Source: Phyllobacterium zundukense (GTDB taxonomy: Bacteria; Pseudomonadota; Alphaproteobacteria; Rhizobiales; Rhizobiaceae). From it: DNA of 64,000 bases. Position 1 is the stretch's first letter. Each line of letters begins with the position of its first letter. Below the pieces are notes generated by a model, which saw only the letters and a list, made by a program, of their open reading frames with translations, searched no databases and had not been told where the DNA came from. The stretch covers positions 2,950,501 through 3,014,500 of the forward strand of contig NZ_CP017940.1 in NCBI RefSeq assembly GCF_002764115.1, written 5' to 3'. A program made the position numbers and the translations under genes. Shown here in pieces: positions 1 through 64,000 of the stretch.

Positions 1-1
1 C

Positions 2-457
2 AAACAGATCGAATACTATCACGCAGACCGCATGAACTATGCGGTGATCGGCACGCCGAACCTCCTCGAATATGATCAAGGGTTCTTTGTGAAGAATGGC
101 GATGGCGCGGCCGACCTGAAACCGATCGCCCATCTATACAAGTCGCAGGTCTATCAGCTGGCTGCCTATCTTGGCGTTCCCGCCGAAATCCGTGCCCGGC
201 CGCCGACAACCGACACCTACCAGCTGGCGCAGACGCAGGAAGAGTTCTATTTCGCCCTGCCCTACGCCCAAATGGATCAATGTCTCCATGGCCTGAACGA
301 GGGCATTCCAGCGGCCACGGTCGCCCTTGCAGCATCACTGACAGAGGAGCAGGTGCTCAGGGTCTGGCGCGACATCAAGGCGAAACGGAAAGCAACCCGT
401 TATCTCCATCTCGGCCCGCAACTGGTCACGCCTATCGCTGATTTTCACGGCGAGTAG
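2..457 (+). CDS. nadE: NAD(+) synthetase, C-terminal part (cut by window edge)
   Basis: C-terminal 151 residues of an NAD(+) synthetase, which amidates deamido-NAD+ using ATP and an ammonia source in the cytoplasm. The reading frame enters from before the window without a stop, so the real start is not visible. Recognisable family segments are GTPNLLEYDQGFF near the left edge and DLKPIAHLYKSQV, the part of the synthetase fold that lines the substrate pocket. The protein ends in a short tail typical of NadE. The next gene on the same strand begins 28 bases downstream and is a secreted glycosidase, so the pair may be co-transcribed but is not obviously linked in function. Confidence 0.9.
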   Translation, partial: KQIEYYHADRMNYAVIGTPNLLEYDQGFFVKNGDGAADLKPIAHLYKSQVYQLAAYLGVPAEIRARPPTTDTYQLAQTQEEFYFALPYAQMDQCLHGLNEGIPAATVALAASLTEEQVLRVWRDIKAKRKATRYLHLGPQLVTPIADFHGE

Positions 458-485
458 AGCAAGAGCATCGAAGTGGGACCAAGAC

Positions 486-1526
486 ATGGGAAAGCCAAGT
501 AAACGTATTTCCGGTCTTGGCGCGATGGTGACGATCGTGGCGATGCTTCTGTCGCTGCCCGCTGGCGCATCTGAATTCACATGGGGCGTCAATGGTCACC
601 CGCTGGCCTCGTACCATGGGGTGACCGCCGAACAGCAGATCTCCTATCTGAAATCGCTTGGGTTGACCTCGTATCGGGTCGATGTGCAAAAACTCGATGA
701 GCTGGAACGTCTGGATCGCCTGGTCACTGCAGCTGCCGAAAACGGAATTACGATTTTGCCGGTCCTCACGCCGGCGCTTGATCTGAAAGAGACTTCCCTC
801 GAGGAAATTTACGCCAAATCCCGCGCGCTGGCTTTCGTGACCGCATCGCATTTCAAAGACAGGATCAAGGTTTGGGAACTCGGCAACGAGCTTGAAAACT
901 TCGCCATCATCCAGCCGTGCGAAATGCGAGACGATGGCACGCAATATCCTTGCGAATGGGGCCTGGCAGGCGGCCTCTATCCGCTCGACTATTTTGGACC
1001 ACGCTGGGAAAAAGTGCGGACTGTGCTCAATGGCCTCTCAGACGGATTGACGGCAGCGGGCGGAGATTTCCGCAAGGCCATCGGCACTGCTGGCTGGGGT
1101 CATATAGGCGCTTTTCAGCGCATGAAACAGGATAAGGTCGAGTGGGATATTTCCGTCTGGCACTTCTATGGCGAAGATCCGGAATGGGCATTCAAGGCAT
1201 TGGCCGAATTTGGCAAACCGATCTGGATTACGGAATTCAACCACCCAAAAGGCAGCACCGACGGCGAAGACGCTCAGGCGGCCGGCCTGAAGAAGGCAAT
1301 GGAACGCATCCAGGAATTGCGCAAGACATATCCAATAGAGGCAGCGCATATTTATGAATTGATGGATGAGACCTACTGGGCGCCTGATTTCGAGGCCTAC
1401 ATGGGATTGATCCATCTGGAAAGCGACGGCGCCGGCAGCTGGCGCCCGGGAGGGCCGAAACCTGCCTACAATGTCGTGCGGGACATCATTCGCGGCGAGC
1501 GCCCAGCTGGGAGCCAGGGCCAATGA
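486..1526 (+). CDS. secreted glycoside hydrolase-like TIM-barrel protein
   Basis: 346 residues. An N-terminal hydrophobic stretch ending in LPAGAS (about residues 12-29) looks like a signal peptide, so the enzyme is probably periplasmic or extracellular. The body looks like a clan GH-A beta/alpha barrel: WELGNELENF places a candidate acid/base Glu at E135 directly after Asn, and WITEFN places a candidate nucleophile at E250, the usual Asn-Glu plus strand-7 Glu pattern of GH5/GH39-like enzymes. The exact GH family and substrate cannot be told from sequence alone. A Wzy-like polymerase starts 3 bases after the stop, so the likely role is trimming or shaping the polysaccharide made by this locus. 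Confidence 0.75.
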   Translation: MGKPSKRISGLGAMVTIVAMLLSLPAGASEFTWGVNGHPLASYHGVTAEQQISYLKSLGLTSYRVDVQKLDELERLDRLVTAAAENGITILPVLTPALDLKETSLEEIYAKSRALAFVTASHFKDRIKVWELGNELENFAIIQPCEMRDDGTQYPCEWGLAGGLYPLDYFGPRWEKVRTVLNGLSDGLTAAGGDFRKAIGTAGWGHIGAFQRMKQDKVEWDISVWHFYGEDPEWAFKALAEFGKPIWITEFNHPKGSTDGEDAQAAGLKKAMERIQELRKTYPIEAAHIYELMDETYWAPDFEAYMGLIHLESDGAGSWRPGGPKPAYNVVRDIIRGERPAGSQGQ

Positions 1527-1550
1527 TGTGTGGCTTCGCAGGGTGTAAAC

Positions 1551-3011
1551 ATGGCAACTAACGTCTTTGGTGTCCTGGTCGTCCTATTCGGTGTGCTGAT
1601 CCAGTTCATGCATCACAAATATGCGATCTATGGCATGCTTGCCTTGACGCTTTTCGGGGCGGCCGCCGCAGTTACACTGCCAGCGATGGGCGGGGCCTCC
1701 ATTCTGGTTGCCAACGTCTTCATGGTCTTCTTCGCTCTGCGGGTTTTGCGCATAACAGGATTGGCGCCTGCCATCAGCAGCCTGCTTTATCCCAGTACCG
1801 GCTTCTGGCTATTCCTGCTGATCATGTACGGGCTGATAGCGACCTTATTCTTTCCACGGCTGATGGCCGGCATGACCGAGACCATGGTTGTCCAGCGCCT
1901 TCCGGGAGGTTTGAGTCGTATCAGCCTCAATCCCCTGGGCTTTTCCAGTACACACATAACGCAGACGGTCTACGCATTGGGCAGTGTCATGTGTTTTGCG
2001 GCCTCCTTTGCGTTTTTCCGGATGCGCGGTGCCTATCACTACTTTCTCAGTGGCTTCTTCCTGCTTTGCGGGCTGAATGTCATCTTCGCACTGCTGGATC
2101 TTGTTACCTTTGCCACGGGTACGGCCGATCTGCTGGATTTCATCCACACTGCGAATTATTCCTTGATGACCGGTGTGGAGATGGGTGGTCTCAAGCGGAT
2201 CTCTGGCACGTTTCCCGAATCCTCGGCTTTCGCCAGCTTCACCCTGATTCTGTTTGCCATGGCCGCCAGTCTCTATCTCGACAATGTTCGACCTGTTATG
2301 TCGGGATTCTTCGCCTTTGCCTTCCTGGTATTGCTTGCACTGTCGACATCGGGAACAGCCTATGTCGGGCTGGTCATTGTTCTGGCTTTACTGATCCTCC
2401 AGTCCATCGCACCGGTCCTGTATGGCGGGAGAATGCGCAAGCCGCTCTTGATTTACGCCGGCAGTCTGTCAGTGCTCGCCATCCTTCTGCTTGTTGCTGT
2501 TCTTTCACCCGAGTTCGTGGACGCCGTTGCAACCTTTTTCGATGAAAGCCTGTTCGGAAAGCTGTCGAGCGACTCCGGCCGGGAACGCGGACACTGGAAC
2601 GAAGTAGCATGGAGCAACTTCATTGACAGTTTTGGCCTGGGGGTAGGAATCGGCGGCGCACGCGCCTCAAGCTATGTCTTCGTCCTGCTCTCGAATGTCG
2701 GTCTCCCCGGCGCGATGTGTTTCGCCCTGTTTGTGCTGTCCACCCTTTTCCGGCGAAACGTCGTCCAAGCCAGCTCGGAGAATCGGCACATTGTCCGCGC
2801 CATTCGGTGCGGGATGACCGCCAGCCTGGTCGCCGCTCTGCTGGTCGCAACGGTCTTCGACATGGGAATGCTGTTTTATGTGCTTGCAGGGGCTGCGGCG
2901 GTTGCGGTCTTCCCATCCACGCGCCGTGCAAAAGTGCAAGCGACATCAAAAAGCGGACGTACCGGCGCGGCTCAAGAGCCGCTGCGGCACGCCCGCCGTC
3001 TCATCGGGTAA
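1551..3011 (+). CDS. O-antigen ligase/polymerase (Wzy)-like membrane protein
   Basis: About 486 residues with some ten or more hydrophobic segments spread along the whole length and a long loop around residues 110-150. This is the layout of Wzy polymerases and WaaL ligases, which join undecaprenyl-linked repeat units in the periplasm. A conserved-looking loop near the C-terminal third contains SDSGRERGHWNEVAWSNF; Arg/His-rich periplasmic loops of this kind are typical of the family. I chose the ATG at 1551; an in-frame GTG at 1530, four bases after the preceding stop, would add seven residues. The family diverges strongly, so the polymerase-versus-ligase choice is open. It forms an operon with the upstream glycosidase. 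Confidence 0.7.
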   Translation: MATNVFGVLVVLFGVLIQFMHHKYAIYGMLALTLFGAAAAVTLPAMGGASILVANVFMVFFALRVLRITGLAPAISSLLYPSTGFWLFLLIMYGLIATLFFPRLMAGMTETMVVQRLPGGLSRISLNPLGFSSTHITQTVYALGSVMCFAASFAFFRMRGAYHYFLSGFFLLCGLNVIFALLDLVTFATGTADLLDFIHTANYSLMTGVEMGGLKRISGTFPESSAFASFTLILFAMAASLYLDNVRPVMSGFFAFAFLVLLALSTSGTAYVGLVIVLALLILQSIAPVLYGGRMRKPLLIYAGSLSVLAILLLVAVLSPEFVDAVATFFDESLFGKLSSDSGRERGHWNEVAWSNFIDSFGLGVGIGGARASSYVFVLLSNVGLPGAMCFALFVLSTLFRRNVVQASSENRHIVRAIRCGMTASLVAALLVATVFDMGMLFYVLAGAAAVAVFPSTRRAKVQATSKSGRTGAAQEPLRHARRLIG

Positions 3012-3028
3012 TCGCAACCCTCTGCTTC

Positions 3029-4366
3029 TCAATGTTCCCTGAAAGCCCGTGACATGCTGTCGACAACGGGCTTGGCCAGATATTCGAAGAATGTACGTTC
3101 ATGGGTCTGGATCAGAATATCGGCCGGCATACCCGGTGTCGGTGTAAAGCCGTGAATGCGCGCGAGTTGATCAGCAGGAATGCTGATACGGGCAAGGTAA
3201 ATCTCCTGCTTCACATTGCTCGTGGTATCCGTCATCGCGTCAGCTGAGACGTAATCGACGCGGCCATTGACAACCGGCGTGGTCCGCTGATTGAGGGCGC
3301 TCAAGCGTACATGTGCTTCCTGCCCTTGCTTCACTTCATCAATCTGCATGCGCGGTATCTGCGCCTCAATGATCAGGGGAACACCAGTCGGCAGGATTTC
3401 GATAATCGGCTTGCCGCTTTCGATAACACCGCCAGCCGTATGATAGTGCATTCTGACGATTGTACCGGAAACAGGTGCCTTCACCACCGTGCGGGTGAGG
3501 ACATTGTCCGTCTGCCGCGTTTGCTCGCGTACCGTGTCAAGTTCCGCCTCGGCACTCTGGATCTCATCGAGCGCTGCCTGCTTTTCGGTATCCTTGGTCT
3601 GAATCATCTCTTTCTGGAACTTTTCAATCTGGGCATTCACTTCCATGATTTCAGCGTCGAGCCGCGCTATCGTTCCTTCACCGTCAGCAACGGCGCGCTC
3701 CAGGACACTGACTTCCGAGCGGGCCATCAGACCCTTTTTGAACAGGGAATACTTCGCCTGGTATTCATTTTTCAACAAGCCAACCTGCGTCCGGGTTGCC
3801 GCAATCTGGGCATTGCGTCCTACGCGGCGAAACTCCAGCGCTGAGATGTTGCGCTGCATCATCTGTATTTCGTTGGCATATTTGGCATGAGCCGCATCAA
3901 AATTGTCGCTCTGGCTCTCGTTAACGGCGCGTATTTCGGGATTGCCGAGGTTCTCCATGATAATCTTTGGCGGCTGATAGCGATCCTCGCCGCGGACGAC
4001 CGCATGAAGCCGTGCAAGTATCGCTTCAAGGCGCGCCTGCCGCAAAAACAATTGCTGCGAGTTTGCACGCGCAGATGTCTCGTCAAGGCGAACCAGTTCG
4101 TCACCCTCCGTAACGCGATCACCCTCACGAACCAGAAGTTCCTTGATAATGCCGCCTTCAAGATGCTGAACGACCTTGTTTTTGCCGGTCGCAACGAAGC
4201 TGCCAGGGGCGATAACGGCGGCGGCAAGCGGCGCGGTTGCTGCCCAGGTTCCAAACCCGCCAAAGCAGACGATAATCATCAATGCGCCGAACTTGGTGTA
4301 AGGCTTGATTGATCGTGGAACGCCGTCATACCATTCCAGATCATTTACTGCACTTGTTGCGGCCAT
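3029..4366 (-). CDS. type I secretion periplasmic adaptor (HlyD/PrtE/PrsE family)
   Basis: 445 residues. One N-terminal membrane anchor (about residues 27-48) is followed by a lipoyl-like half (VVQHLEGGIIKEL), a long alpha-helical hairpin region, and the second half with VVKAPVSGTIVRM, the standard order for membrane fusion proteins of type I secretion. The protein links the inner-membrane ABC exporter to an outer-membrane TolC-type channel, which is not present in this window. I start at 4366, where GGGAGG lies seven bases upstream; an ATG five codons earlier has no such site. It lies 25 bases after the ABC exporter gene and is the last gene of the secretion operon. Confidence 0.9.
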   Translation of the reverse strand: MAATSAVNDLEWYDGVPRSIKPYTKFGALMIIVCFGGFGTWAATAPLAAAVIAPGSFVATGKNKVVQHLEGGIIKELLVREGDRVTEGDELVRLDETSARANSQQLFLRQARLEAILARLHAVVRGEDRYQPPKIIMENLGNPEIRAVNESQSDNFDAAHAKYANEIQMMQRNISALEFRRVGRNAQIAATRTQVGLLKNEYQAKYSLFKKGLMARSEVSVLERAVADGEGTIARLDAEIMEVNAQIEKFQKEMIQTKDTEKQAALDEIQSAEAELDTVREQTRQTDNVLTRTVVKAPVSGTIVRMHYHTAGGVIESGKPIIEILPTGVPLIIEAQIPRMQIDEVKQGQEAHVRLSALNQRTTPVVNGRVDYVSADAMTDTTSNVKQEIYLARISIPADQLARIHGFTPTPGMPADILIQTHERTFFEYLAKPVVDSMSRAFREH

Positions 4367-4391
4367 TCTCGTGCCTCCCATTCAATTCTTT

Positions 4392-6548
4392 TTATTCGGC
4401 GGCACTGATGCTCGGAACCGAACCTGCCTGTTTGTTTTTCTTCGAGAGTGCTTCCATAACTGTTGCCCGCGTACCGAACATCGTGACGCTGCCATTGCTC
4501 AACACCATGATCTTGTCGACACAGTTGAGGAGTGCTGGACGTTGCGTGATCGTCACTACGGTAATCTTGTGTTTCTTGGCATGGAACAACGCCTTGGTCA
4601 GAGCAGCATCGCCTTGCGAGTCAAGGTTCGAATTCGGCTCATCCAGTACGACGAGTTTTGGATTTCCGAAAAATGCGCGGGCAAGCGCTATTCGCTGTTT
4701 CTGTCCACCCGAGAGCGGCGCGCCGTCTGCCGCAACCATCGTCTCATAGCCTTGGGCAAACGTCGAAATCAGCTCATGGACATCCGCAAGCATCGCAGCA
4801 TCAAAGATCGATTGATCGCTGGCATCTTCGCGCATGCGGGCGATATTGGCCTTGATGGTACCCGGAAACAGCTGCACATCCTGCGGCAGGTAACCAATGT
4901 TCTCACCGAACTGCCGCTGATCCCAGTTCCGCAGGTCCATCAGGTCGAGCCTGACATTTCCCGATGTAGGCAGGATGGATCCGACCAGCATCTTGCCGAG
5001 AGTGGTCTTGCCCGCGCCGGAATTGCCGATAATGGCCATCGATTCTCCGGGCATCAACGTGAATGAAATGCCGTTCAGAATGACCTTCTTGTTGGGAGGC
5101 GGAACGTAGAGAATTCTTTCGACATCGAGGCGGCCCTGCGGATCCGGCAATCTGAGCCGGTCAAAATTCAGTGGTGAATTTTGCAGGAGACTGCGAATCC
5201 GGCCGAAAGCCGAACGGAATTGTATGAAACTGTTCCAGCCTTCGATTGCGCCTTCGATAGGCGCCAATGCACGGCCGGCGATAATGGATGCAGCAATAAC
5301 CATGCCGCCAGTCATTTGCCCGTCGATGGCCAGATGGGCACCCCATCCCAGCATTGCTACTTGTGTCAGCAATCGGGAACATTTGGAAATGGTAGCAAAG
5401 ACGATGTTGCGGTCCTGTGCCTTGACCTGCGACCGGAGTGAGCCGGCCATATCCCGGCCCCAGATGCGCACTGCTTCGGGGATCATCGCCAGCGCATTGA
5501 TAATCTGCGAGTTTCTCGACATGGAGTCGAGATGCAGCATGGCACGGCTTTGAAAATTGGTCGCATCGGCGAAAGACGCCGCTGTAGCGCGCTGGTTCAT
5601 AAAGGCAATAATCAGCAGAAGCAGCGCGGAAACAACGACGATATAACCGAGATGCGGATGAACAAGGAAGACCGCGACTACGAACAGCGGCGCGATTGGG
5701 GCGTCAAAGAACGACAGCAACGTCCCGGAGGTCAGGAACGACCGCAATTGCTGCAGATCGCCGAGAACCTGATAGTCCTTGCCGTTGCCTTGAAGGGATG
5801 CACGCGCTGCAGCACTCAAAATGGGCGCACCCAACTGGACAGCGACCTCGACCGCCGTACGCATCAAGATGAAGCGCCGTATGGCGTCAAGTATAACCTG
5901 GATTATAACCGCGCCTACGATGACGACTGTCAGCATGACCAGCGTATCCGCGGAGCGACTGGTGAGGACGCGGTCGGATATCTGGAAAAGATAAATGGGA
6001 ATGGCAAGAACCAGGATATTCAGGAATATCGTGAACCCCATCGCGATAATGAGGTTCCTGCGCACAGCGTTAACACCGTTCTGGAAACTCTGGCTGAAAC
6101 TGATCGTCGTGGCTCGTTTATGAAAACTGCCGCCCCCATTCCCGCCATTGCCAACGATATTATTGCCGTTTCCCGAGCCATTTCCGCCGGAACTGACGCG
6201 GGATTGCACGGGACCGCGGTCCCCTTCGATGATCTTGCCGACCTCCACGCTCGCCGGAATGGCAGATGTCAGTTGCTCAGAATTTGGTGCTGTTTCGGCA
6301 ACGGGTACGTCGTCGACTTCGGTGATTGGCTCGTTTGGTACCTCATCCACCTGCTGTGGCAAAGCATCCACAATCTCAGAGCCGGCCCGTCCCTCGGATT
6401 CAGTTTCCTCGCGGGAAATTTTTGAAATCGTGCTTTCCATCTCCGCGAGCAATTCATCCAATTGAATTCGCTCGTTTTCGCGGCCCGCCATGGCCCGCCG
6501 CGAGTTCTGGGAAATGACTCGCAAGTCGGCCTGTTCATCATATTTCAT
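4392..6548 (-). CDS. type I secretion ABC exporter (PrtD/PrsD-like) with long N-terminal extension
   Basis: 718 residues from the ATG at 6548, which has a GAGGAG site upstream; a longer frame would overlap the preceding gene. Residues 1 to about 170 are an acidic, low-complexity extension ending in a Gly/Asn-rich linker (GNGSGNGNN and GNGGNGGG). Then comes a six-helix membrane domain and an ATPase domain with Walker A GNSGAGKTT near residue 510, signature LSGGQKQ near 610 and Walker B VVLDEP near 635. PrtD-type exporters usually have about 570-590 residues, so the extension is extra; it has no C39 peptidase Cys motif. It probably exports the two repetitive proteins encoded just upstream. Confidence 0.9.
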   Translation of the reverse strand: MKYDEQADLRVISQNSRRAMAGRENERIQLDELLAEMESTISKISREETESEGRAGSEIVDALPQQVDEVPNEPITEVDDVPVAETAPNSEQLTSAIPASVEVGKIIEGDRGPVQSRVSSGGNGSGNGNNIVGNGGNGGGSFHKRATTISFSQSFQNGVNAVRRNLIIAMGFTIFLNILVLAIPIYLFQISDRVLTSRSADTLVMLTVVIVGAVIIQVILDAIRRFILMRTAVEVAVQLGAPILSAAARASLQGNGKDYQVLGDLQQLRSFLTSGTLLSFFDAPIAPLFVVAVFLVHPHLGYIVVVSALLLLIIAFMNQRATAASFADATNFQSRAMLHLDSMSRNSQIINALAMIPEAVRIWGRDMAGSLRSQVKAQDRNIVFATISKCSRLLTQVAMLGWGAHLAIDGQMTGGMVIAASIIAGRALAPIEGAIEGWNSFIQFRSAFGRIRSLLQNSPLNFDRLRLPDPQGRLDVERILYVPPPNKKVILNGISFTLMPGESMAIIGNSGAGKTTLGKMLVGSILPTSGNVRLDLMDLRNWDQRQFGENIGYLPQDVQLFPGTIKANIARMREDASDQSIFDAAMLADVHELISTFAQGYETMVAADGAPLSGGQKQRIALARAFFGNPKLVVLDEPNSNLDSQGDAALTKALFHAKKHKITVVTITQRPALLNCVDKIMVLSNGSVTMFGTRATVMEALSKKNKQAGSVPSISAAE

Positions 6549-6580
6549 GATTCTCGCGCTCCTCGCGCGTTCTTCTTTTT

Positions 6581-8611
6581 CTATGCGAGAACTGTCTGCA
6601 TGACGTCGACGGACTGGCACGTATCCGGAACGTGGACGGCCGGAGCGTGATCATCGCTGCATGATGAATCTGCTTCGTTGTCGAGGAATGCCACGACTTC
6701 GATGGCCAGTTGCTGGCTCTGGCCGGCTCCCGGATCAGATGCCGGTTGAGCACAGATAATGTCGGCCTGGATCAGAATTGCATCGGAATAGACGCCGCCA
6801 CCGACATAGGAAGTCCCGCCGCCACCCGTATCGTTGTCAACGATCGAAGCAATGTTGATCAAGGCATTCGAACCGGTGCTGATATCCCAGACCGTTTCCG
6901 ACGATGCGGTCAAAAGCGCATCCTCATAATGTGCGACATAGTCCGCATCGCCGAGGATGTTGGTCTGTTCGATATAGTTCACGTCGTAGACGTTGCCGGA
7001 GATGTAAAGCACCCTCAGACCTGCAATTCCCTGCAGGGCCTGATCGCCATGAAAACCATCAGGCATGCTGTAGCTACCGTTTGAGAGCCCGCTCATGGCC
7101 TCAAGGTAATGTTCGGGAAGCCCCGTGACCCAATTGGCCGTGTCTCCACTTTGAATACTGGCCGAATTCCACAGCAGATTGTCGCTCGTCGACAATTCAC
7201 CGTCATATTCGCCGGCCGCACCGCCCGTGGTGAACGTATCATTGTCAAACAGGATATTCGTCTGGAAGATGAAGTTGCCGTTGTACATACTTCCCCCGAT
7301 CATGACCAGATCGTAGGAATTGCAAAGTTCCACAAACGACGCCGAATTCAGCAGCATATTCCCGCCCGTCACGATCGTGGTGTAGGAGCCGGTGGCTGAA
7401 AGGACATGTGCGTCGTTGTCTGAGAGGAAACTGTACTGCGAGACCCAGTTCATCTGGATCAGATCGCCGTTGACAACCGTGATCTGCCAGTTTTGCGGAA
7501 ATACCGGCGCATCGTCGGACGGGCCATCCTGCTGGCCATGATCCGCCTGCTGCAGGAAGCTGGCGATATTCATTGCGTTGGTTGACGGCTGGCATCCTGC
7601 CTGTTGGCCTGAAAACCCGTTCTGGAATGTATCATTATCGCTGTATGCGTTGGTCTGAACGATCGCATCGATATTATAATAATTGCCGGTAACGGCAAAA
7701 TGCGCGCCAACGGAGCCGAGGCTGTTCAAAAAGACCTCGTTCACCAGCAGATTGCAGCCGGCCTGGACCTCGACGGAACCGACGATCTCGGTGCCATTGA
7801 TGACCACGGATTTGGTCGATGTCACGACCGCCGGTGAGCTGTCGTCGTCCGTCTGCTTTAATTGTTCTGGCAGATAGTCATCGAGCTTTGGCGCTTCGGA
7901 ACTCTCGTCACCATTGACATAAAGGCCTGCCGGAGCAGTGACGACGGTCACACCGGGTGTACTTGCGAGCGGGCCTTCTGCTGCTGCCTGGATGTTCGCC
8001 GTTTGATTGGCGAAGAATTGCGCCATTTCCGCGCCGGACCCAGGTATGCTGTCCTGGGTAAATGGCTCCGAAATCGAAAGGGCGCTCGTCGTCAGGGTGC
8101 CGAAAGCCGCTTCGTCGACAAAATCCACGTTCACGGGTGCATGATTGCCCATGATGACGACATCGTTGTCTTCCATATGATTGATCTGCTGGACGGCAAC
8201 TGACGTCGTTCCGGGCGCTGGTCCGAAATGCGGGGTCAGTTCGCCTGACCTTTCGCCCGCATGCGAGTCGCTGGAACCAGACGTCTGCAATTTCGGCGCC
8301 TGGTGGTGGTGTATTCTCATACCCGCGATGTGGACCTCGATGGGATCGATATCCACCCATGGCATCATCACTTCCCCAACAGGGGACCAAGGTGTCGGGA
8401 TATAGTCTAAATTGGGCTGAAATGATCCAAGATCGAGTCGCTGGCTCGGATCCGTTTGAATTGTCAGGATGTCGTTGAGATGGGGATCTTTGTCCGGCGT
8501 TGCATTGAACTCACGGTACTCGACCCGCGCTCTCGCTGCCTCGATTGATGTATGAAAATAACCCACGAAGTGCGCAATGGATTCTGAAATCTGATCACCA
8601 AATCCGAGCAT
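6581..8611 (-). CDS. large repetitive probable type I-secreted protein
   Basis: 676 residues, very acidic and poor in Lys/Arg, with no N-terminal signal peptide, as expected of type I substrates. The C-terminal two thirds contain about four and a half degenerate repeats of roughly 80 residues. Each has a Gly-x-x-Tyr strand, then Ile-x-x-Gln-Thr-Asn, then Asp-x-Asp, and later an Asn-x-Leu-x-Asn-x-Ala-Ser-Ile segment; examples are YIEQTNILGDADYV and FIFQTNILFDNDTF. This suggests a stacked beta-solenoid. The start at 8611 follows a GGGGAG site. It lies 32 bases upstream of the ABC exporter. Classic GGxGxD RTX nonapeptides are absent. I do not know a named family for it; surface or matrix adhesin is an inference. 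Confidence 0.65.
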   Translation of the reverse strand: MLGFGDQISESIAHFVGYFHTSIEAARARVEYREFNATPDKDPHLNDILTIQTDPSQRLDLGSFQPNLDYIPTPWSPVGEVMMPWVDIDPIEVHIAGMRIHHHQAPKLQTSGSSDSHAGERSGELTPHFGPAPGTTSVAVQQINHMEDNDVVIMGNHAPVNVDFVDEAAFGTLTTSALSISEPFTQDSIPGSGAEMAQFFANQTANIQAAAEGPLASTPGVTVVTAPAGLYVNGDESSEAPKLDDYLPEQLKQTDDDSSPAVVTSTKSVVINGTEIVGSVEVQAGCNLLVNEVFLNSLGSVGAHFAVTGNYYNIDAIVQTNAYSDNDTFQNGFSGQQAGCQPSTNAMNIASFLQQADHGQQDGPSDDAPVFPQNWQITVVNGDLIQMNWVSQYSFLSDNDAHVLSATGSYTTIVTGGNMLLNSASFVELCNSYDLVMIGGSMYNGNFIFQTNILFDNDTFTTGGAAGEYDGELSTSDNLLWNSASIQSGDTANWVTGLPEHYLEAMSGLSNGSYSMPDGFHGDQALQGIAGLRVLYISGNVYDVNYIEQTNILGDADYVAHYEDALLTASSETVWDISTGSNALINIASIVDNDTGGGGTSYVGGGVYSDAILIQADIICAQPASDPGAGQSQQLAIEVVAFLDNEADSSCSDDHAPAVHVPDTCQSVDVMQTVLA

Positions 8612-8722
8612 GTCGATGACTCCCCTATTCCCGCGGTGACCTGCAAGCCCGTCGACAAGCGGTCTGCGCAAATGTTGCGCAGACCATTGTCAAAAACAGG
8701 CAGGTTCGCCTGGTTGTTGTTC

Positions 8723-9616
8723 TTATGATAGGTCGTCGCCAGTATTGGTCTCGATTGTGCCAGAGTTGAACTCGACATTGTTCTGCAGGAGATTTGCACC
8801 CTGAACGATTGTCTGGTTGAAAGCCTCAGCTGACTGGCTAATGGAAGCGTTTGCCGCGCTGGAGCCGATCACATCGTGACCTGCTTCAACACCGCCGTCG
8901 GAACCCTTGCCACCACCATGGCCGCCAAAGAAGCTGCTCTCCATGCCGCCCCATCCGCCGCCGCTGCCACTGTCAATGCCGTCGCCAGAATGTGCAGTGC
9001 CGCCGGTTGCACTCAGTGATACGCTGCCCGAATTGGCCTGGCTGATCTGGGAAGCCTGATCGTTATCGACAAGATCGAGAACCTGGTTAACAGCAAAGTT
9101 GGTGCCGCTGCCGGCAAAACTAACCGCGAAATTAACGTCATTGCCCGGATTGTAATCGATGTCGCCACCGGCGACGAAGATGTTGTCGAACGTATTGCCG
9201 TACAGATCAAGATCGGCAAAGTCATCGTCAGTAGGCAGATAGCCTTCAAGATCCACACCTACGTCGACATTGACGCAGACGTCAGTACTGTTCTCATTGA
9301 CATTGAGATTGCCGTTGAAGTTGCCGTTGGCATTGAGGTTGCCGTTGGCATTCAGATTGCCATTGCCGTTGCCATTGAGATTGCCGTTGCCATTCCAGTT
9401 CTCTGAGCTGGAATACTGATCCTGGCTCTGACCCTGGTCTTGTCCCTGACCCTGGCCTTGTCCCTGACCCTGACCTTGTCCCTGACCTTGAAGCTCTAGC
9501 TGTCCCTGACCCTGGGCTTGCAACTGAAGAGCCAGTGCAGCAGCTGTCGCAGACGCATCCGCTTCAGCTGAAGAATCGGTTGGATAAAAATTGTATTGAT
9601 TGTTCTTGCTAGACAT
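8723..9616 (-). CDS. Gln/Gly- and Asn/Gly-repeat protein, candidate type I-secreted matrix protein
   Basis: 297 residues. The start at 9616 is set by GGAGGAAT upstream. After a short Ala/Gln segment come a Gln-Gly dipeptide tract (about ten repeats, near residues 36-65) and then an Asn-Gly/Asn-Leu/Asn-Ala alternating tract (about 75-110). A more ordinary acidic half follows and ends in a Gln/Asn-rich segment (NQTIVQGANLLQNNVEFN) that resembles the repeat unit of the next gene's product. No signal peptide or membrane segment is visible. The alternating polar tracts are prion- or amyloid-like in composition. It is the first gene of the secretion operon, so it is probably exported by it. Function is unknown to me. 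Confidence 0.6.
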   Translation of the reverse strand: MSSKNNQYNFYPTDSSAEADASATAAALALQLQAQGQGQLELQGQGQGQGQGQGQGQGQDQGQSQDQYSSSENWNGNGNLNGNGNGNLNANGNLNANGNFNGNLNVNENSTDVCVNVDVGVDLEGYLPTDDDFADLDLYGNTFDNIFVAGGDIDYNPGNDVNFAVSFAGSGTNFAVNQVLDLVDNDQASQISQANSGSVSLSATGGTAHSGDGIDSGSGGGWGGMESSFFGGHGGGKGSDGGVEAGHDVIGSSAANASISQSAEAFNQTIVQGANLLQNNVEFNSGTIETNTGDDLS

Positions 9617-10288
9617 AACAAATTCCTCCGATGTGCCTCGGAGCAAGCAAAAGCCTCTATGCATTTCAAACGAGGTTATAATGCTGGCCCAAAAGGCGGT
9701 TCACTGTGAAGTAAGCATCAGTTATCCACCTAGCATTCAGCAGGATGCCGAATACTACATACGCAATACAAAACTGATGCTTACGGTGCTTTTGCTTGGA
9801 TCCCCCCACTACAAACCATGGTATCCAAACCGGAAGAACGTTATGACTCAAAGCGGGATACAGTAAGTTAGCAATTCTGATTAGTCCCAAAATTGCGACT
9901 TGAGCTGCGATTTGCTGCTTGCGGCAAATTCCCAAATACCAAAATTTTTCAGGCGCTTGCGCGCATGGCATTCCGCCGGCTCAGGATCGGCACACCGCAA
10001 AATGTATGATTTATAATCAATATTGTCGAGGTATTGGCCTAAGTAGTCGTGGTTTTTACCCTGCTTGGACGCCCAGATGACCCGAACCAATAAATATACA
10101 GACCGTTTTTCTCATGTCACGGCCGCGTCACGCTCTATTTATTAATCCTCTGTTAATCAACACGTGTAGCCCGGGGGCTTAAAGACGAGTTGATGGAACT
10201 GAACAAAAGAACTTAAACAAACTAAAAATCGAAAACGCAAATAAATCCTGAGAGAAATACTTCTCATCAAAGGGCGTAGGGGGCGATT
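9617..10288. other. 672-bp intergenic region between divergent transcription units
   Basis: AT-richer than the flanks and lying between the minus-strand secretion operon and the plus-strand LuxR-type regulator, so it should hold both promoters. It contains the Shine-Dalgarno of the 8723-9616 gene (about 9624-9632), a 13-bp inverted repeat (9711-9784) and an AT-rich stretch near 10130-10250. One open frame on the minus strand (9881-10090, TTG start) has protein-like composition but no ribosome site and no recognised homologue, so I do not call it. Confidence 0.5.
9711..9784. repeat. 13-bp perfect inverted repeat upstream of the secretion operon
   Basis: GTAAGCATCAGTT at 9711-9723 is repeated as its exact reverse complement at 9772-9784, with a 48-base spacer. 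It lies about 95 bases upstream of the start at 9616 and could be a regulator-binding pair or a long stem in the mRNA leader. No protein is known to bind it. Confidence 0.6.
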
Positions 10289-11116
10289 ATGTCTGGAAAT
10301 ATACCGCGTACAATCGGCGATCACATCCAATATGGATCGAAAATTGATGGTGATTCCAAGTTCAAGAGTGGCATATTCATTTATGCTGAGGCAGGAGTGG
10401 TTTTCCAGGGGTTGGTACAATCCCTCGAAAGAACATTCCCCGAGATTCGGGTAAACCTATCCAGCAAGTTGCTGGACACGGAAGAGGTCGACGAAGATGT
10501 TGGCCTTGTACTTGTGCACACCAGCTTCGTCATCGAACTTGGCGACTGCATTGCACGGTGCAAAAAGCGCTTTCCCAACGCATCCGTGACCTTGATGATC
10601 GACGAGCACAGCGCAGGCATGCAAGAGCTGAACAGCCTGTTCGATCAGAGACTCGTTCAAGGGCTTCTCCCATTCAGCCTGAAACTCGATATCTGGCTCG
10701 CGGTTATATGGCTGCTGCTTAACGGCGGCGAATACTATCCTTCCGCGATCGTTCGTTCGATCGAAAAGCATTCGAGCAACGGCGGACAGCCGCATACGTA
10801 CGGTAGCCAGATGAAAAACACCATGAACGGTGGCAGGCCAATCAAGACCTTGACACTTCGTGAGCATCAGATCCTGGAGCTTCTCTCTGAGGGTTTGCAG
10901 AACAAGATCATTGCCGATCGCCTGACGCTCTCGGAACACACCGTCAAGGTTCACGTACACAATCTCATCCGCAAGCTTCGGGTTCACAACCGCACCCAGG
11001 CCGCAGCGGTATACCGGAACAGCATGGACCAGGAGGCGTTCCAGCCCCCTTTTAGGGGCTATAGCACGCCGATCGGGCGGGCGGATGGTTCGCTAGAAAT
11101 GGGTCGGGTCGTATAA
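10289..11116 (+). CDS. LuxR-family transcriptional regulator
   Basis: 275 residues. The C-terminal part (about residues 188-245) is a LuxR/FixJ-type helix-turn-helix: LTLREHQILELLSEGLQNK leads into a scaffold helix and EHTVKVHVHNL is the recognition helix. The N-terminal 150 residues have alternating beta/alpha character like a response-regulator receiver, but I see no convincing phospho-acceptor Asp with the usual acidic pair, so the domain may be degenerate or use another input. A ~30-residue C-terminal tail follows the HTH. It is divergent from the type I secretion operon, sits at the edge of the polysaccharide genes, and is the most likely local regulator of either. Confidence 0.8.
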   Translation: MSGNIPRTIGDHIQYGSKIDGDSKFKSGIFIYAEAGVVFQGLVQSLERTFPEIRVNLSSKLLDTEEVDEDVGLVLVHTSFVIELGDCIARCKKRFPNASVTLMIDEHSAGMQELNSLFDQRLVQGLLPFSLKLDIWLAVIWLLLNGGEYYPSAIVRSIEKHSSNGGQPHTYGSQMKNTMNGGRPIKTLTLREHQILELLSEGLQNKIIADRLTLSEHTVKVHVHNLIRKLRVHNRTQAAAVYRNSMDQEAFQPPFRGYSTPIGRADGSLEMGRVV

Positions 11117-11120
11117 GGCA

Positions 11121-11603
11121 ATGTCCCGCATCAATGAGGTGCTGATGCTGGTGGGCAGACTGAACTACACGTGGACGAACACCGAAAGCCTGTTCATCTA
11201 CCTGATTGCCCACCTGCTTAACACAAACAAGGAAGCTGCTACGGTCATCTTCCTGACGCTGAACACGACCCGGGCAAGAATTGATTTGCTGGAGCGTTTG
11301 GCGAAAATCAGATCAACGGCACCGGAAACCAAAGAAGCCGTTCTCAAGATCACGGGCCGCATGACACGCGAGCAGCGGCTGCGTAACAAATACAATCATT
11401 GCATCTATTCGTTCGACGAAACGGGGCACAACGCATCAACACAGCTGATGCGGATTGTCGACATGAACGACAACCTCAAGTACGGAAAAGTCGAAGCGCT
11501 GGACGATGCAGAAATGCTGAGGATTCAGGCGACGATCGATGCGGTCACCGATGTCAACAAGTCTATCTGGGCGTTCATAAAGCTCAAGAACATCAGTGTT
11601 TAG
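11121..11603 (+). CDS. HEPN-like helical protein, function unknown
   Basis: 160 residues, predicted all-alpha, starting four bases after the regulator stop and so almost certainly co-transcribed and coupled. It contains RNKYNH (about residues 93-98), which fits the R-(N/K/H)-x3-H signature of HEPN-domain ribonucleases, preceded by a helix with several acidic residues. I do not recognise a close named family. If HEPN-like, it could be an RNase or an antitoxin-type partner, but the motif is short and the call rests on it and the helical pattern. No signal peptide and no membrane segment are seen. Confidence 0.55.
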   Translation: MSRINEVLMLVGRLNYTWTNTESLFIYLIAHLLNTNKEAATVIFLTLNTTRARIDLLERLAKIRSTAPETKEAVLKITGRMTREQRLRNKYNHCIYSFDETGHNASTQLMRIVDMNDNLKYGKVEALDDAEMLRIQATIDAVTDVNKSIWAFIKLKNISV

Positions 11604-11625
11604 GACATTCCGAGCCGAGGCGTCT

Positions 11626-12732
11626 TCAATTGAAATCGTCGCCGTTCAACCGGTTCCAGGCCTCGCCGGCGAGCCCATTGAAAAAAGCATTTCCATCTGA
11701 AAAGGCACTCAGCACTCTCGCATCGCGAGAGTGCACAACCGTGGACGAGCGTTGGAAAAACAGACCCTGGCGCACCATCATTGCCTGCAGAAGGTAAGGC
11801 TGCGTGCGAGCCCGGATGGCTACGGCGCCCAAGGCACGTGCGTGGTCTAATAGGCAGTCAAGTACGGCTCCCTCCCGCTCCTTCATAGCCAGGATTTGCA
11901 ATACCCGCGCAATTCGTCCGGGGGATCCATGATAGAGATAGGCACCGATCGGCGCACCGTGCCGCGCCCTGACCACCCGGCAGTGCATTGGTCCATAGGT
12001 CGATTTGGGTGTCGCTCCATCGAGGATATCCCTGAGATCGGAAGCTTCCCACGCAGGGCGGAGGCCAAACCGTTCCACCAGTGACGGAATGATACCCACC
12101 AGGGCATCACAATCTATGTCGCTATCGGTGAATCCATTCACCTCGGAACCGGGAGCTGATTCCGGATGGCTTCTACTGGCAAGCTTGAAGCCAAGTGCAT
12201 CAAGCGGCACAGCCAAAGGTGCCAGCAGCCGCATTCCGTGGAAACGGCCGGCCGCAAGTTCGATGGCAAAAGCAGCCGGGCGGAACACCCGGACCCATTC
12301 CAGGCTATAGGTTGGCAGTACGGTCCCGCGCAGTTTGCTCCACATGATTCGCGACGTCTCGTTAGCGGTCTCGCTCAGCGAGACGTCCTGCGGCCCCGCC
12401 AAAAAGGCACGCAGCAGGCGTGCCCCTGCAAGCGGATCCGCCGCATGGTCTTCCACCATTAACGGGCCGCAAATTGCAGCGCGGACCAGCGAGCCATCGA
12501 GCGACATTCTGAGCGGAATCGAACCAATGAAACCGTTCAGAACACCATCGCTGCGAATATGCACCTGGGAGATAATGTCGGAATCACCGCGCGAGGGATT
12601 GAGGTAGAGCTTGGACAAATAGTCTACGAGCGATTGCGGCACAGACGTCTTCTCGGTCTTGAACATGCCCCAGAACATGTTTGCGACCGCGGGAATATCC
12701 CGCGGGGTGATATTTCTGATCTCACTCATCGC
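11626..12732 (-). CDS. GNAT-like acyltransferase of the polysaccharide locus
   Basis: 368 residues from the ATG at 12732, which is preceded by GGACAGG; an alternative ATG at 12768 overlaps the previous stop as ATGA and would add 12 residues. The N-terminal segment (ITPRDIPAVANMFWGMF) and the later VVRARHGAPIGAYLYHG region resemble the two-lobe GNAT fold seen in FemX/acetyltransferase-like proteins of exopolysaccharide loci. No catalytic residue can be assigned with confidence. It follows a methyltransferase and a flippase gene in one minus-strand run, which suggests it decorates a sugar or amino-sugar of the polymer. Confidence 0.5.
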   Translation of the reverse strand, partial: AMSEIRNITPRDIPAVANMFWGMFKTEKTSVPQSLVDYLSKLYLNPSRGDSDIISQVHIRSDGVLNGFIGSIPLRMSLDGSLVRAAICGPLMVEDHAADPLAGARLLRAFLAGPQDVSLSETANETSRIMWSKLRGTVLPTYSLEWVRVFRPAAFAIELAAGRFHGMRLLAPLAVPLDALGFKLASRSHPESAPGSEVNGFTDSDIDCDALVGIIPSLVERFGLRPAWEASDLRDILDGATPKSTYGPMHCRVVRARHGAPIGAYLYHGSPGRIARVLQILAMKEREGAVLDCLLDHARALGAVAIRARTQPYLLQAMMVRQGLFFQRSSTVVHSRDARVLSAFSDGNAFFNGLAGEAWNRLNGDDFN

Positions 12733-12764
12733 AATCCTGTCCAAGTGCACTACTCCGTCTTCGA

Positions 12765-13466
12765 TCATACTTGTTTTCGCGCAACGGCAACGCGTGGGAT
12801 ACCGGCCTCATTATCGACGAAAGAGACTTGATCATACGCGGATACACGCGTCAGGAGATGGGCGACCTGCTGGTGCTGGCCTTCGCCGAATTCAAAAACA
12901 AGGGTACCGCCTGGCCTGAGGAAAGGCACAGAGTCGCGCACCACGCGCTGAAGTATCGAGATTCCAAAGGGGCCCCCGTCGAAAGCCTCCCGCGGTTCGT
13001 CGACGAGGAGATGTGCCAGGCTATCTTCAAGGCGTCGGGCGGAAATATAGGGCGGGTTGCAAATGATCATATCTACTTTGCCCGCCAGATCTTGCCCGTT
13101 CATCGCATCAAACAAATCCCCCTGAAATATCTTGACGCGCGGGCCGAAACCAAGCCTCTCGACGTTCCGCCGGGCGAGACCGACGGTTTCATCCGTAAGA
13201 TCGGCTCCCAATACCCGCGCTGTGGCGATTGCCCCCGCAACCGCAAGACCGAGGTTCCCCGAACCGCAACACATATCGATTACAAGCGGACCAGCTTGTT
13301 CTTCAGTCAGGATACTGATCGCGGTAAGGCCCAGCAATTCGGTTTCCTCGCGCGGTACAAGTACGCCGGGCGCAATTTCAAGCTCTACGCCAAGGAAACG
13401 GTGCAGCTTCGTCGGAACTGCTGAAATGCCTAGTACAGGCTCTGTCATCCGGGTCATCTCTTGCAT
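12765..13466 (-). CDS. class I SAM-dependent methyltransferase (NPPY type, PrmC/HemK-like)
   Basis: 233 residues. The glycine-rich SAM loop is seen in VIDMCCGSGNLGLAVAG and the substrate-amide motif in IICNPPYIS; the strand near the end carries LVFEFGEGQHQQV. NPPY methyltransferases modify glutamine or adenine amino groups; PrmC modifies Gln of release factors. A housekeeping prmC would normally be longer (about 285 residues, with an N-terminal helical domain) and sit beside prfA, so this is more likely a specialised paralogue. The start at 13466 has GGAGAG upstream and avoids overlap with the flippase gene. It is operon-linked with the flippase and the acyltransferase. Confidence 0.7.
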   Translation of the reverse strand: MQEMTRMTEPVLGISAVPTKLHRFLGVELEIAPGVLVPREETELLGLTAISILTEEQAGPLVIDMCCGSGNLGLAVAGAIATARVLGADLTDETVGLARRNVERLGFGPRVKIFQGDLFDAMNGQDLAGKVDMIICNPPYISARRLEDSLAHLLVDEPREAFDGGPFGISILQRVVRDSVPFLRPGGTLVFEFGEGQHQQVAHLLTRVSAYDQVSFVDNEAGIPRVAVARKQV

Positions 13467-13524
13467 TTGTGTCTCTCCTTTAGTCAGCGACCGTGCGATA
13501 TCTATCGACGCGACCGGTTCGAGT

Positions 13525-14961
13525 TCATTGGGTGCCTTGCTGCCTTTCAACGCAAAACCGTGGATCGTTCCGAAAAAAACAAAGATAAAGTGCTCCGAGG
13601 ACGCCGGAATAAATCAGCGCGCCTGCCAGGATCTGCGTTCCGAGCTGTATTTCCGGCGACATGGAAAAACTTGCGACCCATATTACGCCCGCCACCATCG
13701 CGATCAGTGCCGGAATAACTATGGACGCATTCGCCCCAACCTTTTTCCACGCCACGCCGCCGTAGTGGCTCTGCAGCCAGATCGTCACGCAAACTGTGAT
13801 CAATCCAGCTATCAATTGACCGATCGCGACGCCAGTCGTTCCGAACGGCACAGAAGCCAGGATGAAAATGATCGCAACCACCGCATTGAAAAGCGAAATG
13901 AACGGCAAGCGCCGTACCTGCCCCGTCAGGGACATCAGCGGCTCGGTCAGGACATTCGGAATATAGAGCATATAAACAATGGCGAGGATCGAGGTGATCG
14001 GAGCAGCGGGGTGCCATTGTTCGCCGAGCAAGAGCAAAACCAGGTTCTCCGAAACCAGGGCGAGACCAATGAAGATGGGCGCGGCAAGGGCAAGCAGGAA
14101 CGGCAAGAACACCGCCGCTTCCTTGCCAACATTCTTTTTCAGTTCGGTCTCGTTATGTTCGTCCCGCACGGCGCGCCTGAGACTGACCCAGGCGATCAGC
14201 CGGGAGGGTTCTTCCATCAATTCGGCAAAGGACGATCCGAGACGCTCGGCCACCCTGTAATAACCAACGCTGGCGGCGCCGAGAAAAATGCCGATGACGA
14301 AAGTCACCGCGTAGGTATGGAAGTACGCAACCATTCTCGTGGCAAGAATATAACGTGAAAACTCGGCAAGTTCGCGCACGACGACCCAATGGAGCCGCAA
14401 GCGTGGAATCCATTTTGTTGCCGCAATCGCACAGACGAGATAAGTGATCTGCGTGCAAAACTTGCCGAAGGCCAGGGCAAAAATTCCCCAGCCGGATGCC
14501 AGGCCAAACAGCGCTGCCAAAAGACCCACGCCCTCCCCCGCCATCACGAAAATCGAATGCAATTCTGCGCGGCTTTGGCGTACCAACAGTCCGGCATAGA
14601 CGGCGCTTACCGTAGAAAACACCACCCATACGGAAAACAGGGCAAGGAGCTCGCCGGCCAGGGTCATTCCGAGAAATTTGTACATGCCTGCCGAGGCAAG
14701 CGTACCGGCGCACATGGCGATGGCGCCGCTCACAAGGGCCGCCGTGGCTATCTGATCAAAAAGAGACCGGTCCTCGCGGCAGCTCATGAGGAACTCGCGG
14801 GATCCTGCTTCGGATACCCGCGTCAAGAAAATCGCAACGGCCAAAGTCAATGTGTAGACGCCGAATTCGGCGGCAGAAAGCATCCGCGCGGCCAGGACGA
14901 AAACGGCTACCTGAGCCAGCTGTGCCGATATCCGCGATGCCACCGCGGCAAAGCCCATCAC
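13525..14961 (-). CDS. Wzx-like polysaccharide flippase (MATE/PST superfamily)
   Basis: 478 residues with about 12-14 hydrophobic helices. The N-terminal AARMLSAAEFGVYTLTLAVAI is the typical first-helix signature of oligosaccharide flippases, and a pair of charged loops around residues 220-260 (YYRVAERLGSSFAELMEEP) is also typical. It would flip undecaprenyl-linked repeat units across the inner membrane. The start is uncertain: a GTG at 14961 is followed at once by an ATG at 14958, and the same frame stays open for about 30 more codons upstream without a standard start codon. It heads a three-gene minus-strand run with the methyltransferase and acyltransferase. Confidence 0.8.
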   Translation of the reverse strand: MMGFAAVASRISAQLAQVAVFVLAARMLSAAEFGVYTLTLAVAIFLTRVSEAGSREFLMSCREDRSLFDQIATAALVSGAIAMCAGTLASAGMYKFLGMTLAGELLALFSVWVVFSTVSAVYAGLLVRQSRAELHSIFVMAGEGVGLLAALFGLASGWGIFALAFGKFCTQITYLVCAIAATKWIPRLRLHWVVVRELAEFSRYILATRMVAYFHTYAVTFVIGIFLGAASVGYYRVAERLGSSFAELMEEPSRLIAWVSLRRAVRDEHNETELKKNVGKEAAVFLPFLLALAAPIFIGLALVSENLVLLLLGEQWHPAAPITSILAIVYMLYIPNVLTEPLMSLTGQVRRLPFISLFNAVVAIIFILASVPFGTTGVAIGQLIAGLITVCVTIWLQSHYGGVAWKKVGANASIVIPALIAMVAGVIWVASFSMSPEIQLGTQILAGALIYSGVLGALYLCFFRNDPRFCVERQQGTQ

Positions 14962-15306
14962 AGCCGCTTTCCTGGCAGTGACGCTTTCCGTATTCTTCTT
15001 AACGATCTGTTCCAGAACAGTATCCCCGATTTTGTCCAGACCCCGATGTCATCGGATCATTAGACGCGCTGACTAATTGATTTCATTTGTGATTTTGTCT
15101 CTGACCCATCAATGGTCACTCCATAATTGATACCAGATTGATGGCCCATATTCAGGAACTATCTCGCTAATCAATTAGATTAGGAGTCCTAGACGACCAC
15201 CGCGTAAAGTGTGACATTCGAGTCGGGATCGTGCTCATCCACGATAATTCCTGCGCATGAAAAGCGCGTTCTAGGGGACTGAGTTTGCTAGACATCTGGG
15301 GGCGAT
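14962..15306. other. intergenic region between divergent polysaccharide genes
   Basis: About 345 bases between the flippase gene (minus) and the next gene (plus). It should hold both promoters. It is AT-rich from about 15070 to 15180. I see no RNA gene, repeat or strong terminator. Confidence 0.4.
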
Positions 15307-16869
15307 ATGTCGAAGCTTCGCGTTGCCGTTCTAGCGGCATCAATTGATCAACTACGGAATTGGGAACTCAAACTTCTCAATGACATTCTGATGGACAACC
15401 AGCTCGATCTTTGTGCTGTTGTCTTGACCGGGCCGTTCACTGCTCCAGCCGCACCACTGTTCAGCCGATTGCTCTACAATCTGGATAAACGCGTATTTGC
15501 CCGTCAGCCGGCCTATCCGGCGAAGCATGTTCTATCCCGGCTGCGAACCCGGCCGCTCGTCAACCTCCGCAACGGGGATGATTTATCGAGTTTAAACCTC
15601 GACGTCGTTGTCCGTCTTGCCGCTGAACCGCTTTCAAACGAATTGCTCAAAAGCGTCCGCTTTGGCGAATGGACTTTTAATTTCACGGAGACACAATCGC
15701 CCACCTTCGACTGGACCGGATTCTGGGAGGTCAAGGAAAAGGCGGCATTGACTATAACCGCTGTGAATATACGTCAGGCATCAGAAAGCGTATCCAAAAC
15801 TCTTGCGACCGCCGCCTACAACACCAAATTCAGCGCTGCCCTGAACGGTGCGTTCGTCGAGGAAAAGTCCGTCATTCTCATGATGCGTGAATTGCGGCGG
15901 CTTGCGGATACGCGCGAGCTGAAACCACAGCGGCACGAACCGCTCAAAGCCAAAACAACGCTGCCGGGCATGTTTGACGCTACAGCATATATGTTCCGGC
16001 TGGCAGGCAATGTCCTGGGGAAAATCATGATCCAGGCCAGATCCAGGCTGGGATTGGATGCCAGAAGCTGGCGCGTCCATATTGGGAACGGCAGCGTCGA
16101 GAATTTTGTCCCCGGCCAGACCACTGAACTGAAGCTCGCCGAGGGAATGTGGGCCGCCGATCCTTTCCTGTTTCGCTGGAACAATGAGGACTATATTTTC
16201 TTCGAGTGCTTTCCGAATAATCGCCAGAATGCCTGGATCTCGGTCGCAAAACTGGCGGACAACAAGGTTGAACTGCTCGGCACCTGTCTGCGCACCAGCT
16301 ATCATCTGTCTTATCCGTTCATTTTCAACGATGGCGGCGACATCTTCATGATACCCGAAACACACCAGACCAATCGGGTTGAGGTATGGCGTTGCACGCA
16401 GTTCCCTTTGCGATGGGAACTCTATGCAACCACGCTGGAAGGACAGAGCCCCGCCGACACCATCATGTTTCGCACCGATGGACAATGGTGGCTGCTTACG
16501 TCGCTCTCGGATCATTATGCCTATATGGATCACTGCAGCGAGCTCTATGCCTTCGCTGTCGACGGCCCTGCATTGCGCTCAGTCGTGCCACACAAACGCA
16601 ATCCGGTGATTATTGGCAGCGACGTCGCCAGAAACGCCGGGCGCGTTCATGTTGTGGGCGACCGTTTGCTGCGGCCATCCCAATGCAATTCGAATGGCAC
16701 CTACGGCTATGGCCTCAACATCCAGGAAATCACGAAGATCGATAGTAATGAATATGCCGAAAGTGCGGTCAGGCTGGTAAGGCCCGATTTCATGTCCGGC
16801 ATTGTCGGATGCCATCACATAGACATACTTGGCGATCGCTTTGTGATTGATTTGTGCAAGGCCAGATAG
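15307..16869 (+). CDS. two-domain GINT1-like sugar-active protein
   Basis: 520 residues. The N-terminal ~200 residues begin MSKLRVAVLAASIDQLRNW and resemble a formyltransferase-like Rossmann domain (VVVRLAAEPLSNELLKSVRFG). From about residue 270 the protein resembles the five-bladed-propeller domain found next to glucosamine inositolphosphorylceramide transferase (GINT1) and GH43-like proteins: ADPFLFRWNNEDYIFFECF, PETHQTNRVEVWR, then DTIMFRTDGQWWLLTS. In bacteria this architecture occurs in polysaccharide loci, where its reaction is not settled. The canonical HxSLLP formyltransferase motif is missing. It stands alone between two intergenic regions on the plus strand. Transfer or formylation of an amino-sugar is inference. 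Confidence 0.55.
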   Translation: MSKLRVAVLAASIDQLRNWELKLLNDILMDNQLDLCAVVLTGPFTAPAAPLFSRLLYNLDKRVFARQPAYPAKHVLSRLRTRPLVNLRNGDDLSSLNLDVVVRLAAEPLSNELLKSVRFGEWTFNFTETQSPTFDWTGFWEVKEKAALTITAVNIRQASESVSKTLATAAYNTKFSAALNGAFVEEKSVILMMRELRRLADTRELKPQRHEPLKAKTTLPGMFDATAYMFRLAGNVLGKIMIQARSRLGLDARSWRVHIGNGSVENFVPGQTTELKLAEGMWAADPFLFRWNNEDYIFFECFPNNRQNAWISVAKLADNKVELLGTCLRTSYHLSYPFIFNDGGDIFMIPETHQTNRVEVWRCTQFPLRWELYATTLEGQSPADTIMFRTDGQWWLLTSLSDHYAYMDHCSELYAFAVDGPALRSVVPHKRNPVIIGSDVARNAGRVHVVGDRLLRPSQCNSNGTYGYGLNIQEITKIDSNEYAESAVRLVRPDFMSGIVGCHHIDILGDRFVIDLCKAR

Positions 16870-17301
16870 AGCCCGCGCGAATCAGTCCCTTACCTCTTCA
16901 AAAACGTCCTCTGATTCGGAATTATCAAACATTCTGGAGGCCTTTTGGATGCTTGTTTCCCGGCTATTTCGTCGATCATAAACCTTCTTCCTAGCTCATT
17001 AGTAATTATTGCTAGGGCCTTGAGGTACGTTGTTAATCACTATTAATTATTGACGGAAAACCAATATACTATACCTTATTTTCATAAACAGAATCATAAA
17101 AGAGAACTCAACAACAATACACTAGCGACAATACTTGTACATATTGCGTATGATTTGTCTTTGTATTGTATCAAGCTTTGAGTAGCACTTGGGGTATCAA
17201 GGGAAAACGCCGATCGTAGAGAAACAATCTCACGATCCGTAAGCAACGTGCTTTCGGAGAGCGTTAAGAAGAATTCGAAAGGGTGGTTCGGGGCCAATAT
17301 C
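16870..17301. other. AT-rich intergenic region upstream of the sugar transferase
   Basis: 432 bases without a credible gene. The stretch 16990-17160 is strongly AT-rich and contains TTGACG at 17050-17055 followed by TATACTATACC, a possible but poorly spaced promoter for the downstream transferase. No RNA gene or repeat was recognised. Confidence 0.4.
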
Positions 17302-17979
17302 ATGTCGTACATATCAGAACCGCTGATCGAACAGCGGGCAGAAAACACGCCGGTAAAAAGCCGCTTTCTCTATGAAACGGTAAAGAGAACGCTCGACATT
17401 GCTTTTGCAGTCGCCGCGCTCGTCTTCCTCTTTCCCGTTTTGGTTGGCATCATTGTTGCGCTGGCCATGCATGACGGCTTTCCGGTCATCTACAAGCAGC
17501 GCAGGATCGGATTGAACGGCAAGGAATTCACCTGTTACAAATTCCGTTCCATGGCAAAAGACGCGGATGCGCGCCTGGCAGCCCTGCTGTCGCAATCGCC
17601 AGAAATATTGCGCGAATGGACTGAAAGCCAAAAACTCAAAACAGATCCAAGAATACACAGACTTGGACGTTTTCTGCGCATTTCAAGTCTCGACGAGCTT
17701 CCTCAGTTCATCAACGTCATTCGCGGCGAAATGAGTATCGTTGGGCCGAGACCCATCGTGATGAATGAAATTTGCCGCTACGGCGATTCATATCGCTACT
17801 ACAAGGCGATGAAGCCTGGAATAACTGGCCTGTGGCAGGTCAGCGGCAGGAGTAGCACAGGCTATGAAGCCAGGGTGCAACTCGACACGGACTATTTCAA
17901 GACGCGATCCATCTGGGTCGATTTGGGGATTATGATACGCACGGCTTGGGTCGTGTTTTTAGCGAAAGGTAGTTGCTGA
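17302..17979 (+). CDS. undecaprenyl-phosphate sugar phosphotransferase (ExoY/WbaP family)
   Basis: 225 residues from the ATG at 17302. An N-terminal membrane helix (DIAFAVAALVFLFPVLVGI) precedes the cytoplasmic catalytic part with YKQRRIGLNGKEFTCYKFR, then SSLDELPQFINVIRGEMS with the catalytic Asp-Glu pair, then GPRP and KPGITGLWQVSGRS. All are hallmarks of the polyprenyl-phosphate hexose-1-phosphate transferases that start repeat-unit synthesis. The length matches the short ExoY type, lacking the extra N-terminal helices of WbaP. An upstream GTG at 17248 is possible but has no ribosome site. It should initiate the polysaccharide whose flippase, polymerase and glycosyltransferases lie around it. 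Confidence 0.9.
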   Translation: MSYISEPLIEQRAENTPVKSRFLYETVKRTLDIAFAVAALVFLFPVLVGIIVALAMHDGFPVIYKQRRIGLNGKEFTCYKFRSMAKDADARLAALLSQSPEILREWTESQKLKTDPRIHRLGRFLRISSLDELPQFINVIRGEMSIVGPRPIVMNEICRYGDSYRYYKAMKPGITGLWQVSGRSSTGYEARVQLDTDYFKTRSIWVDLGIMIRTAWVVFLAKGSC

Positions 17980-18058
17980 AGCAAAGCACCTGCCTTCTCG
18001 AGATCGCACCACGACCAGAAATTGCCATTTCACCCAACTGCTATTGCCCGGGGTATTT

Positions 18059-18322
18059 ATGCGTCACCGCCTGCAGACATTTTGCCCTTCGAAGACGGTG
18101 CACTCGCGCATCGTGAATGCGCTGTGGATCGAGAATGGTGGTACGCCCTGGAATATGCCGCCTGATTGGGAGCCCGACCGCGCCTGGGCGTCACAGCTCG
18201 ATTTGAACCTCATACCCAATCTCGGCCCGATGTCCGTTGCAATTCTGGAGGAATGGCTCGCCGCTGGTGACGACGAAGATCCAGATGAAGAAGACCAGGA
18301 GCAGCCGGAGCAAGAGCCGTAG
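18059..18322 (+). CDS. small hypothetical protein with acidic tail
   Basis: 87 residues, start ATG at 18059 after a CGGGG stretch. The N-terminal half is basic (MRHRLQTFCPSKT), the middle reads NLIPNLGPMSVAILEEWL and the last ~18 residues are almost all Asp, Glu, Gln and Pro. No family is recognised. It lies 79 bases after the sugar transferase on the same strand and might share its transcript. Confidence 0.45.
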   Translation: MRHRLQTFCPSKTVHSRIVNALWIENGGTPWNMPPDWEPDRAWASQLDLNLIPNLGPMSVAILEEWLAAGDDEDPDEEDQEQPEQEP

Positions 18323-18341
18323 ATCCGCGTGAGCCGTTACG

Positions 18342-18488
18342 TCAAAGAAGGCGCCAGACCACGGTCCAAAAAATCACGCAGACCAGCAAGGCTGCCCAAC
18401 GGATCAGATATTTTTCCTCAATCATGTCGAACAAAGACTTCGACTGACGACCACCGGATGATTTCAAATTCTCGGATGAATTTTGCAT
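18342..18488 (-). CDS. 48-residue single-span membrane protein
   Basis: A short open frame on the minus strand. A polar N-terminus (MQNSSENLKSSGGRQSKS) and a MIEEKY segment are followed by one hydrophobic helix near the end (WAALLVCVIFWTVVW). The composition is that of a real small inner-membrane protein. Only a weak AAGAGA ribosome site lies upstream, and the gene is convergent with the 18059-18322 gene. No homologue is recognised. Confidence 0.35.
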   Translation of the reverse strand: MQNSSENLKSSGGRQSKSLFDMIEEKYLIRWAALLVCVIFWTVVWRLL

Positions 18489-18688
18489 CGATCTCTTGAG
18501 TTAGGACTCGTCGACCGAGAGCGCTGATCTAATCCTGAACTAAGCCTAAGGATGGCCGCGTCAAGGATTTAATCACCTCTCTCTCCCCTCAAGGCAGATT
18601 ATATGCCATAAATATGAATAAATGGATAGCCTTTTGAGCCGGGTTATTCTGCCTCCCTCAAAATGTGTAGTCCGGTGTGCTGGAAATA

Positions 18689-19987
18689 CTACACGGATCC
18701 GGACAGCGGCTGGGCCGGTTGCGCGGCCGGCGTGCGGACCGGGAACGGGTTTGCTTCCGGCCGTTCCTGCTCCACCAGGCGCGAGCGGTAGAGCGCAATA
18801 AATTCGTTACACCAGCTCTGCGGCGTGTTTGCCAATCGTGGCGAAAGCTCAAAGGCGCGCTGGCTCATTTGATGCACCGTCGTGTCATCATCGAGTTTGG
18901 CAAAAGCATCCGCGAGGCTTGATGCGTCGGGCTGCTGTGCTTCGATTCCACACCCGAGCTGATGCGCCTCATTCGCTACAAAGGCGGTCTTGAACGCAAC
19001 GACGGGAATACCGCTTTGCAAGCTCTCATGGGCCACCAGACCGAACGGCTCGGGCAATCTGCTGGGCATGACGACAAAGCGCGCATCCTGCAAAAGCTTG
19101 TTGATTTCATCATGCGTCCGCCACCCCTCCCATTGGACATCGGGATAGCGCCGCAACAGTTCCGCGCGAAACGCCCCATCACCAATGACGCGCAATTTTC
19201 GGCCGACGCGATGGGCAGCTTCTGCAGCGATATCAACGCCTTTTTCAAATTCCAGGCGCCCAATAAAGAAAATATCGCTGTTGTTCTCAGCCATTATTCG
19301 CGCCTTGGCGAACGGTTTGACCGGATTCAATACTGTCTTGATCCTTTCCCGAGGAATTCCGCCACGTTCCAGCCAGGAATTCATCATCGGATGGATCGAG
19401 GCGATCGTGCAGTTGGAATTCGACAGATCGAGCAATTGCGTCCGCAGCCACGACCGCGCAAAACGCCAAAGCTTGTCGGCATAGCGGCGCTTGTCGCAAC
19501 TTGAGGCAAGACATTGCCGACTCAACGGCGTCAGCTCGCAAACGGTATTCTTGTTGAAGTTTGCATAGCTGCCGTTCGGGCAAACCAGCGTGAAATCATG
19601 AGCCGATACGATCAGCCTGTCATGCACCGGCCGCAGGGCCGAGAAGATCGAGGGCGACAGGATCTGCGCCCACGCGTGCACATGGTAAATTGTGCCGGGC
19701 GTGTCATTCTCCTGCACATAGCGGCGGATCGCCTTGTGCGCTGCGATGTTATACGCACCGTTGATGATGCGCTTGTGAACCGGGAGTTTCAGCAGGGGCG
19801 CACTGCCAAGCCCGGCGGCCTCGATATCATCGCCATGCAGGGAAAAATCCGCACCGGAATCGCCGCTGAGAAAGGTGACGGGAATACCCGCCTCGTACAG
19901 TAGCCGTGCCGACAGGAGAGCCAGCGCAGCAGCGCCGCCGCTCGCAACTGCCTCGTCATTGATAATGACAACCCGTTCCAGCATCAT
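18689..19987 (-). CDS. glycosyltransferase family 4
   Basis: 432 residues. The N-terminal Rossmann half starts with VVIINDEAVASGGAAALAL. The C-terminal half carries DIFFIGRLEFEKGVDIAAEA and the donor-binding E-x7-E segment PEPFGLVAHESL, the standard GT4 (group 1) signature for retaining transfer of a nucleotide-sugar. The acceptor-side half contains several Cys (CELTPLSRQCLASSC), unusual but seen in some GT4 proteins. It starts 14 bases after the upstream GT4 gene, so the two form an operon and probably add successive sugars to the repeat unit on the cytoplasmic face. Confidence 0.85.
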   Translation of the reverse strand: MMLERVVIINDEAVASGGAAALALLSARLLYEAGIPVTFLSGDSGADFSLHGDDIEAAGLGSAPLLKLPVHKRIINGAYNIAAHKAIRRYVQENDTPGTIYHVHAWAQILSPSIFSALRPVHDRLIVSAHDFTLVCPNGSYANFNKNTVCELTPLSRQCLASSCDKRRYADKLWRFARSWLRTQLLDLSNSNCTIASIHPMMNSWLERGGIPRERIKTVLNPVKPFAKARIMAENNSDIFFIGRLEFEKGVDIAAEAAHRVGRKLRVIGDGAFRAELLRRYPDVQWEGWRTHDEINKLLQDARFVVMPSRLPEPFGLVAHESLQSGIPVVAFKTAFVANEAHQLGCGIEAQQPDASSLADAFAKLDDDTTVHQMSQRAFELSPRLANTPQSWCNEFIALYRSRLVEQERPEANPFPVRTPAAQPAQPLSGSV

Positions 19988-20001
19988 GGCAGTCTCCGCT
20001 A

Positions 20002-21231
20002 CTATAAGGTAGGACGCATCACGTTCGAATTGGCCTGTGGTTGTTTGGCTTTCATCGACAACACAAGGCCGTTTGTCTTGCCCCAGACTTCACCGACCGC
20101 GGGCGCGTTAGCCTCGATCTGATCGACCGTCGCCCGAACGGCACGTCGCTCGAATTCCTTGCGCACAAGGGCAACGATCTTCTTCTTGAAATTGTCCTTG
20201 CTGAACCGCAGTGAATGGGTGCGGATGGCCGTGGGCGAAAAACTGTCCGCCATGGCTTCGAAACGATTGACGCTTTCCGTGAGGCTATCGACGGTCTGCT
20301 CGGAAAACAATACGCCCGAGAGACCGTCGATAACGGTATCAACTGCGCCACCCCGCCCAAAAGCTATCACAGGTCTACCGCTTGCCATCACTTCAACTGG
20401 AACAATGCCGAAATCCTCTTCGCCCGGGAAGATCAACGCCTTGCACCGTGCCATATGGCTCTTCAGCGATGCAAAAGGTTGATGATCGAGGAAACGAATG
20501 GTTGGTCCGGCACGGTTCTTCAGTTTTTCCATTTCCTCGCCGGTGCCAATGACGACGAGGTTCTTGTTCATCGCGGTGAAGGCATCGACCGCAAGATCGA
20601 CGCGCTTGTATCCGACGAGTTGTCCGGCACAGAGATAGAAATCACCCGTGCTGTCGGATATGGCGAAATCATCCACCGAAACCGGCGGATGGATGACCAC
20701 CGCGTCGCGCCGGTAATATTTCTGCACACGGTTGGCGATATGGCGGGAATTGGCCACAAAGCAATCGACCCGCGCGCTGGTCGATACATCCCACTGCCGT
20801 AACCACGAGGCGATCACCGGCATGAACAGCCTTTTCAGGAAGCCCGAGCTTGCATGATAGAAGAAATAGTGATCCCAGATATAGCGCATGGGCGAATGGC
20901 AATAGCACACATGCACCGCGTCGGGCTTGGGTATGATCCCCTTTGCCGGGCCGGACTCACTTGAGATGATCAGATCATACTCAGTCAGGTTCATGCTCTC
21001 CAGAGCCAATGGCATAAGGGGAAGCAGCATCTGATAATGCTTCTTGGAGCCCGGGATTTTTTGCAGGAATGAAGTTGTAATCTTGTGGTTTTTCAAACGG
21101 CCCGAGATCGCATCAGGATTGTAGACCAGCGTGAATATATCCGCTTCGGGATATATCTCGCTGAGCGCTTCCAGAACCTTTTCCCCGCCTCGCATCGACA
21201 AGAGCCAATAATGGACAATTGCTACCTTCAC
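20002..21231 (-). CDS. glycosyltransferase family 4
   Basis: 409 residues from a GTG at 21231, chosen because the protein then opens with the first beta strand (KVAIVHYWLLSMRGGEKVLEAL) and GAGGGGCG lies just upstream; an extended frame to 21273 is possible. Conserved features are the HSPMRYIWDHYFFY motif, CAGQLVGYKRVDLAVDAF and the donor site FPGEEDFGIVPVEVMASG with its E-x7-E. This subfamily is often annotated WbaZ-like mannosyl- or galactosyltransferase, but the sugar cannot be read from the sequence. It forms an operon with the next GT4 gene. Confidence 0.85.
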   Translation of the reverse strand: MKVAIVHYWLLSMRGGEKVLEALSEIYPEADIFTLVYNPDAISGRLKNHKITTSFLQKIPGSKKHYQMLLPLMPLALESMNLTEYDLIISSESGPAKGIIPKPDAVHVCYCHSPMRYIWDHYFFYHASSGFLKRLFMPVIASWLRQWDVSTSARVDCFVANSRHIANRVQKYYRRDAVVIHPPVSVDDFAISDSTGDFYLCAGQLVGYKRVDLAVDAFTAMNKNLVVIGTGEEMEKLKNRAGPTIRFLDHQPFASLKSHMARCKALIFPGEEDFGIVPVEVMASGRPVIAFGRGGAVDTVIDGLSGVLFSEQTVDSLTESVNRFEAMADSFSPTAIRTHSLRFSKDNFKKKIVALVRKEFERRAVRATVDQIEANAPAVGEVWGKTNGLVLSMKAKQPQANSNVMRPTL

Positions 21232-21601
21232 GACATCGCCCCTCAGCTGAAGCCAAGCCACCACAGCACGCACCAGGACGGTACGCGGGAAATGGCTGGT
21301 TTCTACGTTATTATATTTGTTTGATTAAGCTGGACGGATAAGGTGTGTGCTACGCCGGAACTCCAAATTCAATTCTAACAGAATCCCGGCGTAGGTCCCC
21401 CACTGACTGCCCGCTTGCTCCCACACACGTTCAAATTTTCTTGTTTCTTTTTCATGCGCTTAAACTTGCGACCACAAAACCGAAATTAAGACCCCCCCCG
21501 TTACGCAAGCGTGACTCAAGCGTAATTTCGTCGATTTTTAGCGACTTTTGGGCTAACCAATAGGATTGTAAGTCGATTGGAGCAGGCAGGGTTAGCTCGC
21601 A
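21232..21601. other. intergenic region between polysaccharide and RiPP-like loci
   Basis: About 370 bases with no credible gene. It includes a run of eight C near 21491-21498 and lies downstream of the TfuA gene and upstream of the GT4 operon promoter. No clear terminator with a T-run was found downstream of TfuA. Confidence 0.4.
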
Positions 21602-22342
21602 CTATACTCGCAGTTTGCGCCACTGCGTGGTCTCGTTGAACTGCCAGTCGGCGAAATCTGAGGTACTCTCTTTCGGGGAGACCGGTTTCTTGCGTTCAAG
21701 CAGCACGTCAAGCAAAGCTTCGGCATCCTCGTGCTTGATATTGCGGATATGGGGTTTCAGCCGTTCTGCCGCCTGATCTATATCGGGCGATACCACATCG
21801 AAGATGCGCCGCCAGGTGCGCTCCTTGAAAAAGACAGCGTCGGCTTTCGTGCGGATGAAACCATGTTCCTCGGCAGTGATCGCGCCAGCAGCCAATGCCG
21901 CATCGAGCGTTGTATCGATCGTGACCATGGCTTCGCTGAAAGCGACGTAGCCGAACTCGGCCGGAGCATGCACCTGCGCAACGGCGGCATCGTCCTCCAG
22001 GCCGCCGAAAGCATAGCGTTCAAACACCTCGCCAATGCCGATCATGCCGAACGGATGGCATTCGGCAGCGCGCAAAGCGCCCATGCTGGCAGCGCCATAA
22101 ACCGTAGCGCCCGCCGACAATGCGTGCAGGATTTCCTTGTGCCAGACGGCGGCGACATCCTCGAACCTCCCGTCAACCAGGCCGATGACGCGAAAGCCCT
22201 GATCCACCGCGTGGGTGATGTCGCCGCATTTCGCCGGGCCACGGCAGGTCAGCGCATATTCCGGCAGGACACGGTCTTCCCCGGCGCGCACGGGAACGAA
22301 CTCCGTTCCGGAAAGACTTGGGCCTGCGAACAATATCTTCAT
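21602..22342 (-). CDS. tfuA: TfuA-like protein, YcaO partner (putative peptide thioamidation)
   Basis: 246 residues. TfuA-like core features are KILFAGPSLSG at the N-terminus, VIGLVDGRFEDVAAVWHKEIL and the strongly conserved YGAASMGALRAAEC segment. The name comes from the trifolitoxin cluster. TfuA proteins are known partners of YcaO in thioamide formation, for example thioglycine in methanogen McrA and thioviridamide-type peptides. It starts 8 bases after the YcaO stop with AGGAG upstream, so the two are translationally linked. The C-terminal ~60 residues (after EDAEALLDVLLERKK) are a charged tail of unclear role. It is the last gene of the putative RiPP operon. Confidence 0.88.
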   Translation of the reverse strand: MKILFAGPSLSGTEFVPVRAGEDRVLPEYALTCRGPAKCGDITHAVDQGFRVIGLVDGRFEDVAAVWHKEILHALSAGATVYGAASMGALRAAECHPFGMIGIGEVFERYAFGGLEDDAAVAQVHAPAEFGYVAFSEAMVTIDTTLDAALAAGAITAEEHGFIRTKADAVFFKERTWRRIFDVVSPDIDQAAERLKPHIRNIKHEDAEALLDVLLERKKPVSPKESTSDFADWQFNETTQWRKLRV

Positions 22343-22350
22343 CGCCGCTC

Positions 22351-23607
22351 CTATTGCCGCAGCATGGCGTTAAGCGCCCGTCCGCCGAAGCGATGCTTGC
22401 GGATGCCTGCCGGGCTTTCAAGCTCATTCACAAGAACGCGGCAAACCGACATGCCATAGTCCTCACCGCCAAGCGGCACGACGACAACGCTGCCAATGCC
22501 TCGCTGGCGTAGCGGTTCGAGATAGGTTTCGAGACTGGCACGCAGATGTGGCTCCGGCTCCTCGAAACGCCAGTGATCGGCGGGATCTGCGTGAATATAG
22601 ACACCGAGATCGGGTGCGAGGCGCTGGTGATATTCCGACGGGTCGAAATCATCGCGCGCGCCGGAAATATTGGTGATGCGCGTCTGCGCCGCCTCGGTGA
22701 TTGCCCGCATCGCTGCGACACGCGGCGACAAATGGCAGCCATAGCCGGCAGCCAGGTCGAAGTGCAGATAAGTGCCGTGCTGCGTGGCAGGGCTGATCGT
22801 CGCCATGAAGACGGGCAGGCCGATATCCGACGTCACGTTGAACAACCGCAGGACAAAGTTTGCTCCGGCAATCCTATCCGCCAGCCAGTCAATGCTGCTA
22901 TCGGCAAAAACCGCCGGATCGACGCAGCGCGCCTGCACGCCGGCGTCGCGCTGGAAGCGCCACAACTCGGTCGCATCGCGCTCCACGCGCTCGCACAATC
23001 CGTGAATGACCGCTTCAAGCAGGCAGTTGCCGGAGGCGAGGCCGTCCGTCGACTGGCAATAGTGCCAGGATTGCCGCGTCGAGGTAAAATCGAGCGAAAC
23101 GAGTTCGCGCGGCACGAAGACCGGCTTCTGCTTCAACAGATCGAAACCTTCAAGCCAATAATCGGTCTCGTCCGGCCCGGCTTCATCAGCGCCGCGCATC
23201 AACAGCATGCGGCCGTCAAATACCGTATGGCCGGCGTCGAGTAATTCGCGGCGGCTGGCGGCAAAGGAGACAAGCGGAATACCTTCGGCAATGGCGATTT
23301 CAGCGGCTTCCATCACGGCGGAAGCCCGCGCATGGGCGGCGCTGACACCCTTTCCCTGGCTGACAGCCAGCGTTCGGCTGTTGGGCCGGACCGCCATCCA
23401 CACCGGAATGCCGATGCGGTCGAGGCCGGTGACTTCGGCCATCCGCACAATGCCCAAACGAGAAAAGTGCGGCCGCAACCGGTTCACGGTTTCGTCCGCA
23501 TCAATCAATCGCGTCGACGAAGGCTCCCCGGGGCGGAAAGCAGAACGAAGGTCCGCTTCGTCTGCCGCCAGCCGGTCAAGAACCGGAATCTCGGCCAATG
23601 GTTTCAT
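22351..23607 (-). CDS. YcaO-family peptide backbone-modifying enzyme
   Basis: 418 residues from the ATG at 23607 (GGAG six bases upstream). YcaO enzymes use ATP to activate a backbone amide. ATP/Mg-binding elements visible are AVMEAAEIAIAEG (E-x2-E), the central STDGLASGNCLLEAVIHGL followed by ERVERDA, and a late AAQTRI segment. The C-terminus ends KHRFGGRALNAMLRQ and lacks the Pro-x-Pro-x-Pro tail of azoline-forming YcaOs, and no E1-like or ocin-ThiF partner is nearby. With TfuA adjacent, thioamidation rather than azoline formation is the best inference. The substrate is probably the repeat precursor whose gene ends 77 bases upstream. Confidence 0.9.
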   Translation of the reverse strand: MKPLAEIPVLDRLAADEADLRSAFRPGEPSSTRLIDADETVNRLRPHFSRLGIVRMAEVTGLDRIGIPVWMAVRPNSRTLAVSQGKGVSAAHARASAVMEAAEIAIAEGIPLVSFAASRRELLDAGHTVFDGRMLLMRGADEAGPDETDYWLEGFDLLKQKPVFVPRELVSLDFTSTRQSWHYCQSTDGLASGNCLLEAVIHGLCERVERDATELWRFQRDAGVQARCVDPAVFADSSIDWLADRIAGANFVLRLFNVTSDIGLPVFMATISPATQHGTYLHFDLAAGYGCHLSPRVAAMRAITEAAQTRITNISGARDDFDPSEYHQRLAPDLGVYIHADPADHWRFEEPEPHLRASLETYLEPLRQRGIGSVVVVPLGGEDYGMSVCRVLVNELESPAGIRKHRFGGRALNAMLRQ

Positions 23608-23683
23608 TGCCGCTCCATCAGCCCGCAAGGTACGCATTTATTGCAAACTATCCGAGTGCCGGACAACGCGTTTGCGCTATTGT

Positions 23684-24271
23684 TCAGTGTAACGCTGGAC
23701 TGGCTGAAGACAACCTTTCCGATGGATCGCTGCGGCCGTTAGCTGCAATGACCATATTCATCATGGCAGGACTGGCTGACGACAGCCGCTCCGAAGGATC
23801 GCTGCGGCCGTTGGCTTCAACAATCATACCTGCCATTGCAGGACTAGCCGACGACAGCCGCTCCGAAGGATCGCTGCGGCCATTGGCTTCAACAATCATA
23901 CCTGCCATTGCAGGGCTGGCTGACGACAGACGCTCTGACGGCTCGCTACGGCCATTGGCTTCAACAATCATTCCTGCCATTGCAGGACTAGCCGACGACA
24001 GCCGTTCCGAAGGATCGCTGCGGCCATTGGCTTCAACAATCATACCTGCCATTGCAGGACTAGCCGACGACAGCCGTTCCGAAGGATCGCTGCGGCCTTC
24101 GACGACAATCAAATTTTCACGCAGACCGCTAATCGACTCGAAAAACTCGCTGCCTGCCAGTCCAGACGAACCGATGACGTCCCGATCAAGACACTCCACA
24201 GTCCGCGTCTCCAGATCCACCAGCCAAAGCTTGTTGGTTTCCGGTTCATCAATGATGTAAAACTTTGCCAT
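23684..24271 (-). CDS. putative RiPP precursor with six tandem core-like repeats
   Basis: 195 residues. Residues 1-58 are a leader-like region (MAKFYIIDEPETNKLWLVD at the start). Residues 59-195 are six tandem repeats of 24 residues: five complete and the last cut at 17. Each begins GRSDPSERLSSASPA; copy 3 has Glu for Asp, and copy 5 has a changed tail (Met-Met-Asn-Met-Val-Ile-Ala). The gene lies just upstream of ycaO-tfuA on the same strand and shares its leader with the neighbouring small gene at 24383-24631. This is the organisation of a multi-core ribosomally made peptide. It lacks Cys in the repeats, so lanthionine or thiazole chemistry is unlikely; backbone thioamide fits YcaO-TfuA. The start has AAAGG nine bases upstream. 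Confidence 0.85.
   Translation of the reverse strand: MAKFYIIDEPETNKLWLVDLETRTVECLDRDVIGSSGLAGSEFFESISGLRENLIVVEGRSDPSERLSSASPAMAGMIVEANGRSDPSERLSSASPAMAGMIVEANGRSEPSERLSSASPAMAGMIVEANGRSDPSERLSSASPAMAGMIVEANGRSDPSERLSSASPAMMNMVIAANGRSDPSERLSSASPALH
23687..24097 (-). repeat. six tandem 72-bp repeats encoding the core-like peptides
   Basis: Units at 24026-24097, 23954-24025, 23882-23953, 23810-23881, 23738-23809 and a shortened 23687-23737. Most copies are near-identical at DNA level, indicating recent expansion or gene conversion. The third is the most diverged in bases while keeping the peptide, so selection acts on the protein. Confidence 0.9.
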
Positions 24272-24382
24272 GCGAATAACCTTTCAATGAAGGAGAGCCC
24301 ACATGGCAAAGGTATGACGATTCTTCTGGAGATCAACAATCAATTTTGATTATATTTTATTATGCTCCGGCATCCGTTTTCC

Positions 24383-24631
24383 TCAATCGTCAGGATCAGT
24401 TATAGAAGATCTCGATCCAGGTTCCGGCCGAGTATTTGTTGCGATAGCGAGATTTATACCCTTGATTGTCGTAATGCCGTGCTTTCGCGCGTTTTCGACA
24501 ATTTGAATCAAATCGGAATCGTTGGCAGTCTTTAGGTCAGCTTCAGGCAATTCCGTGACCGATCCTTTTTTTACATCGACAAGCCAAAGTTTATCTTTGC
24601 CAGTTTCACCGATTATAAAATACTTCGCCAT
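24383..24631 (-). CDS. second putative precursor with homologous leader
   Basis: 82 residues from the ATG at 24631 (AGAGGGG upstream). The first 22 residues match the leader of the repeat precursor: MAK-aromatic-aromatic-Ile-Ile-x-Glu, then KLWLVD at the same distance. The middle is a helical segment (DLIQIVENARKHGI), and the C-terminus reads ATNTRPEPGSRSSITDPDD. The Asn-x-Arg-x-(Asp/Glu)-Pro then Arg, Ser-Ser pattern loosely matches one repeat of the other precursor (ANGRSDPSERLSS), so it may carry a single diverged core. Alternatively it is a leader-only paralogue that regulates or titrates the enzymes. It sits between the regulator and the repeat precursor. Confidence 0.7.
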   Translation of the reverse strand: MAKYFIIGETGKDKLWLVDVKKGSVTELPEADLKTANDSDLIQIVENARKHGITTIKGINLAIATNTRPEPGSRSSITDPDD

Positions 24632-24685
24632 GCAGTTGACCCCTCTGTTCAGGTTGGAAGTGGAATACAAATTGGAAGTGGAAAA

Positions 24686-26713
24686 TTAGTGGAATCCTGC
24701 CTCACGCAGGGAAGTTTTGTATTTCTCGCGATGCTCGGGCAGTCTGAGACACATGCTTTTTAACCAGTCATCGATTTCAAAATCTGGAGTGTCTTCCAGG
24801 GCCTGCTTTCTGCATTCAACTGCCTTTTCGCGCTCTCCCAACATGGCCCAGCAAGCGGCCATGAGCCGCGCAGCTGCACGCGGATTTTTCATCCGCTCAA
24901 GGAAGCTGATCGCCTCAGCATAGCGATCGAGGTAATGAAGTGTTCCTGCCCCCACCCAATAGTAATAATCCGGGGCAAGCGGATTGTGGGCGATGGCCTG
25001 CTGAATTTTTTCCAGCGCTTGATCGAGCCAGCCATAATGCGTCAGCGCATCGGCATAATCCGCAAGCAGGTCAGCATGTTGCGGGTTGATGGACTCGCCC
25101 TGGTCGAAATATTCGAGACTATCATCGAACTTGCCTAGATACATGCTGATCGTGCCAAGTTCGCGCAAAGGCCGCTCATCGTCAGGATCGGTCGGAGCTG
25201 CCCTCTTGGCAATCTGCTCACCCTCGATGAGGATATTCTTTTCGCTGCGAGCCAGAACCAACCATTCCTTCTGCATCGTTCGCGCGATACCGCTGAGAGC
25301 CGGCACGAAATCCGGCGAGGCGGTCAGGGCGTTCTTGAAGGACTGGCGTGCCTGACGCAATTTCGGAAGGTCAAATTTGTCGATCTCCCGCTTGCCTATG
25401 AGATACCAGTAGTAGGCATTCGGGTCCTGGAACAGCTTGTTGTAGCGGTCAAGTTCCGATTTCTCGATGACCGAGACGACCGACAGGATGATCCGGATCG
25501 ACAGCTGGCGGTATTGCTGTTCGGGCAGGACATAGTCGAATTTCTGTTTCTCGGCCCAGACGATTTCCTGCGTAGCGACATCGACCAGCTTGACCGAGAG
25601 GAAGCAGAAGCCATCCCGGCGCACGATCTTGCTGTCGACAGCATAATTGACGCCGAACTGCTCATTCAGCCCGCCAAAATTGTCCACCGAGGACTCCGTT
25701 ACCACCCTTTTCGACGTATAGGGCGCGACGACGGACAGCGTGCGCAGGCGACAAAGCCCGATGGTGATATCGTCGACCAGCGATGCGGCGAGCTGTTCCA
25801 TCGGATCTGCCGCATTGTGCGGCATATAAAGGACAATGACTCTCGGCAGCCCAGCCTGTTTGTTTTGCTCGATCTGGTTTGCAGCGCGCATCGGCTGGGG
25901 TAGCTGGATCTCCGCGCCGTTGTTGTACAGCGGGCTCGTTGGCTGCGGCGGAACGAGGAGTCCGCGTGTTGTCGCCGGTGAAAGCTTGGGCAAGAGCTGC
26001 TGATAGAGCTCTATCGTTTCCTCTTCCGGCTCTACATCCAGATCATCGCGCAGCTTCTTGGTGCATTCACGGAAGGTCCGCTCGACCTTGGCGATGAGAC
26101 CGAGCTGCGATGCGGTCTGCATCAACGTGCGGTAGCCGACTTCCTGATAGGGATCGATCTCGATCAGCTTGCGGGCGCATTGGCGCTTTTCGTCAATGCT
26201 GACGCCGACCGGCTTGTTGACCATTTCCAACAGCATCGTGATCAGGTCGTCGCGCAATCTGACGCGCTCGATATCCAGCCACTCGTCGAAATCGGAATTT
26301 TGCGGTTCGTTCTGGGCGAGGAGATCGCCGGTGTACAACTCGCAAAGGCCAAGGGCGGACTCAATATCGCCCCTTCGCGCATAGTTCATATAGTCGAGAA
26401 GATCGATGCGGAGGAGTTCGGCCTTCACCTGCGACAGATTGAGATAGACATAGGTTGCATCGCCCTGAACTAGGTTCAGGCCGTATTGCTCCTGGAACTT
26501 GCGGATGCGCGCCAGGCTCTGGCGCAAATTCATGGAAGCATGGGCCTGATCCGTGTCGGACCAGAAGATTTGTGAGAGCTTTCCGCGCGAAACGGAATGG
26601 TTTTCATTTTCCAGTAGCAGATAGACGACGATCCGCAAAAAGTTCGCGGGTACACGCGGGACCAGTTGCCCGCCCAGACTAACAGTTGCCTCTCCAAAAA
26701 CCGCCAGCTTCAT
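24686..26713 (-). CDS. SARP/BTAD-type regulator with C-terminal TPR repeats
   Basis: 675 residues. Order: an OmpR-like winged helix (about 1-95, ending ATYVYL), a bacterial transcriptional activator domain (about 96-245, SDFDEWLDIERVRLRDDL and EIDPYQEVGYRTLMQTA), a linker, a TolB/FlgO-like alpha/beta domain (about 290-420, RVIVLYMPHNAADPMEQLA), then TPR helices (about 440-660, PLAPDYYYWVGAGTLHYLD). BTAD regulators often control secondary-metabolite genes. No kinase, nucleotide-binding or membrane part is seen, so the TPR/TolB-like region is the probable input. It is first in a minus-strand run that continues into the two precursors, ycaO and tfuA, with 54 bases to the next start, and is the likely cluster regulator. 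Confidence 0.85.
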   Translation of the reverse strand: MKLAVFGEATVSLGGQLVPRVPANFLRIVVYLLLENENHSVSRGKLSQIFWSDTDQAHASMNLRQSLARIRKFQEQYGLNLVQGDATYVYLNLSQVKAELLRIDLLDYMNYARRGDIESALGLCELYTGDLLAQNEPQNSDFDEWLDIERVRLRDDLITMLLEMVNKPVGVSIDEKRQCARKLIEIDPYQEVGYRTLMQTASQLGLIAKVERTFRECTKKLRDDLDVEPEEETIELYQQLLPKLSPATTRGLLVPPQPTSPLYNNGAEIQLPQPMRAANQIEQNKQAGLPRVIVLYMPHNAADPMEQLAASLVDDITIGLCRLRTLSVVAPYTSKRVVTESSVDNFGGLNEQFGVNYAVDSKIVRRDGFCFLSVKLVDVATQEIVWAEKQKFDYVLPEQQYRQLSIRIILSVVSVIEKSELDRYNKLFQDPNAYYWYLIGKREIDKFDLPKLRQARQSFKNALTASPDFVPALSGIARTMQKEWLVLARSEKNILIEGEQIAKRAAPTDPDDERPLRELGTISMYLGKFDDSLEYFDQGESINPQHADLLADYADALTHYGWLDQALEKIQQAIAHNPLAPDYYYWVGAGTLHYLDRYAEAISFLERMKNPRAAARLMAACWAMLGEREKAVECRKQALEDTPDFEIDDWLKSMCLRLPEHREKYKTSLREAGFH

Positions 26714-27094
26714 TCGTCCTAAACCTTGGATTTTATTTGATTTTTACGTATTCAGTTCCTGCGAATTCATTATTTTCATGCACCATGCAATCTAACTCTA
26801 CTATAGCTTTAAGTAGTTCTCTATAGGGGATGTTATACAAAAGTCTAATAAATTGGCATTAATAGCGCCCCCGCATTTCACACGCTCGCATTTCCGCAAA
26901 AGTGCACGCAACCGGTGCGTTTTCGCGCACTTTTTTTCACAGTGAAACATGACTGCAAAGTTGAATTGTCAGCAATCGATGACAATCCCGGGAGGCGCAC
27001 CTCCCGAACGCAAATTACAGTGTACGCAAATATTCAACAGAAGGTTGTTTTGTTTCCCTTGGAAACTACACTTGAACTGGGACGCTTGCCTTCA
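26714..27094. other. intergenic region upstream of the BTAD regulator
   Basis: 381 bases. The AT-rich part 26735-26870 probably contains the promoter of the regulator operon; the part near 26900 holds a terminator hairpin. No gene was recognised. Confidence 0.45.
26898..26937 (-). terminator. rho-independent terminator hairpin (probably bidirectional)
   Basis: AAAAGTGC at 26898-26905 pairs with GCACTTTT at 26927-26934, with further CG pairs inside after a one-base bulge. It is followed by T runs on both strands (seven T on plus, four on minus). It lies downstream of the minus-strand gene ending at 27095. Confidence 0.7.
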
Positions 27095-27454
27095 CTAGTT
27101 GCCGTTACCCATCAGCCGGTGCTCCCGGATAAACGAGCCGATGCTGCCGAGAATTCCATCGACGAACTCCAGCTGCGTATCGAGAAACATAATACGCTGT
27201 TCATAACCCTGAATGGAAACCGTCAGGTCATCCAGACGGGATTCATAGGCATTCGTATCGTTCTGTCCCGACATTGCTTCAAGTGTGAGTGCGGCGTCGG
27301 CAGACGTATCGGTAAATCGCTTGCGCAGCCCCACCTTCTCGCGCTCAAGTTCGGCGAGAACCTGACTCAATGTCGTCTGTATGCGCGTAAAGCGGGAAAA
27401 ATCGGTCTCGCGATCCCGCCCGAGGCTTCTCGTCGAAAATCCGAACATACCCAT
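27095..27454 (-). CDS. coiled-coil hypothetical protein
   Basis: 119 residues, start ATG at 27454 with a perfect AAGGAGG eight to nine bases upstream. After a short basic head (MGMFGFSTRSLGRDRE) the protein is a long helix pair with heptad character (TTLSQVLAELEREKVGLRKR and RLDDLTVSIQGYEQRIMFLD). There is no signal peptide and no recognised family. It lies alone between the RiPP-like locus and the left end of the integrative element, and is chromosomal by position. Confidence 0.7.
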   Translation of the reverse strand: MGMFGFSTRSLGRDRETDFSRFTRIQTTLSQVLAELEREKVGLRKRFTDTSADAALTLEAMSGQNDTNAYESRLDDLTVSIQGYEQRIMFLDTQLEFVDGILGSIGSFIREHRLMGNGN

Positions 27455-27672
27455 GCTTCCCGCCTCCTTACAGATGCACACCCCGGCAACAGCATGTTTT
27501 ATCATATCGCTCATCAAGTGGCGAATTTTTGCGCTGACTGAGCGCGCCTGGCGAATCAATCAATGTGCTGACCAGAATATGCGAATTTCGATAATGCCGA
27601 GAGTGCACAGCATCGGTCAACTCAATCGAATTCTGTATGTGGATATCTCGTAGGGGGAAATTCTTCAGGGGA

Positions 27673-27692
27673 AAGTGGTGCCCAGACGCGGA
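27673..27692. repeat. left attachment repeat (att) of the integrative element
   Basis: The sequence AAGTGGTGCCCAGACGCGGA is identical to 45076-45095, which contains the last bases of tRNA-Phe including CCA. Outside these 20 bases the flanks differ, as expected for the crossover core of a tRNA-targeting integrase. Confidence 0.88.
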
Positions 27693-27798
27693 ATTACTTA
27701 AGCGTGTAACAACAATATGTTACGCGAAAGTGGGACAGCATCGCGTCCAGCACGTTTGTTATGCTTTCTAACTTCTCAGTCCCACTACCCTACCCCAC

Positions 27799-27829
27799 AA
27801 AAAAATGGGCCGCCCATGAAGGCAGCCCA
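27799..27829 (-). terminator. rho-independent terminator on the minus strand
   Basis: TGGGCCGCC (27806-27814) and GGCAGCCCA (27821-27829) form a nine-pair stem with one mismatch and a six-base loop. On the minus strand it is followed by a run of seven T (A at 27799-27805). It insulates the left end of the element from minus-strand transcription. Confidence 0.65.
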
Positions 27830-27859
27830 ATAAAAGTTTCAAGGAGAATAGCATAGACC

Positions 27860-29389
27860 ATGGCAAAACCATTGTCAACTAAAAAAGATACAATCGACGA
27901 AGATCGTTCACAAAATGTCAAAAAGCCTGGCGGTTTGCTTGACCAGTGGAATCTCGTGCGAGCCGCTACACAGGACGATAGATTGAGCCGTGGAGACATA
28001 GCGGTTCTCGTCGCCATCCTTCAAAGGTACTGGCCGAAATTCGGCAACGGATGGGCTTCTATAGACATGCTTGTTGAGATGAGCGGTATGAGCCGTCGCC
28101 AGATTGTTCGCGTTCTCCGATCGCTCCAAGACACTGGTTATGTAGACGTCCTGGCCAAGGGGCGTCGTGGAAGGGCAACCGTTTTCTTGCCGAACTTTTC
28201 ACTTGGATATCGATTCAGTGACATGCATGGCACCGAATCAAACGATAACAATTTAGGTGACACAGATGGCACCGAATTGACCGTATTGGGTGACATAGAT
28301 GGCACCGTATCACCCCTAATCGGTGACACAGATGGCACCCCCTCCTACTTACGTGACCGTCCTACAAGGGACGGGAATACGGTAAGTAGAACTGAAGATG
28401 CCCATGGCATTGCGCAGCTTGGCCCTGTGGGGGCCGCCGCGCTGCCAAGGGACCCGAAGGAAGAGTTTGATGAACTCTATAAAGCTTATGGCTTGCGACG
28501 GAAGCGTGCCGAGGCAAAGTCTGTCTATGAGAAGATAGCACCCGATGCTGACCTGCATGCCAGGATGGTTGAGGCTGCCGGCCACTGGCACTCCTCATAT
28601 GAAGAGAACGGCACACACATAAAGTGGCGAAAGCACCTGCATTCATGGCTTGCCAAGGAGTGCTGGGAAGAAGATCCGCCTGTCGCATATGTGGACGCCA
28701 AGGAAGCCGCGATCGCCAAGGCCAAGGACCGCGGGCCTAAGCCGGCCGCACAAATAGTGGCCATCCTCCCTGACAGGAATCTTCACGAGATGCGTATTGT
28801 CGGAGTTAGCCAGGAAGGCAACGCCAATTCAGAGCAATGGCACGTCATTCTTGAATTGGCCTATATCGAGGGCGAACTCGCGGGACAGACTGTTGTGCAT
28901 GACTTGCACGTATTCAACGCAGCCGGTCCAGCGAAGGGGAACTCCGCTTGGACTGTACTGTGCAAAATCACCGAATTGTCATTCAACATAAACGATCTAA
29001 AGGGCCGTGCTGTCAAAGTGATGAACTTGCCCGATGGTGGCATAGGATTTGCCCGGTCCTTCCTGCCGCCATCAGAAGAGATTGTCGAAGTTGCGATCGT
29101 TGGTGCGAAGGCATCTCCTGTCGAGCCAAGCTCGGACGAGGAGTGTCTCGAAATCCTCATGATGACGGATGACGACATAAACCTTGAATGGTTCGCCATG
29201 CTGAAATCCAATGACATGAAAGAGCAAGCGGATGATCAGCGAAGGATTGCAAGTCTGCTCACCGCCGTTGGTGTTACGGGCGTTGAAGATGAACGAGACC
29301 TGATCGGTAAGAGACTGAAAATTATAAAGTGGGGCAAGCAGGTGAAGGAGTTTCTGCCCTATCAGGGAGATATGGCTCGCGCCGCCTAA
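27860..29389 (+). CDS. replication initiator-like protein (lambda O type) with intragenic iterons
   Basis: 509 residues. Residues ~30-115 form a winged helix (LSRGDIAVLVAILQRYWP, then MLVEMSGMSRRQIVRVLRSL) like those of phage replisome organisers and RepA-type initiators. Residues ~120-165 contain a repeated Gly-Asp-(Thr/Ile)-Asp-Gly-Thr peptide that is the by-product of four DNA iterons. A second domain (about 195-270, EEFDELYKAYGLRRKRAEA) and a C-terminal domain (about 310-500) follow, possibly an oligonucleotide-binding or helicase-loading part. AAGGAG lies upstream of the ATG. It is the first gene after the left att, and the layout matches an origin placed inside its initiator gene. Exact family not recognised. 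Confidence 0.7.
   Translation: MAKPLSTKKDTIDEDRSQNVKKPGGLLDQWNLVRAATQDDRLSRGDIAVLVAILQRYWPKFGNGWASIDMLVEMSGMSRRQIVRVLRSLQDTGYVDVLAKGRRGRATVFLPNFSLGYRFSDMHGTESNDNNLGDTDGTELTVLGDIDGTVSPLIGDTDGTPSYLRDRPTRDGNTVSRTEDAHGIAQLGPVGAAALPRDPKEEFDELYKAYGLRRKRAEAKSVYEKIAPDADLHARMVEAAGHWHSSYEENGTHIKWRKHLHSWLAKECWEEDPPVAYVDAKEAAIAKAKDRGPKPAAQIVAILPDRNLHEMRIVGVSQEGNANSEQWHVILELAYIEGELAGQTVVHDLHVFNAAGPAKGNSAWTVLCKITELSFNINDLKGRAVKVMNLPDGGIGFARSFLPPSEEIVEVAIVGAKASPVEPSSDEECLEILMMTDDDINLEWFAMLKSNDMKEQADDQRRIASLLTAVGVTGVEDERDLIGKRLKIIKWGKQVKEFLPYQGDMARAA
28218..28339. repeat. four iterons inside the replication gene (putative origin)
   Basis: Consensus GTGACAYAGATGGCACC at 28218-28234 (diverged centre), 28257-28273, 28290-28306 and 28323-28339. 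The last three are spaced exactly 33 bp, about three helical turns. Including the preceding G where present, the unit is an imperfect dyad, GGTGACA facing TGGCACC. Spacing in multiples of three keeps the reading frame. Four dyad iterons within the initiator gene are the arrangement known from phage lambda O/ori. Confidence 0.75.
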
Positions 29390-29393
29390 AAAG

Positions 29394-29441
29394 AAAATGG
29401 ACCGCTGCTGGGGTGGGGGAGAAATAGCAGCGGTCCATTTT
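29394..29441 (+). terminator. strong rho-independent terminator after the replication gene
   Basis: A perfect 16-bp stem, AAAATGGACCGCTGCT at 29394-29409 with its complement at 29426-29441, and a 16-base loop. The stem ends in TTTT on the plus strand and, being symmetric, could also stop minus-strand transcription. Confidence 0.8.
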
Positions 29442-29677
29442 AAGGAATTGCAACTGGGGTGTCGTTGCAATTGGTGCTCACATGGGAGGAACACAGATAT
29501 AAAATACTACCGCTCAAGCTGCGCACAAACTATGCAAATTGTCGCACAACAACGCACCAACGCCGCATAAAAAAGCAAGGAGGCCGCTGCATGGCCGTAT
29601 AATGAGTAACGCCCCGATCGTCAAACCGAGGCGCTGTAATTGTTATGCAAGCTAAGTGCGACATCTTGCTGGAGACT

Positions 29678-30049
29678 CTACTCTATGCAGTCCTTCGCAG
29701 CCTCGCCCGTCGCAGCCGCTGTCTTTTCACCTTTCTGCTGAGCCATCACGTCCTGCCCCGACGTAGCCAGGTTTTTGTCTACAGTGCCTCCCTGTTCGGC
29801 GAGCGGTGTTGTTGTACCGGATTTCTTAGCGGCCTCTGCGCTGGTAGTCGTTGTGCCAGTGCTTGCTGCCCCCGTTTGGGTCTCGCTGTTGGCAGCATTT
29901 TCCATCGGAGCATGTGTGCCGTCCTTTGCTATACCTTGTTTGGTTTCGCTTTTTACGGAACCCGTTGTATCAGGGCATGCAGCAATTGCCGTGCCGGATG
30001 CAAAAGCTGTAGCTGCTATAGCGGTTATAATCAAAGCAATGGATTTCAT
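29678..30049 (-). CDS. exported Thr/Ala-rich hypothetical protein
   Basis: 123 residues with a clear signal peptide (MKSIALIITAIAATAFASG, cleavage after AIA near residue 23). The mature part is low-complexity and rich in Thr, Ala, Gly and Lys, with single Cys residues at both ends (near the cleavage site and at the C-terminus) that could form a disulphide. A GGAGGAG site lies upstream. Similar small exported proteins are common in rhizobia; I know no function for them. It is separated from the replication gene by a terminator and is carried as cargo of the element. Confidence 0.65.
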   Translation of the reverse strand: MKSIALIITAIAATAFASGTAIAACPDTTGSVKSETKQGIAKDGTHAPMENAANSETQTGAASTGTTTTSAEAAKKSGTTTPLAEQGGTVDKNLATSGQDVMAQQKGEKTAAATGEAAKDCIE

Positions 30050-30234
30050 TTGTAATTCTCCTCCTTGGTTATAGGGAGAAACTAACTTATGGGCCTTTTG
30101 TTCCTAATTTGTTTCATTTCCAACGGTGGACGAGGGCTTCATATAATCGGGGCCAAAGTGGAGTCCAAGGCACGCCAAGCCCGAATAGATGACGCCCCAC
30201 GTGAGCAGGGCGTCAAAGTCTTCTGGGAGGATGG

Positions 30235-30525
30235 TTAAGCCAGGACTCTTGCCGGTGTCACATTGGTGGATAGCCAAGCGGCCGCCTCCCTTGTGGCTCC
30301 AGTAATTTCCCAAGTCGCCCCTCGGGGTAGTTCGATGACAGCAAGAGAGTCGTCACCATCTAACGCCGTGAGGATCGCATCCAGAACTGCCTGAGCTGAA
30401 GCTGGCGACAAAACCAACCACATGGACTCCTGTAACCTGACGGCACCGGATTTGGTCAATAACTCGATGACCGGCCCATAGTCCCGAATTTTATGTAGGT
30501 CGTATGCTGCTATGAAACTGTTCAT
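30235..30525 (-). CDS. stand-alone Cas2-like (SinR-type) ferredoxin-fold protein
   Basis: 96 residues from the ATG at 30525 (AAGGACG upstream). It matches the Cas2-like layout: first strand FIAAYDLHKIRDY, a helix (GPVIELLTKSGA), then VRLQESMWLVLS, and later ILTALDGDDSLAVIEL. Stand-alone members annotated SinR-family or Cas2-like occur outside CRISPR loci. No Cas1, other cas gene or CRISPR array exists in the window, so adaptation is not its job here. Cas2-fold proteins include VapD-type RNases, so a nuclease or toxin-like role is possible. It lies directly beside the large non-coding repeat array (30786-31741), transcribed away from it. Confidence 0.65.
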   Translation of the reverse strand: MNSFIAAYDLHKIRDYGPVIELLTKSGAVRLQESMWLVLSPASAQAVLDAILTALDGDDSLAVIELPRGATWEITGATREAAAWLSTNVTPARVLA

Positions 30526-30785
30526 AGTTTTAGGCGTCCTTATTGCCAGAGTGACCTTCAGGACGTAGAACCGAGATGCAACCCTCAGCACTGAGTCCCT
30601 GACGACACCTGTTGACAAACTAAGTGCCGATAGAAGGCGGGCGGCGGATTCGTCGCTTGTCTTCTAGTCTATGGTGATTCAAATGGGACGCAATATGGAG
30701 CGAGAACAAAACGTGATTTACACCACATCTTGTGGGGATAGACATGTGAATTGCGGTGATAACCCGCAGCGTAAGTTCCGATAAT

Positions 30786-31380
30786 ACGATCTGGCAACCT
30801 ATAAACGTGACGGGGTTGAAATAAACACCGTTCTCATGGTGTTTACCCGTGAGAGGCACTGCGCACCCACGAGGCTTCAAGTCCCTAATGGGTGAGGGTA
30901 AGCTTTTTACCGAAACTTTGCCAAAAAGGTGTGGCAGGTTGTCACACCATGTCCGCTTTTTGGGTTTTGGTAGAGAGTATAATGAGGGGTGACCCTGAGT
31001 GCCTCGGAGTTCAACAAAAATGTAGCATAGGGTTGGAATTCCACGATCTCGCAACCCTATAAAGGTGAAGGCGCACAAAACACCATTCCCATGGTGTTTA
31101 CCTATGAGAGGGTAGGCCTACCATGCGCATTCAACTCCCTAATGGATGAGGGATGAAAAACACGCAGCATAACCTGACTTTCTGCAATCTCACGGAGAGT
31201 ATAGTGAAGGGGTCGGCAAAAATATTTTCCGAGACCGTCCCTCGTATAGGGACTGTAGCGTTATCTAGTGTAGGACTGCAGCGCCAAAAAAATAAATATC
31301 CGTTTAAAATCAATGGGGGATGGCCAATTGTGGCAAAAACAGCCAAAAAGCCACAATCTCACAACCCTATAAGAGTGAGA
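30786..31380. repeat. repeat family B preceding family A hairpins
   Basis: Copies at 30786-30810, 31043-31068 and 31353-31380 with consensus ACRATCTSRCAACCCTATAA followed by a GTGA element. Each lies about 10-13 bases upstream of a family A hairpin, giving a B-A module with 257 and 310 bases between successive modules. TATAA within the unit could act as a promoter element, but this is unproven. Confidence 0.7.
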
Positions 31381-31452
31381 GGGTAGGGAAAACACCACTC
31401 TCATGGTGTTCATATATGAGGGGGTGAAATAAACTACACTCCCATGGGGTTT
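30823..31452. repeat. repeat family A: four 22-base hairpins with TCYC loop
   Basis: Copies at 30823-30844, 31078-31099, 31390-31411 and 31431-31452. The consensus is AAACACCAT, a TCYC loop, then ATGGTGTTT: a nine-base stem and a four-base loop. Copies 1 and 2 keep the stem (copy 1 with a G-T pair next to the loop), copy 3 has end mismatches and copy 4 is degenerate. Each is followed by TATATGAG- or TGAGAGG-like sequence. Confidence 0.75.
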
Positions 31453-31741
31453 ATATATGGAGGGGCGGCCCTAACTCCCCACTCGCAACGTTATCTAGTG
31501 TAGGAAGATATTTTTCTAAGCCATATACAGTCGCGTAGGGACTGTAGGGTATTACGGTATAGAAAGATATTATTCACAACGGTGGCGGTCACATAGGGAC
31601 TATGACGTTAACTTATGTAGGAAAGAAAAAGGCGGCATGAAAACCTGACTTTTTCGGAACTCGTCACCCTATATATATATAGGGTGCAGGGAAACGCACC
31701 GTCCCTCGCATAGGGACTGTGACGTTATCTAGTGTAGGAAG
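31235..31741. repeat. repeat family C: five hairpin-plus-tail units
   Basis: Copies at 31235-31275, 31482-31507 (tail only), 31527-31566, 31587-31625 and 31699-31741. The best copies start with GTCCCT, five bases, AGGGAC (a six-pair hairpin) and continue into a conserved tail CGTTATCTAGTGTAGGA. Copies 3 and 4 have changed stems that still pair (AGTC with GACT; GTC with GAC). Confidence 0.75.
31665..31686. repeat. 22-bp perfect palindrome
   Basis: CACCCTATATA is followed directly by its reverse complement TATATAGGGTG, without a loop. The alternating AT centre would extrude easily from supercoiled DNA or bind a dimeric protein. It lies inside the repeat array just before the last family C copy. 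Confidence 0.8.
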
Positions 31742-32067
31742 AAAACTTCCACCACCAGGTCCACTGCTTCGGTATTCAACACGCTCTTAATTAGAGACAG
31801 TGATACCACCCCAAAGTTTAGGCTCGCTCACGCGGGCCTTTTTCTATTGCTGTGTGTTCTTGGCGGTTCCCACGGCAACGGCGCTCGTATCTTTAGCGGG
31901 CCGAGCGCCACCCCTTTTGTGTGACTGCGGATGTACCAGCACACAGATATCACCAACGCCCGCACACGTTGGTCGATCTCGCGCCGCGTCTTGTGATCTC
32001 CTCCGGACGCGGCGCTGCAGTTTTTTTACCCTCAACAATCGACATTTTCCAGAAACGAAGGATCCCT

Positions 32068-32607
32068 ATGGTCACCACCTATCAAGCGGTCGGCGCTATT
32101 TCCGCGCGCGTTGGCTATCCAATCAAGCGAGTGCGGCACGTCGCCCGCGAGCTTACCGAAGCGGGTACGATCCCCGCAGGCGCCCCCGGAAAATCGCCTG
32201 AAATCAATCTAATCCACTTCTTAGACATCCTGATCGGATCGGCGCTCGACGTGCCTTTACGGTCCATTGCCACATCCGTCGCAGCCTACAAAGCCTTGGG
32301 CGAGCCTGGCCACGACGCTTCCAACATGCCAGCTTCGGTGCGAGCAAAGTATCGCACTGCGGAAGCGGTGATTAATCGGCTGGCCATTGATCTGGAAGGC
32401 GACAAGGCCCTCGCTAAGCTGAAAATCGAGATTGTCACGTCGTGGCCAGAAGTAGCCATTTTCGATGCCGATGGCGTGATTTTCCGTTTCCGTGAGGCGG
32501 GCGCCCTGCACGGCAATTGGCAGCATAGCGGTCACCGTACCAGCACCACCATCAACGGTGCAGCGATCGCCGCTGCAATCCGCGATCTTTTTGGAGATAA
32601 CAAATGA
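32068..32607 (+). CDS. phage-type DNA-binding protein, possible small terminase-like
   Basis: 179 residues from the ATG at 32068 (AAGGA upstream). The first ~55 residues look like a winged helix (YQAVGAISARVGYPIKRVR, with a wing near AGTIPAGAPGK), followed by a helical middle (SIATSVAAYKALG) and a C-terminal part with IFDADGVIFRFRE. It opens an operon of overlapping phage-like genes ending in a prohead protease, the position where small terminase or Nu1-like proteins often sit, but I do not see diagnostic residues. The next gene overlaps its stop as ATGA. Confidence 0.5.
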   Translation: MVTTYQAVGAISARVGYPIKRVRHVARELTEAGTIPAGAPGKSPEINLIHFLDILIGSALDVPLRSIATSVAAYKALGEPGHDASNMPASVRAKYRTAEAVINRLAIDLEGDKALAKLKIEIVTSWPEVAIFDADGVIFRFREAGALHGNWQHSGHRTSTTINGAAIAAAIRDLFGDNK

Positions 32608-32834
32608 GCCTTTTGAAAAAGACACCATCCGCGGCGCCTGCATTTATCGTTCCATCACTTTCAAACAGCCTTCCAGCTTATGCAGAGCTTCTGGCAAAAC
32701 AGGTCGCGCTGCAAACCGAGCAATCCGCCCTTCTTGCTGAGCGCCGTGAGCTTGAAAAGGCCATCGCCGCAGACACATCTCGCGAACTCCCGAGCAAGGT
32801 TGCCGAGCTTTTGGGCGATGCCCCCCGGATCTAA
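32604..32834 (+). CDS. small coiled-coil phage protein, first part of a split gene
   Basis: 76 residues, with the start overlapping the previous stop (ATGA). The sequence is a helix with coiled-coil character (LAKQVALQTEQSALLAERRE) and ends LPSKVAELLGDAPRI. The following frame (32818-33183) reads on as a natural continuation of the same helical protein. A single-base change in the run of six C at 32821-32826 would join them into one protein of about 193 residues. Either the gene is frameshifted here or ribosomes shift or re-initiate. Function unknown. Confidence 0.55.
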   Translation: MSLLKKTPSAAPAFIVPSLSNSLPAYAELLAKQVALQTEQSALLAERRELEKAIAADTSRELPSKVAELLGDAPRI

Positions 32835-33183
32835 GGCGCTGAATCGCAAGCGGCTGTCCGAAATCAACGGCCAGTTTCAGACGCTTACGACCGCCCTCGA
32901 AATCCTGCGTCAGCGCATCGCCGACGCCCGTGGCAAGGCCAGCAGCGCCGTATGTGCATCGGTCCGGCCCGAATACGGCCGGCGTGTTGCAGCCATCGCT
33001 AAGGCGCTGGAAGCCGTGCAGGCAGCCCGCAATGAATACGCGGGTTTGGTTGACGACCTTGAAGCAGAAAATATTGCGTGGACTTCTCTCGTGCCGGTAG
33101 CGCTGGGCTTCCTTGGCGATCGCCAGGATGGTCACATTGCGCGCTTCCTGCGTGAAGCTCGCGAGGCTGGCTATGTCAATTGA
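32818..33183 (+). CDS. helical phage protein, second part of a split gene
   Basis: 121 residues if started at the ATG at 32818, inside the end of the preceding gene (17 bases of overlap). It is strongly helical (LSEINGQFQTLTTALEILRQ and VAAIAKALEAVQAARNEY). No good ribosome site is visible, which favours the idea that it is the distal half of a single gene broken at the C-run. It overlaps the next start by a few bases, so the operon is tightly packed. Confidence 0.5.
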   Translation: MPPGSKALNRKRLSEINGQFQTLTTALEILRQRIADARGKASSAVCASVRPEYGRRVAAIAKALEAVQAARNEYAGLVDDLEAENIAWTSLVPVALGFLGDRQDGHIARFLREAREAGYVN

Positions 33184-33355
33184 AAAGGCCACAGAACGCC
33201 GAGCCAAGGCAAGCAGGCAGATCAAACTACCAGGGAAATCCATGCAGTACGCTGCGACGGATCCGGTTGATATTGCCAGAACACTAAGGGCGAACTCCAA
33301 ACTGGGTCAAGCCGAGAAGAAGCTGGCTGCACTTGAGGCAAAGAATGGCCGATAG
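33173..33355 (+). CDS. small basic hypothetical phage protein
   Basis: 60 residues, ATG at 33173 overlapping the previous gene and ending within the next. It is rich in Ala, Lys and Arg (MSIEKATERRAKASRQIKLP and LGQAEKKLAALEAKNGR). No family recognised. The tight overlaps on both sides support it being a real gene of the operon. Confidence 0.5.
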   Translation: MSIEKATERRAKASRQIKLPGKSMQYAATDPVDIARTLRANSKLGQAEKKLAALEAKNGR

Positions 33356-33854
33356 CACGATCAGCGGCTACGCCGTCATGTTCGGCGATGAGACAATCAT
33401 AGCTGGCGAGTTTCGTGAGCGGATAGCGCCTGGTTGTTTCGCGCGCACACTGCGGGAAAACCCAGACGTTCTGGCTCTTCTTTCTCATGATAGTGGGAGG
33501 GTGCTAGGGCGTACGACTGCCGGCACCCTAACATTGCGCGAGGATCGTATCGGACTTTGGTTCTCACTCGAGGCTGACAGCACGACGCCATCAGGGCAAG
33601 AGGCACTCGGCACGGTCAGACGGCAGGATGTGCGGGGATGTAGCTTTGGCTTCCGTGTCCGCGCGGAGGAGTGGGACGATGGCGGCAATAGGTTGCCACT
33701 GCGTACGATCAAGGATGTCGATCTATACGAGATAACGTTGACTGCCACCCCTGCCTATCCGACGACGAGTGCGGCGTTGCGAGTTGACAGCAAGGCAGCA
33801 CGCCTCGTGAAGAAGGCCGAGAGCGACCTGAAGGCACGTGGCATTAGGGTGTGA
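33345..33854 (+). CDS. HK97-family prohead protease
   Basis: 169 residues from the ATG at 33345. Family features: ISGYAVMFGDETIIAGEFRE at the start, then the catalytic His in LLSHDSGRVLGRT, then the catalytic Ser in DVRGCSFGFRV, and the closing ITLTATPAYPTTSAALRV. These proteases mature the capsid scaffold of tailed phages. The usual neighbours, portal and major capsid, are missing; transcription stops after this gene. In a satellite it might act on a helper phage capsid; otherwise it is a remnant. It is the last gene of the 32068-33854 operon. Confidence 0.85.
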   Translation: MADSTISGYAVMFGDETIIAGEFRERIAPGCFARTLRENPDVLALLSHDSGRVLGRTTAGTLTLREDRIGLWFSLEADSTTPSGQEALGTVRRQDVRGCSFGFRVRAEEWDDGGNRLPLRTIKDVDLYEITLTATPAYPTTSAALRVDSKAARLVKKAESDLKARGIRV

Positions 33855-33966
33855 CGGGAGGGGTGGGTCAAATCGCTCCTATCGTCGCCGGCACAGGACC
33901 GGTGTGGCTCAACAGCGCGTTAAGCCGCAGGTTTTGACATTTATTTTTGAGTAGCCGAACTGGCCT

Positions 33967-34278
33967 TTAATGGATAACGGGGACGCTTTCTCCGCCTTGG
34001 GAATTAAGTCTCGCTTCGGTCAACAGCGCCTCACGCTCTAATAGTGGCATGTTTTTTACACGCTTAATCGATGTTGCGGATATTCGAAACTTACCGCAAG
34101 TTGGGCAAAAAAACTCAACGAAATCATCTTCTCGTGGCAATACTTCATGAACCGGTTCATCGGAAATGGGGCAATTATAATAAGTCTTCAGTTTGGTTTC
34201 CTCCACGTGAATGGAGTGTACACCACCAAGCGAGAATGCCCTAACTGGACTACCACCTAAAGCGAGGGGGGTACCCAA
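33967..34278 (-). CDS. small zinc-ribbon-like hypothetical protein
   Basis: Up to 103 residues, but the true start is unclear: no ATG with a ribosome site lies near the protein-like part, which begins around VEETKLKTYYNCPIS. It has one Cys in NCPIS and a CPTCGKF pair, a possible zinc-binding knuckle, followed by a helical end (SIKRVKNMPLLEREALL). No named family recognised. It lies near the TIR-like gene and may be part of the same defence-type cargo. Confidence 0.4.
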   Translation of the reverse strand: MGTPLALGGSPVRAFSLGGVHSIHVEETKLKTYYNCPISDEPVHEVLPREDDFVEFFCPTCGKFRISATSIKRVKNMPLLEREALLTEARLNSQGGESVPVIH

Positions 34279-34352
34279 AAAGTCGACGACCCCTTCGGCC
34301 TAGGGCCGGCGTGGTACCATCGCGCACGCATCCGCAATTCAGAATATGACCC

Positions 34353-34982
34353 CTACTCAGGTGCAATTAATCCGTGGCCACTCCTAATCCACGCCAACAC
34401 AAGCCTTTCATAGTCGGCATAAATCAAGTCGTCGTGCACCAAGTTTGCCTCTTGGGCAATATCTTCAAGGCCAGCAACAAACCGATCGTAACTTCCCAAC
34501 ACAAACTCTGATGATGGAATCGATTTACGCCTCGACACAGTCACCAGCCAGTTTCGAACGCGTGCAACCATCGTGCGTGGATCACCCGCATGGGGGGTAA
34601 TATCCATGCCTGCTAAGTCTGAGATGAATTGCTGATAGCGGTATGGTTCTACGTCCAAAATCAAGCAGCGCTTGAGCTTCTGATCGTCGTCCCCATACCG
34701 CTTTGCACCCATATACAAGCCTAGTTCCAGCGGCATATTGAAACGCGGGAGATTGTTGCCCGGATCCAGTTCTGTTCGCGAAAGATCATGAATACCGTAA
34801 CGACACTGTTCGATTATTCGATAAAGCTTGTCGATGCGGGTTTCCCCGCCATCATCCATCTCTCTTGCACATCGAACCCGGAAGCCGCAAGCCAAAACAC
34901 CAAATACCAAGGCATGGAAGCTGGGTAGGAAGGCATCGTCGAAAGGGCAATTGATAAAAACGTCCTGCGTCTTACTGGCCAT
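34353..34982 (-). CDS. TIR/nucleoside deoxyribosyltransferase-like protein, candidate defence effector
   Basis: 209 residues. Conserved blocks: VFINCPFDDAF at the N-terminus (first strand and loop), CGFRVRCAREMDDGGETRIDK, CRYGIHDLSRTELD, and FNMPLELGLYMGAKRYG. The Glu in PLELGL is in the position of the catalytic Glu of TIR and deoxyribosyltransferase folds, enzymes that cleave N-glycosidic bonds in NAD+ or nucleosides. This family is common in bacterial accessory regions, without a settled function that I know of. The small basic protein just upstream (34989-35186) is its likely constant partner. An NADase-type abortive-infection role is inference. Confidence 0.6.
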   Translation of the reverse strand: MASKTQDVFINCPFDDAFLPSFHALVFGVLACGFRVRCAREMDDGGETRIDKLYRIIEQCRYGIHDLSRTELDPGNNLPRFNMPLELGLYMGAKRYGDDDQKLKRCLILDVEPYRYQQFISDLAGMDITPHAGDPRTMVARVRNWLVTVSRRKSIPSSEFVLGSYDRFVAGLEDIAQEANLVHDDLIYADYERLVLAWIRSGHGLIAPE

Positions 34983-34988
34983 AAATCT

Positions 34989-35186
34989 CTACTTTTTGTG
35001 AGAGAGATATGATCGTACTGCGCGGTCCGCATCTCGTTCTGAAATAGACGCTTTCTTGGTCACAGGCTTTTGAGAAAGAGCGGATGCAGCCAAAGTTTTT
35101 GCAGCCTTGCTTGACGTACCACTGGTGCGAAGTACTTTCGATGCCAGGTTACCAGCCTTTGTGCCAGTCTTTTCGTTTGCAGCCAT
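34989..35186 (-). CDS. small basic Ala/Lys-rich protein upstream of the TIR-like gene
   Basis: 65 residues, six bases upstream of the TIR-like gene. It is rich in Ala, Ser, Lys and Thr, with a helix TSSKAAKTLAASALSQ and a basic C-terminus. No domain recognised. Short proteins of this composition are often found directly upstream of the TIR-like family, so it is probably its regulator, antitoxin or sensor; this rests on memory of such neighbourhoods and on the spacing. Confidence 0.6.
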   Translation of the reverse strand: MAANEKTGTKAGNLASKVLRTSGTSSKAAKTLAASALSQKPVTKKASISERDADRAVRSYLSHKK

Positions 35187-35390
35187 GTCAGACTCCTAAT
35201 CTCCACACGATTACCACACAATATCCGGAACACTCCAGCCAATTGTTGTGGGCGCATATCGGGCGAGATATCTATTTGTCCTTGCCTTTGCTCTTCCCTT
35301 GTCAGGTCGCCGCGAAAGCGCTGGCAGGCGACAACTAACGCTATTACAGGAATTCCCCTCGCGTGCGCGCAACGTGCGCGAGGCACGGGC

Positions 35391-35882
35391 TCAGATACGC
35401 GGAAGTCGTTCCTCGTCAGGAACCATCGCATCAGCGTCTCGAATTTGTTTAGCCGTCAAGGACCGTTGATTGGCGAACTCTTTTGGAAGCAACGAAACCG
35501 CATAATGTTCTGGACCATTATAGACTACGATGGCTTCAGCAACCTCAAAGTCGATCTGGAAAAATAGTAGGTGGTCTGCTCTAGTCTCAGTGTTTCTAAA
35601 TGCTGGGCCACGTCCCGTACCAGTAGCCTTAACCTGCACAGTTGTGACGCCGTCTGGTGCATAACCGTCAATACCAACAGTCGATTTGGTGTCTACTAGT
35701 TTTATGCCGAAATGTTCGGCAGCCAGTGCCTCACCCAGGTCTCCAACTAGATTCCCGTCAAGCGTGAACCTCAACTTGAACGATTCATTGTGAGTTTTAC
35801 GAAGAATTTTTGCGTAATACTCCTGCAATTTGCGGCGTCCCTCGACCAAATCTTTGATTATGGGAATTCTTATGGTTTCCAT
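35391..35882 (-). CDS. PD-(D/E)XK nuclease-like protein
   Basis: 163 residues from the ATG at 35882 (AGAAGGA upstream). The motif order of a restriction-like nuclease is visible: Glu in GDLGEALAAEHFG, Asp in KSTVGIDGYAPDG, and QVKATGTG, where Lys follows Val (the x-Val-Lys of the PD-(D/E)XK core; the expected acidic residue is replaced by Gln). The rest holds FFQIDFEVAEAIVVYNGPE. Such proteins occur in defence and mobile loci as stand-alone nucleases. The Gln at the D/E position could lower metal binding. It is followed by the TIR-like pair on the same strand, about 200 bases apart. Confidence 0.6.
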   Translation of the reverse strand: METIRIPIIKDLVEGRRKLQEYYAKILRKTHNESFKLRFTLDGNLVGDLGEALAAEHFGIKLVDTKSTVGIDGYAPDGVTTVQVKATGTGRGPAFRNTETRADHLLFFQIDFEVAEAIVVYNGPEHYAVSLLPKEFANQRSLTAKQIRDADAMVPDEERLPRI

Positions 35883-35929
35883 TTGTCCTTCTTGTTGTCC
35901 GGCCGATGCAGAATGGTGATCCTTAGTTT

Positions 35930-36364
35930 TTACGGACACTCAGAGACGGTTGCCATGGTAACAGGGACGGCATCAGCAGTGCGATAGTGATACTGCATGA
36001 CACCGCCAAGCCTCACAAAAGCAGCTGTTGGCTCCTGACCACAGATCATTGTTTTGGTCATAGTGTTCAGGTTTTCAATGTATACTTCTTTGGCAACACC
36101 TGCCGCTTCGAGCTTCGCTTGAAACTCAGCGTAAGTCTGTGCCCACGCTGCATACATAACAACAGACGGGCCTATCGCCGCTACCCGCTCAAGTGTTGTG
36201 TTGGCATTTAGTTTCATAGGCAGTGAGGGCGCCACCTCCGCCTGAAAGCCCCGGGACGCTTCGCAGAGATCAAATTTGGTGTGCTTTGACAGGCAATTCT
36301 CTTCCGCAGCCTCCGCATAGGCGATGGACGCAAACACCCACAGTACAGTCATTAATGTCCGCAT
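35930..36364 (-). CDS. exported hypothetical protein
   Basis: 144 residues with a signal peptide (MRTLMTVLWVFASIAYAEA, cleavage near residue 20). The mature protein has four Cys (NCLSKHTKFDLC, ICGQ and the C-terminal SECP), compatible with two disulphides in the periplasm. No family recognised. Its stop lies 48 bases upstream of the nuclease-like gene. A superinfection-exclusion type role would fit a secreted cargo gene but is only a guess. Confidence 0.55.
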   Translation of the reverse strand: MRTLMTVLWVFASIAYAEAAEENCLSKHTKFDLCEASRGFQAEVAPSLPMKLNANTTLERVAAIGPSVVMYAAWAQTYAEFQAKLEAAGVAKEVYIENLNTMTKTMICGQEPTAAFVRLGGVMQYHYRTADAVPVTMATVSECP

Positions 36365-36462
36365 GATTCCCCCTATGCACGCGCACCATGCGTCACGGGG
36401 CAGGAGACGTCAATTTAGGATCGAGGGAAATGAAAATCCCTTTGAGGGTGTCGCTCCCCACA

Positions 36463-36798
36463 CTAGCGCGGTCGAGGTTCACATGAGATGCCATCATTGT
36501 CTCGATCGAGGTGAGACCAGTATCCCGGCTGACCTCGATGAGCCGAAAACGGGGCAGATCGGCAGGTTCGCGGAGCGGAAACAAAGTTTGATACCCCATC
36601 TGACCGCGAATCGAGTTCACTATCGGCGAATAGGTATGACGCCACGAAGAGCAGCGCGACGACCCCGAGCGGGAATGAAAGTTTGTGAAGAAAGCGCACC
36701 CAACCTGGTTGCCAGCGACGACGGCGTAAAGGGCGGTACGTTACGCCCCTTACCTTCACTGACTGATCCGGCTGTCTCGATCTTTTCCACGGCGACAT
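36463..36798 (-). CDS. membrane-anchored excalibur-domain protein
   Basis: 111 residues. A basic N-terminus is followed by one membrane helix (FPLGVVALLFVASYLFA, about residues 43-59) and a C-terminal excalibur domain: a Cys in RTCRSAPFS, then LDRDNDGISCEPRPR, with the D-x-D-x-D-G loop and the closing Cys-Glu. Excalibur domains are small calcium-binding modules of extracellular proteins. The domain is thus outside the inner membrane. It stands just upstream of the divergent tail-fibre group. Confidence 0.7.
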   Translation of the reverse strand: MSPWKRSRQPDQSVKVRGVTYRPLRRRRWQPGWVRFLHKLSFPLGVVALLFVASYLFADSELDSRSDGVSNFVSAPRTCRSAPFSAHRGQPGYWSHLDRDNDGISCEPRPR

Positions 36799-36897
36799 CT
36801 GCTTCTCCCCGCGCGCAATTCACCACAGAACAGTAAAAACTTGCCGCTCAAAATCTCTCGAATTTGAATTGATCGGCTGAATAACAAGGAATCCAAA

Positions 36898-37053
36898 ATG
36901 GAAAACGACGCAACAGCGGCGGACGATTCCGCGCGCGACGAAACAGCCAACTACCTGCGCCGCAAGGCGGAATTCGAAGCAGCCAGCGCGGCAGGCTTTG
37001 AAGAGGGCAATCGGCTTCTCGAGGAATATATCGCCAAAAGGAACGCCAAATAA
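36898..37053 (+). CDS. 51-residue helical protein ahead of the tail-fibre gene
   Basis: ATG at 36898 with AAGGA eight bases upstream; the stop overlaps the next start as TAATG. Sequence: MENDATAADDSARDETANYL at the N-terminus, then Arg/Lys/Glu-rich helix ending EYIAKRNAK. Phage tail-fibre operons often start with such small proteins. No family recognised; the overlap and ribosome site support the call. Confidence 0.6.
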   Translation: MENDATAADDSARDETANYLRRKAEFEAASAAGFEEGNRLLEEYIAKRNAK

Positions 37054-38531
37054 TGGCCATTCGTAACGACTATCAGGCCGGAACCGTATCCATTACGGCC
37101 GGAACAACTGCGCTCGTTGGCGCTGGTGGTGCAAACTGGACGGCTGCCGATATCCAGCCAGGCGATACGTTCCTCGTCGAAAATCTTGTAGCTGTTGTGG
37201 CCGCGGTGGTTGACTCCACGCACATCACACTCGCCGAGCCGTGGACAGGCACGACACTTTCCGCAGCACCTTACCGGATTCGATACCAACCCGATGGTTC
37301 GCGATATTCTGCTGCCTTGCGGGACATGGTTGACCAACTCGGAAACGGAAACATTTTGGCCTTGTCTGGCCTGACTGGTGCGCTTGACGAGATTCCGATC
37401 TTCACTGGTGCCGGCGCTATGACGCTCATCAGTAAAGAGGAGCTTATTCGCGGCGTTGATGTTGATGTGAAGGTTGAGACTCTTGCAGACCGTGCGGCTT
37501 ATGATGGCCAAGCTACAGGGTACTCCGTCCTTGTTGGTGACGTAGGCGATGGTCGATCCGCTATCTATTTCAAGTTGTCGTCTACGCTAGCTGACTGGTC
37601 TGATCCTGCCTACCTTACAGGTGCGAACGGAACGTTCCAATCGAAAGGTGCCTATAGCGGTGCTACCGCCTATGTAATTGGCGACGTTGTTCTGCAGAAC
37701 GGCTCCTCGTGGATCGCGCGCGTCAATACGACAGGCAATGCGCCTCCCACATTGCCGACCACTTCGAACACGCAATGGTTCCTGCTGTCCGCAGCCGGAA
37801 GCGGGTTCGTGTTCCGTGGGGCATATTCTGGAGCTACGGCGTACCTTAAAGATGACGTGGTTGTCAGCCAAAATTCATCGTGGATTGCACTGCAGGCTAC
37901 CACCGGCAATGCTCCACCCACCTTGCCGACGACTTCCAATGCAAACTGGCAGGCATTAGCTGTCCGCGGTGCGGGGGATGTGAGTGGCCCTGCGTCGAGT
38001 GTCGATAGCACGCCTGCAGTATTCGATGACGTTACCGGTAAGCAGATCAAGAACATCACGTATGCAGCGTTCAAAACGGCGGCCACTCTTAACAACGTCG
38101 ACAATACGTCCGATGCAAACAAGCCTGTTTCGACCGCGCAGAATACTGCACTGTCTCTTAAATATGACAAGTCCGGTGGACAGTTGAGCGGTAAAATAAC
38201 TCTAAACTTTAACCCTAATGTTTGGGGAATCGATGCTTCAGTTTTTCCAATTAACTTAGCCGCTGCTTCAAATTTCGGCATCACCGCTGGGTCAGGTCTT
38301 ATAATGGTAACCGACGAAGGGACAGGGTGCAGCGCTCTGTTCATTTGTGGCGGCGGTGTTACAACATTAGTTGCACAAACAGCCGCCACATTCGGGACTG
38401 TTGCAGGGGGTGGGCCAGGTTACGTGAGGTTGGGTTATGATGCTGGTTCAGGCGCATATTACTTCGGCAACTTCGCGACTTTCGGCATTACTATCAGATT
38501 GGTTGCAATCAAAACAAGGCCATCGGCATGA
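37053..38531 (+). CDS. phage tail-fibre-like protein with repeated binding modules
   Basis: 492 residues. An N-terminal part resembles phage structural proteins (GTVSITAGTTALVGAGGANW). Two copies of a ~60-residue module follow at about 195-320: GAYSGATAYVIGDVVLQNGS then WIARVNTTGNAPPTLPTTSN, which resembles the carbohydrate-binding (CBM5/12-like) modules of tail fibres. The C-terminal 190 residues are Gly/Ala/Thr-rich, beta-structured and probably form the trimeric tip. It starts by TAATG overlap and ends by ATGA overlap with the next gene. In a satellite it could change the host range of the helper particle. Confidence 0.75.
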   Translation: MAIRNDYQAGTVSITAGTTALVGAGGANWTAADIQPGDTFLVENLVAVVAAVVDSTHITLAEPWTGTTLSAAPYRIRYQPDGSRYSAALRDMVDQLGNGNILALSGLTGALDEIPIFTGAGAMTLISKEELIRGVDVDVKVETLADRAAYDGQATGYSVLVGDVGDGRSAIYFKLSSTLADWSDPAYLTGANGTFQSKGAYSGATAYVIGDVVLQNGSSWIARVNTTGNAPPTLPTTSNTQWFLLSAAGSGFVFRGAYSGATAYLKDDVVVSQNSSWIALQATTGNAPPTLPTTSNANWQALAVRGAGDVSGPASSVDSTPAVFDDVTGKQIKNITYAAFKTAATLNNVDNTSDANKPVSTAQNTALSLKYDKSGGQLSGKITLNFNPNVWGIDASVFPINLAAASNFGITAGSGLIMVTDEGTGCSALFICGGGVTTLVAQTAATFGTVAGGGPGYVRLGYDAGSGAYYFGNFATFGITIRLVAIKTRPSA

Positions 38532-38914
38532 CGACAAAATATGACGCGGATGATTTCGTTCCTGTTGATGATATTCCGAACCAATGGGTGCACGCGACGG
38601 CTGGTCTGTTTATCGGTCGAGAGGGGCAGACGCTGGAAAGTCTTGTTTCTGAGTTCAATGCTCCACAACCTGATTTGCTGCCTGTCATTCCAGACCGTGT
38701 CTCGCGCCGGCAGTTCCGCTTGCAGCTTATCGATGATGGGCTGCTCGATACTGTGGAAGGCTGGATTGCCACCCAGGACGAGCGAACGCAGGCCGCATAC
38801 GCCGACAGCGGCACGTTCGTACGAAGTGACACGATGCTGCAGGAAGGCTTCGCCGCGCTGGGTTTTGATGCTGCCAGGGTGGATCAGTTTTTTACTGAGG
38901 CGGCTGAGATTTAG
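38528..38914 (+). CDS. tail-fibre-associated hypothetical protein
   Basis: 128 residues, overlapping the fibre gene by ATGA. Sequence blocks are FVPVDDIPNQWVHATAGLFI and VSRRQFRLQLIDDGLLDTVEGW. The latter, with the helical end MLQEGFAALGFDAARVDQFF, resembles small proteins encoded after tail-fibre genes of rhizobial phages, sometimes called tail assembly proteins. The chaperone role is an inference from position. Confidence 0.6.
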   Translation: MTTKYDADDFVPVDDIPNQWVHATAGLFIGREGQTLESLVSEFNAPQPDLLPVIPDRVSRRQFRLQLIDDGLLDTVEGWIATQDERTQAAYADSGTFVRSDTMLQEGFAALGFDAARVDQFFTEAAEI

Positions 38915-39138
38915 GTTGCTGCGGGGCTTGGCCGTTGAACCAAGTTACTAACCAAGCCTCTACGCAGCATAGACTGTGGTGGGACAACCACAGCAAGTGG
39001 GGCCCAGATTGCCACGGGTTAGACGTGATCAATACTGAGCCCCCGTCAAGATAGCATTTTGGAACTGATCCAACGCTTGTCTCGGCAATAATAGAACGCG
39101 TGTCGTCAATGTTAGTTCCGCGTAGTTTTGCAAAAAAA

Positions 39139-39185
39139 TAGGCTCGGCGGAGTTGGGTTTGGGTCACGGGCTCACGCCGAGCCTA
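39139..39185. ncRNA. hairpin H1 of a recurring stem family
   Basis: TAGGCTCGGCG at 39139-39149 pairs perfectly with 39175-39185 (11 bp, 25-base loop). The stem is shared, with variation, by H2 and H3; the loops are unrelated. No T-run follows, so it is not a simple terminator. Confidence 0.5.
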
Positions 39186-39422
39186 ATGCCAGGTTGAGGG
39201 TCCCGGCACGGCGAAACGTGCAATGATTTCTATCACCTAGCAATATATCATCGCATTGCTAAATAGAGTTACGACCAAAGGGGGCCCGACCGCCGATGGG
39301 GGCAGCGGCCGGGATGCTGACCGGTAGCAAATGGGATGGGCGAGCCAGCCCTAAAACGCTGCGCCCGTATGGTTAAGAAATGATGAAGCGTGCGTGTGGC
39401 GGGCTTTAGCCCGCAAAATAGA

Positions 39423-39468
39423 AGAGGCTCGGCCGATTTCCTTAGGAGGGTGCGCCGACCGAGCCTCT
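39423..39468. ncRNA. hairpin H2 of the same stem family
   Basis: AGAGGCTCGG at 39423-39432 pairs perfectly with 39459-39468 (10 bp, 26-base loop). The loop includes TTAGGAGGG, a ribosome-site-like sequence. Confidence 0.5.
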
Positions 39469-39617
39469 CGCCAGGGGTTCGAAGTCCCGACCATGAAGTC
39501 CAGTCAAATCACAAAAGCGGGGCTGTGAGGCCCGACGCATGCACCAAAGCAGGAAATACACAACGCCGAGCCTCGTGCCGGCCAGCGTTGGCATTTTGGA
39601 GCACTGCCCGGTTAGTA

Positions 39618-39896
39618 TCAATAAACCGCGGGTTCAGCAGAATTCATTACTGATCGATGCCGGGTGGATGCGTTCTTTACTGAGGCGAGTGGGGCTTTAA
39701 CACCTTCCGGGATTACAGCTAGTCCGTTGACAATTGCGGACAGCTTGGATTGGTCTGCGCCAGGCATACCTTCGATAATCTCTATTAGCTCGTGAATGGC
39801 TTGACGCTGTTGACCTATCATGGCGAGCAGGATGCTCATTTGGTCGCCTGTTCGCTCCGTATGCTCGGCAAGCATGTCTTCAAAGGACTTGGCCAT
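39618..39896 (-). CDS. small hypothetical helical protein
   Basis: 92 residues from the ATG at 39896, with GGGAGA immediately upstream. It is helical and Met-rich at the start (MAKSFEDMLAEHTERTGDQM, then IHELIEIIEGM). No domain recognised. Similar small proteins occur in rhizobial prophages. It lies alone between two structured non-coding stretches. Confidence 0.5.
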   Translation of the reverse strand: MAKSFEDMLAEHTERTGDQMSILLAMIGQQRQAIHELIEIIEGMPGADQSKLSAIVNGLAVIPEGVKAPLASVKNASTRHRSVMNSAEPAVY

Positions 39897-40172
39897 TTTC
39901 TCTCCCGTTGTCTTGCAGAACAAAGTTTGCACGGCGGGAGGGGGAAGGCAATGTGAATGGCGACATACAGGTGGAAGAAGGATTCAATGTCCGTACCAAG
40001 CACCGAGTAGCCAGCTGGCTGACAAAACCGCGATGAGAATCGAGACAAGCGATAGGTATCCGAACATGCGCAGTCCCTCCCAAGGATGAAGCGCGGTTAT
40101 CCTCCATGCATGAAAGGTCAACTAACGATCAGCACCGTCTTTTTCTTCCATGCACCTCGATCACGAGTTTGA

Positions 40173-40210
40173 GGCCCGACGCCGGGGTGGGCTGGTGACA
40201 ACGTCGGGCC
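40173..40210. ncRNA. GC-rich hairpin H4
   Basis: GGCCCGACG at 40173-40181 pairs perfectly with CGTCGGGCC at 40202-40210 (9 bp, 20-base loop). The left arm core GAGGCCCGACG also occurs at about 39529-39539, next to a GCCGAGCCTC stretch. No T-run follows. Confidence 0.45.
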
Positions 40211-40401
40211 CCGGGCCGAAGAGTTTGGCGCTCTTCGACGCGGCCTAAACCGGTAAGAATTAGAAATGTTCCGTGAAAAAATGACGGCGAGGTACCTCAC
40301 CGCCAATTCATGAGACCTTTACCATGCTAAGGGGGTGGTCAGGGACACAGCCGAACTTGTTTCGGCGATGTATAAGATCTATGAAAATAGTTCCCATAAG
40401 T

Positions 40402-40449
40402 GAGGCTTGGCCTCAATGCGTCCTGGAAGAATACCTTCAGCCAAGCCTC
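40402..40449. ncRNA. hairpin H3 with compensatory changes relative to H1 and H2
   Basis: GAGGCTTGGC at 40402-40411 pairs perfectly with GCCAAGCCTC at 40440-40449 (10 bp, 28-base loop). Relative to H1 and H2 one stem pair has changed from C-G to T-A on both arms, keeping the pairing. Confidence 0.55.
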
Positions 40450-40572
40450 CGCTGCATGGAGAGGACCTACAGCACCTTCAGTATAGCTCCATTGTACGGA
40501 CTACGAAACTAGCGTGCTTACGATCGACCCGATAAAGATGGGTATTTGCATGAGGCTGCCGTGCAATGAAAG

Positions 40573-40926
40573 TTAGGCCCGCCTCGTCGGTCGTCGCCGA
40601 CCCCACCGCTCCAGCTTACCCGTCGACGCTGGCCTTGCCATAGTGTCAATATAGATACCAGCCTCGCGGGCAGCCTCTACGAATGCAACACGCGCAACGG
40701 CAGCCGAGCACTCGCCGGCAAGGCACTTCAACAGGATCGCCTTGCAGACGTAGAGTTTCGGTCCCGCTGCTTCGTCGGGCCAATGCTCCAGTATGAACTG
40801 CGCAGCGTCATAGGCAGAGGTAATGCCGATGCTGGTGCCGTGCTGTAAAACTGAAACAATCTGAAATGACTTGTAGTCTTCATGCATAGCGGGAAAAACG
40901 ATATGAGAGGTCGCAGGTTCAGGCAT
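40573..40926 (-). CDS. DUF982-domain protein
   Basis: 117 residues from the ATG at 40926, overlapping the previous stop as TAATG. The pattern of DUF982 is visible: IGITSAYDAAQFILEHWPDE, then KAILLKCLAGECSAAVARVAFVEAAREAGI (strand, helix, conserved Trp-Pro, Ala-Arg-x-Ala-Phe). DUF982 proteins are small rhizobial proteins without known function, often on plasmids and islands. It is the last of three overlapping minus-strand genes. Confidence 0.75.
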   Translation of the reverse strand: MPEPATSHIVFPAMHEDYKSFQIVSVLQHGTSIGITSAYDAAQFILEHWPDEAAGPKLYVCKAILLKCLAGECSAAVARVAFVEAAREAGIYIDTMARPASTGKLERWGRRRPTRRA

Positions 40927-41153
40927 TAATCTATTCGAATTATCTGTCCATCTCGCATTTCGAAGACGCCACATTCGCCGCCCTCAGCTATGAATTCCGA
41001 TTCGAGCTCGCCCCATGTGCCCATGTATCCACCACACGAACTGCAATAGATCGCGGTGCTAACGGTCACGTCTTGGGCGAGGGTAAGATAGATGGTCTGA
41101 CATTTCTGGCATTCAAGTTTGCTGTTCAAGCGTCGAGGCGCAGTGGTGCTCAT
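40926..41153 (-). CDS. small zinc-ribbon protein
   Basis: 75 residues with two Cys pairs, ECQKCQTIYL and IYCSSCGGYMG, a classic zinc ribbon, and a C-terminal strand FEMRDGQIIRID. It overlaps the neighbouring genes on both sides (ATGA and TAATG). Function unknown; such proteins bind nucleic acid or act as structural cofactors. Confidence 0.6.
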   Translation of the reverse strand: MSTTAPRRLNSKLECQKCQTIYLTLAQDVTVSTAIYCSSCGGYMGTWGELESEFIAEGGECGVFEMRDGQIIRID

Positions 41154-41404
41154 GTATTCCCACCGCCCTGACGAAGCGCTACAATCCGCGTAATCAGCCT
41201 CTCCTGGTGCACGGCAGTTGACGCAATGACGTTCTCATCGCGCAGGCCTTGATCGAAGAGCGTCATTACCCTTCGAGCAAGCTGGTCCGCGTATTTATCG
41301 CTTGGACCACGGTCAAGCCGCCTGGAAGCTTTCAGCAAAGCGCCCTGCATGAGGGTCCAGTCTTCGCTTGAATAGATGCAATTTCTTACTCCATGACTAC
41401 CCAT
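41150..41404 (-). CDS. hypothetical rhizobial island protein
   Basis: 84 residues from the ATG at 41404. It is helical (EDWTLMQGALLKASRRLDRG, then QLARRVMTLFDQGLRDENVIA) and followed by an ATGA overlap with the zinc-ribbon gene. No domain recognised; similar short proteins are common in rhizobial accessory DNA. Confidence 0.55.
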   Translation of the reverse strand: MGSHGVRNCIYSSEDWTLMQGALLKASRRLDRGPSDKYADQLARRVMTLFDQGLRDENVIASTAVHQERLITRIVALRQGGGNT

Positions 41405-41527
41405 AATGGCCTCCGTTCGGCGGGAGCACTTCACCTCTCAATCGCCAGCAGTCAACGCAGTTCCGGCGCGGACAAAGTGTACGCCGTTACTGCCAAATTG
41501 CGAATCGTTTCGTGGATCGCTTCAGCG

Positions 41528-41713
41528 TCATTCGTCATTGCGCTCTAGAATGGATTCTAATTCGGCGATCCTTCGTCTGATGGCATTGACCGCGTCATGA
41601 CTGCCCGTCGAGCCTTTGAAGAAGATTGCACTGCTTTCGATGACGGCAAGGTCATCCCGCAAATTCGACAGCTCTACCCGAAGCTCCTCCATCGTGGGTT
41701 CATCTCTACCCAT
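41528..41713 (-). CDS. small coiled-coil hypothetical protein
   Basis: 61 residues: MGRDEPTMEELRVELSNLRD, then a second helix AVNAIRRRIAELESILERND. It is a probable helical hairpin. No clear function. Confidence 0.45.
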   Translation of the reverse strand: MGRDEPTMEELRVELSNLRDDLAVIESSAIFFKGSTGSHDAVNAIRRRIAELESILERNDE

Positions 41714-41813
41714 TTGTCACTCCCCTAACTTGGGAATAACCCAACGCTTCATGGCAGCAACAGTTCCTCAGTCTGCTCTTGACGTCATGGGAATTTGTTC
41801 TCTTTTCGTTCTC

Positions 41814-42059
41814 ATGAATAGGATTCTCAGCCTCACCACAATCGGTGCCTTAATCGACAACGCGCACAATCTCCGCGCCTATTGCAACTCCTGCCGGCAT
41901 TGCGTGAAGCTCGATTTAGAAGCCTTGGCTGCGAGGCTAGGCCGCGATCATGGCAGCATGCACGTGGACTTGGTTCCAAAGCTCAAATGCGAATGCGGCT
42001 CAAAAGATATCGCGCTGATCTTGTCGACCGAGGCAACTGAGGGGCGCGGGCATGTCTAA
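41814..42059 (+). CDS. small zinc-finger-like protein
   Basis: 81 residues from the ATG at 41814. AYCNSCRHCVKLDLEALAAR carries a Cys-x2-Cys-x2-Cys cluster and LKCECGSKDIAL a second Cys pair, so a zinc-binding fold is likely. Short proteins of this pattern occur in many rhizobial genomes without assigned function. The neighbouring genes are on the opposite strand. Confidence 0.55.
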   Translation: MNRILSLTTIGALIDNAHNLRAYCNSCRHCVKLDLEALAARLGRDHGSMHVDLVPKLKCECGSKDIALILSTEATEGRGHV

Positions 42060-42109
42060 TATGAGGCTTCAGCGCTACCGCTCCTGCAAGGCAGAGCACG
42101 TAGTCGGTC

Positions 42110-42607
42110 TTAGTTCCTTGGCGTATTAATCATGGGCTCAACCTGGCCCGCGCCATCTTCCTTTTTGCGAAGGTCCAATTGTTGAATTATTCGGTCGGCC
42201 TGATCGAGAAAGAACCGCGGAGTCTGATTTTGACCGAGCCCTTGTTCCGGTGACCTAAAGGCGACCGTTCCTGTGCTCACCCAATCAGCAACTACATCAT
42301 CGGTTAGTTCGACTCCAGAGTACTTCTGCAAGACCTGGACCGCGAAACTCCGGCTTTGTTTTGTCTTGTCGCTAATCTCTCCACCCAGGATATTAAGGGC
42401 AAGTTTGACCATCTCGATATCAAGTTGTCGTGTTTGGTAGGAAGAATTCAGGAGAGACTGTTGAATGGCCGTTTGAGCGCGTATCTCCTCCACCGCACGC
42501 TGGCTATTCCCTTGCACCTGATAGCCAAAGTACCCAATGATCGCTACGCCAATTGATGTTGCGATAGCGGTTACCGTCGACGCCCACGATGTAGTTGATT
42601 CGCTCAT
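42110..42607 (-). CDS. membrane-anchored hypothetical protein
   Basis: 165 residues with one N-terminal membrane helix (ATSIGVAIIGYFGYQVQG, about residues 14-31) and a helical cytoplasmic or periplasmic domain (VEEIRAQTAIQQSLLNSSYQ, ALNILGGEI). The start overlaps the repressor stop by ATGA, so it is co-expressed with the repressor. It may be an immunity or superinfection-exclusion factor; this is inference from position. Confidence 0.6.
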   Translation of the reverse strand: MSESTTSWASTVTAIATSIGVAIIGYFGYQVQGNSQRAVEEIRAQTAIQQSLLNSSYQTRQLDIEMVKLALNILGGEISDKTKQSRSFAVQVLQKYSGVELTDDVVADWVSTGTVAFRSPEQGLGQNQTPRFFLDQADRIIQQLDLRKKEDGAGQVEPMINTPRN

Positions 42608-42834
42608 GTCTCATCGCCCTGCTTTATCATCACGCCGCTCCATTCATCGGCGTTGACGAACTTCATTTGCCTTGCCTCGAGTGCCTTCTGCAAAGCGTCC
42701 ATGGTGGACTGTTTTGCATCAGCACCTTTCTCAATTCGCGTGACCGTGTTTGCTGTAACGCCGGCAGCTTTAGCGAGCTCCCGAACGCCCCACCCCGCTG
42801 CGACCCTCGCCATTTTTAGTTGCACCGCGTTCAT
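42604..42834 (-). CDS. XRE-family repressor-like protein
   Basis: 76 residues from the ATG at 42834. The helix-turn-helix is plain: ARVAAGWGVRELAKAAGVTA then NTVTRIEKGADAKQSTMDAL, the Cro/C1-type fold. There is no C-terminal peptidase or dimerisation domain of the LexA/CI type, so it is not a self-cleaving repressor. It is divergent from the gene at 42938 across a short operator region, the usual lysogeny-switch layout. Confidence 0.8.
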   Translation of the reverse strand: MNAVQLKMARVAAGWGVRELAKAAGVTANTVTRIEKGADAKQSTMDALQKALEARQMKFVNADEWSGVMIKQGDET

Positions 42835-42937
42835 ATGTGTACCCTGTACAAATTCATGTTGACAATGTAACGAAAAGTTTCTACTTATCGATACACAGTA
42901 CCAATACATATGTACAAAATCAACTGAGGAACCAAAA
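42835..42937. promoter_or_regulatory. divergent promoter/operator region of the repressor
   Basis: TTGACA at 42859-42864, then 17 bases, then TACTTA at 42882-42887: a good plus-strand promoter for the 42938 gene. TGTACAAA occurs at 42845-42852 and again at 42911-42918, and ATATGT-TAC-like words flank both, likely repressor sites on either side of the promoter. Confidence 0.6.
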
Positions 42938-43306
42938 ATGACAAGCCAACCCGACAGACAGCACGGCATTCCACTTACCGCAATCTTCAACCAGCGCTGT
43001 GCCTTGATGGCTGCGGCGTGTGATCCTGCCGGGTATCCCGATGATGCGATGGACTCGCTAATGAACACCGTGTCCATTCTGGACGAAACAATCTGGTCGA
43101 CCCCCGCAAAGAACACGAGCGACATCGCTGCCAAGCTGCGACTGGCGCTGTACTATGCCGAGGACAGGGAGGTATGGAAAATTGAAGCTCCGGAATTCCT
43201 TCACGCGATCGCCCTCGACTGGACGCGCCTGAACGCTGAACAAATGGCTGCGCAGATTGCCATGCCATGCTTGATGAGCGCGCCGTTCCTAATGGCAGCG
43301 GAATAA
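42938..43306 (+). CDS. hypothetical protein of the early (divergent) operon
   Basis: 122 residues, with GAGGA ten bases upstream of the ATG. It is helical; a stretch such as TSDIAAKLRLALYYAEDREV is typical of small rhizobial island proteins. No domain recognised. It is in the cro position opposite the repressor, yet it has no helix-turn-helix, and is followed on the same strand by the minigene and tRNA-Arg. Confidence 0.55.
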   Translation: MTSQPDRQHGIPLTAIFNQRCALMAAACDPAGYPDDAMDSLMNTVSILDETIWSTPAKNTSDIAAKLRLALYYAEDREVWKIEAPEFLHAIALDWTRLNAEQMAAQIAMPCLMSAPFLMAAE

Positions 43307-43359
43307 CCACCACCACGCCGCACGTCCTCCCAAGCAGCGGCACAACCGAGGAGAACCAC

Positions 43360-43392
43360 ATGAGAAGAAGACCGTACAAAAGAAGACGCTAA
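43360..43392 (+). CDS. 10-residue Arg-rich minigene with five AGA codons
   Basis: ATG followed by AGA AGA AGA CCG TAC AAA AGA AGA CGC and TAA, encoding MRRRPYKRRR. A strong GAGGAG site lies seven bases before the ATG, and the tRNA-Arg(UCU) that reads AGA starts 21 bases after the stop. It may be a translated regulator of tRNA use or a tiny nucleic-acid-binding peptide. It could also be a chance frame, though the ribosome site is excellent. Confidence 0.4.
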   Translation: MRRRPYKRRR

Positions 43393-43413
43393 CGGGTGGC
43401 CACCCAAACACTA

Positions 43414-43490
43414 GGACACGTGGCGCAATCGGATAGCGCAAGGGTTTTCTACACCTTGGGTTGCAGGTTCGAATCCTGCCGTGTTCGCCA
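43414..43490 (+). tRNA. tRNA-Arg (anticodon UCU)
   Basis: 77 nucleotides with encoded CCA. Acceptor GGACACG pairs with CGTGTTC, the D-stem is GCGC/GCGC, the anticodon stem AGGGT/ACCTT encloses the loop TTTCTAC (anticodon TCT), and the T-stem GCAGG/CCTGC encloses TTCGAAT. It decodes AGA and AGG, rare in the GC-rich host style. It is carried inside the element, away from the att site. Confidence 0.92.
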
Positions 43491-43510
43491 AAACAACCAC
43501 CACAAGCCAA

Positions 43511-43548
43511 GGGCGTGCCGAGAACCACATTCGCACGCCCTTTTCTTT
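43511..43548 (+). terminator. rho-independent terminator after tRNA-Arg
   Basis: GGGCGTGC (43511-43518) and GCACGCCC (43533-43540) form an eight-base stem with a 14-base loop, followed by TTTTCTTT. Confidence 0.8.
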
Positions 43549-43648
43549 GATTAGTAAATAATCCCTTAACACAACATTTAGTGTTTACACGTATATTGCG
43601 TACCAGACATATAGGGCATCCCAGACAATTTAATCTATAGGAGGGCCA

Positions 43649-43945
43649 ATGCGAGCCGATAACGACAATCGTAGCACCCTGCCCTATGGGCTGGCGCCGC
43701 GTGGATTTAAGAGAACTGAAGCTGCAGCTTATATCGGCGTGTCTGCGTCCCTATTCGATGAGATGGTAAAAGACGGCAGGATGCCCACACCGAAGCGAAT
43801 TAACACTCGGACCGTCTGGGACAGGCTTAAGATAGAAATCGCGTTTGACGCCCTTCCTGACGAGGGAGAAGCCAATCCGTGGGACGATGATATGGAGTAT
43901 GAGGTTGGTCAAGTTCCAGATGCGAGACGGAAGCGGAGAAATTGA
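43649..43945 (+). CDS. excisionase/AlpA-like helix-turn-helix protein
   Basis: 98 residues. The MerR/AlpA-type winged helix is seen in GFKRTEAAAYIGVSASLFDE followed by MVKDGRMPTPKRI, the standard pattern for directionality factors beside an integrase. The C-terminal part is acidic then basic. It overlaps the integrase start region on the same strand, so both are co-transcribed. It probably promotes excision at the tRNA-Phe att sites. Confidence 0.75.
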   Translation: MRADNDNRSTLPYGLAPRGFKRTEAAAYIGVSASLFDEMVKDGRMPTPKRINTRTVWDRLKIEIAFDALPDEGEANPWDDDMEYEVGQVPDARRKRRN

Positions 43946-45017
43946 TTTTCGTAAGCTTGTTGAGGATACAGACCGTCACGGCAACGTGAGGGTGTACCTC
44001 CGCGTAAAAGGTCAGCCGAAGATTCGTTTGCGCGAGATACCCGGCACGGATGCATTCCTCACTGAATATCGCCGCGCGCTTGCTGGAAAAACCAAGCCGA
44101 AGACTCCAAAGCCTGACACCCATTACAAACCATCGACCAAGGGTTCAATCTCCTGGCTGGTCAAACAGTATTATACTTGCGCGGAGTTCAAAGGACTCGG
44201 CGATCGCACTCAGCAAGTGCGACGGCTGATCCTTGATGCTTTTTGCCGCAAGGATGGTGATAAGCCATACGCCAAGCTTGAGCCGAAACACATACGAAAG
44301 CGTCGCGATGCGAAGTCCGACACGCCAGAGGCCGCGAATGGCATGATTAAGGCGCTACGGCAGGTATTCACATTCGCAGTCGACAACGACCACCACGACC
44401 GAAATCCTGCAAAGGACGTGCCCTATCTGAAGAGCACTGGCGATGGGTTCCACTCTTGGTCCATTGAGGAAGTCGAGCAATTCGAAAAACGCCATCCAAT
44501 CGGCACCAAGGCTCACCTGGCGATGGCTCTCTTACTCTACAGCGCGCAGCGCCGCAGCGACATTGTTGGCTTTGGACCGCATAGCGTAAAAGCCGGCAAG
44601 CTGACCTTCACGCAGGTCAAGAACGCGCGCAACAAGCCTATCACGCTGGAACTACCAGTACGACCAGAGTTGAAAGCTGTGCTCGAAGCCTCTCAGCTTG
44701 GCGAAGCAACATTCATCGTCACGGAATTTAACAAGCCATATACCTCGAATGGATTCGGTAATTGGTTTCGCAGGCGTTGTGACGAAGCGGGCCTTCCGCA
44801 TTGTTCCTCCCACGGATTACGCAAAGCAGCAGCGACACGTCTAGCCGAAGCGGATGCGAGCGAATCGGAAATCATGGCGATTACGGGCCACACTACGAGC
44901 AAGGAAGTCAGCCGGTATACGAAGGCAAAACGCCAAAAAGTCCTAGCCGAACAGGCCTTCGACCGATTCAAGAAACCGCCAGAATCAGAAAAAAGTGTCC
45001 CACCCTCGGAGGATTGA
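43899..45017 (+). CDS. tyrosine recombinase (integrase)
   Basis: 372 residues if started at 43899; ATGs at 43887 and 43920 are alternatives. The N-terminal arm-binding and core-binding parts (YLRVKGQPKIRLREIPGTD; FTFAVDNDHHDRNPAKDV) are followed by the catalytic domain with Arg in LLYSAQRRSDIVG, His-x-x-Arg in SSHGLRKAAATRLAEA, His in AITGHTTSKEVS and Tyr in SRYTKAKRQ. It lies next to tRNA-Phe, its target, and overlaps the excisionase-like gene by 47 bases. The family is typical for rhizobial tRNA-targeting islands. Confidence 0.92.
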   Translation: MRLVKFQMRDGSGEIDFRKLVEDTDRHGNVRVYLRVKGQPKIRLREIPGTDAFLTEYRRALAGKTKPKTPKPDTHYKPSTKGSISWLVKQYYTCAEFKGLGDRTQQVRRLILDAFCRKDGDKPYAKLEPKHIRKRRDAKSDTPEAANGMIKALRQVFTFAVDNDHHDRNPAKDVPYLKSTGDGFHSWSIEEVEQFEKRHPIGTKAHLAMALLLYSAQRRSDIVGFGPHSVKAGKLTFTQVKNARNKPITLELPVRPELKAVLEASQLGEATFIVTEFNKPYTSNGFGNWFRRRCDEAGLPHCSSHGLRKAAATRLAEADASESEIMAITGHTTSKEVSRYTKAKRQKVLAEQAFDRFKKPPESEKSVPPSED

Positions 45018-45075
45018 AAAAGCGGTGGGACTAATCCACTCGATAAACCATTGAATAATAAGGGGATTAGAAATG

Positions 45076-45095
45076 AAGTGGTGCCCAGACGCGGA
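45076..45095. repeat. right attachment repeat (att) within the tRNA-Phe 3' end
   Basis: The same 20 bases as at 27673-27692. It covers the last 17 bases of tRNA-Phe including CCA, so integration rebuilds a complete tRNA. Confidence 0.88.
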
Positions 45096-45154
45096 TTCGA
45101 ACCACGGACACGCGGATTTTCAATCCGCTGCTCTACCAACTGAGCTATCTGGGC
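45079..45154 (-). tRNA. tRNA-Phe (anticodon GAA)
   Basis: 76 nucleotides with encoded CCA. Acceptor GCCCAGA pairs with TCTGGGC, anticodon stem GCGGA/TCCGC encloses TTGAAAA (anticodon GAA), T-loop TTCGAAT. It is the integration target of the neighbouring element. Confidence 0.97.
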
Positions 45155-45347
45155 ACTTCAACGGCATTTCCGTTGTCCGGCTAGCCTTATCGACGGGGTT
45201 GGCTTTCCGTCAGAAGCGGGTGGGTTATAACACTAAAAATCGTGCTGTCCAGCATCCACTCGCGAATTTTTTGCCGTTTTTCTGCCTCTTGCAAAGGGCA
45301 TGCATTGATGCGTTTGTGGAAGGTGTCGGAGACGGGATTCGTATCGC

Positions 45348-46433
45348 ATGGATGAAACGGGGGAGAAAGCAGCCAAGGGCGAGACTTTTGGCTGGGGAAT
45401 TATTGGCAGCGGGGAAATTGCCCAGCGATTTGCGTCCGATCTTGTGCTTGTGCCCGGTGCGGTGCTTGCCGCCAATCACTCCCGCACAATGGCCAAAGCC
45501 GAGAGTTTTCGCGAGGCTTTCGCAAGCCAGCGTGCCTACTCCGATCTTGATTCTTTCATGGCCGACCCCGCCATCGATGCCGTCTACATCGCAACCCCCA
45601 ATTCCCTGCATCTGGCGCAGGCGCTGAAAGCCGTGCGGTCCGGCAAGGCGGTGCTCACGGAAAAGCCCCTTGCCCCGTCGCATACGGAAGCATCGGTCAT
45701 CCAGCGCGAAGCGGCACGGGTGAATGTCTTTGCGATGGAGGCTCTCTGGACATTGTTCCTGCCGGCTTTGGTTGCTGCCAAGGCCAGAATCGACGCAGGT
45801 GGGATCGGAACGATCCGCAAGATCACAGCCGAACTTGCCTATGCGCAAGAGTATCAGCCGGAGAGCCGCTTTTTCAGCCGGTCGCTCGGCGGCGGCGCCA
45901 GTCTCGATCTCGGGATCTATTGCGTGTCACTGGCCATGTACTTCCTGGGACAGCCGCAGAAGGTTTCGGGCCTCTGGCATGCCGCGCCGAACGGTGTCGA
46001 TATGTGTTCGGAGATCACGCTGCATTATGATGGCGCCGAAGCTCAGCTCTCCTCCGGTTTCGACAGGGATGGCGCCAATCACTTCATCATAGAAGGAACG
46101 GACGGCGCTATACGACTGAACGGGCCTTTCCACAAGGTGCAGCGGTTGACGACCTATCATGGCTTCGCGCAACGACCGCCCTTCGGTCCTCTCCCGGGAG
46201 TAACCGGGCTTTTCGGGAAAATCCTCGACCGGCTACCTGTTCCAGGGCGAAAAACCGAAGAGTATCCCTTCGAGGGCAATGGCCTGCAGTTCGAGGCCAT
46301 GGCCGTCATGGAGGCGATGCGGAAGGGCGAAAAGACTTCGGCTATCATGCCGCTCGCGAACAGCGTCAGCGCGCTGCGCGCCATCAGCATCGTGCTGTCA
46401 CAACCGGCGACGCCGCGTGTGATCAAGCTCTAG
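45348..46433 (+). CDS. Gfo/Idh/MocA-family oxidoreductase
   Basis: 361 residues. The Rossmann NAD(P)-binding start GWGIIGSGEIAQRFASDL is followed by IDAVYIATPNSLH and the family's EKPLAPS motif (TEKPLAPSHTEA). The C-terminal domain has ELAYAQEYQPESRFFSRSLG and GASLDLGIYCV. Such enzymes oxidise or reduce sugars and inositols; the exact substrate is not visible. It is convergent with yacG (overlap of four bases at the 3' ends). Confidence 0.88.
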   Translation: MDETGEKAAKGETFGWGIIGSGEIAQRFASDLVLVPGAVLAANHSRTMAKAESFREAFASQRAYSDLDSFMADPAIDAVYIATPNSLHLAQALKAVRSGKAVLTEKPLAPSHTEASVIQREAARVNVFAMEALWTLFLPALVAAKARIDAGGIGTIRKITAELAYAQEYQPESRFFSRSLGGGASLDLGIYCVSLAMYFLGQPQKVSGLWHAAPNGVDMCSEITLHYDGAEAQLSSGFDRDGANHFIIEGTDGAIRLNGPFHKVQRLTTYHGFAQRPPFGPLPGVTGLFGKILDRLPVPGRKTEEYPFEGNGLQFEAMAVMEAMRKGEKTSAIMPLANSVSALRAISIVLSQPATPRVIKL

Positions 46434-46642
46434 CCGCCGTCCTGTTCCTCGTCGCTGTCGTCTGCGCTTTCGACGGCGGGCAGCACATAGGCACCCGTCA
46501 ACCAGCGGTTGAGATCGATATTGCGGCAGCGCGCCGAGCAGAAGGGATAATGTTCACGCTGCGAGGGACGCTTGCATTCCGGGCAAGGCCGTGTCGGCCG
46601 CAGAGGCGTTACGTTCGCCGTGCTTTTCTTCTCGTCAGTCAA
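46430..46642 (-). CDS. yacG: DNA gyrase inhibitor YacG
   Basis: 70 residues, short zinc-finger protein with CPECKRPSQREHYPFCSARC, which holds the four Cys ligands, and NRWLTGAYVLP at the end. I start at the TTG at 46642 because no ATG lies nearby and the frame becomes unlike the family upstream; that start is uncertain. YacG binds GyrB. It follows maf by 13 bases. Confidence 0.82.
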   Translation of the reverse strand: MTDEKKSTANVTPLRPTRPCPECKRPSQREHYPFCSARCRNIDLNRWLTGAYVLPAVESADDSDEEQDGG

Positions 46643-46655
46643 GGGATCTGTCCGT

Positions 46656-47282
46656 TTAATGTCCTGAAGATTGCCAGTTGGCGTAGACCGGATAGCCTTC
46701 GCCATGCAAAAGGCTGGCTGTCTCGTAGAGCGGCAGGCCAACGACATTGCTGTAGGAGCCAACCAGTTTGACGACAAAGCCGCCTGCCAGCCCCTGGATC
46801 GCATAGCCGCCCGCCTTGCCGCGCCATTCGCCGGAGGCAAGATAACTCTCAAGCTCCTCACGCGAAAGGCGCTTGAAGCGAACGCGGGTTTCGATGAGGT
46901 CCTGGCGCAGCTTGCCCTTCGGCGTAATGAGGCATAGCCCGGTATAAACGCGGTGCGAGCGGCCGGAAAGCAGCCGCAGGCAGGCTGCCGCATCGTCGAG
47001 GATTTCAGCCTTTGGCAGAATACGCCGGCCGACCGCGACGACGGTATCGGCAGAAACGATATAGGCCCCGCCGAAATCGGTATCGGCCTTCAGTTCTTCC
47101 GCAATTTTTTCGGCCTTCAGGCGCGATAGACGGCGCGCCAGCGAACGCGGGTGCTCAGCCCGCAGCGGCGTTTCGTCCACGTCCGCAGGCAGGAGGCGAT
47201 CCGGTTCAATGCCAATCTGGCTCAGCAGTGCCAAACGGCGCGGCGAGCCCGATGCAAGAACGAATTTGTGCTGATCGCTCAT
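46656..47282 (-). CDS. maf: Maf-like nucleotide pyrophosphatase
   Basis: 208 residues. [16 protein letters not shown] is the Maf signature, followed by [20 protein letters not shown] and [17 protein letters not shown]. Maf proteins hydrolyse nucleoside triphosphates, including dTTP and UTP or modified bases, to monophosphates. It stands between infA and yacG, the usual rhizobial order. Confidence 0.93.
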
Positions 47283-47315
47283 GAAGACAATTCCTGCGAG
47301 AGGACGCGGAGCTGA

Positions 47316-47534
47316 TTATTTGAAACGGTAGGTGATACGACCCTTGGTCAGATCGTAAGGGGTCATTTCGACAAGGACCTTGTCGCCAGCCAGAACGCGG
47401 ATGCGGTTCTTGCGCATGCGGCCTGCCGTATGAGCGATAATTTCATGATCATTTTCGAGCTTTACCCGGAACATCGCGTTGGGCAACAGCTCCGTCACGA
47501 GACCAGGAAACTCCAGTACTTCTTCTTTCGCCAT
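47316..47534 (-). CDS. infA: translation initiation factor IF-1
   Basis: 72 residues, the standard S1/OB-fold protein: [20 protein letters not shown], then [20 protein letters not shown]. It binds the 30S A site with IF-2 and IF-3. The start at 47534 is confirmed by the family length. Confidence 0.97.
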
Positions 47535-47661
47535 GCGTAGTTCTATCTCCAGAAAGGGAACTTGTGGCCGTGCTCGACCGCAATTTTGGGCGGAACCTAT
47601 AGTATTGCGCACCATTTGTGAACAAGGGAGTTCGATGCAATGTGCAGTAAAGGGAAGACGC

Positions 47662-48138
47662 TCAGACCGTCTTGCCGAAACGTTCCTGTATATGCCGTTT
47701 CAGATGGTCGCGGACATCGCGATAGGCATCCAATATCTGATTGCGGCGTCCGCGCACAAGTGTTGGATCGGGTGTCGGCCAATATTCCACATGCACGGAT
47801 GTCGTCCGCGTCAATTCCAGTGCCATATGGTGCGCCTTGGGCGACAATGTAATGATCAGGTCGAAATAATGGTCTTCCAGCTCTTCGAATGTGCGTGGGT
47901 GAGCGGAGATTCGCTTCAATCCCACCTCTTCCAGAACCTCATCGACAAAATGATCCGGCTCGCCTTTTTCGACGCCAGCCGACGCAATGTAGGTTGTTGA
48001 CGGCAACAGGCTGCGCGCCAGTGTCTCGGCGATCGGCGAACGAATCGAATTCATACCGCAGATGAACAATACCGCGCCCGGCATCGCCGCTTTGGCGGGC
48101 TCCAGGTCGTCCGGCAGTTTGTCCGGCTCGACGGGCAT
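47662..48138 (-). CDS. low-molecular-weight phosphatase family protein
   Basis: 158 residues. The P-loop is [18 protein letters not shown] (Cys-x5-Arg-Ser), the acidic loop is near [10 protein letters not shown]. This family contains tyrosine phosphatases and arsenate reductases; rhizobial members at this position are annotated as protein tyrosine phosphatase-like. The start at 48138 follows a purine-rich site; an ATG at 48171 would overlap the previous gene by 25 bases. Confidence 0.85.
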
Positions 48139-48146
48139 TGGTTCGC

Positions 48147-48632
48147 CTACCCCCGCCAATGCAGCACACATACCAATGTGAAGAGGCGGCGCGCCGTGTC
48201 GAAATCCACCTCGATCTTGCCGTTGAGTCGGTCCATCAGCGCCTGTGACCCCTCATTGTGCAATCCCCTGCGCCCCATATCGATCGCTTCGATCTTGCTG
48301 GGGCTGGAAGAGCGGATCGCATCGTAGTAGCTCTCACAGATCAGGAAATAGTCCTTCACGACCTTGCGCAGCGGCGTCAGCGACAGGATATGGGTGACGA
48401 CGTCGTCGCCATTTTCGCGTGAGATGGCGAAAATCAGCCGCGATTCAATAAGGGAAATCTTGAGTCGATAGGGCCCTGCCCCGTCATCATTCACAGGGCG
48501 AAAACTGTTCTCTTCGATCAAGTCGAAGATCGCGACGGCACGCTCATGCTCAACGTCAGGCGTGGAGCGGCCGATGGTCTCGTCGAGCTCCACATCAATC
48601 AGCCGTGCATCGGTATCGCCCGTTGCTGTCAT
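48147..48632 (-). CDS. UPF0262 family protein
   Basis: 161 residues of an alphaproteobacterial family of unknown function: [20 protein letters not shown] and [20 protein letters not shown] are recognisable blocks. It lies 7 bases downstream of hisD, its constant neighbour in rhizobia. Confidence 0.9.
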
Positions 48633-48639
48633 TATCGCC

Positions 48640-49932
48640 CTATAGGTTCAATCGGATAGCGACGGAATTGCCATGCGCATCGAGCCCTTCCGCGCGTGCG
48701 AGTTCGATCGCCGCCGGACCCAAAGCGCGCAGCTGCTCCACACCCAGCTTCAGGATGGAGGTTCGCTTGACATAGTCAAGCACCGAAAGCCCGGAGGAGA
48801 ACCGGGCCGATCGCGCCGTGGGCAGGACATGGTTCGAGCCGCCCACATAATCGCCGATCACTTCCGGCGTATAACGCCCGAGGAAGATCGCACCGGCGTT
48901 GCGAACGCCCGCCAGCAGCAATTCGGGATTGGCCGTGGCGATCTCAAGGTGCTCGGCCGCGATGCGGTTGACGAGCGGCAGCGAGGCAATCAGATCCTGC
49001 ACCAGAATCACCGCGCCATAGTCACGCCAGCTGGCGCTGGCCGTTTCCGTTCGCGGCAGCGTTTGCAGCTGACGCTCTACCGCAGCGATCACAGCATCAC
49101 CGAACGCTTCATTGTCAGTGATCAGGATCGATTGCGCCGCGCTGTCATGTTCGGCCTGCGCCAGAAGATCAGCCGCGATCCAGTCGGGGTCATTATCGCT
49201 GTCGGCAATGATCAGAACTTCTGACGGACCGGCGATCATATCGATGCCGACGGTGCCGAACACGCGGCGTTTGGCGGCCGCCACATAAGCATTGCCGGGG
49301 CCGACGATCTTGGCGACGGGAGCAATCGTCTCCGTCCCATAGGCCAGCGCCGCAATGGCCTGCGCGCCGCCGACACGATAAATCTCCGAGACGCCGGCAA
49401 GGCGCGCAGCAACCAGCACGAGTGGATTGAGCTTGCCGTCAGGCGATGGAACCACCATGACGACGCGCTCGACACCGGCGACCTGCGCGGGCACTGCATT
49501 CATGAGGACGGAACTCGGATAGCTTGCGGTGCCGCCCGGAACATAGAGCCCGACCGCCTCGATCGCCGTCCAGCGCGAGCCGAGCTCGACGCCCAGCGCA
49601 TCCGTGTAGCGATCATCCTGCGGCATCTGCCGTGCATGGTGCGAATGGATGCGGTCGCGAGCCAGTTTCAGCGCCTCAACCGTCGCCGCGGGTGCGGAAG
49701 CTACCGCCGCATCGATCTCGGCGGACGTGATCGCAATGCCATGCTGGACAAGGTCGATCCGATCGAATCGCTGCGAATAGTCGATCAGGGCCGCATCGCC
49801 CTCGGTGCGAACCCGGCGGATGATCTCAGCAACGGCACGGTCAACGTCCTCCGACACCTCACGCTTGGTGGCAAGGAATGCGGAAAATCGGGATTCAAAA
49901 TCGGGTTCGGACTGTCTCAGCACAATTGCCAC
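48640..49932 (-). CDS. hisD: histidinol dehydrogenase
   Basis: 430 residues. It catalyses the last two steps of histidine synthesis, oxidising histidinol to histidine with NAD+. Seen: [20 protein letters not shown], the zinc and substrate region [29 protein letters not shown] and the catalytic AAEHLEI near residue 325. The length matches the family. It lies between DUF2948 and UPF0262 genes in a minus-strand run. Confidence 0.97.
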
Positions 49933-49944
49933 GTCACATCCTCC

Positions 49945-50382
49945 TCAGGCTTCATGCTCTGGTTTGAATGACGTTTCCCAGGCAGGTCCAAGATCGGTCA
50001 GCTGCGCCTCGATAGCCTCGACTTCCAGCCGCAACGCCTTGCCCGCCGCAAAAGTGAGTTCGACAATACCCGAGGGTGCGTCCTCAACAATGAAGTTGAT
50101 TGCCAGAAGCGCCAGGATATCGTTCGAATGCCGGCGGTCGATGCCAGTCACCTTGACGTTGCCAACGCGGTCGAAGAGCAGTGCGGTGCGGCGCCGCTCG
50201 AAACTGCGGCGGCGCTTGCCATCGGCGGCCAGTTCCCACACGAACCGGTTGACGCCGAGAACAAGTTTTTTCTCGGCAACCAGATATTCGATATCTCCCA
50301 CCTTCAGCACCGAATCCTGCAGATGCGCCGAAAGGATTCGCAGATCTTCCTCATCAAGCGCGATGAGTTTGAGAGTGTCCAT
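49945..50382 (-). CDS. DUF2948 family protein
   Basis: 145 residues. Family pattern: LKLIALDEEDLRILSAHLQD at the start, then RFVWELAADGKRRRSFERRR. It is present between murA and hisD in most Rhizobiales; function unknown. Confidence 0.88.
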   Translation of the reverse strand: MDTLKLIALDEEDLRILSAHLQDSVLKVGDIEYLVAEKKLVLGVNRFVWELAADGKRRRSFERRRTALLFDRVGNVKVTGIDRRHSNDILALLAINFIVEDAPSGIVELTFAAGKALRLEVEAIEAQLTDLGPAWETSFKPEHEA

Positions 50383-50518
50383 GTCACCCCTTTCATGACT
50401 TCTCGAGGACGTGGTGCCTGGTACAGCACCACGCTCAATTCCCTGTTAGAGGAAAGTGCGGGCAAATGGAATTATACGTTGCGCATTATCTGCATTGCCG
50501 GGGAAAAACCCAAACGGA

Positions 50519-51808
50519 TCAGTCGCTGATACGTTCGACGACCGCACCGCAGCGCGTCAGCTTTTCCTCGAGGCGTTCGAAGCCGCGATCGAGGTGATAG
50601 ACGCGGTTGACCGTCGTTTCGCCCTCGGCGGCAAGACCGGCGATGACCAGCGAGACCGAGGCACGCAGATCGGTTGCCATGACCGGCGCGCCCTTCAGGC
50701 GTTCGACGCCCTCGATTTTTGCGGTCTGGCCCGAGAGGGAAATCCTGGCGCCAAGCCGTGCCAGTTCCTGCACGTGCATGAAGCGGTTTTCGAAGATGGT
50801 CTCGGTGATATGGGACGTGCCCTTCGCCTTGGTCATCAGACCCATGAACTGCGCCTGCAGATCGGTCGGAAAGCCGGGGAACGGCTGTGTGGTGACATCG
50901 ACCGGCATGATGCCGTGGCCATTGCGAACAACGCGCAGGCCGGAATTGGTTTCGGAGATTTCCGCGCCAGCCTGGCCGAGCGTTACCAGCGCCGCGCTGA
51001 GAAGGCTGGCGTCAGCGCCTTCGAGAATGACGTCCCCGCCGGTCATTGCGACGGCCATGGCGTAGGTGCCGGTCTCGATACGATCCGGGATGACGCGGAC
51101 GCGCGCGCCGGAAAGGCTGGTGACACCTTCGATCGTGATCACCGGTGTACCCGCACCACGAACCTTTGCGCCCATGGCATTGAGGCAATCGGCGAGATTG
51201 ACGACCTCCGGCTCCTGGGCGGCGTTTTCGAGGACGGTCTCGCCCTTGGCCAGCGTCGCTGCCATCATCAAGACATGGGTCGCACCAACCGAGACTTTCG
51301 GGAAGACGTAGCGGGTGCCGATGAGGCCGCCCTTGGCGCTGGCCTTGACATAGCCGTTCTCGATCTCGATGTCGGCGCCGAGCACGCGCAGACCATCGAT
51401 GAACAGATCGACCGGACGCGTGCCGATCGCGCAGCCGCCCGGCAGCGAGACGGTGGCAACGCCCATGCGCGCCAGAAGCGGGCCTATGACCCAGAAGCTC
51501 GCGCGCATCTTGGAGACGAGTTCATAGGGCGCGGTCGTATCGACAATATTGCGCGCGGTGAAATGGATCGTGCGGGAATAGGCGCCGTCCTGGCGTTCGC
51601 GACGGCCATTGACAGAATAATCGACGCCGTGGTTGCCGAGAATGCGGATGAGCTGTTCGACGTCGGCCAGATGCGGCACGTTTTCCAGCGTCAGCGTATC
51701 GTCGGTCAGGAGCGATGCGATCATCAACGGCAAGGCCGCGTTCTTGGCACCCGAAATCGGGATGACGCCATTGAGCTTATTACCGCCAACAATCTTGATG
51801 CGATCCAT
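50519..51808 (-). CDS. murA: UDP-N-acetylglucosamine 1-carboxyvinyltransferase
   Basis: 429 residues. It transfers enolpyruvate from PEP to UDP-GlcNAc, the first committed step of peptidoglycan synthesis. [20 protein letters not shown] at the start holds the catalytic Lys region and [11 protein letters not shown] holds the fosfomycin-target Cys (C126). Length and ends match MurA. Confidence 0.97.
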
Positions 51809-51924
51809 ATTGTGTCACTTTCGCGGGGAAGTACCCGTCCTGTCATTGAGCCCTTTGCAGAGCCGGTTGCTGTAAACCATCACACGAAATGGTTCAAGAA
51901 AGGCTTAGGCCCTGTTTGGGCCAT

Positions 51925-52119
51925 TCATGATTCCTCTTGGGAGGAACCGGGAGGTTTTTCGTCTGCGGCGACAATTCCCTCGTCGCGTTCATCGGCGTTC
52001 CCGGCCCGGCGCGAGCGCGATTGCTGCTTTCGCCGCGCCAGATTCGCCCGCAATTGTTCAGAACGCCGCTTCTCGCGGTTGATTTGCTCCGAATTCGGGC
52101 TTTTCGACGACGAAGTCAT
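51925..52119 (-). CDS. small basic hypothetical protein
   Basis: 64 residues: SPNSEQINREKRRSEQLRAN, then an Arg-rich stretch and a Ser/Glu-rich tail. Short proteins of this pattern are common next to tRNA-Thr and murA in rhizobia. Function unknown; the Arg-rich middle could bind nucleic acid. Confidence 0.6.
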   Translation of the reverse strand: MTSSSKSPNSEQINREKRRSEQLRANLARRKQQSRSRRAGNADERDEGIVAADEKPPGSSQEES

Positions 52120-52272
52120 TAGTTGTCTCTCAAATCCTCAGAAAATTCAGTGCCATATCGGCCGTGAAAACCAGTGTTTTGGGCCCGTGCACATATTTTG
52201 CCACGAAGATTACGATTGCTTGCTTGCGATTTCGGTAATGATATGGCAGAAGTCCGCCGCGTTCGCAAATCG

Positions 52273-52347
52273 GCTGCGGTAGCTCAGTGGTAGAGCACTC
52301 CATTGGTAATGGAGAGGTCGAGAGTTCAATCCTCTCTCGCAGCACCA
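52273..52347 (+). tRNA. tRNA-Thr (anticodon GGU)
   Basis: 75 nucleotides with encoded CCA. Acceptor GCTGCGG pairs with TCGCAGC except at the last pair, anticodon stem CTCCA/TGGAG encloses TTGGTAA (anticodon GGT), T-stem GAGAG/CTCTC encloses TTCAATC. Confidence 0.95.
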
Positions 52348-52390
52348 GTTTTTCAACTGATTTCAGCCAACTCCCCCAGCGTCCGTTCTG

Positions 52391-53296
52391 CTAAAGGTCC
52401 ATCTGCGCAACCAGCGCGGCGAATTCCGCGCGGCTGGGCAAGGCGGCGAAGGCACCCGGACGTTGTGCCGTCAATGCTGCGGCACTTTGCGCGAGCGTGA
52501 CGGATTGCTCGCGGTCGCGGCCTTCGGCTAGCATTGCCGCAAGCACGCCGCAAAAAGTGTCGCCGCAACCGGTCGTATCCACCGCTTCGATCCTGGGTGC
52601 CAGATAATGACGAAGTGTTCCATTGTCGAGAGCCAGGCATCCGCCCGCACCGAGGGTGACAATGGCAAACGCAACGCCGTGATCGCACAGCGCTGCGGCG
52701 GCTTCTGCAGGCTGGGAGAAGCCGGTGATGGTTTCCGCCTCACCGCTGTTGACGACGACAATGTCGCAGTGGGGCAGTAGCGGCTTCACGTTCCACCAGA
52801 GCGGGGCGGGATTGAACAGCGTTATCGCCCCGCGTGCCGATGCACCGACAAGGGCTGCCCTGGTGCTGGCACTGGTGAGGTTGCCCTGCAGGACCACCAC
52901 ATCGCCGGGTCCGGCGGTTGCCGCAAAGGTTTGCGCCATTGCTTCGGTGAACGCCGCCGCACAGCTGCCGGCGCTTGCAATGCTGTTTTCGCCGTCCGGC
53001 AGGACCATCAGCAGGGAGAAATCGGTTGGATGGGGCACCCGATGGAGCTCAAGCCCGGCGAGCCCTTCCACCTTGAGCGCGGCCGCGATCTCCTCACCCT
53101 GTGCATCGAGACCAATGGGCGCGTGAAAAATGACCGGGACACCCGTGCGCGCGGCGGCAACCGCCTGATTGAGACCTTTGCCGCCGGGCGCGCTGCCCGC
53201 ACTGTCGCCGAGCAGGGTTTCACCCTGCAATGGCAATCGCGGCAGCCGGAGGGTCAGGTCGAGCGCAGCATTGCCGAGAACGAGCACGCGTCCCAT
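52391..53296 (-). CDS. PfkB-family sugar kinase (ribokinase-like)
   Basis: 301 residues. The first signature region is GGKGLNQAVAAARTGV (gly-rich sugar contact) and the second is DTTGCGDTFCGVLAAML, with the catalytic Asp in the Gly-x-Gly-Asp motif. Ribose, or a related pentose or nucleoside sugar, is likely but not certain. It starts 7 bases after the BtpA-like gene and is under the GntR regulator upstream. Confidence 0.88.
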   Translation of the reverse strand: MGRVLVLGNAALDLTLRLPRLPLQGETLLGDSAGSAPGGKGLNQAVAAARTGVPVIFHAPIGLDAQGEEIAAALKVEGLAGLELHRVPHPTDFSLLMVLPDGENSIASAGSCAAAFTEAMAQTFAATAGPGDVVVLQGNLTSASTRAALVGASARGAITLFNPAPLWWNVKPLLPHCDIVVVNSGEAETITGFSQPAEAAAALCDHGVAFAIVTLGAGGCLALDNGTLRHYLAPRIEAVDTTGCGDTFCGVLAAMLAEGRDREQSVTLAQSAAALTAQRPGAFAALPSRAEFAALVAQMDL

Positions 53297-53303
53297 GATT
53301 CTG

Positions 53304-54161
53304 TCAGCTCCGCGCTTTTTGGACGGCCTGCATGAACACGTTCAGCCGGTCCGGATCGACCTCATTCCACCAGGCGCCCTCGCGTTTCAGCCAGCTCGCA
53401 ACAATGACGGCGTCCGCAACGGTGAAAATGTCGCCTATATTGTCGGGGGTCACCCCTGAACCGACGGCGACCGGCAGCGAAGTTCCCGACGCGATGGTCT
53501 GCAACTCCTCCATTGTGGCGGAATCGCCTGTCCGCTGACCCGTGGCGATGGCGACATCTGCGTCGAAGAACTCGTTGTCGCGCGCGAGCTCGGTGATGGT
53601 GCGGTCGCCAGTGATCGCGTGCGCGCCATGCTTGACATGCACATCGGCAAAGATGCGCACGGACCTGGCATGGAGCCACGCCCTGTAGCGAGCCGCCTCT
53701 CCTGCCGGACCATCGATCAGCCCCTCATTGGCCACATAGGCATTCGACCACTGATTGACGCGGACGAAAGCGGCACCGGCGGCCTTGGCGACGGCGATTG
53801 CCTGAACCGCGCCATTGGCGAGGATGTTGACACCGATGGGCAGACCGCTATGGCGGCGAACGGCGTCCGTCATGACTGCCATTGCCGCGGCCGTTTCCGG
53901 ACCGAGGCGGTCTGGCTTGGCGAAAGGAATGTCGCCGTGGTTCTCGACAATCAGGCCATCGACACCGCCACCCTTGTACCGCCCGGCTTCCGCCACGGCA
54001 AAAGCGACGATGTCATCCATCGGTTCGCCATCGTAACTTGGCGAACCCGGCAGGGGCAGTGAATGGATCACGCCGATCACAGCCTTTCGCCGGCCGAAGA
54101 TTTCCTGAATGGCATTCGGCTTGGCGCGATAGATGGATTTCGGTTGTGAGGGCGTATTCAT
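53304..54161 (-). CDS. BtpA/SgcQ family protein
   Basis: 285 residues from the ATG at 54161 (GGAAAG upstream). Family blocks: AVIGVIHSLPLPGSPSYDGE, GLIVENHGDIPF and LPVAVGSGVTPDNI. It is a TIM-barrel family with unresolved function: BtpA was linked to photosystem I, SgcQ to a sugar system. The gene context, sugar kinase plus GntR regulator, suggests a sugar- or nucleoside-catabolic role here. Confidence 0.85.
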   Translation of the reverse strand: MNTPSQPKSIYRAKPNAIQEIFGRRKAVIGVIHSLPLPGSPSYDGEPMDDIVAFAVAEAGRYKGGGVDGLIVENHGDIPFAKPDRLGPETAAAMAVMTDAVRRHSGLPIGVNILANGAVQAIAVAKAAGAAFVRVNQWSNAYVANEGLIDGPAGEAARYRAWLHARSVRIFADVHVKHGAHAITGDRTITELARDNEFFDADVAIATGQRTGDSATMEELQTIASGTSLPVAVGSGVTPDNIGDIFTVADAVIVASWLKREGAWWNEVDPDRLNVFMQAVQKARS

Positions 54162-54240
54162 GGCTGTGCTTTCCTGCGCTTCGTGAATTCGGTTTGAAGA
54201 GGTTGCGCCGCGAATGACGTGTTGAGTTCCGCCGGGTCCG

Positions 54241-54993
54241 TCATGATTGGGCGAGTCCGACATGAAAACTGTAGCGGTCCGCCCGATAGCGCAGAATGAC
54301 GTGTTCGACAGGCAGGTTTGCCAACGCCCACGATGTGCGATGACAGACGAGGACGGCAGCCGGCTGCTTCAGTCCAAGGCTTCGCGCCGTAGCGGCATCG
54401 GCGATGGCGCCTTCGATCTTCTCATGCCCACCGGTCAATGCTATGCCCGCCACATCCTTGAGCCAGGCATAGAGCGAACCGCCGTCCAGGTCGGCCACCG
54501 TCGGCAGCCCGCTCCGTTCAAATACAGCAGGGGCAAGGTAAGTCAGCGATGTTGCCATCGGGCTGGCATCGGCGAGCAAGACGCGATCGATCTCCAGGAC
54601 AGGGGAATTCGGCGCAAGTTTCAATTCCGCTGCGACTGCCGGACTTGCAATGGTGAGTTGCAGCGACCGCGTGTTGTAGCCCGGCTGCAGGCCCCGGACG
54701 CGCATATCCTGCGAAAAGGAAGAAAGGCGATTGAGCGGACGGGTGACGCGCGGCTCGATCACGATCGACCCGCGGCCGGACTTGCGCTTGATCAGCCCCT
54801 CCGTCTCAAGGTGGTCGAGCGCGGCGCGCGACGTGGTCCGGCTCACGCCGAAGCGTCTGTTCAGTTCCGCCTCTCCGGGCAAGACCGCACCGGGCCTGAA
54901 TGTGCCATCTTCAATCGCACGCCGCAGCCGCTCCGCGATCTGCGACCACATCGGCACGGGTCCCTCGACAAGATCTGTTTCATGCCACATCAT
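54241..54993 (-). CDS. GntR-family regulator with UTRA domain
   Basis: 250 residues. The N-terminal winged helix is seen in PVPMWSQIAERLRRAIEDG then LPGEAELNRRFGVSRTTSRA. The C-terminal UTRA effector domain (about 100-245) ends YRADRYSFHVGL. Regulators of this type (HutC subfamily) sense sugar phosphates or similar ligands. It lies upstream of the BtpA-like and kinase genes and is likely their repressor. Confidence 0.9.
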   Translation of the reverse strand: MMWHETDLVEGPVPMWSQIAERLRRAIEDGTFRPGAVLPGEAELNRRFGVSRTTSRAALDHLETEGLIKRKSGRGSIVIEPRVTRPLNRLSSFSQDMRVRGLQPGYNTRSLQLTIASPAVAAELKLAPNSPVLEIDRVLLADASPMATSLTYLAPAVFERSGLPTVADLDGGSLYAWLKDVAGIALTGGHEKIEGAIADAATARSLGLKQPAAVLVCHRTSWALANLPVEHVILRYRADRYSFHVGLAQS

Positions 54994-55053
54994 GCACCAA
55001 ACAATATGACGTCATGACATTTGGATCAAGCATTTTAATTATTGGGGTTGTGG

Positions 55054-55956
55054 CTAGCCAAACTTTTCCAGTTCCTGCTTGAAACGTTCGACAAGCCATG
55101 TTCCAGCGGGTCCCAAAGGGCTGTCCACGGGATACAACGCCAACAGCGGATAGGCAGCTTCCGGATAGGGTTCAAGATTAAGAAGCACCAGCCTTCCCTC
55201 GGCGAGATCATCCTTCACCATCCATTTCGGCAGTCCACCCCAGCCCAAACCGGCCAAAATGAGATCATGCTTGGTGCTGACATCCGTGAGCCGCCAGGTT
55301 TTGTAAGCAAAAACGCCAAAATCCCGTCCTTTTGTCTGCTCACTCAGATCGGTGATCACAAGCTGGATATGATCACGAATGAATGACAGCGGCACGGGGC
55401 CCTCATACAGGGCGAGCGGATGATCAGGAGCAGCAACCGGTGTCATCGCGGTTTGCCCAACTTGAAGCAATACGAGTTCATCGTGGGTCTGCATTGGCGG
55501 GCCGCCAATGCCAAAATCGGCCTGTTTCTTGAGGACGAGGTCCCAGACCATCCCGAGTGCACCGACATGTACGCGCAGGCTAACCGTTGGAAACTGCACC
55601 TGGAACGCCTTGAGGACGCAGGTCAAGACCGGGGATGCCAATGAGACATCGATAGCAACAGCCACCTCGGCCTCAAGCCCCTGTTTCAGACCCTCGGCCC
55701 GGGAGCGCAAGCTCTGCAGAACGGAAACCATACGCCGTGCATCCTCAAGCATGGCCTTGCCCTCCTCGGTCAGACGCGGCTCCCGGGTTCCGCCGCGCTC
55801 GAAGAGCTGCAACTCAAGCTGCGCTTCCAGATTGGCTATCGTGTAACTGACGACCGACTGCGAACGATTGAGCCGACGTGCCGCTGCGGAGAAGCTTCCT
55901 GTCTCCGCCACCGCGACAAAGACCTGGAGTTGATCGAGCGTGGGGTTTGGTTGCAC
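55054..55956 (-). CDS. LysR-family transcriptional regulator
   Basis: 300 residues. The N-terminal winged helix is LDQLQVFVAVAETGSFSAAA then RLNRSQSVVSYTIANLEAQL; the C-terminal co-inducer domain contains VSLRVHVGALG and VGQTAMTPVAAPDHPL. It is divergent from the azoreductase gene (131 bases between starts), its probable target. Confidence 0.93.
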   Translation of the reverse strand: MQPNPTLDQLQVFVAVAETGSFSAAARRLNRSQSVVSYTIANLEAQLELQLFERGGTREPRLTEEGKAMLEDARRMVSVLQSLRSRAEGLKQGLEAEVAVAIDVSLASPVLTCVLKAFQVQFPTVSLRVHVGALGMVWDLVLKKQADFGIGGPPMQTHDELVLLQVGQTAMTPVAAPDHPLALYEGPVPLSFIRDHIQLVITDLSEQTKGRDFGVFAYKTWRLTDVSTKHDLILAGLGWGGLPKWMVKDDLAEGRLVLLNLEPYPEAAYPLLALYPVDSPLGPAGTWLVERFKQELEKFG

Positions 55957-56086
55957 AGCCTAACCTATCGATAAGATAGATGGAATTAATCGATATTTTC
56001 CCAGTTTTTTAAATGGATGTCGAGAGCCAAATTACAGCCATCGGATTGTTCTCCCCCGAGACAACTCAACTGAAGGAACTTAGGCT

Positions 56087-56704
56087 ATGTCTTCCATACT
56101 TCTCGTTACATCGAGCCCCCGTGGTGCGGCGTCCCATTCGACGCGCGTCGCAACCGAACTTGCCCAGAAGCTGCAGGCGAAAACACCGGGCGCGAAAATC
56201 GTTACGCACGATCTTGCAAATAACCCGCTTCCCCATATCGATGCTGATTACGCTACGGGCATTTATACACCTGTCGAGTCCCGCTCGGTCCGGCAGCAGA
56301 ATGTCGTCGGCGTATCGGACTCGGTCGTCGACGAACTGCTTGCCGCTGATGCCGTTGTCATTGCCACCGGCATGATCAACTTCAATATTTCTTCGACGCT
56401 TAAGGCCTGGATCGACCATATTGCCCGCGCAGGCAGGACGTTCAGCTATGGCGCCGAGGGCCCGAAGGGTCTGGTAACCGGCAAGAAGGTCTATTTGGTA
56501 ATTGCTTCCGGCGGCGTTTATTCGAGCGGCCCGGCCGCTGTGTTCGATCATGCAACACCATATCTGAAAGCAGCTCTCGGCTTCCTTGGCATGACCGACG
56601 TCGAAGTTGTTCGCGTTGAAGGTGTTGCCATGGGTCCTGAAGCAGAAGCAAAGGCGATTTCTTCTGCTCTCGAATACACCAGCGACCTGGCGCTCGCCGC
56701 CTAA
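56087..56704 (+). CDS. azoR: FMN-dependent NADH-azoreductase
   Basis: 205 residues of a flavodoxin-like quinone/azo reductase: ILLVTSSPRGAASHSTRVAT at the start (FMN phosphate site), then GMINFNISSTLKAWIDHIAR with the FMN ring contacts, and VIASGGVYSSGPAA. It reduces quinones and azo compounds with NADH. Divergent LysR gene upstream, strong terminator downstream. Confidence 0.92.
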   Translation: MSSILLVTSSPRGAASHSTRVATELAQKLQAKTPGAKIVTHDLANNPLPHIDADYATGIYTPVESRSVRQQNVVGVSDSVVDELLAADAVVIATGMINFNISSTLKAWIDHIARAGRTFSYGAEGPKGLVTGKKVYLVIASGGVYSSGPAAVFDHATPYLKAALGFLGMTDVEVVRVEGVAMGPEAEAKAISSALEYTSDLALAA

Positions 56705-56725
56705 GGGCATAGCGCTGATCGCGAA

Positions 56726-56757
56726 AGAGGCGGGCTTCTGGCCCGCCTCTTTTTTCT
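56726..56757 (+). terminator. rho-independent terminator after the azoreductase
   Basis: A perfect ten-base stem, AGAGGCGGGC (56726-56735) with GCCCGCCTCT (56741-56750), loop TTCTG, followed by TTTTTC. Confidence 0.9.
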
Positions 56758-56783
56758 TATCAAGTTAAAATAGCTGCCCAGTA

Positions 56784-56969
56784 TTACTTGCGCTGGGCTC
56801 GCTCGACGATATCGAGCCGCCTTAGTTGATCAAGAAGACTTTCAGGAACTGTATCCTCGACCTTGTACACGCCTGCGGCGCGTATTGCAGACCTGTACGA
56901 CGCTTGGGAGATCTGTCGCCTCAGGATCCGTGATAGTTGTTTTTCGTAGGTACGGTCGATACCGTCCAT
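56784..56969 (-). CDS. small hypothetical protein
   Basis: 61 residues from the ATG at 56969. It is basic and helical (DRTYEKQLSRILRRQISQAS, then SLLDQLRRLDIVERAQRK). No family recognised; it lies alone between azoR and galE. Confidence 0.5.
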   Translation of the reverse strand: MDGIDRTYEKQLSRILRRQISQASYRSAIRAAGVYKVEDTVPESLLDQLRRLDIVERAQRK

Positions 56970-57142
56970 ATTGCAAAACTCCAACTTTGCCCTCGCAGTT
57001 TAAACCCCTGCGCTGCGAAGATGGTTCCCCTTTTCTAGACTTGAACGTTTTATGACAATGTGGCTCTGCGCCGCACCTGTTGCTTGTTCACATATATCAA
57101 GCCCGCCAGAAGCAAATAACTTACGCATGACGAGGACGGATC

Positions 57143-58135
57143 TCAGCGCCCTGAGTTGCGATGCTGCAATGCCTTTTCCCAACTCAAGGCAGACTCCACG
57201 ATCGTATCGAGATCATCGAATTTTGGTTCCCAGCCGAGATCGCTGCGCGCCTTGCTGCTGTCGGCAACGACCGACGCTGCATCGCCAGGACGGGCACTCG
57301 TGAGGCGAGCATCGATGCGTGCGCCATGCACGCGCTCGACGCTCTCAATCACTTGCTTCACCGAATAGCCGCGGCCGTAGCCGCAATTGGCAACCATGCT
57401 GCTTCCGCCTGCACGGAGGCGCTCCAGGGCAAGGCGATGTGCGGCCACCAGGTCATTCACATGAATATAGTCCCTAACGCAGGTCCCGTCCGGCGTTGGA
57501 TACTCATGGCCAAAGATTTCCATATAGCGGCGCTTGCCCAGCGCAGTCTCGCACGCAACCTTGATCAGGTGCGTGGCGCCTCGCGTCGACTGGCCCGTAC
57601 GCCCCTTGATGTCCGCACCGGCAACGTTGAAATAGCGCAACGCCGTATAATGAAAATCATGCGCTGCGGCGGTGTCGCGCAGCATCCATTCGGTCATGAG
57701 CTTGGACACGCCGTAAGGGGATTGGGGCTGGGGTACGGCCTCCTCGGTGACGGGGGTCATGCCGCCATCGCCATAAACAGCCGCCGTGGATGAGAAAATA
57801 AAGTTCTTCACATCGGATTTGACCACGGATTCGATCAGTGACCGCGTCTTAGATGTGTTGTTTTCGTAGTATGTCAGCGGGTCCCGGACGGAATCAGGAA
57901 CGACAACCGAGCCGGCAAAATGAATGACCGCATCGACATAATTGCGTTCGATGGTTTGGCGGACGAGACTCTGATCGGCGATATCGCCAACGATCAGCTT
58001 CGCTTCGGCAGGTACCGCCCAGTCGAAACCGGTGGACAACCGGTCAAGGACAACGACAGATTCCCCAGCATCAAGCAATTCCCAGACCATATGGCTGCCG
58101 ATATATCCGGCACCACCGGTCACAAGCACTGTCAT
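57143..58135 (-). CDS. galE: UDP-glucose 4-epimerase
   Basis: 330 residues from the ATG at 58135 (GAGGGG upstream). The NAD-binding motif is VTGGAGYIGSHM, the catalytic Tyr-x3-Lys is in SPYGVSKLMTEW, with Ser in FSSTAAVYGDG. It interconverts UDP-glucose and UDP-galactose and so can supply precursors for the polysaccharide made elsewhere in the window. Transcribed alone. Confidence 0.93.
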   Translation of the reverse strand: MTVLVTGGAGYIGSHMVWELLDAGESVVVLDRLSTGFDWAVPAEAKLIVGDIADQSLVRQTIERNYVDAVIHFAGSVVVPDSVRDPLTYYENNTSKTRSLIESVVKSDVKNFIFSSTAAVYGDGGMTPVTEEAVPQPQSPYGVSKLMTEWMLRDTAAAHDFHYTALRYFNVAGADIKGRTGQSTRGATHLIKVACETALGKRRYMEIFGHEYPTPDGTCVRDYIHVNDLVAAHRLALERLRAGGSSMVANCGYGRGYSVKQVIESVERVHGARIDARLTSARPGDAASVVADSSKARSDLGWEPKFDDLDTIVESALSWEKALQHRNSGR

Positions 58136-58262
58136 AGCCACAGCCCCTCAATCTCCCATTACGCCGCCCTGTGCTTATCTTGCCGCATTTAAGCAGGTGT
58201 GCAAAGCTGACGCCGATCTCATTCCGATGCAATAGCAATCTTACGCAAGGTGAACGACAAGA

Positions 58263-59273
58263 ATGGCCTCTTCCGCCGATATACGACCTGAATTCGCAAC
58301 AAATCGTATCAACCTTGCCTCGGCTGGGCTCGGCGCTCAGGCCATTTTTGCTACGGACGATTTTTTCGCGCCGGTGGAACGCATGCTTTACGATGCTCCT
58401 GCCGTCTTCATTCCCGACAAATATGATGATCACGGCAAGTGGATGGACGGTTGGGAATCCCGCCGCAAGCGTGGCCCCGGCCACGACTTCGCCGTCATAA
58501 AACTTGCCGCCCCCGGCATTGTTCACGGATTCGATGTCGATACGAGCCATTTCACCGGCAACTATCCCCCCGCTTGCTCGATTGAGGCATGCCGTACCGA
58601 GGGCGAGCCAAACGATTCAACGGCGTGGACGGAAGTGTTACCGCAGAGTCCTCTCGGGCCTTCAGACAGTCACTTTTTCGCAAGCACCAACAGGGATGTC
58701 TGGACGCATCTGCGTTTACATATCTATCCCGATGGAGGGGTCGCACGTTTGCGCGTCTATGGCGAACCCTGGCGCGACTGGTCCAACGTTCCCGCCACTG
58801 AAGAGGTTGATCTTGCATCGGCACTGAACGGTGGACGCGTCGTCGCCTATTCGGACGCGCATTATGGCGCACTGCATCGGCTCCTGTCGCCAGGCCGCGG
58901 CATCAACATGGGCGATGGATGGGAAACCCGGCGGCGGCGTGAACCCGGCAATGACTGGATCATTGTCCAACTCGGCCATGCTGGCCAGATCAGTCGCATT
59001 GTCGTCGATACCGCACACTACAAGGGCAATTACCCGGACCGGTGTTCGCTCCACGGCGCTGATCTCGGTGCAATCTCAGGCGGACTGACCCAGTCGGTCG
59101 TGACCTCGTCCATGTTCTGGCCGGAAATACTCCCTGAAAAGAAACTATCGATGGATGCCGTGCACGATTTCGGCGCAGGTGACCTCGTCGCGTCAAATCG
59201 GGTCACACATGTGCGCCTCAACATTTTCCCGGATGGGGGCGTCAGCCGTTTGCGCGTTTTCGGTACGATTTGA
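58263..59273 (+). CDS. alc: allantoicase
   Basis: 336 residues with two similar halves, as in allantoicases: DGWESRRKRGPGHDFAVIKL and its repeat DGWETRRRREPGNDWIIVQL, each a jelly-roll domain with conserved Asp and Arg. It hydrolyses allantoate to ureidoglycolate and urea in purine breakdown. No other purine-catabolic gene is beside it; the start with ACAAGA is fair. Confidence 0.93.
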   Translation: MASSADIRPEFATNRINLASAGLGAQAIFATDDFFAPVERMLYDAPAVFIPDKYDDHGKWMDGWESRRKRGPGHDFAVIKLAAPGIVHGFDVDTSHFTGNYPPACSIEACRTEGEPNDSTAWTEVLPQSPLGPSDSHFFASTNRDVWTHLRLHIYPDGGVARLRVYGEPWRDWSNVPATEEVDLASALNGGRVVAYSDAHYGALHRLLSPGRGINMGDGWETRRRREPGNDWIIVQLGHAGQISRIVVDTAHYKGNYPDRCSLHGADLGAISGGLTQSVVTSSMFWPEILPEKKLSMDAVHDFGAGDLVASNRVTHVRLNIFPDGGVSRLRVFGTI

Positions 59274-59399
59274 CGATTTTTGTCCAGCTTCAACATTTAG
59301 TGGTTAGAGTTTCGCCAAAGCCGTGGCAAATTGCCCATATTCTCATCATGGATTTTACTGGGCAAAAACGCTAGTAAGTTCATGATATAGGAGCAATTC

Positions 59400-60677
59400 A
59401 TGGACTATCGTCGGTTTTTCGAAGACGCGATTGACCAGTTGCACGCTGAAAAGCGCTACCGGGTCTTTGCTAATCTGGAACGGATCGTGGGTAAGTTTCC
59501 GCGTGCGATATGGCGTACGGCGGATGCAGCGCGCGAAATCACCGTCTGGTGCTCAAACGATTATCTCGGCATGGGCCAGCATCCGGCGGTCATCGCTGCT
59601 ATGCACGATGCATCCAGTCGCATGGGCTCCGGCGCCGGCGGCACGCGCAACATCTCTGGCAACAATCATCCGCTGGTTGAACTCGAAAACGAGTTGGCCG
59701 ATCTTCACCAGAAGGAAGCGGGCCTGGTCTTCACCTCCGGATTTGTTTCCAACGAAGCATCGATCTCGACAATCGCGAGACTCCTGCCGAATTGCCTCAT
59801 CCTTTCCGATGAGTTGAATCACGCCTCCATGATCGAAGGCGTGCGCCGTTCCGGTGCGGAAAAGAAGATTTTCCGCCACAACGACCTCGCTCATCTGGAA
59901 GAGTTGCTGAAAGCGGCTGGCAAGGAGCGCGCCAAGCTCATCGTGTTCGAATCGATCTATTCGATGGATGGCGACATCGCTCCGGTCGCAGCCATTGCTG
60001 ACCTTGCGGAAAAATATAACGCCATGACCTATATCGATGAGGTCCATGCCGTTGGCATGTATGGCAATCGCGGCGGTGGCATCACCGACCGCGAAGGGCT
60101 GTCGGACCGAATCGACATCATTGAAGGCACGTTAGCCAAGGCTTTCGGTACACTCGGCGGTTATATCGCTGGCCCGAAGACGGTAATCGATGCAGTGCGT
60201 TCCTACGCGCCAGGCTTCATCTTTACCACGGCGCTTCCGCCGGTTATCGCGGCAGCAGCAACGCAGTCGATCCGCCATCTCAAAGTGTCGCAGGAAGAGC
60301 GCCGGATGCATCAGTGTCAGGCCCAGCTTACCAAAAATGTGCTGGCGCAGGCCAATCTGCCGGTGATGAAATCAGAGACCCACATCATTCCGATCCATGT
60401 GGGCGACCCCGAGCTGTGCAAGAAGGCCAGCGACCGTCTGCTCGAGCTCCATGGCATCTACATTCAGCCGATCAACTATCCAACCGTACCACGTGGAACT
60501 GAACGTCTGCGTATCACGCCGACACCGTTCCATACGAACGAACTCGTGGTCGAGCTGAAGGACGCATTGGTCGAAGTCTGGACAGCACTCGGCATTCCGT
60601 TTTCCAAGGATAGTGCTCCGGCGGTTGAAACCAGTGAACGCGTTGTGACGCTTGCTGTGTCAAAGGCCGGCGGCTAG
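59400..60677 (+). CDS. hemA: 5-aminolevulinate synthase
   Basis: 425 residues. It condenses glycine and succinyl-CoA with PLP to make 5-aminolevulinate, the C4 start of tetrapyrrole synthesis used by alphaproteobacteria. Seen: [50 protein letters not shown] and the Schiff-base Lys (K247) in [14 protein letters not shown]. Length matches. Preceded by an AGGAG site. Confidence 0.96.
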
Positions 60678-60718
60678 AGCAAGTTTTTTCACCTACTGGC
60701 GAATTTAGAACCGGCGTT

Positions 60719-61786
60719 TCATTCTGAGGCGCCGGTTTCCGTATCTGCGCGTAGCCAGCGGGCAAGAAATGGCACTGCAAAAGCAATCATCAGGAACCGC
60801 ACCACATGGTGAGAGGCGACGTAGGATGGGTCGACGCCAAGTGAAAATGCAATCACGGTGAGAGCCTCCAGCGCGCCAGGCGCAAAGGCGAGCGCAATTT
60901 GCGCAGGATGGATATCAAGCCAATACCAGACCATGAAGGCGGCGAAAAAGGAGGCCACTGTCCCGATCAAAAAGGCACACAGCGCCGCCGGCAAATAACG
61001 CAGAAGCTGGGATCGATGTTCGGCGCCGACGCGCGAACCGATCAGGACGCCAAGCACGATCAAGCCAATATCGGCAATCGAGCGCGGCACCACCGCCGTG
61101 ACGATGGACGTGGCGTGCAAGAGTGCGCTTGCCACGAGAGCCCCAAGCATCATACCGCCCGGAACGCGGCTGAAATGCCCGAGAACTGCGCCAGCCAAAC
61201 CGCAAATAAGCAAGACCAATGCTTCCTGCACCGTCCAATCATAATTCAGTTCCACGACGACATGCGGTGCATTCTTGGCGATGATGGCGAGAAGCGGCGC
61301 CAGAAAGCCGATCAACAGCAACAGCCGGACACATTGGATCACCGTGATCTTAACCATATTGGCCTTCGTCCCCATGGCCGCAACGAGAACAAAGGACAGG
61401 GCACCAGGCAATGATGAAAACAGGGCTGTCGGTCCGTCCCATCCAAATCCCTTGCGCAGCATCAAATAGGTGGCTCCCGTCACCAGAACGAGCGCGACGA
61501 ACAGCATCATGAAACTGACAGGCCATGAAACCATTTGATTGATGGTGTCCGGGGAAACGCCGGAACCGGCTTGGATACCAAGCGTGAAGAACACAAAAAC
61601 CCGCAGCCAGTCGGGCAGATGCATACGAATGCCGGATAGCGATGCCGCAGTCACGGCAATCGTCGACCCGAGCAAAAAAGGAATAGGCAGGCCGATCAGC
61701 TTTGCGATCAATGCGCCCGCAGCTGAAATTAACAGTGAAAGGATAGCGGCCTGGGTGTTGTTGAGATGTAGGAAGTTTGACGTCAA
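60719..61786 (-). CDS. AbrB-family membrane protein
   Basis: 355 residues with about ten hydrophobic helices, split into two similar halves, as in the AbrB/YgiN-like ammonia monooxygenase-type family (not the DNA-binding AbrB). Motif-like segments are GLPIPFLLGSTIAVT and RVPGGMMLGALVASALLHAT. Transport or regulator function is unclear. The start is a TTG at 61786 that overlaps the preceding stop as TTGA, and no ATG lies before the first helices. Confidence 0.8.
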   Translation of the reverse strand: MTSNFLHLNNTQAAILSLLISAAGALIAKLIGLPIPFLLGSTIAVTAASLSGIRMHLPDWLRVFVFFTLGIQAGSGVSPDTINQMVSWPVSFMMLFVALVLVTGATYLMLRKGFGWDGPTALFSSLPGALSFVLVAAMGTKANMVKITVIQCVRLLLLIGFLAPLLAIIAKNAPHVVVELNYDWTVQEALVLLICGLAGAVLGHFSRVPGGMMLGALVASALLHATSIVTAVVPRSIADIGLIVLGVLIGSRVGAEHRSQLLRYLPAALCAFLIGTVASFFAAFMVWYWLDIHPAQIALAFAPGALEALTVIAFSLGVDPSYVASHHVVRFLMIAFAVPFLARWLRADTETGASE

Positions 61787-62949
61787 CGTTTCCGGATCCA
61801 GTCTGCGAGGCGATCGGCTGCCTCCTCGACCTGATCTAACCGTCTGGCAAAGCAGAGCCGCAGGAAGGCGGCGCCACCATCCCCAAAAGCCGTGCCGGGT
61901 GCAAGGCCAACTTTTGCCTCGTCGACAATATCGAAGGCCGCGCGATAGGAATCCGTGATGCCTTCAATGCCGAATAGCAGATAAAATGCACCCGCCGGCG
62001 GCGACAGGCGCACCCTGCCCGTTGCGCTGAGTTTCGCGCAGAGAATGTCACGCGCCTTGTGGGCGCGCTCTACCTGCATGCGAATGAAGTCGTCGCCCTG
62101 CTCAAGTGCAGCGACGGCACCGCGTTGCATGAACTGCGCAACACCGGATGTCGAATACTGGATCAGATTTTCCATCGTCTTGCCGAGCGATGGATGCACG
62201 ACCAACCAGCCAACGCGCCAGCCCGTCATTGCCCAGTTCTTCGAAAAACTGTTGACGAAGATAATGCGGTCGTCAGTATCCATGACATCAAGGAAAGATG
62301 GCGCGCGGCGTGCACCATAGTAAAAATGCGCGTAGATTTCATCGGCGATGATCCACAGCCCATGGTGACGGGCGATGGCGAGGATTTCCCTGAGCGTATC
62401 GATATCGGCAGTCCAGCCGGATGGATTGGACGGCGTGTTGATGAACAGTGCCTTTGTCCTTGGCGTGATGGCGTCACGTATTTTCTGCGGATCGAGGCCC
62501 CAGCCGTTACCGGTAAAATCCTGTGTGACCGGGATTGGCGTTGCCCCGGCAATACCGGCGGCTGCGGCGAAATTCGGCCAGGCGGGCGAGATATAGACAA
62601 CCTCATCTCCCGCTCCTGCGGTCGCCTGGATGGCCAACTGGATCGCCTGCATGCCTGAACCCGTGACATAGAAATGCTCGACAGGCAGGTCGGCGTTGAA
62701 GTGGCGCTTGTAATAATCCGCAAGGGCCTGGCGCAGTTCGGGGATACCGGCCTGCCACGTGTAGAACGTCTCGCCATTGGCAAGACCATCGCTTGCCGCG
62801 TCACGGATAAAGTCAGGTGTCGGAAGATCGCCCTCACCCGCCCAGAGCGGAATCACCCCGTCCTGACGCCGGCCGTGATTCATAACGGCAACAATGCCGC
62901 TTTCCGGCGCGACAGCAGCTTCATGGCGTAAATGCTCGATAAGGCCCAT
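61783..62949 (-). CDS. PLP-dependent class I/II aminotransferase
   Basis: 388 residues from the ATG at 62949 (GGAGAAAA upstream). Fold-type I: TGSGMQAIQLAIQATAGAGD, INTPSNPSGW, the Asp of WIIADEIYAHFYY and the Schiff-base Lys in VNSFSKNWAMTGWRVGW. It transfers amino groups between amino and keto acids; substrate unknown. It is coupled by overlap to the AbrB-family membrane protein gene. Confidence 0.88.
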   Translation of the reverse strand: MGLIEHLRHEAAVAPESGIVAVMNHGRRQDGVIPLWAGEGDLPTPDFIRDAASDGLANGETFYTWQAGIPELRQALADYYKRHFNADLPVEHFYVTGSGMQAIQLAIQATAGAGDEVVYISPAWPNFAAAAGIAGATPIPVTQDFTGNGWGLDPQKIRDAITPRTKALFINTPSNPSGWTADIDTLREILAIARHHGLWIIADEIYAHFYYGARRAPSFLDVMDTDDRIIFVNSFSKNWAMTGWRVGWLVVHPSLGKTMENLIQYSTSGVAQFMQRGAVAALEQGDDFIRMQVERAHKARDILCAKLSATGRVRLSPPAGAFYLLFGIEGITDSYRAAFDIVDEAKVGLAPGTAFGDGGAAFLRLCFARRLDQVEEAADRLADWIRKR

Positions 62950-63076
62950 TCGATTTTCTCCACTGGCTTTCGTGGCAGACCTATCGCAACAGACCCGGTT
63001 TGGCACGCATATATTTGTGATGTTCCCATCAGTGGAAATGATGGGCTGCTGACAAATAACTGACAGAGATTCATAC

Positions 63077-63106
63077 AAAAACCCCGACGCAAGACCGGGT
63101 TTTTTG
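63077..63106 (-). terminator. terminator between mscL and the aminotransferase gene
   Basis: AAAACCC and GGGTTTT arms around a 12-base centre with A- and T-runs on both sides form a terminator-like hairpin just downstream of mscL. Confidence 0.6.
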
Positions 63107-63122
63107 CAGCAAAAATTACGGC

Positions 63123-63527
63123 TTAGCGTTTGGCGAGCAGATCGCGGATCTCGGTGAGAAGTATCTCTTCCTTCTTCGGAGCAGGATCGGCAGCAGCTTC
63201 CTTCTTCTTGAAACGGTTCATGGCCTTGACCACCATGAACAAGACCCATGCGATGATGAGGAAGTTGATGAGAAGGGTGATGAAGTTACCATAAGCAATC
63301 GTTGCACCGGCTTCCCTCGCGGCAGTCAATGTTGGAGCGGGCGCACCCGATAGCTGGAAGTACAGGTTGGAAAAATCGATGCCACCTGTCAGCAGACCGA
63401 TGATGGGCATGAAGAGGTCAGCCACAATCGACTCAACCAGTCTGCCAAAGGCACCACCGATGATCACACCGATGGCGAGATCAACCATGTTGCCCTTCAA
63501 GGCAAATTCTTTGAATTCCTTCAGCAT
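63123..63527 (-). CDS. mscL: large-conductance mechanosensitive channel MscL
   Basis: 134 residues: [20 protein letters not shown] is the first amphipathic helix and TM1, GKLV-like [20 protein letters not shown] follows, then TM2 ([20 protein letters not shown]) and a Lys-rich C-terminal helix bundle. It is the emergency osmotic release valve in the inner membrane. Confidence 0.97.
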
Positions 63528-63750
63528 GATATACCACTCTCCAGTATTCTGTGTTAATGCGAATTATTGTCCTCGGATATGCTGTCCCAAGCACGGCCGG
63601 ACAGTAACAGAAGTTTTGAGAATATTAACTAGAAGTTTGATTGTTCTACCGGTTTTAAGGATTGCATTGGCGACTAGGTTGCAACGCCATTGACGGGAAA
63701 GTCTACTTGAACCGAAGCGATTGACGCCTACTGACGGAAGGTTAAGGCCC

Positions 63751-64000
63751 ATGGCGGGCTTGACTGGAATACCTATCGCACTGTTATACTTCCTGCTGCA
63801 GTATTGGACGATCACATCCGTTGATCGTCAGGCTGAAGCCAAAGCCAATCATTCGCGTCCGCTCGTCTATTCATTGAGTGTCGCAGCGAGCGGCAGTTCG
63901 TGGTTGTACTATGGCTCCACAGGTTATGCCGCGGAAAACGGGATCGAATTTGTCGGACTTTATGTCGGCATTGTTCTGGCCTTCACCCTTGGCTCCCTCT
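63751..64000 (+). CDS. PutP-like membrane protein / hybrid sensor kinase, N-terminal part (cut by window edge)
   Basis: The first 83 residues of a plus-strand frame that runs out of the window: MAGLTGIPIALLYFLLQYWT (first helix), SLSVAASGSSWLYYGSTGYA and a second helix GLYVGIVLAFTLGS. This matches the start of the sodium:solute symporter-type domain found at the front of rhizobial hybrid sensor kinases; the kinase part would be outside the window. GGAAGG upstream of the ATG at 63751 supports the start. Confidence 0.6.
   Translation, partial: MAGLTGIPIALLYFLLQYWTITSVDRQAEAKANHSRPLVYSLSVAASGSSWLYYGSTGYAAENGIEFVGLYVGIVLAFTLGSL

Follow-up and report, generated by a model that had tools for sequence, protein, structure and literature searches.

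A probable leader-guided, multi-core YcaO–TfuA peptide locus with two putative precursors in Phyllobacterium zundukense

We find that Phyllobacterium zundukense, a bacterium of a plant-associated type, has a compact set of five genes that is likely to encode a multi-core RiPP of the YcaO–TfuA kind, guided by a leader and drawing on two precursors. What supports this reading directly is the order and homology of the genes, their co-occurrence, the repeats, the silent-site constraint within the window (the whole 64,000-nucleotide stretch analysed here) and a leader family that spans the order. The genes follow one another on the minus strand in the order BTAD/TPR regulator, 82-aa small protein, 195-aa repeat precursor, YcaO and TfuA. 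A sequence-only reading had placed two small proteins, YcaO and TfuA in this order on one strand, with eight bases between the enzyme genes; the open reading frame (ORF) list and the Pfam matches give the same order, and the gap lies at 22343–22350. The small-gene cassette is as that reading described, except that it missed the same-strand regulator at 24686–26713, which is part of the unit.

24686..26713, minus strand: BTAD/TPR transcriptional regulator, 675 aa, first gene of the unit (PF03704 BTAD, E = 2.4e-13, plus TPR matches)
24383..24631, minus strand: small protein, 82 aa, proposed second precursor (homologous leader; in 18/18 genus loci)
23684..24271, minus strand: repeat precursor, 195 aa, leader plus six cores (ORF, repeats, family in 18/20 genus genomes)
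24098..24271, minus strand: leader of the repeat precursor, residues 1–58 (kept across 20 aligned precursors; coordinates derived from the ORF)
22351..23637, minus strand: YcaO, 428 aa, proposed ATP-dependent backbone-modifying enzyme (PF02624, E = 6.6e-63)
21602..22342, minus strand: TfuA, 246 aa, proposed YcaO partner for sulfur delivery (PF07812, E = 3.2e-40)

The 195-aa protein is strongly repetitive. Tandem Repeats Finder reports a 72-bp period with 5.6 copies (score 571) at 23697–24097, and self-identity at the best offset is 0.62 versus a maximum of 0.19 in 1000 shuffles. The 58-residue leader proposed earlier agrees with the conserved residues 1–58. The six near-identical 24-residue repeats claimed with it are real, except that only five are full: the first starts from Arg60, and a sixth of 16 residues closes the protein. 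The units, all defined by the unit pattern, are as follows.

24023..24094, minus strand: unit 1 (RSDPSERLSSASPA plus spacer MAGMIVEANG)
23951..24022, minus strand: unit 2
23879..23950, minus strand: unit 3 (RSEPSER)
23807..23878, minus strand: unit 4
23735..23806, minus strand: unit 5, with the divergent spacer MMNMVIAANG
23684..23734, minus strand: unit 6, truncated (RSDPSERLSSASPALH, then stop)

Between window units, 13 of the 14 core codons differ, 12 of them solely by silent changes, while the spacer alters its protein sequence. Pairwise codon differences among the five full units number 42 silent versus 4 changing in the core and 13 silent versus 20 changing in the spacer, as counted with a pattern that overlooks degenerate units and itself constrains positions 1 and 4–7. 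Because core variation is nearly all silent and the spacer changes at the protein level, the functional unit is probably about 14 residues long (RSDPSERLSSASPA). In other multi-core genes, counted with variants of this pattern that share its limits, the silent excess is weaker, being absent from codons 1–7 at loci L224 and L230 and from codons 8–13 at L092, L090, L222, L224, L225, L226 and L230; conservation there may thus cover fewer than 14 residues. The single cysteine of the window precursor is residue 27, in the leader; the cores have none. We regard the protein as a multi-core precursor because repeat number and length vary and because of the silent-site pattern, and these observations back the multi-core part of the earlier proposal that each precursor yields several peptide copies. 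Pfam and NCBIfam matches of the repeat protein to unrelated families were rejected, since they stayed below the cut-off or only just reached it and no single stretch passed by itself.

The gene set is conserved within the genus. All five genes occur at each of the 18 genus loci compared, where the remaining gene clusters are antisense ORFs or neighbours common to at most 15 loci. The sequence-only reading had asked whether the precursor is widespread without YcaO or TfuA; checked on genomes, 18 of 20 from the genus have both precursor and TfuA, and the other two have neither, so the proposal passes this check. A leader–core precursor gene thus adjoins the TfuA–YcaO pair and is co-inherited with it. 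Two genomes have an additional precursor copy next to a YcaO remnant, and this one genus holds both single-core (L103–L106) and multi-core forms. Among the genes conserved in 18/18 loci there is no protease or exporter, as had been noted for the immediate neighbourhood, no recognised immunity gene and no partner cyclodehydratase or dehydrogenase.

Two flanking candidates were rejected. Glycosyltransferases, considered as tailoring enzymes, were found at only 6 of 18 loci, and a convergent 92-aa ORF (18044–18322), considered as part of the cassette, is on the opposite strand with no Pfam match; it is syntenic at 15 of 18 loci, window included. Promoter- and terminator-like sites were given no weight in reading the locus.

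The smaller protein is probably a second, single-core precursor. Its N-terminus is common to the repeat precursor (39% identity, alignment A2), as the sequence-only reading had held while missing this probable role. Its leader is homologous to rhizobial precursors adjoining YcaO–TfuA; in the short tail behind it, RPEPGSRSS is a possible single core in degenerate form. Against the core profile, this tail gives p = 0.19, which is not significant; 22 of 35 tails, the window protein counted among the 35, reach p ≤ 0.05. Structure prediction for the small protein had low confidence (mean pLDDT 57.7) and lends leader recognition no structural backing.

Both enzymes point toward thioamidation. By sequence, the window YcaO comes closest to the thioamidating type known from archaea: its best relative of solved structure is MJ1094 (6pe3/6peu, E = 3.7e-24), and the stretches that align include MEA-E, GLASGN-EA-ERDA and RA-TE-AQ-R. 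It scores above the cut-off of the general YcaO domain model TIGR00702 and reaches 195.6 of the 365 bits required by its best NCBIfam model, for McrA thioamidation. TfuA scores 160 bits against ThioGly_TfuA_rel, under the cut-off of 235.2, and matches the TfuA-domain protein of PDB 6xp8 (E = 3.9e-27). An ATP-dependent-type YcaO therefore adjoins a TfuA, a pairing that suggests thioamide formation.

Leader homology places the window locus in a broader and varied family of comparable gene sets from related bacteria, which the sequence-only reading did not see. Across Hyphomicrobiales, precursors encoded upstream of YcaO–TfuA show homology to the small-protein leader. In a search of 297 genomes, 50 of 58 leader matches lay 1.3–2.2 kb upstream of a same-strand TfuA match, and every genome with a leader match also had TfuA (49/49). 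In 75 of the 85 selected loci a TfuA gene comes next; these loci were selected because a leader or YcaO was already known there, so the leader-match count over 297 genomes is the less biased figure. Altogether 89 loci were examined, and L003, L107 and two decayed copies, L094 and L097, all without a leader-profile match, stand outside the 85. Within the 14 kb examined, L144, L146 and L147 have leader and YcaO and no TfuA, and L143, L145, L149 and L150 have regulator and leader and neither enzyme. The small-protein leader of the window, which adjoins BTAD, YcaO and TfuA, fits profile A5/A7, a match that holds by construction since this protein is included in the profiles.

Precursor architecture varies widely across this family. 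Counted cores range from one to eight and spacings from 7 to 45 residues, all natural variants. Labelling by hand gave 29 multi-core and 51 single-core rows among 80 (L003 unlabelled), and these states require ten changes on one quick tree, which has a doubtful long-branch pair (L003, L228). Core types (RSD-like and SG-x-x-D-like) track the YcaO tree by eye; that tree kept 81 rows after removal of those, L107 among them, whose alignment spanned at most 280 residues. L110, whose precursor frame is apparently broken, was excluded from A5 and the YcaO tree, and A6 is without P0025 (the window's own), P0054, P0056 and P0057 (partial). A protein search with the L223 precursor returned four unnamed proteins. 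The leader defines a recognisable substrate family for part of the large proteobacterial YcaO–TfuA pool: in the family sample, 45 of 111 TfuA sites have a window-type leader and 66 are without one. With variants of at least two core types, it becomes directly testable how thioamide-forming enzymes recognise leaders, process several cores and tolerate different substrates.

The scheme that we infer covers the regulation, leader recognition, thioamide chemistry, cleavage, export and function of the unit. The BTAD/TPR regulator would control the unit, which supplies two paralogous precursors, the 82-aa protein with probably a single core and the 195-aa protein with six. The YcaO–TfuA pair would recognise the leader common to both and modify the backbone of each core of about 14 residues (RSDPSERLSSASPA), most likely introducing one or more thioamides. 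TfuA would handle sulfur delivery from a housekeeping carrier, and general cellular proteases would free several copies of a short peptide.

In 82 of the 85 selected loci the gene immediately upstream of the leader gene encodes the regulator, and regulator–precursor pairs also occur without enzymes nearby at the four loci named above. The peptide could therefore be a signal sensed by the adjoining BTAD-TPR regulator, with YcaO–TfuA as the maturation step of a modified pheromone. This reading is compatible with the multi-core RiPP explanation, to which it adds a function; it is speculative, and we consider it rather unlikely. TPR-receptor peptide systems are found in Gram-positive bacteria, and the TPR repeats of the regulator fit the idea, as does the lack of a recognised immunity or export gene among those conserved in 18/18 loci. 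However, a regulator adjoining a biosynthetic operon is ordinary, and no export or uptake gene is conserved. It is doubtful, further, that the locus represents a branch of a hitherto undescribed family for peptide signalling that spans the order, in which YcaO–TfuA would mature duplicated, interchangeable cores into thioamide peptides, the TPR half would be the intracellular receptor, and core and regulator would co-diversify.

It is distinctly improbable that YcaO modifies the cores without forming thioamides, for example by making Ser-derived oxazolines or by forming amidines through nitrogen attack, with TfuA otherwise employed. YcaO enzymes are described as making several modification types (PMC13063428), the cores are Ser-rich and Cys-free, and three cassettes have no TfuA nearby; yet TfuA follows in most selected loci, no cyclodehydratase or dehydrogenase partner is among the genes conserved in 18/18 loci, and both the closest relative of solved structure and the best-scoring NCBIfam models represent the thioamidating type. 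That the 195-aa protein is an ordinary structural or secreted repeat protein while YcaO–TfuA targets something else, such as a cellular protein, is highly improbable: YcaO enzymes can modify folded proteins, as described for E. coli uL16 (PMC13063428), but the leader is homologous to single-core proteins adjoining YcaO, precursor and TfuA are jointly absent from two genomes, and core type tracks the YcaO tree by eye.

The multi-core YcaO–TfuA reading can be set beside several known systems. Going by the title of Breil et al. 1996, tfuA is said to have been first reported with production of trifolitoxin, a ribosomal peptide antibiotic. Thioamitides of the thioviridamide type have further tailoring enzymes (kinase/lyase, decarboxylase) in their clusters; no such enzymes are among the five genes conserved in 18/18 loci or the nine window proteins scanned. 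As in the McrA glycine thioamidation pair of methanogens (PMC5589413), which provides the best NCBIfam models for both enzymes, the nearest solved YcaO is MJ1094; unlike that pair, both window enzymes fall under the NCBIfam equivalog cut-offs, and their evident substrate is a small precursor. A 2021 survey describes YcaO–TfuA clusters as very common in Rhizobium (over 500) and all then-known TfuA–YcaO thioamidated RiPPs as of Actinobacteria origin (PMC8120280). Glycosyltransferases lie near its rhizobial TfuA clusters, as in the window, whose leader and repeats are not among the berninamycin-like, CCRG-2-like, albusnodin-like and Nif11-like precursors of its main text.

Thiovarsolins are the closest known system. 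In Streptomyces varsoviensis, varAYT (precursor, YcaO and TfuA) is reported to suffice for thiovarsolin B, which is thioamidated and derives from a repeated core (PMC6511847). The window differs in its leader, its second small precursor and its BTAD/TPR regulator. The five sense genes conserved in 18/18 loci include no VarO-type heme oxygenase, amidinotransferase or ATP-grasp gene, and the nine Pfam-scanned window proteins show no such oxygenase. The thiovarsolin core is given as APR/GPR (PMC6511847), whereas neither tripeptide occurs in the window's 195 residues, where units read RSDPSERLSSASPA. Shared with the thiovarsolin system as described there are several imperfect core repeats, a YcaO–TfuA pair and a repeat number that varies among relatives.

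The repeat precursor lies in a compact cassette of five genes on the minus strand, in this order of transcription:

21602–26713, minus strand: 675-aa BTAD/TPR regulator, 82-aa protein, 195-aa repeat protein, YcaO, TfuA

ORF coordinates give successive intergenic distances of 54, 111, 46 and 8 bases, the last recovering the eight-base YcaO–TfuA gap that had been read from the sequence. When ORFs of at least 75 aa were clustered across 17 relative loci and 10 kb of the window, a threshold and span that smaller or distant genes would escape, five sense genes were common to all 18 loci. The next clusters were antisense ORFs and a syntenic, acidic-tailed 92-aa ORF (window 18044-18322, plus strand; 15 of 18 loci, window included), which is convergent with the cassette and had no Pfam match. 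Tandem Repeats Finder reported further short repeats at window 9295-9491 and 28256-28339, with periods of 6, 12, 18, 24 and 33 bp.

Judged by their sequence, the repeats of the 195-aa protein look like cores. The sequence-only reading had described six 24-residue repeats behind a 58-residue leader; the leader (about 58 residues) and five full units stand, and the sixth has 16 residues. Self-identity at the best offset was 0.62; among 1000 shuffles it never exceeded 0.19. Of the 14 RSDPSERLSSASPA codons, 13 vary among the six units, and the residue is altered at one only (Asp/Glu). Among the 10 pairs of full units, which are non-independent so that the counts are descriptive and carry no probability, core codons differ by 42 silent versus 4 replacing changes and spacer codons by 13 silent versus 20 replacing. 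We repeated the count on 11 other multi-core genes for codons 1–7 and 8–13. A silent excess in codons 1–7 was clear in five (L092, 69:28; L088, 33:8; L223, 80:14; L225, 25:0; L226, 22:3), weaker in L090, L098, L101 and L222, and absent in L224 (5:9) and L230 (25:28). In codons 8–13, no such excess was found in L092, L090, L222, L224, L225, L226 or L230. Four terminator-like matches also fall within the repeats (window 23829-24058, minus strand), where the short stem CCTGCAATGGCAGG lies at the border of core and spacer; it is probably a by-product of the codons.

Precursor and TfuA travel together within the genus. Both were present in the same 18 of 20 Phyllobacterium genomes and neither in the other two (G303 and G308), so a search of the genus for the precursor without TfuA yielded no such genome. 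Second copies in G297 and G311 comprise regulator and precursor, with YcaO reduced to 34 and 42 matching residues. The repeat precursor occurred in 5 of 297 family genomes, all Phyllobacterium, versus 86 of 297 for TfuA. Among the best 8000 scored candidates from approximately 5.8 billion proteins, 19 were relatives of the repeat protein, and the five carrying an organism name were all Phyllobacterium. Of these 19 relatives, 13 have every counted unit at a spacing of 13 residues (RSDPSDRAFSFDG type); spacings of 19 and 26 residues also occur among genus loci, four of which (L103–L106) encode single-core precursors. A unit pattern constrained at R1 and positions 4 to 7 returned 174 units, some from proteins counted under two ids, and 87 distinct 14-mers; at its free positions, these held S2 in 68, D3 in 57, A8 in 62 and S10 in 76.

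The leader is more widespread than the repeats. Its profile alone matched 49 of 297 family genomes, all 49 of which carry TfuA somewhere; for 50 of the 58 matches, a TfuA match on the same strand follows 1309–2212 bases downstream. At the other eight matches, YcaO adjoins the leader with no TfuA found within 14 kb (L144, L146 and L147) or with TfuA on the opposite strand (L148); L143, L145, L149 and L150 have BTAD regulator and leader, with neither YcaO nor TfuA in the fetched 14 kb, and their genomes carry TfuA elsewhere. Order-wide and class-wide draws gave matches in 33 of 397 and 1 of 289 genomes, the latter being the window's own, and a reversed-protein control gave zero in 10339 ORFs. 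Among 85 leader loci (of 89 examined), a selected set and not a random draw, 82 have a BTAD regulator upstream; on the downstream side, 77 have YcaO and 75 have TfuA.

Among named plasmids, the top YcaO matches share about 43% identity with the window protein, and the small proteins of plasmid cassettes share the leader of the 82-aa protein; in Rhizobium sp. TH2 the order is BTAD regulator, small protein, YcaO, TfuA. Because of its leader and position, the 82-aa protein likely corresponds to the single-core precursor of rhizobia. A core profile was built from 33 distinct repeats; scored with it against shuffles, 22 of 35 small-protein tails, which are related and non-independent, reached p ≤ 0.05 (median 0.016), and the window's tail (RPEPGSRSS) gave p 0.19; a second, single-core precursor is therefore likely only. 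Its predicted structure (mean pLDDT 57.7) has strands at 4–8, 15–19 and 24–28, helices at 30–35 and 39–51, and a low-confidence tail.

Several plasmid and related loci show further features. Downstream of TfuA, the rhizobial cassettes L108 (8001-8231), L112 (8009-8233) and L109 (8002-8277) encode similar-looking 74- to 91-aa proteins (ALARLVxYA-like); Pfam gave nothing convincing for the two tested, and no such protein belongs to the gene set shared by all 18 Phyllobacterium-type loci. On Rhizobium rhizogenes plasmid pC5.7c (L111, 5775-11377), the starts of two YcaO genes are separated by about 3.4 kb. Both genes have a precursor of their own, and the second of these precursors contains three repeats. 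On Ensifer canadensis pT173e (L110, 5678-6088), the precursor appears divided over two reading frames.

Core type, compared by eye with a quick-method YcaO tree of 81 rows, follows the tree. RSD-type cores (eight RSDAASHHYFPNR-type units in L223, six RSDAASHIFYG-type in L222, seven RSEPAAHILYG-type in L230, plus the Phyllobacterium units) fall outside a 52-row clade (support 88), whose cores are mostly SGGYMDG-, SGHVDS-, SGLFD- or SGKLE-like; an RSD-like core also occurs in L232, a long branch at the base of this clade. Tandem expansion is seen in both groups, and parsimony gives 10 changes between single- and multi-core states labelled by hand. The closest YcaOs outside the genus among fetched loci (L229, 50% identity; L223, 49%) likewise accompany repeated RS-AASH-type cores.

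We did not find the leader or repeats described in the open-access papers searched on TfuA/YcaO, rhizobia and Phyllobacterium, as far as their accessible text extends; most subscription papers fall outside this scope. The accessible part of PMC8120280 counts over 500 Rhizobium TfuA clusters, and its supplements could possibly include window-type leaders or repeats. A second YcaO-TfuA set, distant from the first, is encoded in the window's own genome (L003, G000:C6:52000-64000, 1487-8501). It stands behind a cyclase/AAA regulator, and two proteins lacking Pfam matches come after it, one of 406 aa that bears an HEVGH motif and one of 250 aa.

The window YcaO can be aligned with archaeal MJ1094, and the matching stretches are presumably ATP-binding. 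For both YcaO and TfuA, the best-scoring models are those for McrA thioamidation, each below cut-off. We propose that the leader of the precursor would be bound, that thioamides would be formed within each core, and that general proteases would release the peptides. This proposal draws on the alignment, on the McrA models and on two published precedents: precursor, YcaO and TfuA were enough for production of thiovarsolin B (PMC6511847, accessible text), and thioamide-forming YcaOs outside high-sulfide settings tend toward a ThiS-like thiocarboxylated carrier and a TfuA hydrolase (2026 paper, PMC13063428, accessible text).
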